Source: Chloroflexota bacterium
GTDB taxonomy: Bacteria; Chloroflexota; UBA6077; FW602-bin22; JAMCYS01
Direction: 5' to 3'
NCBI GenBank assembly: GCA_023473795.1
Contig: JAMCYS010000052.1
Coordinates: 1 to 35,176, forward strand
Length of the DNA: 35,176 nucleotides
In this document: in pieces, positions 1 to 35,176 of the stretch
Position numbering within the stretch: position 1 is the stretch's first letter
Layout of the letters: each line of letters opens with the position of its first letter
Notes under the pieces: generated by a model
The model's input: the letters and a program-made list of their open reading frames with translations, nothing else
Told to the model about the DNA's origin: nothing
Databases searched by the model: none
Translations under genes and position numbers: made by a program

Positions 1-649
1 GAGGCGGCATTCCGGTGGAGGCGTCGAGGAAGTACTGGCCCGCGAAGGCCTCGCCCGAGGGTGGCGCGTAGCTGCGCAAGAGAATCGCCGGCGGGGTCAC
101 GCTCGTCCAGTGGCTGCTCCCATCCGTGATGCGCAAGATGGCGCGGTTGCTCACCGCCCAGCCGGTCGTCGTGTCAACCATCTTCAGGGATAGCAGGGCC
201 ACGGGTGCGCGAGCGGCCGCCGCCGTGGCGGCGGCCGGGCTGGGCGCGGCGACGCCCGTCGTCTGGGGCGCGAGCGGCGGCTTGGCGGCGATGCCGGGCA
301 TATCCCTGGCCATTGTGGCGATCGCAACCAGCAAGAGGCCGACCAAGCCGATCCAGATGACCAGCGTCGTGCCGCTGGCCAGCACACGCGCGGCGCGCCA
401 GAAGGGCTGCCAGCGCTGCCGGTTGCCAACCTTGGCCATCACCCGCGGCTTGAGCGTTGCCGGCACCCTCGCGGCCACGGTGGGCCTGGCGAGCCGCGCA
501 AGCGACCCGGTCAAGCGCCGGTCCAATTCGAGGCGACGCCGGCACTCCGGGCAGCCGTCTAGGTGGCGACTGACGCTTTCCTTCTGGTAGTTCTCCAGTT
601 CTCCGTCCAAATACAGCGGCAGCAGCTCGCGGACTTCCTGGCAGTTCAC
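1..649 (-). CDS. Zinc-finger (ZAS/zf-HC2) anti-sigma-like membrane protein, C-terminus cut by window edge
   Basis: The reading frame is open from a GTG at 647-649 to the left edge (216 codons visible). AGGAGG lies 8 bases before the GTG. The N-terminus has the anti-sigma zinc motif: Cys3, then His29-x3-Cys33-x2-Cys36. A hydrophobic segment at about residues 90-112 is a likely membrane span, followed by an Ala/Pro linker. The visible end contains a TTGWAVS...ILRITDGSSHW stretch, which resembles a Ycf48/BNR-type propeller blade. Known family members hold an ECF sigma factor at the membrane and release it on a signal. No sigma gene lies directly upstream, where an antiporter ends at 801, so the partner is unknown. 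The GTG overlaps the stop of an open frame without recognisable similarity (stop at 646-648). Anti-sigma function is inferred from the zinc motif and topology. Confidence 0.8.
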   Translation of the reverse strand, partial: MNCQEVRELLPLYLDGELENYQKESVSRHLDGCPECRRRLELDRRLTGSLARLARPTVAARVPATLKPRVMAKVGNRQRWQPFWRAARVLASGTTLVIWIGLVGLLLVAIATMARDMPGIAAKPPLAPQTTGVAAPSPAAATAAAARAPVALLSLKMVDTTTGWAVSNRAILRITDGSSHWTSVTPPAILLRSYAPPSGEAFAGQYFLDASTGMPP

Positions 650-800
650 GCTTCTGCCTCCTGGTTCAGCCGCAGGTAGACCTCCTTGCCCTTTCCTGCT
701 GGGCCAAACCGCACTCCTTCGCCCCCAACCGTTTCACCCTTCTGCCTTTGTGACGCGCAGGGGGTATCAACAGTAACAGCGTCGGGGATCGGGGTGGGCC

Positions 801-2033
801 CTACTCGACCTCTTCCCGCGGCTCGGACCGCTCCGGACGGCGCAAGATCGCCTGCAGCACCGGTGGCACGATGAGGGCGGTGACGAGGCTCATCATCACC
901 ACGTCGGAGAACAGCTCGTCCGTGAGCGCCCCGGTGGCCCGGCCGATTCCCGCCACCACCAGGCCGACCTCGCCGCGCGGCACCATCCCTACCGCTACCA
1001 CCGCCAGTTCCTTCCGTTTCAGGCCGGCGCCGCCGGCGGCGGCGCCCAGCATCTTGGTGATGATCGCCAGCAGGGTGAGACCGGCAGCGAAGGCCAGACG
1101 GGTGGGGTCAAGAAAGAGCGCCGGATCCACCTGGGTGCCGGAAACCACGAAAAAGAAGGGCACCAGCACGTCGTAAAGGGTCCCCGCCTGCCTTTCCAAC
1201 TCCTCGCGGTCGCGAGCCTCCGCGAAGACCATGCCGGCCAGGAAGGCGCCCACGATTGCCGCCAGGCCCAAGTAGCCCGCGGCCACTGCCAGGCCCAGAC
1301 AGACGGCCAGGGCAACGGCAAAGCGGGAGTTGGGCAGGCGCAGGTCGTCCAGATGGTCGTCGAAGCGTATCAGGGCTCGCCGGCCGACGAGGACGACCAG
1401 CGCCGTGAAGCCAAAGGCTTCGACTGCCAGCACCACCACCGACACCGGGGAGAGCCCGCCCGTGGCCAGACCGCTCACCATCGCCAGCACCAGCAGGCCA
1501 AGGATGTCGTCGACGACGGCTGCCCCCAGAATGATGCGGGCCGCATCGGTGGTCAGCTGGCCAAGGTCGCCCAGCACCCGCGCGGTGATGCCCACGCTGG
1601 TGGCGACGAGTGCCGCCCCGAGGAAGAGAGCCGCGGGCAAAGGTTCGCCCAAAGCGGTGCCGAAGAGGTAGCCCGCGCCTAGGGGCAGCACCACCCCTCC
1701 CAGGGCGACGAGCGAAGCCCGTTTGCCGACCTGCAGGATGTCGCTCAGTCTGGTCTCCAGGCCCACCGTGAAGAGGAGGACGATCACGCCAATCTCCGCC
1801 AGAATCTCCAGCGCTCCTCCGAGCGTCTCCTCGGCCAGGTGATAGTCGCCGAGCGCGGCAATCATCGCCGGGCCCGGCAAGCCAATCAGTCCCAGGGCGT
1901 GCGGCCCCAGAACCACGCCCGCCAGTAGCTCGCCTACGACCGATGGTACTGCCAGCCGCAGGCATACCTCCCCGGCTATCTTGGCGGCGACGAAGATGAT
2001 GAATACCTGCAGCAAAACCTCGCCTAGAGCCAA
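801..2033 (-). CDS. Kef/CPA2-type cation:proton antiporter membrane protein
   Basis: A 410-residue, almost wholly hydrophobic protein with about 11-12 predicted membrane helices. It contains the CPA2 signature near residues 30-50 (VPSVVGELLAGVVLGP) and the conserved ARVLGDLGQ...AAVVDDILGL stretch, where the paired aspartates are the expected ion-binding site. It should exchange K+ or Na+ for protons across the inner membrane. It has only the transmembrane Na_H_Exchanger domain; the TrkA-N/RCK domain found in larger Kef proteins is absent. The start is TTG at 2031-2033 with a GGGGGGA Shine-Dalgarno-like run just upstream. It lies on the same strand as the anti-sigma-like gene, about 150 bases upstream of it. 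Ion specificity cannot be read from the sequence. Confidence 0.93.
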   Translation of the reverse strand: MALGEVLLQVFIIFVAAKIAGEVCLRLAVPSVVGELLAGVVLGPHALGLIGLPGPAMIAALGDYHLAEETLGGALEILAEIGVIVLLFTVGLETRLSDILQVGKRASLVALGGVVLPLGAGYLFGTALGEPLPAALFLGAALVATSVGITARVLGDLGQLTTDAARIILGAAVVDDILGLLVLAMVSGLATGGLSPVSVVVLAVEAFGFTALVVLVGRRALIRFDDHLDDLRLPNSRFAVALAVCLGLAVAAGYLGLAAIVGAFLAGMVFAEARDREELERQAGTLYDVLVPFFFVVSGTQVDPALFLDPTRLAFAAGLTLLAIITKMLGAAAGGAGLKRKELAVVAVGMVPRGEVGLVVAGIGRATGALTDELFSDVVMMSLVTALIVPPVLQAILRRPERSEPREEVE

Positions 2034-2129
2034 GCCTATCCCCCCATGGTCTGGTTAGCCCGAACTGTCGCCGAACCCGAGCCTGTCCGCGTGGCGTTGC
2101 GTTCTTAGGCGTCTGGCAGGCGGCGGTCG

Positions 2130-2537
2130 CTATCGGGTTCGGTTGCCACGCCGGCGTTCGGCCCAGTAGAGCAGGGCCGAGATGGCCACAATGTACGTGA
2201 GAGTGCCGGTGAACCCATCTATAGCATAGCCGATCACCGGGGTGGTGGCCAAACGGCAGGCGGCGCTAACGACCGCCGTGGCGACGACCGAGAAGACGTT
2301 GATCAAGCTGATCGCACTTCGGCGAATCTGGGGAGGTCCCGCCGTCTGGCCAAAGGAGAGCGCCGCGCAAAGCAAGTAAGCGCCCATCGCGGCGATGACA
2401 AAGGCGAAGACATAAGCCAGCCTGGGAACGCCGAAGTAATCGACCGATATGGCGCCCGCGGACCAGGTGGTCAGGGTATAGCTGAAGGGCACGTCAATGG
2501 TGCGGACGGCGTGCCCCAACGCGTTGAGGAAATCCAC
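2130..2537 (-). CDS. Small four-helix membrane protein of unknown function
   Basis: The GTG at 2535-2537 is preceded by GAAGGGAGC and gives a 135-residue protein. A longer frame extends to 2645, but the extra N-terminus is Arg/Pro-rich and has no better ribosome site. Four hydrophobic segments are visible (about residues 25-45, 48-65, 80-100 and 110-130), ending in a positively charged tail (WAERRRGNRTR). I do not recognise the family. The gene diverges from deoC, so the 2538-2729 gap must hold promoters for both. It precedes the antiporter on the same strand with an about 97-base gap, so cotranscription is possible. Confidence 0.6.
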   Translation of the reverse strand: MDFLNALGHAVRTIDVPFSYTLTTWSAGAISVDYFGVPRLAYVFAFVIAAMGAYLLCAALSFGQTAGPPQIRRSAISLINVFSVVATAVVSAACRLATTPVIGYAIDGFTGTLTYIVAISALLYWAERRRGNRTR

Positions 2538-2635
2538 GCTGCTCCCTTCTCGCACTGTCGGCGGTCCGCGCCTGAAAGGCGCAGCGGACTTCTGGGGCGA
2601 GCAATGACCTCTCCCGCGGCGAACACAGCGGACCC

Positions 2636-2664
2636 TTGCTGGCACTCAGGACGCGTGCTAGACT
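2636..2664 (+). promoter_or_regulatory. Candidate sigma70-type promoter for deoC
   Basis: TTGCTG at 2636-2641 and TAGACT at 2659-2664 are separated by 17 bases. The initiation point would be near 2671, about 60 bases before the deoC start. The -35 match is moderate. Confidence 0.4.
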
Positions 2665-2729
2665 GATTGTGGTCGGCGCAAGAGACGCCGAACCACGCTA
2701 TCGACGTAGTGCAGGGAGGTTGCCATACC

Positions 2730-3416
2730 ATGCTTAGCGTCGACGAAGCCGCCCAGATGATCGACCATTCGATCCTGCTGCCCGGCCAGAGCGACAAGGA
2801 CTTGGAGGCGGGCATCGAGATCGCGCGCAAGTACCATACTAAGTGCGTCGTGCCTAAAGCCCATCAGGCGGTGAGGGCGAAGGAACTGTTGCAGGGCTCC
2901 GGCGTGCGGCTCTGCCTGCCCATCGGCTTTCCCCAGGGCTTCAACCTGCCCGAGGTGAAGCGACTGGAGGCGGAATTAGTGCTGCGGCAGGGCGCGCAGG
3001 AACTGGACATGATGATCAATACCTGCGCGCTCAAGTCCGGCGATTACGCGCTCGTGGAGCGGGATATCCGCGGCGTCGTCGAGGCGGCCGCGCCGTACGG
3101 GGCGCCTGTGAAAGCCATCATCGAGACCGACGTTCTCACCGACGAGGAGAAGGTGACGGCGGCCAAGATCGCCGAACAGGCCGGCGCCAAGTTCGTCAAG
3201 ACCTCCAGCGGCACTCTGCCCGGCGGCGCCACGGTGCACGATACTAGATTGCTGCGCGCCACGGTCGGCCCGGGGGTGGTCGTCAAAGCCTCGGGCTGGG
3301 TGACCGACGCCGACAAGTTTCTGGCCCTCTTCGACGCCGGGGCGCGCCGCTTCGGCACATCGTTCACGGCAACCATACTGGAGGGCTTGCGGCACAAGCT
3401 GGCGACCCAGTCGTAG
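2730..3416 (+). CDS. deoC: Deoxyribose-phosphate aldolase
   Basis: A 228-residue class I aldolase that splits 2-deoxyribose 5-phosphate into glyceraldehyde 3-phosphate and acetaldehyde in cytoplasmic deoxynucleoside breakdown. The start is ATG at 2730 behind AGGGAGGT; a frame open from 2667 has no ribosome site. Family landmarks are in order: IDHSILLPG at residues 11-19, ELDMMIN with Asp93, LKSGDY at 101-106, FVKTSSG with the expected Schiff-base Lys157, and VKASGW with Lys186 before AGARRFGTS. Length is normal for the family. It stands alone: no deoA, deoB or nucleoside phosphorylase adjoins it, so it may serve general deoxyribose salvage. A GC-rich hairpin follows the stop. Confidence 0.95.
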   Translation: MLSVDEAAQMIDHSILLPGQSDKDLEAGIEIARKYHTKCVVPKAHQAVRAKELLQGSGVRLCLPIGFPQGFNLPEVKRLEAELVLRQGAQELDMMINTCALKSGDYALVERDIRGVVEAAAPYGAPVKAIIETDVLTDEEKVTAAKIAEQAGAKFVKTSSGTLPGGATVHDTRLLRATVGPGVVVKASGWVTDADKFLALFDAGARRFGTSFTATILEGLRHKLATQS

Positions 3417-3417
3417 G

Positions 3418-3434
3418 CCGGCCCGCAGGGCCGG
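3418..3434 (+). terminator. GC-rich hairpin after deoC
   Basis: CCGGCCC and GGGCCGG form a 7-bp perfect stem around GCA, starting 2 bases after the deoC stop and followed by GTTCTCC. There is no proper U-run, so this is a weak intrinsic terminator candidate. Confidence 0.35.
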
Positions 3435-3458
3435 GTTCTCCACCATTTGCTTCATCGT

Positions 3459-3496
3459 GCCGCCCCGGGCGGCGGCTAGGCCAGGCCCGGGGCGGC
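3459..3496. repeat. 12-bp perfect inverted repeat between deoC and the GntR gene
   Basis: GCCGCCCCGGGC (3459-3470) and its exact reverse complement (3485-3496) flank 14 bases. No U-run follows on either strand. It could be a bidirectional transcription barrier or a remnant of a dispersed palindrome. Confidence 0.5.
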
Positions 3497-3612
3497 TGCC
3501 GCTCCGTATCTCGCCCCAATTCACCGTGTTCCTGTAGGCATCGGGCGACAGCGTTGCCGCGCTTCGCGAGACCACGTCGCCGTTGGCCTCTCCCACTTGC
3601 CCCGTGTTGCTC

Positions 3613-3641
3613 TTGACAAGCGGTTAATGAGTCTCTATACT
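3613..3641 (+). promoter_or_regulatory. Strong sigma70 promoter of the GntR gene
   Basis: A consensus TTGACA (3613-3618) and TATACT (3636-3641) are separated by exactly 17 bases. The predicted initiation point near 3648 falls inside a palindrome (3643-3660), the arrangement expected of an autorepressed regulator. Confidence 0.8.
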
Positions 3642-3642
3642 G

Positions 3643-3660
3643 CATCGTGCATGCAGCATG
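3643..3660. promoter_or_regulatory. Candidate operator palindrome at the GntR transcription start
   Basis: The sequence CAT-CG-TGCATGCA-GC-ATG is symmetrical except for the two spacer dinucleotides. It begins two bases after the -10 box. GntR-family regulators bind such short palindromes; here it would block initiation. The same sequence was not seen elsewhere in the window. Confidence 0.45.
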
Positions 3661-3708
3661 TGGACGGATCGTTCGGCTTGCTGCCGCCTGGAAGGTGAGG
3701 AAGATACT

Positions 3709-4482
3709 TTGAAGGCAGGGCCGCCTCTTAGCCAGTATCCAGACCTAGGAGATCGGGTCTATTACTTGCTGCGCGAGCAGATCCTCACGGCCAAACTGCC
3801 CCCCGGCAGCCTGTTGCTCGGCGTCGAGCTGGCACGGGACCTCGGCGTCAGCCGTACGCCTGTTGCCGACGCCCTTAACCTGCTGGCTTCTGAGGGCTTG
3901 GTGGAGGTCGTGCCCCGTAAGGGCTACTTCGTCACCACCTTAGACATCCAAGCCTACTTGGACCTAATGGACGCCCGCCTGGCAATCGAGATGGCGGCGG
4001 CGGAGCGCGGCATCGCCAAGGCGAGCGAGGCGCAACGCGCTGCACTGAGGCAGCAACACGCCAAGGTGAGCGAGTTCAGTGCTGACTCAGAGCGCCCGCT
4101 TGACTACCCGGAGTGGGCGGGCCGTGACGCGAGGTTTCACGAGCTGCTGGTCGAGACTTCCGGCAACCCGTACCTGATGGAGGCATATGGCCGCCTCAGC
4201 GCGCGCGCCCAGTTGGCCTACATTCGCTTCTCGCTTAGCGCCGGCATTCGGCCCGTGGCCGACAGCGTTGGCGAGCACGAGGCCATCCTCGCGGCTTTCT
4301 TGGCTGGTGATCTGGCCGCCCTCCAGGTGGCAATTACGACCCACGTCGACCGCTTGCGGCAGTTCCACGCTGCCAGGTCCCAAGCGATCGCCGCGCGACC
4401 GCTCGCCCAGCAGCAGCCGGCCGCACGTGTGAGCAAGCGCTTGCACTGGCCCGGCCGAAACCGACCCGCGGAGGGGTACTAG
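3709..4482 (+). CDS. GntR-family (FadR/FCD subfamily) transcriptional regulator
   Basis: A winged-helix DNA-binding domain at about residues 10-75 shows the GntR pattern (LREQILTAKLPPGSLL, then ELARDLGVSRTPVADALNLLASEGLV and RKGYFV). An all-helical FCD ligand-binding domain follows (about 85-225), with DARFHELLVETSGNPYL and GEHEAI...THVDRLRQFH supplying the usual metal-binding Asp/His positions. I chose TTG at 3709, which has GGAAGGTGAGGA upstream. The in-frame ATG at 3658 lies only about 10 bases from the predicted transcript start and has no ribosome site. The C-terminal 25 residues are basic and poorly conserved-looking. It probably controls itself and the following URO-D/permease/HyuA cluster in response to a carboxylate-like ligand, as FCD regulators usually do; the ligand is unknown. 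Confidence 0.9.
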   Translation: MKAGPPLSQYPDLGDRVYYLLREQILTAKLPPGSLLLGVELARDLGVSRTPVADALNLLASEGLVEVVPRKGYFVTTLDIQAYLDLMDARLAIEMAAAERGIAKASEAQRAALRQQHAKVSEFSADSERPLDYPEWAGRDARFHELLVETSGNPYLMEAYGRLSARAQLAYIRFSLSAGIRPVADSVGEHEAILAAFLAGDLAALQVAITTHVDRLRQFHAARSQAIAARPLAQQQPAARVSKRLHWPGRNRPAEGY

Positions 4483-4617
4483 AGGCTACCGTCGCTGCTG
4501 ACTCGAGGCGACCTCCCGACTCAGGCACCCGGTGAGCGGTCAAGCCAGTGCTGCCCGGCGCCGCCCGCGTTATTGGGCGGTGCCCGGCCAATCTCTAGTT
4601 GACAGAAAGGAGACGGC

Positions 4618-5679
4618 GTGATCGAGCCAAACTTCGAGCGTATCAGGGCCATGCTTCTGCGCCGGGGCGAGCCGGACCGAGTACCGCTCGCCGACATCAG
4701 CGTGCATAACCTACACAAAGAGGCCATTCTCGGGCGACCCCTCAAGACCCTGGCCGACGAGGTGGAGTTCTGGCGGGTCGCCGGCTACGACTGGGTTCCC
4801 CTCCATCAGGGTCTACAAGAGACTCCGTTGATCAAGAAGCAGGCGATGCACAGCATCGAGGCCAACTATGCCGCCGACACGTCCGACAACCAGGAGCGGC
4901 AGTGGGCCACCGGCGCCAAGAGCATCGTGCTCACCGGCCGCGACCTGGACGCCCTCGACTGGCCCGACCCTGACAACCTGGACTATAGCCAGTTCTCCCA
5001 GTTGGGCTCCTTGCTGCCCGCCAACATGGGCGGCGTCGCCGTCCTAGGCAAGATCTTCTCCTCCGTCTGGTGGCTGATGGGGCTCGAGGGTCTGAGCATG
5101 GCCCTGGTGGACGAGCCCGACCTGGTGCCGCGCCTCTTCCAGAAGGTGGGCGAGTTCCAGACGCGCGTGCTCGAGAACATGCTCAGTTTCGACGCCGTCA
5201 AAGTGGTCTGGCACGCCGACGACATCGCCTACAAGAACCAGCCGATGATCAGCCCCCGCCTGCTGCGGGCGCACCTCTTCCCCTGGTACGTCAAGATGAA
5301 CCGTCTCACCCACGACAAGGGGCGTATTGTGGTCTACCACAGCGACGGCGCCCTGCAGCAGGTGATGGAAGACATCGTCGCCGCGGGCTTCGATGGTCTA
5401 AATCCCATCGAGCCACCGGCTATGGACATCAATTGGGTGAAGAAGGAGTACGGCAAGCACCTGGCCATTATGGGCAACATTGATCTTGGTTACACGCTGA
5501 CACGGGGTACCCCGGATGAGGTCAGGGCCGAGGTTCGCCAGCGCATCCACGACCTGGCGCCGGGCGGAGGCTACGGTTTGGCCTCCAGCAACTCGGTTCC
5601 GGAGTACGTGCCGCTCGCCAACTACAACGCGATGCGCGAGGCGACCTTCGAGTACGGCCGCTACCCGATCACGGTCTGA
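4618..5679 (+). CDS. URO-D (uroporphyrinogen decarboxylase) superfamily protein, possible methyltransferase
   Basis: GTG start at 4618 with AAAGGAG 7 bases upstream; 353 residues, the usual length for this TIM-barrel superfamily. Recognisable elements are the N-terminal ERIRAMLLRRGEPDRVPLAD, WHADDIAY at 198-205, VVYHSDG with His241, FDGLNPIEP near 258-266, and IMGNIDLGYTL at 284-294. True heme-pathway HemE and the MtaA/CmuA methyltransferases share this fold. The catabolic neighbours (GntR regulator, permease, HyuA-like ATPase) argue against heme synthesis. The His-x-Cys zinc motif of methyltransferases is not seen; the residues after His241 are Ser-Asp-Gly. No corrinoid protein is adjacent. 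Substrate unknown. A decarboxylase, lyase or methyl-transfer role is all that can be inferred. Confidence 0.88.
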   Translation: MIEPNFERIRAMLLRRGEPDRVPLADISVHNLHKEAILGRPLKTLADEVEFWRVAGYDWVPLHQGLQETPLIKKQAMHSIEANYAADTSDNQERQWATGAKSIVLTGRDLDALDWPDPDNLDYSQFSQLGSLLPANMGGVAVLGKIFSSVWWLMGLEGLSMALVDEPDLVPRLFQKVGEFQTRVLENMLSFDAVKVVWHADDIAYKNQPMISPRLLRAHLFPWYVKMNRLTHDKGRIVVYHSDGALQQVMEDIVAAGFDGLNPIEPPAMDINWVKKEYGKHLAIMGNIDLGYTLTRGTPDEVRAEVRQRIHDLAPGGGYGLASSNSVPEYVPLANYNAMREATFEYGRYPITV

Positions 5680-5773
5680 GAGGGTGGACGCCGAAAGGGG
5701 GTGGTATCGCCTGCTGGTGCCGGCAACTCGGCGTTTCCCCGAGTCGTAGCGACCCAAGCGGTTCCGTCATCTC

Positions 5774-5788
5774 CACAGATAATCTGTG
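5774..5788. promoter_or_regulatory. 15-bp perfect palindrome overlapping the permease leader
   Basis: CACAGAT-A-ATCTGTG is perfectly symmetrical and directly abuts the AAAGGAG ribosome site of the permease gene. It could be a protein operator or an mRNA hairpin that controls access to the ribosome site. It differs from the palindrome at 3643. Confidence 0.35.
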
Positions 5789-5809
5789 AAAGGAGTTCGC
5801 GGACAAGCA

Positions 5810-7114
5810 ATGAGCGCACTAATCGGCATACTGATGCTCGTTTTGTTCCTGGCGGTCGTGATCTTGATCATCAGGGGCGAGAGTCCGATCATCTCGCTAC
5901 TGGTGCTGGCGATCGCCTGGGCCCTTCTGGCTGGTGTCCCAATTGTCGGCGAAGCCGGCAAGGACATTCTCAGCGGCGTTCTGCAGAAGGGCGGCACCGA
6001 CTACGCGTCTTCCATCGTTATCATCGTCTTTGGGGCCTGGTTTGGACAGACCCTAGTGAAGACAGGCATCGCGGAGAACATCATCCGCGGGGCGATCGAG
6101 CTGGCCGGCGACCGGCCGGTGGTCGTCGCGATGGTGGTGTCGGTCACCGTCGGTCTGCTCTTCACCTCAATTTACGGCGTGGGCGCCGCCATCGCCATCG
6201 GCGTTATCGCCCTGCCGATCATGATGTCGATGGGCATCCCGCCCTGGGTGGCGGCGCCGGCCTTCACGATGGCCATCGGCGCCGGCAACTACATCAACCT
6301 GGTCGAGTTCAACATCTTCAAGCCCATGTTCCCGGGCATTGCCTACGACCAGCGGTACTTCACTTTCGCCATAGTCGGCTTCGCCGTCTACGTGCTGGCC
6401 GCCTGCGCCATGTCCGTCTACCAGCTGCAGCTGCGGGGCGTGCGCAAGTACTCGTCGGTCAACGTGGCCCCGCCGGTGGCGGCCCGGATCAAGATCCAGT
6501 GGTACGCCTACCTAGCGCCGGCCGTGCCGGTGGTGTTGGTGATGGCCTTCGCGTGGCCGATGATCCCGGCCTTCATCGTCGGCACCGTGTACGCCCTGAC
6601 GGCGACCCACTTCGGCAAGCGCTCCGTACGTGACAGCGTCGACCTCTTTCATCGGGCGTTCTACGATGCCTTCCCGGATATCGCTACCATCGCGGCGTTG
6701 TGGATTATCTGCGGCATGTTGATCGTTGCCGGCCAGCTGCCTCAGGTTCAGGCGGTTCTGGGCCCGGTTATCAATCCGGTGCTGCCCAGCACGCCTCTGG
6801 CCGTCTCCATCTTCTTCGCTCTGTTGGCGCCTCTGGCCATCTACCGCGGTCCGTTCTCGGTCGTGGGCACGGGCGCGGCCGTCCTGGCGATGTTCCTGAA
6901 CGCCAAGGCGGTTTCACCCGTCTATCTGTTCTCGGTCTGGCGCGGCGCGCTCTGCCTGCAGGGCAGCCAGGACCCGACCAACTCCTGGACGCTGTGGACC
7001 ATCGGTTACACCAAGGTCACGCACGGCCAGTTCCTGAAGACCGCCCTACCGTTCGGCTGGGCGATGGTCGCGATCAACGCCTTCATCGCCTACTTTATGT
7101 TCGCCGGCGTCTAG
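5810..7114 (+). CDS. Multi-pass membrane permease, substrate unknown (ion-transporter-like)
   Basis: A 434-residue protein with about 11-12 hydrophobic helices. Start ATG at 5810 (MSALIGIL), preceded by AAAGGAG at a rather long 14 bases. An in-frame GTG at 5786 would place the Shine-Dalgarno inside the gene. The overall pattern is a short hydrophobic N-terminus, then SSIVIIVFGAWFGQTLVKTG, a Gly/Ala-rich helix pair near residues 105-145, and a repeat-like second half with TIAALWIICGMLIV. This resembles secondary carboxylate permeases of the GntP/CitMHS/ion-transporter type, but I cannot name the family. It sits between the URO-D protein and the HyuA-like protein on one strand, so it probably imports their substrate. 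A 29-base hairpin separates it from the next gene. Confidence 0.78.
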   Translation: MSALIGILMLVLFLAVVILIIRGESPIISLLVLAIAWALLAGVPIVGEAGKDILSGVLQKGGTDYASSIVIIVFGAWFGQTLVKTGIAENIIRGAIELAGDRPVVVAMVVSVTVGLLFTSIYGVGAAIAIGVIALPIMMSMGIPPWVAAPAFTMAIGAGNYINLVEFNIFKPMFPGIAYDQRYFTFAIVGFAVYVLAACAMSVYQLQLRGVRKYSSVNVAPPVAARIKIQWYAYLAPAVPVVLVMAFAWPMIPAFIVGTVYALTATHFGKRSVRDSVDLFHRAFYDAFPDIATIAALWIICGMLIVAGQLPQVQAVLGPVINPVLPSTPLAVSIFFALLAPLAIYRGPFSVVGTGAAVLAMFLNAKAVSPVYLFSVWRGALCLQGSQDPTNSWTLWTIGYTKVTHGQFLKTALPFGWAMVAINAFIAYFMFAGV

Positions 7115-7127
7115 TCGCCGGCCACTG

Positions 7128-7156
7128 CTGTCTTCCTGCCTGCCGGGCGGGAGACA
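7128..7156. terminator. Intercistronic hairpin between permease and HyuA-like genes
   Basis: CTGTCTTCC and GGGAGACAG pair over 9 bases with one G-U wobble around a 11-base loop. No U-run follows, so partial termination or mRNA stabilisation is more likely than full termination. Confidence 0.35.
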
Positions 7157-7223
7157 GCCTGTCCAACTCAGCTCGGCCGGGCAGGCGCCTCTGACCGGCC
7201 GAGCTTACTCCAGGAGAACACCA

Positions 7224-9386
7224 GTGAGCGAGCGCACCTACCGTATCGGCATCGACGTCGGCGGCACCTTCACCAAGGCGGTGGTGATTGACAACGATAC
7301 CCAGGAAGTAATCGGCAAGTCCTCCGTCCTCACCACCCATTCGGCGGCGGAGGGAGTCGCCAAGGGGGTGATCTACATCTTCCAACGCGCGCTCACTGAT
7401 TTCGCGGTCGATCCCAGGAAGGTCGTCTTTCTGGCACACAGCACCACCCAGGCCACCAACGCCCTGCTGGAGGGCGACCTGGCGCCGGTGGGCATTGTCG
7501 GCATGGGCGGTGGCCGGGTCGGCGGGCTGCTGGCCAAGAACCAGACGGTAATCGGCGACATCGCCCTCGTCACCGGCCGGCACCTCAAGACGTACCATAC
7601 CTTCGTCAATACGGACAAACTGACGCCGGAGGAGGCTAAGCGCGCCATCGAGGAACTGCTGGCCAAGGGGGCCAAAGTCATCGTCGCCAGCGACTCGTTC
7701 AGCGTGGACGACGCCAGCAACGAAGCCATCGTGATGACCGCGGCCGAGGGTCTTGGCGTGCCCTCTACCGGCGGTAGTGACATCAGCAAGCTCTACGGCC
7801 TGACCATCCGCACCCGCACCGCGGTGATCAATGCCAGCATCCTACCCAAGATGCTGGAGACGGCCAACATGACAGAAAGTAGCGTTCGCCGGGCGGGCAT
7901 CGAGGCTCCCTTGATGATTATGCGCGGCGATGGTGGGGTGATGGATACCGCCGAGATGCGCCGCCGGCCCATTCTCACCATGCTCTCCGGCCCCTCGGCC
8001 ACCGTCGCCGGCGCCCTGATGTACCTGCGGGTGTCCGACGGCGTGTTCTTCGAAGTCGGCGGGACCAGCACCAACATCGGCGTGATCCGTAACGGCCGGC
8101 CGACCATCAAGTCGGCCGAGGTTGGCGGTCACCGCACCTACGTCAATTCGCTCGACATCAGAGTGCTCGGCATCGCCGGCGGCAGCCTGGCGCGCGTGCA
8201 AGGCAATCAAGTAGTCGACGTGGGACCGCGCAGCTGCCACATCGCCGGCTTGCCCTACGCCGCCTTCGCCGCCCCGGGGGAGATGGAGGAGCCCGAGCTG
8301 ATCTTCATCCAACCCAAACCCGAGGACCCGGCGGACTACGCTGCTGTCAAGACCAAGAGCGGCAAGGTTTTCGGCATCACCAACACCTGCGCGGCCAACG
8401 CTTTGGGCCTAGTCAAAGAGGAGTATTACTCGCACGGCAACCGCGAGGCGGCTCGCCTGGCCATCTCTCCTCTGGCCGAGCAGCTGGGGGTCTCTATCGA
8501 CGAGGCGGCCCGGCGCATCCTCGACGTCGCCACCGACAAGGTCATTCCGGTCATCAACACCCTCGTCCAGGAGTACGAGCTGGACCGCGATCAGGTGATG
8601 CTGGTGGGCGGCGGCGGCGGCGCGGCGGCCCTGATTCCCCACACCGCGGAGCGTATGGGGTTCGGCTACCGCATTCCCCAGGACGCTGAGGTGATGTCCT
8701 CCATCGGCGTCGCCCTGGCGATGGTGCGCGACGTGGTCGAGCGAGTGCTGATCAACCCCTCGGTCGACGACATCGCCGCCATCAAACAGGAGGCCCGTGA
8801 GGCGGTGATGAAGGCCGGCGCCAACCCGGATACCCTGGAGGTCTTCGTCGAGATCAACCCCCAGACCGGTCGGGTGCGAGCCACGGCGATAGGCACGAGC
8901 GAGATGCGCGCTCAGGATCTGTTGAAGAACGTAGACGAGAGTGAGGGCCTGAAGATCGCCGCCCAGTCTATGAACTTGTCGCCAGAAAATGTGCAATTGA
9001 AGGCCAGCACCGGATTGGTGCACGTCTATCAAGGGCTCGTGGCAGAGAAACGCCTGCGCTTCTTTACCAGTCGTCGCTATCCTGTACGAGTCCTCGACCG
9101 CCAGGGCTTCATCAAGGTGCAGCGCTCCGATGCCTCCGTCTACCAGTTCTCGGCCGGCATGGCGCTGGCCGGTTTGAAAGAGACCTGGGACAACCTCACC
9201 ATCTACAACGGCGACTCGATAATCTACCCCGACCTATTCCTCATCGTCGGCAGCCACGTGGTGGACCTGAGCGGCGTGCAAAGTGTCGAGCATGCCTCTG
9301 GCCTGGTCAACGCCGAGCTGGATGGCTTGCGCCCCGACGAACCGGTGGCGGTGGTGGGCGTGCGCGGCCAGAGGGGGCTGTCATGA
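7224..9386 (+). CDS. HyuA/oxoprolinase-family (hydantoinase A) ASKHA ATPase-type protein
   Basis: A 720-residue protein starting at GTG 7224 after CCAGGAGAAC. The actin-like ATP-binding motifs of the HyuA family are clear: GIDVGGTFTK at 9-18 (phosphate 1), HSTTQATNALLEG at 72-84, FFEVGGTSTNIGV at 275-287 (phosphate 2), and VGGGGGAAALIPH at 461-473 (adenosine motif). Residues from about 530 to 720 form a C-terminal region I do not recognise. Known HyuA-type proteins use ATP to open lactam or hydantoin rings (5-oxoproline, N-methylhydantoin, caprolactam) or to carboxylate ketones, usually with an HyuB subunit. No HyuB gene follows; instead there is a 4-base overlap (ATGA) with the HExxH protein. 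The substrate is unknown. The pairing with permease and URO-D protein suggests one catabolic route. Confidence 0.9.
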   Translation: MSERTYRIGIDVGGTFTKAVVIDNDTQEVIGKSSVLTTHSAAEGVAKGVIYIFQRALTDFAVDPRKVVFLAHSTTQATNALLEGDLAPVGIVGMGGGRVGGLLAKNQTVIGDIALVTGRHLKTYHTFVNTDKLTPEEAKRAIEELLAKGAKVIVASDSFSVDDASNEAIVMTAAEGLGVPSTGGSDISKLYGLTIRTRTAVINASILPKMLETANMTESSVRRAGIEAPLMIMRGDGGVMDTAEMRRRPILTMLSGPSATVAGALMYLRVSDGVFFEVGGTSTNIGVIRNGRPTIKSAEVGGHRTYVNSLDIRVLGIAGGSLARVQGNQVVDVGPRSCHIAGLPYAAFAAPGEMEEPELIFIQPKPEDPADYAAVKTKSGKVFGITNTCAANALGLVKEEYYSHGNREAARLAISPLAEQLGVSIDEAARRILDVATDKVIPVINTLVQEYELDRDQVMLVGGGGGAAALIPHTAERMGFGYRIPQDAEVMSSIGVALAMVRDVVERVLINPSVDDIAAIKQEAREAVMKAGANPDTLEVFVEINPQTGRVRATAIGTSEMRAQDLLKNVDESEGLKIAAQSMNLSPENVQLKASTGLVHVYQGLVAEKRLRFFTSRRYPVRVLDRQGFIKVQRSDASVYQFSAGMALAGLKETWDNLTIYNGDSIIYPDLFLIVGSHVVDLSGVQSVEHASGLVNAELDGLRPDEPVAVVGVRGQRGLS

Positions 9387-10045
9387 CGGGCACGGCAGGC
9401 GAGTTGCTGGCCGCCGTCGTCGCCGTCGGCAGCGAGCGCCGTTTTGCCCGGCTGACGCTGGAGGATGATCCCTTCGCGCCACGCCTGGGCGGGCACGAGG
9501 AGGAGGCGCTCTCCTACGCCTTCGTGGCGGGCCAGACTGCTGCGGACGAGACGGCCAACGCCTACGGCCGGGACCCGGAGGCGGTCGCGGCTGCCCTCGG
9601 CTTAGCGGTCAACCGCGATTCCCTTGAGGCCAAGGCGGGGAGCTCCGTCCGTCTCTCCGAGTACGGCGACCGCCCGCCTGAGATCGTGCTCCACATGGAT
9701 TCGCTCGACGCCGCCCAAGAGACGATCCAGGCGCATGGCCTGGAGTCGCTGCTCGGTTTTTCCGACCCCCAGCCGGCCCAGGTGGCCCACGAGATCTATC
9801 ACCACTTGGAGACCAAACACCTGACCGCGGGCACCGCCGGCTTCCGTCTCCCCGTGCTCGATCTGGGCCCCTTGCACCTGCGGCGCACTTTCCCCTCGTT
9901 GAGCGAGATTGCCGCCGATCGCTTTGCCATTGCCTTGCTCGGCCTCCGGGTGCCGCCGCGAGCGATCCACTTCCTAGTCGTCTACCAGCACAATCCAGCC
10001 TACGCCTGGCAGCTACTGGATAGACTGCGCTCCCTGCCAGAGTAG
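9383..10045 (+). CDS. Unknown protein with HExxH zinc-metallopeptidase-like motif, coupled to HyuA-like gene
   Basis: A 220-residue soluble protein whose ATG overlaps the HyuA stop by 4 bases, so translation is probably coupled. It has His136-Glu137-x2-His140 in AHEIYHHLE. Thirty-four residues after the second His comes LSEIAADRFAIALL, where Glu175 is positioned like the third zinc ligand and the ExxAxxFA context recalls ImmA/IrrE-type gluzincins. Upstream, ETANAYGRDPEAVAAALGLAV looks helical and recalls those proteins too. No signal peptide or membrane span is seen. A zinc-dependent hydrolase or a zinc-binding structural partner of the HyuA-like ATPase are both possible. The motif is seen directly; the function is inference. 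I know no named family for it. Confidence 0.82.
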   Translation: MTGTAGELLAAVVAVGSERRFARLTLEDDPFAPRLGGHEEEALSYAFVAGQTAADETANAYGRDPEAVAAALGLAVNRDSLEAKAGSSVRLSEYGDRPPEIVLHMDSLDAAQETIQAHGLESLLGFSDPQPAQVAHEIYHHLETKHLTAGTAGFRLPVLDLGPLHLRRTFPSLSEIAADRFAIALLGLRVPPRAIHFLVVYQHNPAYAWQLLDRLRSLPE

Positions 10046-10142
10046 TGCGCCCGCCCGCGTGGACCGTCGATTTGCGGACGAACCGCTCGCACTGGGTTGC
10101 AGCAACAATCGGGTGGCTGCCATACTAGACAGGCGAGCCATT

Positions 10143-10309
10143 TGTCATTCTGAAGCCCGCCGCAAGGCGGGCGAAGGATCTGCTCGCTGCCGAGCTGGTA
10201 GCCTACTACTGCCGTTGGTTTGGCGGGAGAGGCCCGTCCTCGTACTCCTCAGATTTCTCGTCCCGCCCCCCTTGCGGGGGACATGGCCGAGGCGGGACTC
10301 GGAATGACA
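10143..10309. repeat. MITE-like palindromic element, TGTCATTC type
   Basis: The ends are imperfect inverted repeats: TGTCATTCTGAAGCCCGCC on the left and the complement of GGCGGGACTCGGAATGACA on the right. The interior contains further short palindromes (CCCGCCGCAAGGCGGGC; CCCCCCTTGCGGGGG) and no open frame of substance. The GTCATTC...GAAGGATCT pattern resembles non-autonomous repeat families dispersed in many bacterial genomes. It lies in a 609-base gap (10046-10654) which otherwise contains only the second element and a promoter. Confidence 0.65.
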
Positions 10310-10373
10310 CGGCCGTAGCTAGGTCTCCTAACCAGCTAGTCCTTGATTTATAGTGCCACCACTGTACTGGGTT

Positions 10374-10543
10374 CTGGCATTCGTGCATAATCCCGTAGGG
10401 GCGGGCGGGCAGAGACGCCCGCCCGCCAGCGGCCGCGGCCGCCGTAGCGGCGTAGTTGCCAGCTCGGCGTGGGGATTAGACGGGCGGGCGGGTACGGAGC
10501 CCCGCCCCTACCGCCATACCTGCCAGTTATGCACGGATGTCAA
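10374..10543. repeat. MITE-like element A, copy 1
   Basis: A 170-base element with terminal inverted repeats: GGCATTCGTGCATAA at the left and TTATGCACGGATGTC at the right match in 13 of 15 positions as reverse complements. Inside are GTAGGGGCGGGC and its partner GCCCCGCCCCTAC. The right-hand 113 bases (10431-10543) are identical to 20929-21041. No coding capacity. It ends 11 bases before the -35 box of the next gene. Confidence 0.85.
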
Positions 10544-10554
10544 ACTGGGTTCGC

Positions 10555-10583
10555 TTGACTGCCGGCCCTTGGGCGCTTAGAAT
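10555..10583 (+). promoter_or_regulatory. Sigma70-type promoter for the MetE/URO-D-like gene
   Basis: TTGACT (10555-10560) and TAGAAT (10578-10583) with a 17-base spacer, immediately downstream of MITE-like element A. The transcript leader would be about 65 bases. Confidence 0.72.
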
Positions 10584-10654
10584 CAGCTTGTCTGCCTTTG
10601 CTGCCCCGTGCGTGGCAGTCAGTCCTCCAAATAGGGTGCAGTGTGAGGTAGCCT

Positions 10655-11725
10655 ATGCCAGGGTCCTTTGAGCCGCGCCTGTTGGCCACCACGCTGGGCA
10701 GTCTGCCTCACCGTGACGTGACCCGGGCGACGGAGCTAATTCTCGAGTACACGCCGGAGATTCCCGCCTGGGTGCAGCTCCCCAAACGCGGCGAGAGCAT
10801 GCTGCGCCAGTTCAACGATGGCCTTCCGGGCTACATCGCGGGCGACGGCAGGCCCCACTTCGACACCGCCCGTTCCGACTTCGAAGAGGCGCTGGCCGAC
10901 TTTTACACCCTCTACCTCGGCGTGACCGAGGACTTGGACGAGGAGGCGCTGGCGGTTTTCGCTCTGCCGGCCGAGCAGGCGCGTGGTCTCTACGAATTGG
11001 AACGGCTGCTGCCCGAGAGCGGCATCGTGCCCGTGGCCGTCAAGGGGCAGGTCACCGGTCCCTTCACCCTGGCCACTAACCTCACGGACCAGGACTTTCG
11101 CGCCGCCTACTACGACGAGCGCCTGCGAGACGTCATCGTCAAGATGATTGGCCTTAAGGCGCGCTGGCAGGTGCGCCGCCTGCGGCGCCTGGCTTCGCGG
11201 GTGCTGATATTCATGGACGAGCCCGGCCTGCTCGGGTTCGGCAGCGCCCAGTACATCTCGATCAGTCGCGAGGACATAGTCCGCGACCTGGACGAGGTGG
11301 CCGCGGCCATACACGAGGAGGGGGCCCTCGTCGGCGTGCACTGCGAAGAGAACACCGATTGGTCGCTGCTGATGGCGTGCGACCTCGACATCCTCGACTT
11401 CGACGCCTACGGCCACCTGCAGAGCGTGCTGCTCTACCCAGCCGATCTCGCGGCTTTCCTCGCCCGCGGCGGCAGCCTGGGCTGGGGGCTGGTGCCGACT
11501 CTGGACCGAGAGGCCGCGGCCGCGGAGACGGTGGAGGGCCTGTCGGCGCGCTTCGAGCAGGGCCTCGACGAGCTTGAGCGCCGGGGGGTGAGCCGAGACC
11601 TCCTCCTGCGGCGAGCGCTACTCACTCCCTCCTGCGGCGCGGGCACGCTCACGGAGGAGCTGGCGGAACGCGTGCTCCAGCTACTGAGCGAACTGTCTTC
11701 ATCGCTGCGGGCGCGCTACGCCTGA
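10655..11725 (+). CDS. MetE/URO-D superfamily protein (methionine-synthase-like)
   Basis: A 356-residue TIM-barrel protein with the hallmarks of uncharacterised MetE-like methyltransferases: TTLGSLPH at 12-19, VKGQVTGPFTLA at 129-140, FMDEPGL at 186-192, GVHCEENTDW with His229 and Cys230, DFDAYGH near 248-254, and TPSCGAG with Cys327. His229, Cys230 and Cys327 match positions that bind zinc and activate a thiol in cobalamin-independent methionine synthase. The N-terminal folate-binding half of MetE is absent, so it is not a full MetE. ATG 10655 is preceded by GTGAGGT. It is followed after 22 bases by a helical-repeat protein on the same strand. Methyl donor and acceptor are unknown. Confidence 0.85.
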   Translation: MPGSFEPRLLATTLGSLPHRDVTRATELILEYTPEIPAWVQLPKRGESMLRQFNDGLPGYIAGDGRPHFDTARSDFEEALADFYTLYLGVTEDLDEEALAVFALPAEQARGLYELERLLPESGIVPVAVKGQVTGPFTLATNLTDQDFRAAYYDERLRDVIVKMIGLKARWQVRRLRRLASRVLIFMDEPGLLGFGSAQYISISREDIVRDLDEVAAAIHEEGALVGVHCEENTDWSLLMACDLDILDFDAYGHLQSVLLYPADLAAFLARGGSLGWGLVPTLDREAAAAETVEGLSARFEQGLDELERRGVSRDLLLRRALLTPSCGAGTLTEELAERVLQLLSELSSSLRARYA

Positions 11726-11747
11726 GGGAGCGACGGGGGGAGGGGCA

Positions 11748-12599
11748 ATGGCCGCTGAGGCGACGCACGCGCTGCTGAGCGACTTACTGCGGCAGGAATT
11801 TGCCGGCCCGGACGAGCCTCTGGCTGCCTACATCGCCGAACACAGCAACCTGCCCGGGCCAGCCGGAAACTTGACTTTGGCACACCAAGTGGCCCGGGTC
11901 TTCGGCTCTGCGGCCGCGGAGCGGCCGCAACCCGTCTGGGACTTGCTGGCTCGCTGGGCCTCGCTGCCGCTCACGGTTGCCCCGGTCAACTCCCCGCGCG
12001 AAATGCTACCTGCCGTGGCGGCGCTGGCGCGCGGTGTGGTGGGCGCGGCTTTGCCGGAGTGGCGGCCGCTGGCCCTGGAGGCGCTGCGCCGGCAGGCCGG
12101 CGACTCTCGCTGGCGCACGCGGGAGCTGGTAGCCCAGGGCCTGCAAGCCCTGCTCAGAGTGGATTTCTGGAATACGGAGGAGGCCCTGGCAGGCTGGGTC
12201 GCGGACGGCGAGGCTCTCGAAATGCGGGCGGCAGTCGCCGCTTTGGCCGAGCCGGACTTGCTGGCCGATGGCCGGCAGGCTAGCGCCGCGCTGTCGCTCC
12301 ACCGCACCGTCTTGGATCGGCTGCTGTCTTTCTCCCAGGAGGCGCGGCGGGGAGAGTCCTTCCGGACGCTCCGCCAGGGCCTGGGCTACTCGCTCAGCGT
12401 CGTCGTGGTCGGGGCGCCCGCGGAGGGATTCCTCGCTCTCCGTGCACTCGCGACCACGCCCGATGCCGATGCCCGTTGGGTCGTCAAGGAGAACCTCAAG
12501 AAGGCCCGACTGCGGCGGGCCTTTGCGGAGGAGGTCGGTGCGCTGCTGGCGCTACTATCGCAAAGCGAGCCGACTGCTGCCCGCAAGCGACGGAAGTGA
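11748..12599 (+). CDS. Helical-repeat (HEAT-like) protein of unknown function
   Basis: A 283-residue, Ala/Leu-rich, all-helical protein starting at ATG 11748 behind GGGGAGGGG. Repeated helix pairs are suggested by WRPLALEALRRQAGDSRWRTRELVAQGL, ALEMRAAVAALAEPDLL and RWVVKENLKKARLRRAF. The last resembles closing repeats of HEAT or DNA-alkylation-repeat proteins. No catalytic signature, signal peptide or membrane span is visible. The basic C-terminus (AARKRRK) could contact nucleic acid. It lies between the MetE-like and DinB-family genes with gaps of about 20 bases, so the three are probably one transcript. Confidence 0.72.
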   Translation: MAAEATHALLSDLLRQEFAGPDEPLAAYIAEHSNLPGPAGNLTLAHQVARVFGSAAAERPQPVWDLLARWASLPLTVAPVNSPREMLPAVAALARGVVGAALPEWRPLALEALRRQAGDSRWRTRELVAQGLQALLRVDFWNTEEALAGWVADGEALEMRAAVAALAEPDLLADGRQASAALSLHRTVLDRLLSFSQEARRGESFRTLRQGLGYSLSVVVVGAPAEGFLALRALATTPDADARWVVKENLKKARLRRAFAEEVGALLALLSQSEPTAARKRRK

Positions 12600-12615
12600 A
12601 TACTGGAGGGGCGCA

Positions 12616-13137
12616 ATGCTGGTGACGGAGTATGCCGCCTATGCCCTGGGGATGGCCTTCGATAGCCTGGAACAGGTAATGGCTGACGTGAACGACGAGC
12701 AGTTGTGGTGGGTGCCGCCGGGTCGGGCCAACCCTATCGGCGCTCTCTACTTGCACACGGTTTATGACGTCGACGCCATTGTGAACCGCATGTTCCAGGA
12801 CAAGCCGCCTCTCTGGGAGCGGGCCGGCTTCGCCGAGAAGGTGGGCTGCGGCATCGACCTCAACCTCGACCTCGACCTCGACCTCGACTGGGCGCGCAGC
12901 GTGCGCTTCGACCTGGCGGCGGCGCGCGAGTATGCCATCGTGGTGCAAGCAGATGCCCAAGCCTACGTCCAGTCGCTCACCCCGGAGGATCTCGACCGCA
13001 TGGTGCCCAGCGAAATGAGCGAGCGCACGACCTTGGGACAGCTGCTGCAGGCCTTCGTCATCTGGCACGTCGACGTGCACTGTGGCGAAATCTCTGCCCT
13101 CAAAGGCGTGCTGGGATTCAAGGGCTACCCGTTCTAG
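12616..13137 (+). CDS. DinB-family protein (putative metal-dependent four-helix enzyme)
   Basis: A 173-residue protein from ATG 12616, behind GGAGGGG. The frame is open further upstream but that part is out-of-frame shadow of the preceding gene. It shows the DinB_2 plan: an N-terminal helix (YALGMAFDSLEQVM), then PIGALYLHTVYDVD with His47, and FVIWHVDVHCGEI with His151 and His155. Together these give the usual three-histidine metal site. Relatives include bacillithiol and mycothiol transferases and many uncharacterised stress proteins. A tandem hexanucleotide repeat encodes LDLDLDLDL near residues 84-91, an unusual insertion between helices. The specific thiol or substrate cannot be inferred. 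Confidence 0.88.
   Translation: MLVTEYAAYALGMAFDSLEQVMADVNDEQLWWVPPGRANPIGALYLHTVYDVDAIVNRMFQDKPPLWERAGFAEKVGCGIDLNLDLDLDLDWARSVRFDLAAAREYAIVVQADAQAYVQSLTPEDLDRMVPSEMSERTTLGQLLQAFVIWHVDVHCGEISALKGVLGFKGYPF
12853..12888. repeat. Hexanucleotide tandem repeat CTCGAC inside the DinB-family gene
   Basis: Four perfect CTCGAC units (12865-12888) are preceded by two degenerate ones (ATCGAC, CTCAAC). Each unit encodes Leu-Asp, so unit changes keep the frame and would lengthen or shorten an acidic loop. Confidence 0.85.
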
Positions 13138-13139
13138 GG

Positions 13140-13380
13140 CTAGTCTCCGCGCATCGTTCCCACAAGTCCCAGAAACAGGCGCAGGAACGGAAGCATCAGC
13201 AGGCCCGCTAGCCCCACGCTGAGCAAGCGGAGCGGGGTAGATGAGTACTGAGGCCAGCACTCGCGCGCCCGCCTTGGCAAAGGCCAGGGCTGTGGCCCTA
13301 CCGATTCCCGTAGAGGCGCCGGTAACGACAACCACTTGCTCAATCAACTGCCGTGGCACGCTGCTTTCCCCCATCGCCAA
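13140..13380 (-). pseudogene. Decayed short-chain dehydrogenase (SDR) gene
   Basis: Reading from 13380 leftward, the first about 42 codons encode a normal SDR N-terminus (QVVVVTGASTGIGRATALAF), with the cofactor motif TGxxxGIG. The frame then departs from any SDR pattern. In another frame a hydrophobic SDR-like tail (STPLRLLSVGLAGLLMLPFL) runs to a stop at 13140-13142. About 190 residues that should lie between, including the Tyr-x3-Lys catalytic site, are missing. A large internal deletion with a frame change explains this. It occupies the otherwise gene-free stretch between the DinB-family gene and the histidine kinase; no other feature is seen there. Confidence 0.75.
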
Positions 13381-13440
13381 GATCGTGGCTAGCTGACGGC
13401 AAGATTCGTACCTGTGGTGCCGGCATGGGGAGGACTTCGT

Positions 13441-16128
13441 CTATCTCGTGCGCTTAGCCAGAGGCAGGCTGAAGTAGAAGATGGAGCCCTGCCCGGGCTC
13501 GCTGACGAACCAGATGCGCCCGCCGTGCGCTTCCACGATCTGCTTGCTCAGGTGCAGGCCCAGGCTGACGATGCCGAGGTAGCCCGGCACTCCCGCCGGC
13601 ACGGGCTCGTAGAACGGCTCGAAGACGTGTTCCTGTCTCTCGCTTTCAATGCCTACGCCGTAATCGTGCACGGACACGATGGCCTCGCGGTCGCGCTCCT
13701 CGGCCTTTACTTCCACCGGGCCGCCCGAAGGCGAGTAACGTACGGCGTTCTCCAGCAGGTGTCCCAGGACATCGCTGATCAGGCCCATATCTGCCACCAC
13801 GGGCAGCGGCCCGCTACTGTCGAAGCTGACGTCGTGCAGCTCCGTCGTGGCGTCGAGACGCTGGCTTACGTCGCGCGCTAGCGCGGCGAGGTCGAAGCGG
13901 ACTCTCTCTAGGACCGGAGGTCCGGGCCGCAGGCGCACCACGGCCAGCAGATCGTTTAGCAGGCTAGTGATCCTTTCGGTCTGCGTGTCGATGATGGCCA
14001 GAGCGCGCTTCTCCTTGTCGTTCCGGTTATTGGCCCGGGATAGGATTTCGGCCCAGCCCTTTATCGTCGTTACTGGGGTCCGCAGTTCGTGCGCCGCCGC
14101 CGACATGAACTCGTCGCGCACCCGGACCGCTTCCCGCAGTTCGTGGTACAGATTGGCGTTCTCGATTGCCACGGCGAACATGTCGCCCAGCGTGCTGTTG
14201 AACTCCAGATCGAGCGGCGTGAAGCGGCGTTGTTGCCGGCTGAAGTAGCTGACCACGCCCACGAGACGGCCGCGGCTGATCAAGGGCACGGCCAGAACGC
14301 TGCGCATGCCCTCCCGGGTATAGAGTTCGCGGGCCTCCGGTAGTGAGAGTGGCTCGACGTTCTCGATCGCCTGGATTGTCTGGGTGCGAGCGGCCAACGC
14401 CGTCACCAGAGGCGAATCCAGCGAAAGGCGCTTCTCGCTCGCGACCATCGAGTCCGATAGGTTGCGCTGGGAGAGCAGGACCAGCCAGAGGCCGTTATCT
14501 TCTGCCAGCCAGAGGCTGACAGCGTCGGCGCCGGTGACGCGCAGGCCCTGGTCGAGCACCGTCGCCGCTACTTTCTCCAGCTCCACCTCGTTCACCAACC
14601 CCCGGGCGACGCTTGCGACGGCGATGTTCTCCTGCTCTCGACGTCGTTCCGCCGTCACGTCGTGGGCGACACTCACCCCCAGGACCAACTTGCCCGAGGC
14701 CTCGATGACCGGCGCGCCGCTGACGCTGAGCGTATGCTCCGTGCCGGTGGCGTCCCTGAGTACCACCTCGGAGCCCGTGAATTTCTCGCCGGCTAAAGCA
14801 CGTCGCCACGGCGATTGCGCGGCGGATAGCGGCGTGCCGTCGGGGTGGCGGAGCCGGACCCTCTGTTCCAGCTCCGCCAAGGGGCGATCCACCACGTCAC
14901 TTCCCGTCGCGCCCAATAGGCGCAGAGCCGCGGGGTTGGCCTCCACGACGATGGCCTCGGCGTTGGCTACGAGCACGGAGTCTCCCATACTGGCGATCAC
15001 GGCCGCCAGCTGCAGGGCGCGCTTTTCCGCCTCGGCGCCCAGGCGGCGTATCTCTTCCTGGCGCTGTTCAACTCGCTCCCCCATCGCGTTGAAGGCCTTC
15101 CCCAGGTCCTCCAGTTCGTCGCCGGTGCGGACGTTCGAGCGATGGGTCAGATCGCCCTCACCCAGCGCCCGAGCATCCTCCCTAAGCCTCGCCAGCGGCG
15201 CCGTCAGTAGCCTCGCCAGCAGAATGGCCAGGATGACGCTGAAGGCGAGAATGAGCGCGAAGCCCGTCATCTGCCCCTGAAACGTTTGCGCGGCCGGAGC
15301 GAGGGCCACGTCGGAGGGCGCGGTGACGCCGACTGCCCAGCCGTAGTCGGGTGTCGGCACGAAGGCGCCCAGGCGACGCTCGCCCGAGACTGGGCTGGTG
15401 AATTCGGGCACCGTCACGGGCTGCCCGCCCAGGGCCTGTTTCACTGGGGCAAAACCGGCAAAGACACCGGCCTGGGCGGAGTTGAGATTGGGGCGGTCCG
15501 TGTCGAAAGCGAGCCTGCCCTGGCGGTCGACCAGAAAGATCGTCCGCCCAGGCTGCAGGGATAACCTGGCGAATCTGGCCGCCAGCTGGTCGGTGAGCAT
15601 CACGACGCTTACTACGCCGATCGGCTGCCCCGAGATGCCCCGGATGGGCACCATCGCTACCACGCCCAGAACGTTGGGGCGCCTGAGGTCGAGCACGTCT
15701 GAAACCGCCGGCTTGTTGGTGGCCATCGCCTGCTGGAAGGCGGCGCGGTCGGCGATGTTGACCCGTGGCTCGGCCGGTTGAGTGAGACTGCCCCAGCCCC
15801 GGTTGTCACCGGCGGCATCGAAGACGTGAATGCCTTCGTAGACCGGGTTGGCTGCCACGAGCGCCGTGAGGTGCGGGTCCAGATCCGAAGGATTCATGGT
15901 CTGCACTAGTGGGTCGGCGGCCACCGCGAACCCCAGGCCCACCGCGGCTTCGAAAGTGGAATCCACCTGCACCGCCACCGCCTGGGCAATCAGCAGCTGA
16001 TCGTCCAACGTCACCTGCCGGCGCTGCGCCAGCGAGTCCTGGTAAGAGAGGAACAGCAGTACCAGCACGGGCGCCAGGAGGAGCAGCAGCCCGGCCAGCA
16101 TCTTGTTGCGCAGGCTCAAGCGGATCAC
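13441..16128 (-). CDS. Membrane sensor histidine kinase (dCache-HAMP-PAS-GAF-HisKA-HATPase)
   Basis: An 895-residue kinase with GTG start at 16126-16128. Order of parts: TM helix 10-28; extracytoplasmic dCache-like double sensor about 35-280; TM about 287-307; HAMP about 305-360; PAS about 370-495 (VIASMGDSVLVANAEAIVVEANPAA begins it); GAF about 505-660; HisKA with phosphoacceptor His680 in AAAHELRTP; HATPase with Asn794 (N box LLENAVRYS), the G1 box DYGVGI at 822-827, and SLGLHLSKQIVEAHGG at 856-870. It should sense a small extracellular ligand and phosphorylate a response regulator. No response regulator gene adjoins it, so the partner lies elsewhere. All catalytic boxes appear intact. Confidence 0.94.
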   Translation of the reverse strand: MIRLSLRNKMLAGLLLLLAPVLVLLFLSYQDSLAQRRQVTLDDQLLIAQAVAVQVDSTFEAAVGLGFAVAADPLVQTMNPSDLDPHLTALVAANPVYEGIHVFDAAGDNRGWGSLTQPAEPRVNIADRAAFQQAMATNKPAVSDVLDLRRPNVLGVVAMVPIRGISGQPIGVVSVVMLTDQLAARFARLSLQPGRTIFLVDRQGRLAFDTDRPNLNSAQAGVFAGFAPVKQALGGQPVTVPEFTSPVSGERRLGAFVPTPDYGWAVGVTAPSDVALAPAAQTFQGQMTGFALILAFSVILAILLARLLTAPLARLREDARALGEGDLTHRSNVRTGDELEDLGKAFNAMGERVEQRQEEIRRLGAEAEKRALQLAAVIASMGDSVLVANAEAIVVEANPAALRLLGATGSDVVDRPLAELEQRVRLRHPDGTPLSAAQSPWRRALAGEKFTGSEVVLRDATGTEHTLSVSGAPVIEASGKLVLGVSVAHDVTAERRREQENIAVASVARGLVNEVELEKVAATVLDQGLRVTGADAVSLWLAEDNGLWLVLLSQRNLSDSMVASEKRLSLDSPLVTALAARTQTIQAIENVEPLSLPEARELYTREGMRSVLAVPLISRGRLVGVVSYFSRQQRRFTPLDLEFNSTLGDMFAVAIENANLYHELREAVRVRDEFMSAAAHELRTPVTTIKGWAEILSRANNRNDKEKRALAIIDTQTERITSLLNDLLAVVRLRPGPPVLERVRFDLAALARDVSQRLDATTELHDVSFDSSGPLPVVADMGLISDVLGHLLENAVRYSPSGGPVEVKAEERDREAIVSVHDYGVGIESERQEHVFEPFYEPVPAGVPGYLGIVSLGLHLSKQIVEAHGGRIWFVSEPGQGSIFYFSLPLAKRTR

Positions 16129-16242
16129 AGTCAGGCCCTCAAGAAGGATGGTGGGGTCGTGGCTGGCCGCCGAATGACAATCTCAAGTCGGGCACACCCC
16201 CACCACGCAGGGCGGCAAGTCGTATGCCAGAGTGACGGGGAC

Positions 16243-18027
16243 TTATGGCGGTGGTTTGGGACTGAGTGAGTAGGTGACACGTATGTCCTCGCGCCCAGGT
16301 AGGCGAACCAACGCCTGGATCTGCCAGTCCCCTGGCAGCGAGAGGTATTTACCCTCGCCAGAGTAGCGCCCGTTACCCCGTCCAGCCAGCACCACCTCGG
16401 TCGTGCCCAGGCTGCTGTCCGGCGGTGTCAGCAGTAGTGCGACCTTGTCCGCGCCGTCCAGCGGTCGGTGCAAGCTATCCCGCAGGTAGAGTTCAAAGGT
16501 GTTGTCTCCCAGCCGGCCGGGAGTGACCGCCAGAATCGTCTCGATGCCATCAGCCTGGGCGCGCAGCACTATCCCTGCCCCGAACGCCTCCCGCGCGGGC
16601 TGCAGGCCGGTGAGAAGCGCGGTCGCGCCCAGAATTCCTGCCACCAGCGCCATCTCGCTGCCAACCGCCCAGAGCAGCCGTGTCGACCATTTGCCGGCGT
16701 GCGGTCCGGCTAACCGCCGCCGGATTAGCAGCAAGTTGAGCCCCGCCAGGCCGAGTAGCGGGGCCAAGAGGCTAAGCTTGGCGGCGAGTGCCAAACCGTA
16801 GGCGGTATCGAGCAAGTTGTTGGGGTCGGCCACCTCGAATGTGGCCCGGTAGATGCCAGTCGCCACGATCACCAGTACCGAGAGGCCCGCCAGACGGGTG
16901 AATCCGGCCGCCAGACGATCCACAAGGTCGGTCGAAGCCACACCAGGCAAGCGTCGGGCTGTCCGCAAGGATAGTGTCAGCATCACCAGTCCGCCACCCC
17001 AGAGGCAGACCGCCGCGAGGTGGAGCCAGTCTGCCAGCAAGGATAAAGCGGGCTCGTTGGTCCCCGCGGCGTGGCTGCCCGCGCTCGTGGCCAGGAGCAA
17101 AGCGGCCCCGAGCGCTAGCGCACCGCCCAGCCACCACCAGGGCAGCGGCCGCCGTGGCGACAGCGACTGGCCGATGGCCAGGCAGCCGCCCATACCGGCC
17201 AGAATGGTCACTCGCAGCCAGAGGAGCGCGCCGTAGCGGGTGCCCTGTAACAGGTTGCTCAGTGGCGCCCCTAGCGCGCCGGCAAGGTCCGTATCCGCGC
17301 TGGCGGCTGCCTGCAGGACCGCCCCGCCGATGGCGGCCATCATGGCCAAAGCCCAGGCCAGGTAGAGGGTCGAGTAAGGCAGGGCCAATTCCACGTCGGC
17401 TACCAGGCTAAGGGCAGTCCGTCCGCTGGGGGAACCGGCCCTGGGCGCTCCTGCCCTCGGCAGGGCGGGGCGCAGCACGGCCGGGTAGAAGGCGATGCCG
17501 CCCACGAGTACGGCGATGGCGAGGTAGTCAAGCCAGTGGGCAACGGTCAGCGATGGGTCGGCCTGGTAGTTGTTGGCCGAGAAGTCGCCGTACATGGCCT
17601 GCAGCTGCCCCGGCTTGACGATGTCCGTGCCCACTACAAAGGCGAAACTGCCGCCAGTGACGTGCCCATCGATGGTGGAGGTCACCCGGTAGGCTACCGT
17701 GTAGATACCTTTGTCCAGGGGCTGCATGGGGACGATGAGAGAACTGGCATCGGAGGGATCGACCGTCGGCGCCCCGGCGGCGTCGCTTCGTTTGCCAGTG
17801 CGGTCGAGAACCTTCACCTCCGAGAGTTTGAGTTCCGGCGGTTCGGAGAAATGCAGCACCAGCTGGGTAGGCGGCTGCTCCAGCACGGCATTGGCGGCGG
17901 GCGTACTGCTCACCAGCCCCGCGTGGGCCAGGGCCAGAGCCGGCCAGTCCAGCAGCGATAGCGCCGCCGTCAGGATGGCGAACAGCAGCAGCGCCGGGCG
18001 CGTGCGCCTGCGGGACCCGTCCCTCAC
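16243..18027 (-). CDS. CopC-CopD fusion, copper resistance/uptake protein
   Basis: A 594-residue protein with a signal peptide (to about residue 34). A CopC beta-sandwich follows, beginning with His in AHAGLVSSTPA and containing HFSEPPELKLSEV and TSTIDGHVTGGSFAFVVG. The N-terminal His and the Asp/His pair are the expected Cu(II) ligands. A CopD-type membrane domain with about 8 helices occupies residues about 160-480 (WLHLAAVCLWGGGLVML is typical), and a C-terminal extracytoplasmic domain lies at about 490-594. It binds copper outside the membrane and probably moves it inward. GTG start overlaps the upstream gene stop by 4 bases, so the two are coupled. The YtkA-like C-terminal part is tentative. 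Confidence 0.92.
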   Translation of the reverse strand: MRDGSRRRTRPALLLFAILTAALSLLDWPALALAHAGLVSSTPAANAVLEQPPTQLVLHFSEPPELKLSEVKVLDRTGKRSDAAGAPTVDPSDASSLIVPMQPLDKGIYTVAYRVTSTIDGHVTGGSFAFVVGTDIVKPGQLQAMYGDFSANNYQADPSLTVAHWLDYLAIAVLVGGIAFYPAVLRPALPRAGAPRAGSPSGRTALSLVADVELALPYSTLYLAWALAMMAAIGGAVLQAAASADTDLAGALGAPLSNLLQGTRYGALLWLRVTILAGMGGCLAIGQSLSPRRPLPWWWLGGALALGAALLLATSAGSHAAGTNEPALSLLADWLHLAAVCLWGGGLVMLTLSLRTARRLPGVASTDLVDRLAAGFTRLAGLSVLVIVATGIYRATFEVADPNNLLDTAYGLALAAKLSLLAPLLGLAGLNLLLIRRRLAGPHAGKWSTRLLWAVGSEMALVAGILGATALLTGLQPAREAFGAGIVLRAQADGIETILAVTPGRLGDNTFELYLRDSLHRPLDGADKVALLLTPPDSSLGTTEVVLAGRGNGRYSGEGKYLSLPGDWQIQALVRLPGREDIRVTYSLSPKPPP

Positions 18028-18467
18028 ACTGTCTGGCCCTCACCTTTGCCCGCCGGGCGGCGCAGCAGGGCCACGGCGGCCAGCCCGAGCCCCAGCACTG
18101 CCAGTGCCACGCCGGCGATCGCCAGCGTTGTGGCAGTGTCGGCGGCGGCGCGCGCGGCGCTCAGGTCGGCGGCTGTCTGCTCGGCCGAGGGCAGCTTGTC
18201 GGGGAATTGCAGCCCCTGGGCTGCCGTAACTTCGTCGAACCGCCCGGGTCCGGATTCGAATCGTTCGTCTACGTTCAGGCCCTCTATTTGGCCAGAGAAA
18301 CGGAAGATGTAAGTGCCCACGAGGGGCGGTTCGTTAAGGAAGCCGACCTCGACCTGGTATTTGCCGCCCAGCGTGCGGGCATAGTGGGCCTGCGCCGTGC
18401 TTGGCAAGACGAGCAGCAACGCCCCTACCGACGCCAGTGTACCCAGGGTGGCCAGTAGTCGTCCCAT
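18024..18467 (-). CDS. Secreted, C-terminally anchored protein in copper operon
   Basis: A 147-residue protein. Residues 1-27 are a clear signal peptide ending TAQA, so the mature protein starts with His28 (HYARTLGGKY), an N-terminal His as in CopC-type copper sites. GKYQVEVGFLNEPPLVGTY is a conserved-looking strand pattern seen in uncharacterised proteins beside CopC/CopD genes. A C-terminal membrane helix lies at about 113-136, followed by a short basic tail. It overlaps the CopC-CopD gene by 4 bases and lies upstream of it in the same transcript. A role in periplasmic copper handling is inferred from context and the His N-terminus. Confidence 0.82.
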   Translation of the reverse strand: MGRLLATLGTLASVGALLLVLPSTAQAHYARTLGGKYQVEVGFLNEPPLVGTYIFRFSGQIEGLNVDERFESGPGRFDEVTAAQGLQFPDKLPSAEQTAADLSAARAAADTATTLAIAGVALAVLGLGLAAVALLRRPAGKGEGQTV

Positions 18468-18507
18468 TTGCGCTTGCCTCCTTGCGCCCGCCTCGTCGTG
18501 GCGATGG

Positions 18508-19257
18508 CTAGTCGACGTACGGGCCGCGCAGTCGGATTGGTTCCCGGTGCGGCTCTCCGGCGACTAGGACGAAACGCAGCGCCTGCTGGCCCTCGCTGGT
18601 GGCCGAGATGTCCTCACCAGCTCCCAGGGCCAGCAACTCGCCGGCGTGCCCGCTCGCGCCGTCCGCGCCGAACGTGCCGCTGCCCGCGAGCACATAGACG
18701 AAGCCGGCGAACTCGGCCGGCACCTGTTCTCGCCACGGCGTGTTCGGTTGCAGGGTGACGTCCAGATAGAGAACCGGCGTGTGCAGAATCACCGGCGAGC
18801 CGGGCCCCACGATCACCCTCGTCTGGACGCCCTGCCCGGCGCGTTCAGGCACCTCGTCTGCCCGCAGACTCTGGTAGTCGGGCGCCAGGCCCTTGTCCTG
18901 CCGGGCCAGATTCACCCACAGCTGCAAGCCGTGGCTCAGACCGGTGCCGCCGGGCATCTCGGAATGCCAGATGCCCCGGCCCGCGCTTATCTTCTGCAGG
19001 CCCCCGGCCGACACCATCTGGTCGGTGCCCAGACTGTCCCGGTGTCCGAACGCACCTTCCAGCACGTAGGTGACTATCTCGAAACCCCGATGGGGATGCT
19101 CGGGGAAACCGGCGGGGGGATTGACGTAGAACTCGTCCAACAAGACGAACGGATCCAGCACGCCCAGCTCGTTGGGGATGGCCCTCTTGACGCGTGCCCC
19201 GGCGCCCTCCGCCGTCTCGACGGCCCGCACCGTGGCGGTTACATTGCGCTCTGCCAT
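18508..19257 (-). CDS. Pirin-family cupin protein
   Basis: A 249-residue bicupin. ATG at 19255-19257 behind GAGGT is preferred over the open frame reaching 19350. Pirin landmarks: NELGVLDPFVLLDEF near 25-39, PEHPHRGFEIVTYVLEG (the metal-binding His-x-His and Glu), SAGRGIWHSEMP with the third His, and SHGLQLWVNL. The second cupin is the usual less conserved half. Bacterial pirins are Fe- or other metal-binding; some open quercetin. The physiological role is not predictable here. It is the gene before the copper pair on the same strand, with a gap of about 40 bases, so joint transcription is possible. Confidence 0.93.
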   Translation of the reverse strand: MAERNVTATVRAVETAEGAGARVKRAIPNELGVLDPFVLLDEFYVNPPAGFPEHPHRGFEIVTYVLEGAFGHRDSLGTDQMVSAGGLQKISAGRGIWHSEMPGGTGLSHGLQLWVNLARQDKGLAPDYQSLRADEVPERAGQGVQTRVIVGPGSPVILHTPVLYLDVTLQPNTPWREQVPAEFAGFVYVLAGSGTFGADGASGHAGELLALGAGEDISATSEGQQALRFVLVAGEPHREPIRLRGPYVD

Positions 19258-19325
19258 TTGTGACCTCGACCGGCCGCTGTTACTCCCGCGACCGCAATTT
19301 AAGCTGAGCAAGAACTGGGCCAGAA

Positions 19326-19366
19326 GCCTGCCGCCGGGCAGTTTGAGCACACAGCGGGCGGCAGGC
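19326..19366 (-). terminator. Hairpin downstream of the creatininase fragment
   Basis: GCCTGCCGCC and GGCGGCAGGC form a perfect 10-bp stem, with an additional A-T pair at the base. On the minus strand it begins 26 bases after the stop of the creatininase fragment and is followed by TTCT. An intrinsic terminator candidate without a full U-run. Confidence 0.45.
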
Positions 19367-19392
19367 TGCCAAGCATAGGTCTGGGTTGCTTA

Positions 19393-19725
19393 GACGGGCG
19401 GGTCGAAGGGTTTGAGACTCACCTGGGCTCGCTTGGCTCGCTCCACCACCTCGATGGTGTTGGCGACGATGGCCTCGAAGATCAGACGCTCCTTTTCGGC
19501 ACTGGCCAGAGTGGGGTCGCCGCCGGTGCCCAGCGGGCGCATTCGTGCCCCGTACTCCTCGACGGTGGACTTCAATCCGACCATGTCCTGGTCCTGGTAG
19601 GGATCGAGGGGGGAGTGGTGCGGCGTGAACTTGGGATCGGGCGGGTGCACGTTGGCCCTGGCTTGGGCCATGTCGACCAGATGAGGATGCGTGTGCAGCA
19701 TGTGCGAGGTCTCCACCTGTCGGCT
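19393..19725 (-). pseudogene. 5'-truncated creatininase-family gene
   Basis: The frame ending in a stop near 19393 encodes a convincing creatininase C-terminus: ETSHMLHTHPHLVDMAQARA, then VEEYGARMRPLGTGGDPTLASAEKE and IFEAIVANTIEVVERAKR. The N-terminal two thirds, which hold most metal ligands, are missing. Upstream of the ETS motif, at about 19725, the frame turns into low-complexity sequence which is also the promoter of the divergent radical-SAM gene. Family members are metal-dependent amidohydrolases (creatininase, mycofactocin MftE, related amidases). No in-frame start with a ribosome site gives a functional enzyme, so I treat it as a remnant. A short expressed protein cannot be excluded. 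Confidence 0.72.
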
Positions 19726-19791
19726 GCACCAGCATAGCACCGGCGGTTCGCCAGCAGGCGGCGCAACAGAGAAAGCCCGGACGGGCGGCTG

Positions 19792-19820
19792 CTGACAGCC
19801 AGCGCTGGGCGGTGTAGAAT
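19792..19820 (+). promoter_or_regulatory. Sigma70-type promoter for the glycyl-radical activase gene
   Basis: CTGACA (19792-19797) and TAGAAT (19815-19820) are 17 bases apart; the predicted start near 19827 leaves a leader of about 25 bases. Confidence 0.65.
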
Positions 19821-19851
19821 TGGCCCATTCCCGGCGCGGAGGCGGTTCGTC

Positions 19852-20769
19852 TTGCAGACTGAGCATGTGGTCGGCAACGTCTTTAGCATAGAGCGCTATG
19901 CGATCCACGACGGGGGTGGCATTCGCACCATCGTCTATCTTAAGGGTTGCCCGCTGCGCTGCCTCTGGTGCGCCAACCCCGAGGGCCAGCTGGAGTGGCC
20001 GCAGCTCTTCTTCTTCCCCGAGCGCTGCATTGCCTGTGGGCGTTGCCTGGCGGTGTGCGAGACGGGCGCCAGCCGCCGTGGCGAGGATGGTGCCATCGCC
20101 TTTGACCCGACGCTGTGCCGGGGCTGCGGGCGCTGTGCGGAGGGCTGCTACGCCGAGGCGCGCAAGCTGTTTGGCCGTCGGCTCTCGGTGCCCGAGGTTA
20201 TGGCGGAGGTCCTGAAAGATAGGGCCTTCTACCGGCAGTCCGGCGGCGGGGTGACGGTTTCTGGCGGCGAGCCTGCCTTACAGTGGCAATTCACGCGTGA
20301 CCTGCTCGCCGCCTGCCGGGCGCGGGGCCTGAGTACGGCCATAGAGACCTGCGGCCAGGCGCCTTGGCCCCATCTCGAAGCCATCGCCGCCCATTTGGAC
20401 CTGGCGCTATACGACGTCAAGCACATGGACTCAGCGGCACATCGCCGCCTCACCGGCGTCGGCAACGAGCTGATTCTGGCGAACCTGCGCCGCCTGGCCG
20501 AGCTGGGCGTGGAGGTGCTGGTGCGAGTGCCCGTGGTGCCGGGCTGCAACGACTCGCCCGAGAACATCGCCACCTCCGCCGCCTTCGTCGCCGCGCTGCC
20601 GGGCCGGGCAGCGATGGAGCTGCTCCCCTACCACCCCTACGGCTCGGGCAAGTACGCCCGCTGCGGTCTGGAGTATGAGCTCGCCGGGCTCGAGCCTCCC
20701 GAGCGGGAGCAGCTCGAGCGTTTGGCCGCCTTGGTGCGGGCGGCGGGGTTGTCCTGTCTCCTCGGCTAG
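19852..20769 (+). CDS. Glycyl-radical enzyme activating enzyme (PflA-like radical SAM)
   Basis: A 305-residue protein from TTG 19852, with GGAGG 9 bases upstream. The radical-SAM site is Cys33-x3-Cys37-x2-Cys40 (GCPLRCLWC). Two extra ferredoxin-like clusters follow: Cys59, 62, 65, 69 (CIACGRCLAVC) and Cys89, 92, 95, 99 (CRGCGRCAEGC). GGGVTVSGGEPALQ at about 126-139 binds SAM, and YDVKHMD is the typical later motif. The two added clusters place it with activases of non-PFL glycyl-radical enzymes (glycerol dehydratase, benzylsuccinate synthase, choline lyase types) rather than PflA itself. Such genes normally adjoin the enzyme they activate; none is present in the window. Oxygen-sensitive, anaerobic chemistry is implied. 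Confidence 0.93.
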   Translation: MQTEHVVGNVFSIERYAIHDGGGIRTIVYLKGCPLRCLWCANPEGQLEWPQLFFFPERCIACGRCLAVCETGASRRGEDGAIAFDPTLCRGCGRCAEGCYAEARKLFGRRLSVPEVMAEVLKDRAFYRQSGGGVTVSGGEPALQWQFTRDLLAACRARGLSTAIETCGQAPWPHLEAIAAHLDLALYDVKHMDSAAHRRLTGVGNELILANLRRLAELGVEVLVRVPVVPGCNDSPENIATSAAFVAALPGRAAMELLPYHPYGSGKYARCGLEYELAGLEPPEREQLERLAALVRAAGLSCLLG

Positions 20770-20847
20770 GCGGCAACCGCGGATTTCGCCTCCCCCGCCC
20801 TGGCGGCTGTTCGCCTCTAGGAGCAATCGACCGGCCGGGGGCAACTG

Positions 20848-21041
20848 CTGGCATTCGTGCATAATCCCGTAGGAGCGGGCGTCTCTGCCCGCCCGCCAGC
20901 CATGTCCCCGAAGCGTAGCGAAGGGGGCGGCCGCGGCCGCCGTAGCGGCGTAGTTGCCAGCTCGGCGTGGGGATTAGACGGGCGGGCGGGTACGGAGCCC
21001 CGCCCCTACCGCCATACCTGCCAGTTATGCACGGATGTCAA
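20848..21041. repeat. MITE-like element A, copy 2
   Basis: A 194-base element with the same ends as the copy at 10374-10543. The last 113 bases (20929-21041) are identical. A segment of about 28 bases absent from copy 1 lies at 20901-20928 (CATGTCCCCGAAGCGTAGCG...). It resembles the interior of the other element type at 10143-10309. It ends 10 bases before a -35 box. Confidence 0.85.
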
Positions 21042-21051
21042 GCAACTGCTA

Positions 21052-21080
21052 TTGACAAGGCGACCGGCGCGGCGTAGTAT
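21052..21080 (+). promoter_or_regulatory. Sigma70-type promoter for the LacI-family gene
   Basis: Perfect TTGACA (21052-21057), a 17-base spacer and TAGTAT (21075-21080). It lies directly downstream of MITE-like element A. An AACGTT core near 21103 could be an operator half but is weak. Confidence 0.75.
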
Positions 21081-21122
21081 GGTAAGCACACGATTGCTGT
21101 CAAACGTTGCCCAGGTTAGGCG

Positions 21123-22154
21123 GTGCGGATGTTGCTCACCGGTAGGGCCCGAGTAACCAGCAAGGAATTGGCGGCGGCGGCCGGCGTCTCCCCTTCCACG
21201 GTCTCGCGCGTGCTCAACGGCGTGGCCCATGATATGGTCAGCGAGGAAACGCGAGCAAGGGTCATCCGGCTCGCCGCCGAGATGGGCTACGTGCCCAACG
21301 CCGCCGCTCGCCAACTGCGCACGCAGCGAGCCCAGGCTCTCGGTTTGCTGCTGCCTTCCATTGCCCACGAGCTGGCGGGCAACTACCCCCTCTTACAGCA
21401 GCTTGCCGGCATCGCGGAGGGCTTCCAGTCGATGGGTTACAACTTCGTGCTCTGCCCCGCCCTCTCGGGCAACGAGCCCATGCGCCTCTTCCGCAACGCC
21501 CAGATCGACGGCGTCCTGGTGATGCATCCCAAAGAGGACGAACCTTGCCTGGTGGAGCTGCACGAGGCGGGGGTACCGATCGTGGTGCTCAACGAGTTAC
21601 CGGCCGACTGCGATCTGCCCTGGGTGGACATCGACAACGTCGGCGGCGCTCGCCAGATCACCGAGCACTTGCTCCAGCGAGGACACCGCCGCATCGGGCA
21701 CATCTACGGCCGGCCCGGCTACGTCGTGACCGGCCTCCGCATGCGCGGCTACTGCCAGGCGCTAGCAGGGGCCGGAATAGGGATAGACGAGGACTTGCTG
21801 GCCGTGGTGCCCGAGCCCGCGCAGGGCCCGCAGGGCACTGAGGCGACCCGCCGTCTGCTCGCTCTGCCCGACAGGCCAACGGCGGTCTTCTGCCACGGCG
21901 ACCTGCTCGCCCACGGCGCCTTGCGGGCCGTGGAAGAGCTGGGGCTGCGGGTGCCTGAGGACGTGGCCGTGGTGGGCTTCGACGACGAGCCGAGCAGTGC
22001 CTACCAGCGGCCGGCCCTGACGACAGTGCGGGCGCCGTTTCGCGAGAAGGGCAGGGTAGCTGCCAGGTTGCTCGTGGAGCTGGTCGAGGGCAGGGTGCTG
22101 GCAGAGCGACGGGTGAAGTTGGCGGCCGAACTAGTCGTGAGGGCATCGAGCTAG
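21123..22154 (+). CDS. LacI-family transcriptional regulator
   Basis: A 343-residue repressor. The helix-turn-helix is [23 protein letters not shown] at about residues 11-33, followed by the hinge helix [21 protein letters not shown]. The periplasmic-binding-protein-like domain has [15 protein letters not shown] and the C-terminal [24 protein letters not shown] signature. GTG 21123 or ATG 21129 could be the start; neither has a strong ribosome site, though TAGGCGG precedes. It lies just upstream of the sugar ABC genes and most likely controls them through the palindrome at 22215. The inducer is presumably the transported sugar or a derivative, which cannot be named. Confidence 0.93.
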
Positions 22155-22214
22155 CTAGTCAACAGCTGATCCGCGCTCAAGGAGGAAGATGAGAAGAAGA
22201 GAACGGTTCGTGAG

Positions 22215-22226
22215 GCAACCGGTTGC
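22215..22226. promoter_or_regulatory. Candidate LacI-family operator upstream of the sugar ABC genes
   Basis: GCAACCGGTTGC is a perfect 12-bp palindrome with the central CG typical of LacI/GalR operators (compare AACCGGTT cores). It lies between the regulator stop and the binding-protein start, 76 bases upstream of that start. Confidence 0.55.
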
Positions 22227-22301
22227 GTCGCCACGGTTCTGAAGCCATCGTTGTCAGGTAGAGGTAAATGTCGTGCTAGGGCACGAGAGTGAGGAGAAGA
22301 A

Positions 22302-23831
22302 ATGGCTTCCCAACACGGATTGACACCTTTGCAGCGCAAGTCCCTGTCGCGCCGCGCCTTTCTGCTGAAGGTCGGCGCCCCCGCGGCTCTAATGGCTGTG
22401 GTGGCGGGCTGCCAGACGCCTGCGGCTGCGCCGACCACGGCGCCGGCCCCCGCGGCAACCCAGGCGCCTAAGCCGGCCGCCACCACGGCACCCGCGCCCG
22501 CTGCGACCACGGCTCCCGCCGCCACGGCGGCGCCCGCAGCGGCGGCCACCACAGCCCCTGCCGCCGCGACCAGCCCGTTCCTGCCGCCCGCCGTCAAGGC
22601 CAGCGCGCCCATGAAGATCACCTGGTGGAACTGGCACGGCTGGCACAGCGACACGATCAACAAGGTGGCGGCCGAGTACAAGAAGCTCTACGACCAGAAC
22701 GTCACCCTGGAAACGACCGCCTACCCCGATCAGGTTCAATGCAAGGCGGCAGTTACCGCGGCCATAACTGGTGGCTCAGGTCCCGATCTCTGGTCCACCC
22801 TACCGGGCGGCGACATGGTCAGCGTGGCCACCAGCGGCACGGCGATTTCTTACACGGACGAGCTCTTCACCAAGGACCCGGACTGGGAGAAGAGCTACTT
22901 CCCCTTTGTCAGAGGCCTGTTCTCCGTGAACGACAAGGTCTGGAGCGCCACGCCGATCAGCAACGCCTATGCCCTCTGGTACAACAAGGGTCTGTTCGAC
23001 AAGTACAGCGTCAAAGTGCCGACTACCTACGACGAGTTCAAGGCGGCGTCGGCGACCTTCTTGAAGAACGGCGTCACCCCCGTATCGGTGGCCGGCGGCA
23101 CGGCCTCCCATCCGGACATGATCTTCTACTGGTTCGTGAACAGCCTGGGCTATGCCAACAAGATGTTGCAGGCCGACCTGGGCCAGGCGTCCTGGACGGA
23201 CCCCCAGCTGGTCGAGGCCATGCAGATCTACGAGGACTTCGGCAAGGCCAACCTCGTGCCTGCCGGCGTTCTGGGCATCAAGGAGCCGGACGCCATCACG
23301 CTCTTCGCCAGCGGCAAGACGGCCATGATGCTTGAAGGCAACTGGGCCCGCACCACACTGGCCAAGGCCATCGCGCCCGACGTTAAACTCGGTTTCGTCG
23401 TGCTGCCCGCCGCCAAGGCTGGTGCCAAGCAGACGGCCCTGGCCAGCGTGGGCATTAGCACGACCATTAACAAGGCCTCGAAGAACCTGGAAATCGCCAA
23501 GTCGGTCGCGCGCTTCGTCACCACGGGCGCCGGGCGAGCCATCTATTGCGGCGGCGTGGGCATCCCGCCCAGCGGGCCGGCCAGCAGCGCCGAGAAAGAC
23601 CAGATGGCCAAAGCCGTAAACGATCCAGTGTGGCCCGACTGCGTCGACGTCGGCTCCAAGGCCACCGGTCTGCGCCATCTCTTCACGCCAACCGTGGAGC
23701 AGGCGTTGGGCCAGGCGGCGGCCACAATACTCAGTGGCAAGGGCAAGGCCGCGGACGTGCTGGCCCAGGTGGAGGCGATCTCCAAACAGGCCGGTAAGCG
23801 CAACTTCACCGTGCCACCCTGGAACATGTAG
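22302..23831 (+). CDS. Sugar ABC transporter substrate-binding lipoprotein
   Basis: A 509-residue extracellular binding protein from ATG 22302 with GAGGAGAAG upstream. The N-terminus has a twin-arginine-like SRRAFLLK (17-18 Arg-Arg) and lipobox VVAGC with lipidated Cys37. Residues 38-100 are a flexible Ala/Pro/Thr linker common in Chloroflexota lipoproteins. The rest fits the carbohydrate-binding family 1 (MalE/UgpB-like): ITWWNWHGWHSDTINKVAAEYKK at the start of the fold, WYNKGLFDKYSVKVPTTYDEF, and MLEGNWARTTL. It delivers an oligosaccharide or sugar derivative to the two downstream permeases. The ligand is not predictable. It is the first gene of the transporter operon. Confidence 0.94.
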   Translation: MASQHGLTPLQRKSLSRRAFLLKVGAPAALMAVVAGCQTPAAAPTTAPAPAATQAPKPAATTAPAPAATTAPAATAAPAAAATTAPAAATSPFLPPAVKASAPMKITWWNWHGWHSDTINKVAAEYKKLYDQNVTLETTAYPDQVQCKAAVTAAITGGSGPDLWSTLPGGDMVSVATSGTAISYTDELFTKDPDWEKSYFPFVRGLFSVNDKVWSATPISNAYALWYNKGLFDKYSVKVPTTYDEFKAASATFLKNGVTPVSVAGGTASHPDMIFYWFVNSLGYANKMLQADLGQASWTDPQLVEAMQIYEDFGKANLVPAGVLGIKEPDAITLFASGKTAMMLEGNWARTTLAKAIAPDVKLGFVVLPAAKAGAKQTALASVGISTTINKASKNLEIAKSVARFVTTGAGRAIYCGGVGIPPSGPASSAEKDQMAKAVNDPVWPDCVDVGSKATGLRHLFTPTVEQALGQAAATILSGKGKAADVLAQVEAISKQAGKRNFTVPPWNM

Positions 23832-23886
23832 AAACGGCGCGGTCAAGACGATTCTCTGGTTTGGCGGCATACCGCTAGACTCGAGC

Positions 23887-23921
23887 GCGGTCGGAGCGGG
23901 AGACTCTCCCGCTCCGACCGC
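23887..23921. terminator. Strong intercistronic hairpin between binding protein and permease genes
   Basis: Two 17-base perfect inverted arms (GCGGTCGGAGCGGGAGA and its complement) are separated by one base, giving a very stable stem. It lies 55 bases after the binding-protein stop and 14 bases before the permease start. Such stems protect the upstream mRNA and reduce permease expression, as in malE-malF; it could also be a dispersed palindrome. Confidence 0.75.
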
Positions 23922-23935
23922 TAGGAAGGTCAGCG

Positions 23936-24856
23936 ATGGCTTCAGTCACGGCGTCGGCAGCGACCGGCAAACGCAGACAGGCGAACGTGCGGCGCCACGT
24001 CACCGGCTACCTCTTCGTGCTGCCGGCGCTCGTGGTCTACAGCGCCTTCGTCGTTTACCCGACACTCTACACCTTCGTCCTCAGCTTCTTCAGTTGGACC
24101 GGCATGACGCCGCAATGGGGTCCGTTCGTCGGCTTTGGCAACTTCACCACCGCGATGGCCGACCCGGTCTTTTGGACCGCCATCCGCAACAATATCCAGT
24201 TCGTGCTCGTGCGCACGCCGCTGGAAGTGGGCTTCGCTTTGGTGCTGGCAGTGATGCTCAACAACCAGATGAGGGGCTGGCGGGCTTGGCGTACCTTGCT
24301 CTTCGTGCCGGTCGTGCTATCCCTCGTCGCTGTGGGCCTGGTCTTTGGCCGCCTTCTGGAAGCCTCAACCGGCGTGCTCAACGTGTTCCTCACCGCCGTC
24401 GGACTGAAGTCCCTGGCTCTGCAGTGGTTGGGCGATCCCGACGTGGCCCTCTGGTCGATCATCGGGGTCTCGGTCTGGAAGAACATTGGCTTCAGCATGG
24501 TCATCATCCTGGCCGGACTGCAAAGCTTGTCGCAGGAGGTGGTGGAAGCCTCGAGGGTTGACGGAGCCAATGAAGTCCAGTCGACCGTCTACGTGATCAT
24601 TCCGATGCTGCGGCCCGTCATCGCCATCGCCACCGTGCTCTCGGTCATTTCCGGGCTGAAGGTGTTCGACCTTATCTTCATCATGACTCAAGGCGGGCCG
24701 CTGTACTCCACGGAAGTGCCGATGACGCTACTCTACCGCTACGCCTTCACCTTCAACGCGATGGGTCAGGCGGCGGCGGTAGCTGTCATGCAGGCGGCTT
24801 TGATCATGTTCGTCTCTTGGCTGCAGCTGCGCTTCGTGCGCGGGGAGGTGGGCTGA
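23936..24856 (+). CDS. Sugar ABC transporter permease, MalF/UgpA type
   Basis: A 306-residue integral membrane protein, ATG 23936 behind AGGAAGG. Six hydrophobic segments are seen, the first at about residues 20-42 (GYLFVLPALVVYSAFVVYP). The cytoplasmic EAA loop reads VEASRVDGANEVQSTVYVIIPMLRP, the docking site for the ATPase. It forms a heterodimeric pore with the next gene product, and the stop overlaps that gene's start (TGATG). No ATPase is encoded nearby. Confidence 0.95.
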   Translation: MASVTASAATGKRRQANVRRHVTGYLFVLPALVVYSAFVVYPTLYTFVLSFFSWTGMTPQWGPFVGFGNFTTAMADPVFWTAIRNNIQFVLVRTPLEVGFALVLAVMLNNQMRGWRAWRTLLFVPVVLSLVAVGLVFGRLLEASTGVLNVFLTAVGLKSLALQWLGDPDVALWSIIGVSVWKNIGFSMVIILAGLQSLSQEVVEASRVDGANEVQSTVYVIIPMLRPVIAIATVLSVISGLKVFDLIFIMTQGGPLYSTEVPMTLLYRYAFTFNAMGQAAAVAVMQAALIMFVSWLQLRFVRGEVG

Positions 24857-25737
24857 TGGCTGCCGACGCGAGCGCGCTGGGCCACGCTGAGGCGGCAGCC
24901 CGGGCCGACCGCCAGCGCAAGGCCGCCTTGCGAGCCTTGCGCTGGTTGATTGTGATCTTCTTTGTCTTTGTCTCTGTTTTCCCCGCGATCTACATGGTTG
25001 TGGTTTCGCTGATGACCAGTCAGCAGATGTTCCAGGCGGTGTTGGTGCCCTGGCCGCTGAACTGGCAGAACTACGTAGATGCCTGGGTCAAGGCCAAGAT
25101 AGGTGTACTCTACTGGAATAGCATCTACATCTCGACGACATCGGTCGTCCTGACTCTGCTCGTTTGCGCCCCCGCCGGCTACGGGCTGGGGCGGGTGAAG
25201 TTCCTGGGCAGGGGCCTCTTCTTCAACTTCCTCTTGCTGGGTTTGACGTTGCCGGTGTCGACGAGCCTGTTGCCCTTATTCTTCAACTTGAAGACCTTCG
25301 GGTTGATGAACACGCCCTTTGCCCTGATCGGCCCTTACACGGGCTTCGGCATCTCGTTCGGCGTGTTCATTCTCAAGGGGTTCTTCGAGACGCTGCCGAT
25401 CGAGATGGAGGAGGCGGCGCGGGTCGACGGGGCCAATGAGTTCCGCATCTTCTGGCAGGTGATGTTGCCCCTCACCCGGCCTGCCCTGGCGACGGTGAGC
25501 ATCTTCCTCTTCTTGACTAATTGGAACGAGTTCATCTTCGCCCTGACCTTCATCACCGAGCCGTTGATGCGCACTCTGCCGACCGGCATCTACTCGCTGA
25601 GCGGCCAGGAGTTCTACGGCAACTACCCTACCCTGGCGGCGGCGTTGGTTATCTTCTCCATCCCGGTGATCGTGCTCTACTTCCTCTTCCAGAGCCAGTT
25701 CATCGAGGGCCTGACGGCGGGCGCGGTCAAGCAGTAA
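24856..25737 (+). CDS. Sugar ABC transporter permease, MalG/UgpE type
   Basis: A 293-residue permease starting at ATG 24856, which overlaps the upstream stop by one base; GGGGAGGTGG is the ribosome site. After a charged N-terminus the first TM is LIVIFFVFVSVFPAIYMVVVS. The EAA loop is EEAARVDGANEFRIFWQVMLPLTRP. The tail ends FLFQSQFIEGLTAGAVKQ, the usual MalG-like ending with the conserved GLTAGAVK. It pairs with the preceding permease. It is the last gene of the operon; a tandem repeat and a hairpin follow. Confidence 0.95.
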   Translation: MAADASALGHAEAAARADRQRKAALRALRWLIVIFFVFVSVFPAIYMVVVSLMTSQQMFQAVLVPWPLNWQNYVDAWVKAKIGVLYWNSIYISTTSVVLTLLVCAPAGYGLGRVKFLGRGLFFNFLLLGLTLPVSTSLLPLFFNLKTFGLMNTPFALIGPYTGFGISFGVFILKGFFETLPIEMEEAARVDGANEFRIFWQVMLPLTRPALATVSIFLFLTNWNEFIFALTFITEPLMRTLPTGIYSLSGQEFYGNYPTLAAALVIFSIPVIVLYFLFQSQFIEGLTAGAVKQ

Positions 25738-25754
25738 GCTGGGGCCGGCAGTAT

Positions 25755-25800
25755 CTGGTACGAAAAGTAGGGGCGAGCTGGTACAAGAAGTAGGGGCGAG
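25755..25800. repeat. Two adjacent 23-bp direct repeats
   Basis: CTGGTACGAAAAGTAGGGGC and three further bases (25755-25777) are followed directly by a second copy with two mismatches (25778-25800). Both contain GTAGGGGCGAG, the core of the palindromic element after it. Confidence 0.8.
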
Positions 25801-25840
25801 CGGCCCTAAAGGACTTCCTACGGTCGCCGGTCGCCCCTAC
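25789..25840. repeat. GTAGGGGCGA palindromic element after the ABC operon
   Basis: GTAGGGGCGA (25789-25798) and its exact complement TCGCCCCTAC (25831-25840) enclose 32 bases. The same GTAGGGGCG word occurs within MITE-like element A. The stretch 25738-25984 contains only this and the tandem repeat; the convergent gene ends at 25985. It may help terminate the ABC transcript. Confidence 0.6.
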
Positions 25841-25984
25841 CAATCGCGTCGCCGTTCGTACTGCGGACTTCGGTCCGCTCTTGCCCCTCCCTCCGGCATG
25901 GTGACCCTAGGGCCGACCGGAGCCGGGCACGAGGCCCGGCGCTACGGCCCCTTACCTTCGAAAGGCGCTGGCGGACGCCCCGGA

Positions 25985-27130
25985 CTAAGCCGGCTGCCGC
26001 ACCTCTTGGCCTATCCGAGCGATCAGATCGGGCGAGAGGGGCAGAGCGGCCTTCTCCATAATGGCGCTGAGCGTCAGGAGGTTTTCGTTGCCGACCTGGT
26101 TCTCGGTCGAGGCGGCCAGGGCCAAGCGTTCGCCGCTGCCGGCCTCGCTTAGCAATTCCAGCGCGCGCTGGCGGGTGGCCTGGGGGCCCAGGGCGTAGAC
26201 GGAGCCGGGGAAGCCGATCCAGATGGCCTTGTTGGGCCAGGCTGCCAGCGCCTCGCCCAACGGCAGGTCGCCCATCGGCAAGGGATGAAATGCCTCCACT
26301 ATGTCCACGGGGCTTCTGGCGATTAGGTCCTTCAGCGCCCCCAGGCGCCCGTCCATGTGTACGGCCATCACCTTGCCGGCGGCGTGGACGAGCGCCGCTT
26401 CCTTCTCGTACTCGGGCAGAAAATACTTCTCGAAGATTCTCGGCACCGCCAGGAAGCCGTCCACGTTGTCGCCGCACATCACGATGGACGCGGGCGACTG
26501 AGCCGAGATGGCGTACATTCGCTCGCGGCTTCGTGAGATGGCGCGGTAGAGGTCCTCCACCACTTCGGGGTAATCCATCAAGTGGTAGAAGAAGCGGCCG
26601 CCCTCGCTGCCCACCCAGTCGATCATCAGCATCTGCATCGGCGAGTGCGGTAGGTTGGCCACGACTACTCCGTCCTCGCCCAGCCAGTCCATCGCCTGCT
26701 CGATGGGAAAGTAGTCGGCGACGTACTCGGTGTTCTCGACGATGTACTTGACTACCTGGTAATCCTCGGGTTCCTTGATCCGCCGCGAGGTCTGCCAGGG
26801 GGTCACGTCGCGCCAGCTACGATTGACCTTCCACTGGCCAACGCCGGGGTCGCGCCATTCGTCCTCGTAGACGCTGCCCACCGGCGTGTTGAAAGTGCGG
26901 CGGATGACCGGCCGGCCCTCCACCACGACCCGGGTCTCCACTACCTCGACATTGTGCAGTCTCTCGACGTAGGCGGGGCGTAGCCAGCAGACGCCCATGC
27001 CGCGGTTGCGGGCTTCGCGCTCGGCAAAGCCATCCTGCATGTGGCGCCACCAATGGAAGAACGGTAGCTTGTCCGTCTCCTGACGCCGGGCGGCGGCGAG
27101 TATGCGTTGACGCCGGGTCATCTCGGCCAT
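25985..27130 (-). CDS. URO-D (uroporphyrinogen decarboxylase) family protein
   Basis: A 381-residue TIM-barrel protein. N-terminus TRRQRILAAARRQETDKLPFF is the standard opening of URO-D family members. Other landmarks are LPHSPMQMLMIDWVG, VMCGDNVDG near residue 220, MAVHMDGRLGALKDLI with the expected His at the metal or substrate site, and a C-terminal NLLTLSAIMEKA. The methyltransferase His-x-Cys pair is not obvious, as also in the paralogue at 4618. It is transcribed convergently with the sugar ABC operon. Paralogues of this kind often sit in sugar or methylamine loci of Chloroflexota and Firmicutes but few are characterised. Not a likely heme enzyme, given the extra length and lack of heme genes. 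Confidence 0.87.
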   Translation of the reverse strand: MAEMTRRQRILAAARRQETDKLPFFHWWRHMQDGFAEREARNRGMGVCWLRPAYVERLHNVEVVETRVVVEGRPVIRRTFNTPVGSVYEDEWRDPGVGQWKVNRSWRDVTPWQTSRRIKEPEDYQVVKYIVENTEYVADYFPIEQAMDWLGEDGVVVANLPHSPMQMLMIDWVGSEGGRFFYHLMDYPEVVEDLYRAISRSRERMYAISAQSPASIVMCGDNVDGFLAVPRIFEKYFLPEYEKEAALVHAAGKVMAVHMDGRLGALKDLIARSPVDIVEAFHPLPMGDLPLGEALAAWPNKAIWIGFPGSVYALGPQATRQRALELLSEAGSGERLALAASTENQVGNENLLTLSAIMEKAALPLSPDLIARIGQEVRQPA

Positions 27131-27309
27131 CGGTTATGTCTCCTTAGCGCAAACCCGCCTCCAGGCAGGTCGGCGCGACCATTGTAGCGGCTTGGCGTAC
27201 GGCCCACAACTGGGAGGCCGACGGCGCGGTCCGGTAGGAGGAATTCTCGGCCAGTGGTCGATTGGGCGATAAGTTGCGCTATCGCCGCCAGTTCTGAGGG
27301 CCGGCTGGG

Positions 27310-27816
27310 CTACCGTTTCTCGGCGACGGGATAGCCTGCGGCCTTCCAACCGATCATCCCGCCGGCCAGATTCCAGACGTTGCTGTAGCCGAGCTTGACC
27401 AGTTCCTTAGCCGCGATGGCGCTCATGTTGCCGCTGCGACAATAAAGGAAGACCTTCGCGCCTTTGTCCTTGGGCAGCTGGTCCAGGTGGGCACTGATCT
27501 GGTCGTAGGGAATGAAGAGGTCGGTCGGCTCGATCTCCCCTTCGTAGGGCACGTGCACGTTCACGAACAAGAAGTCCTTGTTCTTGAGCATGGCGGCCAG
27601 AGCGGCCGGCCCTACTTCGAAGTAACTGCCGCCTTCAACTTGCGCCTTCGTGGCCGCGGGCGCTTGCCCCCCGCCGACGGGGGTTGCCGTGGGGGTCGTG
27701 CAAGCTGCCAACAGCAGCAAGCCGGCCAGCAGGCTGCTGGCCGCCAAGAGCCCGCCTCTCCACCTGCGCGTCCAAAGTCGGTGAACAACCCTAAAGCCGG
27801 AGGGGAACTGTAGCAC
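27310..27816 (-). CDS. Rhodanese-domain lipoprotein
   Basis: About 168 residues. I prefer GTG 27814-27816, with GAGG 8 bases upstream; an in-frame GTG at 27825 is the alternative. The signal sequence (RLWTRRWRGGLLAASSLLAGLLLLAAC) ends in a lipobox with the Cys near residue 39. A rhodanese domain follows: FLFVNVHVPYEGEIEPTD, then the active-site loop YCRSGNMS with the catalytic Cys, and NVWNLAGGMIGWKAAGYPV at the end. It should be membrane-attached outside the cytoplasm and carry a persulfide, acting in sulfur transfer or cyanide/thiosulfate handling. No partner gene is adjacent. Intact active loop. Confidence 0.9.
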   Translation of the reverse strand: MLQFPSGFRVVHRLWTRRWRGGLLAASSLLAGLLLLAACTTPTATPVGGGQAPAATKAQVEGGSYFEVGPAALAAMLKNKDFLFVNVHVPYEGEIEPTDLFIPYDQISAHLDQLPKDKGAKVFLYCRSGNMSAIAAKELVKLGYSNVWNLAGGMIGWKAAGYPVAEKR

Positions 27817-27966
27817 GCCCAGCACCTCACGCCCGTCGTTCTTTCTGACTTAGGAGCCTGTCGTGGCTAGTGTGGAGACCGTTGCGGTCGCGCCACGCAC
27901 TAGAAGTTATAGCAGACGTGTGCGGGGATGTCAGCAGGTGGCGCCCCGCCTTGATTTGGACGAAAT

Positions 27967-28013
27967 GATGGCCCTCCGGCGAGCGGGAGTCCGCCCTTGC
28001 CCGGAGGGCCATC
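27967..28013 (-). terminator. Terminator-like hairpin after the DUF2795 gene
   Basis: GATGGCCCTCCGG (27967-27979) and CCGGAGGGCCATC (28001-28013) form a 13-bp perfect stem. On the minus strand it begins 36 bases after the DUF2795 stop and is followed by ATTTCG. Confidence 0.55.
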
Positions 28014-28048
28014 GTCGTAGGGTTTGCTGGCGGAGTTGCGCCGGCTGG

Positions 28049-28237
28049 CTACGTTACTTCGCCTACCGCGTGCCAGATACCGGCCATACCCAGGTACTGC
28101 TGGTCAGGCAGTCTGTTGAGAGTATCCAACGCGTTCTGGGGCGCATTGCGTTGCCGAGCGTAGTTCAGCACATCCTGCTTGCTGGCGGGGAAGTCGATTC
28201 CCTCCAGGACCTGAGAGACTTCCGCGGTCGATGCCAT
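28049..28237 (-). CDS. DUF2795-family small protein
   Basis: A 62-residue protein from ATG 28235-28237, with AAGGAGG upstream. It reads as a typical DUF2795 domain: VSQVLEGIDFPASKQDVLNYA then NALDTLNRLPDQQYLGMAGI. Family members are common in actinobacteria and Chloroflexota, consist of two or three short helices and may bind nucleic acid; their function is unknown. The upstream region (28238-28339) and the SDR remnant beyond share its strand, but the domain is complete. A hairpin follows. It is shorter than 60 codons plus flanks, so it is easily missed. Confidence 0.9.
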   Translation of the reverse strand: MASTAEVSQVLEGIDFPASKQDVLNYARQRNAPQNALDTLNRLPDQQYLGMAGIWHAVGEVT

Positions 28238-28339
28238 TCTACATGCCCTCCTTGTCACTATTGCGGCCCGGCCAGGCAAGATCGCCAGACAGGCCAACGT
28301 CGGCAACGCCGCAATCCCCGTGCCCGCGACTCGATTGGC

Positions 28340-28477
28340 TCAGCGTAACGTGCGGCCCCCGTCGACGTACAGAGTGCTGCCGGTGACGTAGCCGTTCTCC
28401 ATGAGGTACAGGGCGGCTTGGGCTATGTCGGCCGGACGCCCTATGCGACCGGCGGGCAACTCGTAACTCCTCCGCAT
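28340..28477 (-). pseudogene. C-terminal remnant of a short-chain dehydrogenase
   Basis: A 45-codon frame encodes the last part of an SDR: ELPAGRIGRPADIAQAALYL then NGYVTGSTLYVDGGRTLR and a stop at 28340-28342. This is the typical C-terminal helix and VTGxxLYVDGG tail. The Rossmann fold and catalytic Ser/Tyr/Lys are absent, and upstream DNA has no homology. It is a deletion remnant. It is a different SDR subfamily from the fragment at 13140. Confidence 0.75.
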
Positions 28478-28592
28478 TTTGGTAGATGTCGACCGATTCA
28501 CGAGCAGGCACGTCCGGCCTTATGGTGGTAGAACGCGCAACCCCTGACTCCTGGCGCGCTTGTCGGGAAGCCCAGAGGTAGATTACTATAGG

Positions 28593-29327
28593 ATGATGCG
28601 AGACACCACGCGCCCGCAGGGCCCGTCCGAGCCTGTGCAGTACTATCTGGCGGTGCCCGGCCTGCCCGGCGCCGACCTGGCTCTTCTGGCGGCGCGGGGC
28701 GCGATACTGGCGCACCGGCGCTTCCGCGGGCACCCCGGCTACGCCCGCTGGCACGCCGGCTCGATGGCCAAGGTCGTCCTGCGCGCCGAAGCCGAGGAGC
28801 TGGCTGTGCTGGCGAGCGCGCACGATGGGCTGACCATCCCTGAGGCGCCTGACGTGCCTCAGCTGGCCGTCTTTCGCCCGCGCTTCAAGAATCAGGCGGC
28901 GTTTCTCTCGCACCTGAAGCTCTACTCGGGCCGGCTGGCCCCCTCGCTGCGCGCGGACTGGCCGGAGGACGGCCTGTACCTGCCGCTCCTCCTGAATGCC
29001 TCCCTCGACCTCTCGGCCGGCAAGTGGGCTGCCCAGGTTGCTCACGCCGTACTGCTCTGGCAGGAGGCCCAGGGTAGCACGGCGCTGTGGGGCCAGTGGC
29101 TGGTGGCAGGGCTGCCCCTGGCCTTGCTGCGCGCCGCCGAGCGGACCCTCGCGACCGCTGTTGCCGAGGGGCGGGCCTACGGTGTGGAGGACGAGGGGCG
29201 GACGGAGACGGCGCCCGGCACCCTGACCGTGGCCGCGGCTGCTCCGGGCAGTCTTAGCCAATGGCGGAACGAACCTGAGGTAAACCTATCGGCTCTGGGC
29301 GTGGGACGGCCCCTGGCGGCCAAGTAG
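28593..29327 (+). CDS. PTH2-like (peptidyl-tRNA hydrolase type II fold) protein
   Basis: A 244-residue protein; ATG 28593 or 28596 (start uncertain, AGAGGT lies somewhat far upstream). The C-terminal half carries the PTH2 pattern: LNASLDLSAGKWAAQVAHAVL at residues about 134-154 with Lys144 and His151, and VEDEGRTETAPGTLTVAA at 198-215 with Asp200. These match the catalytic region of archaeal/eukaryotic Pth2. The N-terminal about 120 residues (YYLAVPGLPGADLALLAARGAIL...) are not part of that fold and I do not recognise them. It may recycle peptidyl-tRNA, or be a repurposed domain; bacteria normally rely on the unrelated Pth1. It precedes YwbE on the same strand. Confidence 0.8.
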   Translation: MMRDTTRPQGPSEPVQYYLAVPGLPGADLALLAARGAILAHRRFRGHPGYARWHAGSMAKVVLRAEAEELAVLASAHDGLTIPEAPDVPQLAVFRPRFKNQAAFLSHLKLYSGRLAPSLRADWPEDGLYLPLLLNASLDLSAGKWAAQVAHAVLLWQEAQGSTALWGQWLVAGLPLALLRAAERTLATAVAEGRAYGVEDEGRTETAPGTLTVAAAAPGSLSQWRNEPEVNLSALGVGRPLAAK

Positions 29328-29393
29328 CCAACGTCTTTGCGAGACTGTAGCGCCCTCGGGACTGAGAGCAAGAGAGTAAGTGGGGAGGTGACT

Positions 29394-29603
29394 GTGCCTG
29401 AAGGAATGAATCGCAAGGAGATCAGGCCTGGACTGCGAGTGCGCATCGTCGAGAAACAGAACCAGTGGAGCGGCGCCACCACCGACGGCGTGGTGCGGGA
29501 CATTCTCACGAAATCGGCGTTCCATCCCCACGGTATCAAGGTCCGCCTCGTGGGCGGGCAGGTGGGGAGGGTGCAGGAGATCCTCTCCCCGCCGGAAACC
29601 TAG
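29394..29603 (+). CDS. ywbE: YwbE-family small protein (DUF2196)
   Basis: A 69-residue protein from GTG 29394 behind GGGGAGGTGAC. Almost the whole length matches the YwbE family: NRKEIRPGLRVRIVEKQNQW, then SGATTDGVVRDILTKSAFHPHGIKVRL and GRVQEIL. These are small beta-rich proteins of unknown function found across bacteria, fungi and plants. The frame is open further upstream but without a ribosome site. Its TAG stop shares the palindromic tetranucleotide CTAG (29600-29603) with the stop of the convergent Fe-S aldo/keto-reductase-like gene. Confidence 0.93.
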   Translation: MPEGMNRKEIRPGLRVRIVEKQNQWSGATTDGVVRDILTKSAFHPHGIKVRLVGGQVGRVQEILSPPET

Positions 29604-30715
29604 GCTCGCAGGCCAGCGGCTTCCCCGATCCTCTGCATCGGCCAGACACCAAACGGGCAGCGGTCGTCGCAGGCCCCGCACTCGACGCAGTCCGTAGCGG
29701 GGACCGGCAAGGCCGCCAGGGCGGCGAGCACCTCCTCTCGCGGGCGACCCTCTCCGGCATCGAGGGCCTGGATCGTGCGGCCGATGTCGATGCCCGCCGG
29801 GCAGGGTAGGCAGTGGTTGCAGTAGACGCACTCGCCCTCGCGATACTGGGCGAAGCTCGAGAGGACCTGGGAGAAGTCCCGCTCCGCGGCCGTGGCCTGC
29901 CAGACCGCCTGCGCTGCCGCCAGTTGCTCCAGGTCCTTGCAGCCCGGCACGATGGCCGAGAGTCCCGGCTGCGCCAAGACGTAGGCCAGGCACTGGAGCG
30001 GTGTTATCGCGGCCCGGCGCTCGAGCTCCATTTTGCCGCCGCCCGACTGCCAGCTCTCAATCGCCAGCTGCGGCTCCTGCCGCAGCAGCCGGCCGCCGGC
30101 ATATGGCTTCATCGCTACCAGGCCGATTCCCCGCTCGGCGCAGGTCTGGCACAGCTCCCTGCGTCCGGGCACGGCGTGGCCAGCCAGGTTTATGGGGAAC
30201 ATGAGCACGTCGACCACGCCGCTCTCGACCGCCTGCCGGGCCGTCGCCACGGTGTGGCCGCTGAAGCCGATGGTTCGGGCCTTGCCCGAGCCGCGCAAGC
30301 GCAGAGCCAGGTCCCGCAGCCCGCCCGCGCGCATGACCTCCGCGTAGTCATCCTGCGAGTCGATGTTGTGCAGGAAGAGGACGTCCACGTAGTCTGTCCG
30401 GTAGCGCGCCAGGAAGTCGTGGAACATCGTCTCGGCCAGCGCCGGGTCTCGCGTCTTGTCGTACTGCCCGTTGACGTCGATTGCCCCCAGGTGGGCGGTC
30501 AGGTGAACCCGCTGGCGCTGGCCGGCGAAGGCCGCGCCCATGTTGTCGCGGAAGTCGGGATTGGCGAAGAAGAGATCGAAATAGTTGACGCCGGCTCGGA
30601 TCGCCTCCCCGACGACGCCGGCCACGTGCTCGCGCGGTAGGTTGATCAAGTATTCCGTGCCGAGGCTGACGGCGCTCACCCGCCAGCCAGTACGCCCGAG
30701 CGTGCGGTATTCCAT
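29600..30715 (-). CDS. Aldo/keto reductase-like protein with two C-terminal [4Fe-4S] sites
   Basis: A 371-residue protein. The AKR barrel starts MEYRTLGRTGWRVSAVSLG and contains GFSGHTVATARQAVESG and VAMKPYAGG. The catalytic tetrad looks altered: Asp47 is present in YFDLFFANPD, but the Tyr position (about 52) is Asn and the Lys position (about 75) is His. A ferredoxin-like tail follows, with Cys296, 299, 302, 305 (CVYCNHCLPCP) and Cys343, 346, 349, 353 (CVECGACDDRCP). This subfamily is known from clostridia and Chloroflexota; a redox role with electrons from Fe-S clusters is likely, and NAD(P)H aldehyde reduction is doubtful. It is third in a minus-strand set after NagB-like and Gfo/Idh/MocA genes. 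Confidence 0.9.
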   Translation of the reverse strand: MEYRTLGRTGWRVSAVSLGTEYLINLPREHVAGVVGEAIRAGVNYFDLFFANPDFRDNMGAAFAGQRQRVHLTAHLGAIDVNGQYDKTRDPALAETMFHDFLARYRTDYVDVLFLHNIDSQDDYAEVMRAGGLRDLALRLRGSGKARTIGFSGHTVATARQAVESGVVDVLMFPINLAGHAVPGRRELCQTCAERGIGLVAMKPYAGGRLLRQEPQLAIESWQSGGGKMELERRAAITPLQCLAYVLAQPGLSAIVPGCKDLEQLAAAQAVWQATAAERDFSQVLSSFAQYREGECVYCNHCLPCPAGIDIGRTIQALDAGEGRPREEVLAALAALPVPATDCVECGACDDRCPFGVWPMQRIGEAAGLRA

Positions 30716-30778
30716 TTCCGACTATCTCCTCACCTTTCCCGCCTTGCCGCCGACACCCTGGGGGCCCGGACCCGGTGC

Positions 30779-31971
30779 CTAGACCGATTCCAGGTCGACC
30801 CGGCGACCCTCCTCCGCGGAGACGTAACCCGCGTAGCTCACCCAGACGATCTCCAACCCCAGCTCCGCCGTGCCGAGCGGGGGCGGTCGTTCAGCACTGC
30901 CTCCAGGCTGTCACGGATCTCCTGGGGGAAGCCCAGCAAGAAGTCCTCGTCCACGCTGGGATGGCTCCAGCCCGCTTTCGTCTCCAGCTTCTCCTGCAGG
31001 TACTCGCCGGCGAAGATGCCGGCGGAGGGCGCGTAGGCCTGCAGCAACGTGCTGTGCGTGAGGTCGCAGCGCACCCTTCCGTTGGAGAGAAAGACGTCGA
31101 GGCTGTCCTGCATCCCGCCTAGGACCGTGTCGGCCGCCGAGATTGTGGCTCGGGAACCGTCCTCGAACGCGATCAGCAGGGTGGCCCAGCTCTCCACGTC
31201 TTCCCAGCCGGTCACCAGCCAGGTTTCCTGCTCGCGCTGGACAGACGGAATCTGGCTGAGGTCGCCCACCTCCGCCGTCACGGAGCGGGCGCGGATTGGT
31301 CGGCCGTCGCGGCGCAAGCCCTCCTGCCACTTCAGGTAGAGGACGCAGCCGAGGGGATGGGAACCGAGCCGTAGGAGAGCGCCGCCTCCGGCCAGACGCC
31401 AGCTCTTGGCATAGGACGCGTGAGAGCCACTGTGGCACTCCTGGGCCCGGATCTCCAGGATCGTGCCCCCGCTGGCCTCCGCCAGACGCTTGGTTTTCTG
31501 GACGGCGGGCGCGTGTAGCCAGTTCTCGGCGTACATCAGGCGCACGCCCCGTTCCCGGGCCGCCCGCAGCAGGCGCTCGGCGCCACTAACGGCGCCCTCC
31601 AGCATGACTCGCTTGGGTGTCGAGCCCACGGGTTCGCGCGCCTCGGGCCCGCCGAAGTAGCCGGTGAGCGGTTTCTCGACCAGGACGTGCTTGCCGGCGG
31701 CGATGGCCTGCAGGGCGAAGGGCTGGTGCAGGTTGTTGGGCACGCAGAGGTCGACCAGCTGGACGCCTTTGTCGTCCAGCACCCGGCGATAGTCGTCGTA
31801 GGCCGCGGGTATGGCGAATTTGCGGGCCAACTCTTCCGCCCGCGCCCGCCCCTGGCCGGCGACCGCCACCAGCCGGGCGCCCAGGTCGGCAGCTCGGGCG
31901 TAGGCCCGCGCGTGCGTGCTGGCCGCGAAGCCGGCGCCGATCAAACCGACGCCGATAGTACGCTCGGCCAT
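30779..31971 (-). CDS. Gfo/Idh/MocA oxidoreductase with apparent frameshift near the 3' end
   Basis: Start ATG 31969-31971 behind AGGAGGG; the open frame reaching 32037 is not used. The Rossmann motif is GVGLIGAGFAASTHARAYA (about 8-26), with VEKPLTG around Glu99-Lys100-Pro101 for the active-site Lys. LRLGSHPLG and ENWLHAPAV are typical of sugar or inositol dehydrogenases. As written, the frame stops at 30838-30840 with a basic, unlike tail (ARRSWGWRSSG). Adding one base in the G5 run at 30879-30883 (C5 on the coding strand) restores GTAELGLEIVWVSYAGYVSA and a further 12 residues, ending in a stop at 30779-30781, a normal family C-terminus. Either a sequencing error in the homopolymer or a recent mutation. 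The gene follows the NagB-like stop by one base. Confidence 0.88.
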
Positions 31972-31972
31972 G

Positions 31973-32776
31973 CTAGTCCCTCCTGGTGCGGCAAAGCGCC
32001 GCCGAATCCAGATCGACATAAAGCCAGGCAGCGGCATGCCGGCGCAGCACCGTTGCCGGACAGTCAGGGGAGACCGGGCCTCGCAGTGTGTCGCGCACCG
32101 CCGTTGCCTTGCTCGGCCCCGGCACGACGCAATGCACCTGGCCTGCCCGCATCAGCGCGGGGATGGTCAGCGTCAACGCCTGCCTGGGCACTGCCGCCAG
32201 GTTGGGGAAGGTGCCGTCATGCACTTGTTGCTCGCGCGACTCCAGGGTCAGGTCTACGACCTTCACCGAGAGAGGGTCGGCGAAGTCGGCCACCGGCGGG
32301 TCGTTGAAGGCGAGGTGCCCGTTCTCGCCGATGCCGCAGCAGAGGATGTCGATGGGGGCCTCTGCCAGGAGCGCCGCATAACGCCGGCACTCGGCTGCCG
32401 TGTCAACCGCTAGGCCGTCGAGCGTATGGAACGCGGCCAGCTGGACGTGCAGGAAGAGGCTCTCCACCAGGAAGCGCGAAAAGCTTCGCGGGGAGTCGGC
32501 GCTTAACCCTACGTACTCGTCCAGGTGAAAAGTCGTCACCCGGTCCCAGGCGATGCCCGGCTGGTCTCTAAGCTCAGCCAGAAACTCGTTCTGGGAGGGC
32601 GCGGAGGCGAAGATCAGTCGCGCCTGACGCTGCTGCTGTAGCACTTCCCGCAGGCGCCGGCCCACGGCCCGCCCGGCCGCCAGGCCAAGGTCGGTCCGGT
32701 TGGCGTAGACCTCTGTACGCAAATTGTCCACCCTGAGGGTCTCTACCACTTGCAGTGGTCTATCGATGCTTGCCAC
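31973..32776 (-). CDS. Glucosamine-6-phosphate deaminase-like protein (NagB family)
   Basis: A 267-residue protein from GTG 32774-32776, with AAGGGAGG upstream; the longer open frame is spurious. The NagB fold is clear: LIFASAPSQNEFLAEL (substrate loop), FHLDEYVGL with Asp86 equal to the E. coli proton-transfer Asp72, GIGENGHLAFNDPP at 148-161, and VPGPSKATAV. In E. coli NagB the last loop is G-x-D-G-H-x-A-F-N-E; here Asp141 becomes Asn152 and Glu148 becomes Asp159, as in uncharacterised paralogues, so the substrate may be a different amino sugar phosphate or 6-phosphogluconolactone-like ester. It begins a minus-strand operon with the Gfo/Idh/MocA gene. Confidence 0.87.
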   Translation of the reverse strand: MASIDRPLQVVETLRVDNLRTEVYANRTDLGLAAGRAVGRRLREVLQQQRQARLIFASAPSQNEFLAELRDQPGIAWDRVTTFHLDEYVGLSADSPRSFSRFLVESLFLHVQLAAFHTLDGLAVDTAAECRRYAALLAEAPIDILCCGIGENGHLAFNDPPVADFADPLSVKVVDLTLESREQQVHDGTFPNLAAVPRQALTLTIPALMRAGQVHCVVPGPSKATAVRDTLRGPVSPDCPATVLRRHAAAWLYVDLDSAALCRTRRD

Positions 32777-32869
32777 GAGGCAGCCTCCCTTCCTTCCTCT
32801 CCGTCTAGTGACGGGCGGTCGACCGAGGCCGTTTAGGCCCTTGCCGGTAAGGGTGCAACCATGGGAGAG

Positions 32870-33155
32870 TATAATGGGGCCAGTGGGTAGATTGCGCAAG
32901 GGGTCGCGCCGCTCCCGAATCCGCATGTTCGCCGGCGCCCGGCTTGGCAGGGTGATTGTCGGGTGGCTATGTGAGGGAGGTGGGCTCAGCAAGCAAGCTG
33001 GCGCGAGAGTCGGTTTGCCAGCTGGCGAGAGACAGGGAGGGCAGCTTACGCCGGATGCGCTCGTCGTCGACGGCTCGGCGATCATGGGCGTCGCTACCAT
33101 CATTTGGCGCCAGTTCGTCAAGACTCGCGCGGGTGAGGACCCGCTGCCGGCTGCC
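32870..33155 (+). pseudogene. 5' part of a short ORF interrupted by the insertion sequence
   Basis: In the 362-base gap 32777-33138 an in-frame ATG at 32874 opens a frame that reaches the insertion. Removing the insertion and one target copy joins it in frame to PDPPS and a stop at 34608-34610, giving about 99 residues. The end (LTPDALVVDGSAIMGVATII, then WRQFVKTRAG) has strongly GC-biased third codon positions, as in real genes. The first half is Arg-rich and doubtful, and a TATAAT at 32870-32875 overlaps the ATG. The protein is not recognised. Whether it was a gene is uncertain. Confidence 0.35.
33139..33155. repeat. Left target-site duplication of the IS
   Basis: The 17 bases ACCCGCTGCCGGCTGCC immediately precede the left inverted repeat and recur exactly at 34576-34592. 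Confidence 0.85.
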
Positions 33156-34575
33156 CCCATACGCATCAAGCTAAGGGTTGACGATAAAGGAGCTTCTTTC
33201 GCAAGCTGAGAGTGTAAGCCCCGCAGCGCGAGAGGAGCTCCCGATGACCAGTGTAATCGAGATTGGGCAGGCGGTAAAGAGCGTGTTGAGCGTGGTTGGT
33301 GACAAGGTGGCACGCGAGACTGGCTTCACCAAGCGCCAGTCGAAGTTGACGGGTACGAAGTTTGTCCAGACCACTGTTCTGGGTTGGCTCAACAAGCCCG
33401 AGGCCACTCTGGACGAGCTCAGCCAGACCGCCGCCGCGGTCGGGGTGACGATCAGCGCCCAGGGGCTCGATCATCGCTTCACCCCCGAGGCAGCAGCTCT
33501 CTTGAAGCAGGTCCTTGACGCCGCGCTCAGCCAGATCATCGCCGCCGACCCGGTGGCTGTCCCGCCCTTGCGGCGCTTCAACGGGGTCATCGTCCAGGAC
33601 AGTTCCGTTATCAGCCTGCCTGATGCCTTGGTTCAAGTCTGGAAAGGTTGTGGTGGTAGCGATGGCCACCACGTCTCTGCCCTCAAACTGCAAGTACGCT
33701 TCGACTTGCTGACCGGCACCCTCCAGGGGCCGCTGCTCGAACCCGGACGGACCAACGACCGTGGCTCGGCTCCGCGGGCAACGCCTCTGGCAGCCAAAGC
33801 CCTGCGACTCGCCGACCTGGGCTATTTCAGCCTTGACCAACTCCGCGCCTTTGACGCCCAAGACGCCTACTTCCTTACCAGATTGTACTTGCGGACGGCT
33901 ATCTTCGACCACGAGGGCAATCGGCTGGCGCTTTCGACTATCCTCGCGGCGGCACATACCGGCCAAGTGGACCTCCCGGTCTTGATCGGCGCCACACAAC
34001 GTCTGCCAGTTCGCCTCCTAGCGGTGCGAGTACCCCAGGAAGTGGCTGATCAGCGTCGCCGCAGGCTCCGAGTGGAGGCTCGGAACAAGGGCGAGACTCC
34101 GAGCCAAGTGGGCCTGGCCTTCGCCGATTGGAACATCTTGGTCACCAACGTGCCCAAAGACAAGCTCTTGCTTACCGAGGCGATGGTCCTGGCGCGGGTT
34201 CGTTGGCAGAGCGAGCTCCTCTTCAAGCTCTGGAAGTCTCACGGCAAGGTCGATGAATGGCGCACCGAAAACCCTTGGCGGATCCTCTGTGAGACCTACG
34301 CCAAGCTCATCGCGATGATCGTCCAGCACTGGCTGTTCCTGGTCGGCTGTTGGGTCCACCCGAACCGTAGCCTGGTCAAGGCGGCTCAAACCGTCCGTGA
34401 CTACGCCCTGATGCTCGGGAGTGCCTTGGCCGGATACATCGATCTCGCCGTAACCATCGCGCGGATCCAGCGCTGTTTGGCGGCGGGCTGCCGGATGAAC
34501 CGACGTCGCAAGCAGCCCAACACCTATCAACTCCTACTCAACCTCCCGGAGGTTGCTTAGCTTGATGCGTATGGG
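33156..34575 (+). mobile_element. Complete IS4-like insertion sequence (1420 bp)
   Basis: Perfect 20-bp terminal inverted repeats: CCCATACGCATCAAGCTAAG at 33156-33175 and its exact complement at 34556-34575. It carries one transposase gene whose stop codon lies inside the right repeat. Flanked by a 17-bp direct repeat. Perfect ends, an intact transposase and an exact duplication suggest recent insertion. Confidence 0.95.
33244..34560 (+). CDS. IS4-family transposase (DDE type)
   Basis: A 438-residue transposase from ATG 33244 with GAGAGGAGC upstream; the frame is open from 33178 without a good ribosome site. N-terminal about 90 residues are helical DNA-binding. The DDE RNase-H-like core has VIVQDSSVISLPDAL (first Asp), LADLGYFSLDQLRAFD (second Asp, the IS4 pattern with DxGY), and, after a beta-rich insertion, the Y-x2-R-W-Q-x-E-L-LFKLWKSHG motif (RVRWQSELLFKLWKS) with the catalytic Glu. 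All three acidic residues appear present. The TAG stop overlaps the right terminal repeat. It shows no damage, so the element may be active. Confidence 0.95.
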   Translation: MTSVIEIGQAVKSVLSVVGDKVARETGFTKRQSKLTGTKFVQTTVLGWLNKPEATLDELSQTAAAVGVTISAQGLDHRFTPEAAALLKQVLDAALSQIIAADPVAVPPLRRFNGVIVQDSSVISLPDALVQVWKGCGGSDGHHVSALKLQVRFDLLTGTLQGPLLEPGRTNDRGSAPRATPLAAKALRLADLGYFSLDQLRAFDAQDAYFLTRLYLRTAIFDHEGNRLALSTILAAAHTGQVDLPVLIGATQRLPVRLLAVRVPQEVADQRRRRLRVEARNKGETPSQVGLAFADWNILVTNVPKDKLLLTEAMVLARVRWQSELLFKLWKSHGKVDEWRTENPWRILCETYAKLIAMIVQHWLFLVGCWVHPNRSLVKAAQTVRDYALMLGSALAGYIDLAVTIARIQRCLAAGCRMNRRRKQPNTYQLLLNLPEVA

Positions 34576-34592
34576 ACCCGCTGCCGGCTGCC
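34576..34592. repeat. Right target-site duplication of the IS
   Basis: Exact copy of the 17 bases at 33139-33155, directly after the right inverted repeat. Confidence 0.85.
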
Positions 34593-34640
34593 CCCGACCC
34601 ACCGTCGTAGCCAGCCGGCCAAGAGGCCGGAGCGTCTGTT

Positions 34641-34675
34641 GCAGCCCCCTGGTGTGTTCCAGCCCAGGGGGCTGC
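34641..34675. terminator. Hairpin downstream of the IS
   Basis: GCAGCCCCCTGG and CCAGGGGGCTGC pair perfectly over 12 bases around an 11-base loop, followed by TATCAC on the plus strand. It would end transcripts of the interrupted ORF or of the transposase; the U-run is poor. Confidence 0.5.
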
Positions 34676-34747
34676 TATCACGCCAATACGGCCACGCATT
34701 TGAAGGACTTGTCGCCCACCCTCACGGCCACTACCAGCGCCGCCGGC

Positions 34748-35128
34748 CTACAGCGGTAGGTCCTCGGCCTCCATGATGGGATGATCTTCTACCTCGAACC
34801 GCTCCCCACTGGTGCTATTTGGATTCTGCATCTTCTTTTGGAATGCCCTAACTCTATCTTGCAGATGCTGCAGGGAATCTTGTATTTCTCCATACTCCTT
34901 GATTAGCTCCCTCCGATGGCGTGCGTCCTCCGTTGCTGGGTCTTCCCATATGCTGCTTGAGGGGGAGTTCCAGGCCGGGTCCCCTAAGAACGCATCGATC
35001 TCATCTTGCATCTCTGCTGCGATCAGGTAGACCAGATTTTCCAGGAGCGTGTCGGCGGCCAGGGAATTCACCCACTTGAGGGCTTCCGCGGCCAAGTAAT
35101 TCACCCACCCCACGGCCAAGTTATTCAC
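34748..35128 (-). CDS. Hypothetical protein, coiled-coil prone, start within a DNA repeat
   Basis: A 126-codon frame whose first about 25 codons (VNNLAVGWVNYLAAEALKWVNSL) are encoded by the 18-bp repeat, so they are probably not the true N-terminus. The rest has the look of a real protein: LLENLVYLIAAEMQDEIDAFLG, then HRRELIKEYGEIQDSLQHLQDRVRAFQKKM, a likely coiled coil, and an acidic tail. Internal ATG at the MQDE codon is a possible start. No family recognised. The region is visibly more AT-rich than the rest of the window, which suggests foreign origin. It may belong to a mobile element extending beyond the right edge. Confidence 0.5.
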   Translation of the reverse strand: MNNLAVGWVNYLAAEALKWVNSLAADTLLENLVYLIAAEMQDEIDAFLGDPAWNSPSSSIWEDPATEDARHRRELIKEYGEIQDSLQHLQDRVRAFQKKMQNPNSTSGERFEVEDHPIMEAEDLPL

Positions 35129-35156
35129 CCAGGGTGACGGCCAAGTAATTCACCCA
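35057..35156. repeat. Four copies of an 18-bp repeat (GGCCAAGTAATTCACCCA)
   Basis: Copies begin at 35057 (GGCCAGGGAATTCACCCA), 35090 (exact), 35114 (one mismatch) and 35139 (exact). Spacings are 33, 24 and 25 bases, so the last is out of frame with the others. Repeated sites of this kind occur at the ends of IS21-type elements, where transposase binds several copies. Confidence 0.85.
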
Positions 35157-35176
35157 CCCGGTGTGCGGCAACAGCT

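Follow-up and report, generated by a model that had tools for sequence, protein, structure and literature searches.

HyuA-type enzymes normally work with a HyuB subunit. In caprolactamase, phosphorylation falls to the HyuA-type chain CapA, and the HyuB-type chain CapB carries out hydrolysis at a Zn site with essential ligands (PMC8453981). A different combination appears in Lactobacillus rhamnosus, where HyuA, DUF917, and a permease stand in one gene list and consecutive accession numbers suggest that they are adjacent (PMC7513527). We analyzed a contig of 35,176 nucleotides from a Chloroflexota genome, referred to below as the window, in which a HyuA-like gene is followed by a gene for a small protein with an HExxH motif. 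We are close to certain that a conserved operon module, widespread and lacking HyuB, is made up of three components: a permease, a HyuA-like ATPase, and a small HExxH...E protein. No literature on the HyuA-HExxH pair was found among open-access papers.

Features of the locus in the window, with the evidence for each
Feature	Coordinates	Strand	Evidence
DeoC/LacD-family aldolase, upstream neighbour, candidate locus member	2730-3416	+	Pfam DeoC 5.5e-6
Sigma-70-like promoter-like site, TTGACA-17-TATACT	3613-3641	+	11/12 matches
TGCATGCA palindrome, possible operator	3648-3655	none	read in sequence
GntR/FCD transcriptional regulator	3658-4482	+	Pfam FCD 1.4e-22, GntR 1.1e-15
URO-D superfamily protein, accessory gene	4618-5679	+	Pfam URO-D 2.9e-17
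Permease, core gene 1, weakly CitMHS/GntP (IT)-like	5810-7114	+	no Pfam match of its own
HyuA-like ASKHA ATPase, core gene 2	7224-9386	+	Pfam Hydant_A_N 1.2e-20, Hydantoinase_A 5.3e-66
HExxH...E zincin-like protein, 220 residues, core gene 3	9383-10045	+	invariant motif

All five ORFs of the original prediction were found on the forward strand, together with its promoter-like site and its palindrome TGCATGCA (Table), and the HyuA stop codon and the ATG of the HExxH gene share the 4 bases ATGA, as had been described. About 1 promoter site above the lower threshold of the scan is expected by chance. The regulator more likely starts at the TTG at 3709, behind AAGGTGAGG, than at the ATG at 3658. 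In the 135-base gap 5' of the URO-D gene, which contains a G+C-rich imperfect inverted repeat, neither a second promoter nor a terminator was predicted. The DeoC/LacD-type aldolase upstream may belong to the pathway, and modules in relatives often adjoin KDPG aldolases. Downstream, an ORF with no Pfam match (10655-11725, +) resembles what we take to be a relative of cobalamin-independent methionine synthase (MetE). Elsewhere in the window, we identified a CopC-CopD-YtkA fusion protein (16243-18027, -) and a divergent second URO-D-like gene (25985-27130, -), near which lie genes (21123-25737, +; 30838-33313, -) for a LacI regulator, a sugar-type ABC transporter with a substrate-binding protein (SBP) and 2 permeases, a glucosamine-isomerase-like protein, and an oxidoreductase of the GFO/IDH/MocA type.

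The window genome, which is 96% complete, encodes a single HyuA, and no match to HyuB (Pfam PF02538) was identified anywhere in it, bearing out the claim that this HyuA stands without HyuB. Within its class, HyuA was present in 24 of 29 genomes and HyuB in 23 of those 24, leaving the window genome as the only one of the 29 with HyuA and no HyuB. A PF02538 search of 50 genomes bearing the module HyuA found HyuB absent from 41. A HyuB-like domain hidden in the HyuA C-terminus or elsewhere in the operon was excluded by Pfam, the genome-wide PF02538 search, and fold comparison, the HyuA model aligning with ordinary HyuA over nearly its full length.

HyuA relatives were obtained from a scan of 84,980 species, and 80 loci at 50-61% identity were compared among the matches listed. 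An HExxH ORF was located directly 3' of HyuA in 73 of these 80 listed loci, spanning 5 bacterial phyla; the HExxH gene of haloarchaea is likewise directly behind HyuA, and haloarchaeal and Streptomyces plasmids carry the same arrangement. Overlaps of 4 bases between the 2 genes were observed in haloarchaea, Streptomyces, Clostridia, Bacilli, Chloroflexota, and Betaproteobacteria. The exceptions included 1 locus that reaches a contig edge (L117), 2 with broken HExxH copies (L065 and L079), and 2 whose genomes own a second, complete module (L093 and L126). Only the sister sequences L087 and L089, among the 80 listed, lack HExxH and the permease together. These are related proteobacterial HyuA copies that stand alone, and HyuB is matched 13 times in the L087 genome. 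Copies of HyuA with a permease only and no HExxH gene were found on Selenomonas pSRC1 and as second copies in some genomes.

A profile search for the HExxH protein in 50 genomes chosen for HyuA recovered 64 copies, of which 62 lie directly behind an intact HyuA, 1 lies behind an internally deleted HyuA, and 1 is a weak match 3.7 kb off. Clostridium sp. Marseille-P2415 carries a third module copy (L154 2263-2873, -) whose HyuA has a large internal deletion with the N- and C-terminal ends kept and the permease and HExxH genes flanking. Among 399 Bacillota genomes, an independent sample, the HExxH protein was identified in 20 and HyuA in 22, with all 20 included in the 22 (Fisher p 9e-32) and 1 of the 20 being the centre of the sample. 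Some Bacillota genomes have a kinase, decarboxylase, or other genes between HyuA and HExxH in the same gene run. Across 400 Chloroflexota genomes, the HExxH protein was limited to the window genome and 1 other (G289), both of which carry the module. The co-occurrence tables exclude chance neighbours, and the listed loci, profile copies, and Bacillota genomes all bear out, as genetic constancy, the predicted partnership of the HExxH protein with HyuA.

In the window HExxH protein, HEIYH occupies residues 136-140 and the downstream Glu is residue 175. The 58 sequences of the family share about 25% identity, yet all 58 retain H136, E137, H140, and E175 without exception, with the Glu 32-38 residues downstream of HExxH. 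The metal ligands and the catalytic Glu being invariant, catalysis is therefore under selection. No Pfam or NCBIfam family accounts for the protein among the 58 members, none of the 58 matched the Pfam ImmA/IrrE model, and a sequence search against solved structures returned no useful relative for either the HExxH protein or the permease. The AlphaFold2 model (pLDDT 94) gave its best fold matches, all weak, to PprI/IrrE, minigluzincins, and phage IrrE proteins, including PprI 8slm (E 0.97, prob 0.75, TM 0.36) and phage IrrE (E 6e-3, prob 1.00, TM 0.33-0.50). A hydrolase of gluzincin-like type that depends on zinc is the most probable identity of the protein, with zinc as the presumed metal.

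The model of the window HyuA (pLDDT 84) aligns for the greater part of its length with chains of N-methylhydantoinase, Apc, Acx, and CapA (9h03, 5l9w, 5svc, and 6yra), which makes it a genuine HyuA fold, and the ATP fold is kept. Its phosphate motifs read DVGGTFTK (P1) and EVGGTSTN (P2) against DxGGTxTD and DxGGT; D11 and the Gly-Gly-Thr cores are kept, and the last Asp of P1 has become Lys and the first Asp of P2 Glu, giving the clade residues K18, E277, and N284. Most of the clade likewise has DVGGxxTK in place of DxGGTxTD and EVGGTxTN as the second motif, with the terminal Asp residues retained in haloarchaeal, Selenomonas, and Streptomyces members. Because the haloarchaeal and Streptomyces HyuA with terminal Asp still have the HExxH gene, the pairing is independent of the Lys/Asn change. 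Because Lys ends P1 and Glu and Asn stand in P2, the chemistry of the clade may differ from lactam phosphorylation.

The HyuA tree separates the window sequence by a deep split from the HyuA paralogues of its own class (SH-aLRT 100) and places it nearest to sequences of Pseudomonadota and Rokubacteria. Contamination of the MAG by this contig was excluded, its G+C and tetranucleotides agreeing with those of 20 other contigs of the genome. The contig has the composition of its genome and the nearest HyuA come from these other lineages, so the module was likely acquired by lateral transfer and then adapted. A sister HyuA clade, found on a Deinococcus plasmid and in Chloroflexota genomes (L049 and L052-L062), sits in an FTR1 iron-permease operon that encodes FTR1 with the REXXE motifs kept, a helical protein with a signal peptide or Cys lipobox, and a small protein with one TM segment. 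The HExxH gene is absent from these FTR1 operons. A lactam substrate is unlikely in them, and the factor in common with the module is a permease.

A permease homologue was identified in 81 of 85 loci among those listed, and the other 4 are L087 and L089, L086, where the contig ends, and L097, which has a broken copy. Pfam detected CitMHS in 3 of 24 permease relatives (best 4.6e-6) and GntP in 1 of 24, and because of these weak matches we place the permease, weakly, near the IT permeases. Counted as gene clusters around the core, with families taken from cluster representatives or members, the commonest neighbours in the loci listed were GntR regulators (27 loci), Ldh_2 (18), PfkB kinases (13), and DUF386/YiaL (13), followed by LacI (10), KDPG aldolases (10), SIS (9), HUMPS (8), and AP_endonuc_2 (7), and other loci had FAD_oxidored, DUF4127, aldehyde dehydrogenase, PLP enzymes, or RraA-like aldolases. 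There was no consistent nitrogen-metabolism signature among the module neighbours.

The neighbourhoods thus divide the five-gene set of the original prediction, which homologues lying mostly apart would have refuted: the permease, HyuA, and HExxH genes stay together, and URO-D and GntR are not constant and are replaced by other catabolic genes, mostly of sugar or sugar-acid types. The idea of one shared regulator was not supported, its type differing among relatives (GntR, LacI, or IclR). Nor does URO-D hold as a core part, since beyond the window the neighbour checks of the 80 listed relatives found it only in the Treponema locus L100. A role of the window URO-D as an MtaA/CmuA corrinoid methyltransferase was excluded because both Cys zinc ligands of MtaA are missing: the protein has HSDG and SSNS where MtaA 4ay7 has HICG and PGCG, and it scores 48 bits against NCBIfam MtaA, with a cut-off of 400. 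The suggested methylated-carboxylate route finds no support in a URO-D protein without these ligands.

We propose that the module takes up an organic compound and begins to break it down. The permease would carry the compound in, and HyuA would use ATP to activate a carbonyl or carboxylate of it, in the manner of CapA/OplA-type chains. Bound to HyuA in a complex, the zincin would provide a metal-bound water by which the activated intermediate is opened or hydrolysed, taking over the job of the HyuB/CapB Zn site with the same division of labour and a different metal domain. The product could then be processed by locus-specific enzymes, namely URO-D and perhaps DeoC in the window and PfkB kinases, KDPG aldolases, HUMPS/SIS, Ldh_2/YiaL, or FAD oxidoreductases in relatives, with a local GntR, LacI, or IclR regulator presumably controlling the module. 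Given the changes in the ATP site and the neighbouring sugar-acid genes, the substrate may be anionic or derived from a carbohydrate and not a plain lactam. That the zincin is the catalytic partner of HyuA on a small molecule is a tentative reading, to which we give somewhat less than an even chance. It draws on the missing HyuB, the strict linkage, the invariant metal ligands and Glu, the HyuA ATP fold with D11, the precedent of caprolactamase, and the catabolic neighbours, and against it stand the altered P1 and P2 motifs, the inconsistent nitrogen-metabolism signature of the neighbours, the protease-like nearest folds, some HyuA without a zincin, and the sister clade without HExxH.

HyuA proteins of this clade might instead be partners of permeases, with ATP energising, gating, or coupling transport or phosphorylating the entering cargo, and the HExxH protein an accessory and not a hydrolase of the cargo. 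We regard this, the main rival, as unlikely, although a permease accompanies HyuA at nearly all the loci listed while the catabolic genes vary, the sister HyuA clade adjoins another permease, FTR1, without HExxH, and L087 and L089 have lost permease and zincin together; CitMHS/GntP-like proteins and FTR1 are secondary carriers for which an ASKHA partner is not known, no membrane segment was found in HyuA, and a permease next to a catabolic enzyme is commonplace. The more specific form, in which a HyuA-derived ASKHA ATPase is a dedicated partner of a CitMHS/GntP-like permease (FTR1 in the sister clade) and the HExxH protein an accessory subunit of a new kind of ATP-assisted transport, is a shade more doubtful.

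The closest folds, PprI/IrrE and minigluzincins, raise the alternative of a protease like ImmA/IrrE, with a role in regulation or maturation, that cuts HyuA, the permease, or the operon's repressor and so controls the pathway instead of acting on the small molecule. Gluzincins typically combine HExxH with a distant Glu set in ExxAxxFA, and protease genes often adjoin the genes of their targets. However, the HExxH gene tracks HyuA and not the regulator, as GntR, LacI, and IclR alternate while HyuA stays, and the fold matches are weak, with no member matching Pfam ImmA/IrrE; such a protease is therefore improbable in our view. The strict linkage and the small size of the protein would also be consistent with a role outside catalysis, as an assembly factor for HyuA or as its metal chaperone. 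However, every member keeps the catalytic Glu137 along with the His ligands, and we consider this role very improbable.

Annotations treat HyuA chains as one half of a hydantoinase, oxoprolinase, or carboxylase. Because a broad HyuA clade does without HyuB and retains, as its partner, a metalloprotein lacking a Pfam or NCBIfam model, such annotations are probably wrong in at least hundreds of genomes, among them those of Enterococcus and of Lachnospiraceae from the gut. Small, portable, and amenable to testing, the module could reveal either a hydrolase of a new, two-part kind or a new coupling of an ATPase to a permease.

Compared with HyuAB, OplAB, and CapAB, the module has the same HyuA fold, the core motifs of the ATP site, and an adjacently encoded metal-binding partner and, under the catalytic-partner model, would share the metal-assisted hydrolysis of an ATP-activated intermediate. 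It differs in having no HyuB, a partner that is a 170-270 residue HExxH...E protein, K18/E277/N284 in most members, and a CitMHS/GntP-like permease that is nearly always present. Acetone and acetophenone carboxylases (Acx and Apc) also contain HyuA-like kinase chains, matched in structure (5l9w and 5svc/5m45), whereas the module operon has neither an alpha/beta HyuB-like chain nor a gamma subunit: only the five described ORFs were found in 3658-10045, and PF02538 is absent genome-wide. ImmA/IrrE (M78) proteins and minigluzincins share HExxH, the downstream Glu, and a weak fold match with the HExxH protein, which in contrast lacks a Pfam match, has extra N-terminal helices, and is tied to HyuA and not to an XRE repressor. 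The L. rhamnosus set likewise places HyuA beside a non-HyuB partner and a permease, but the partner there is DUF917 (PMC7513527).
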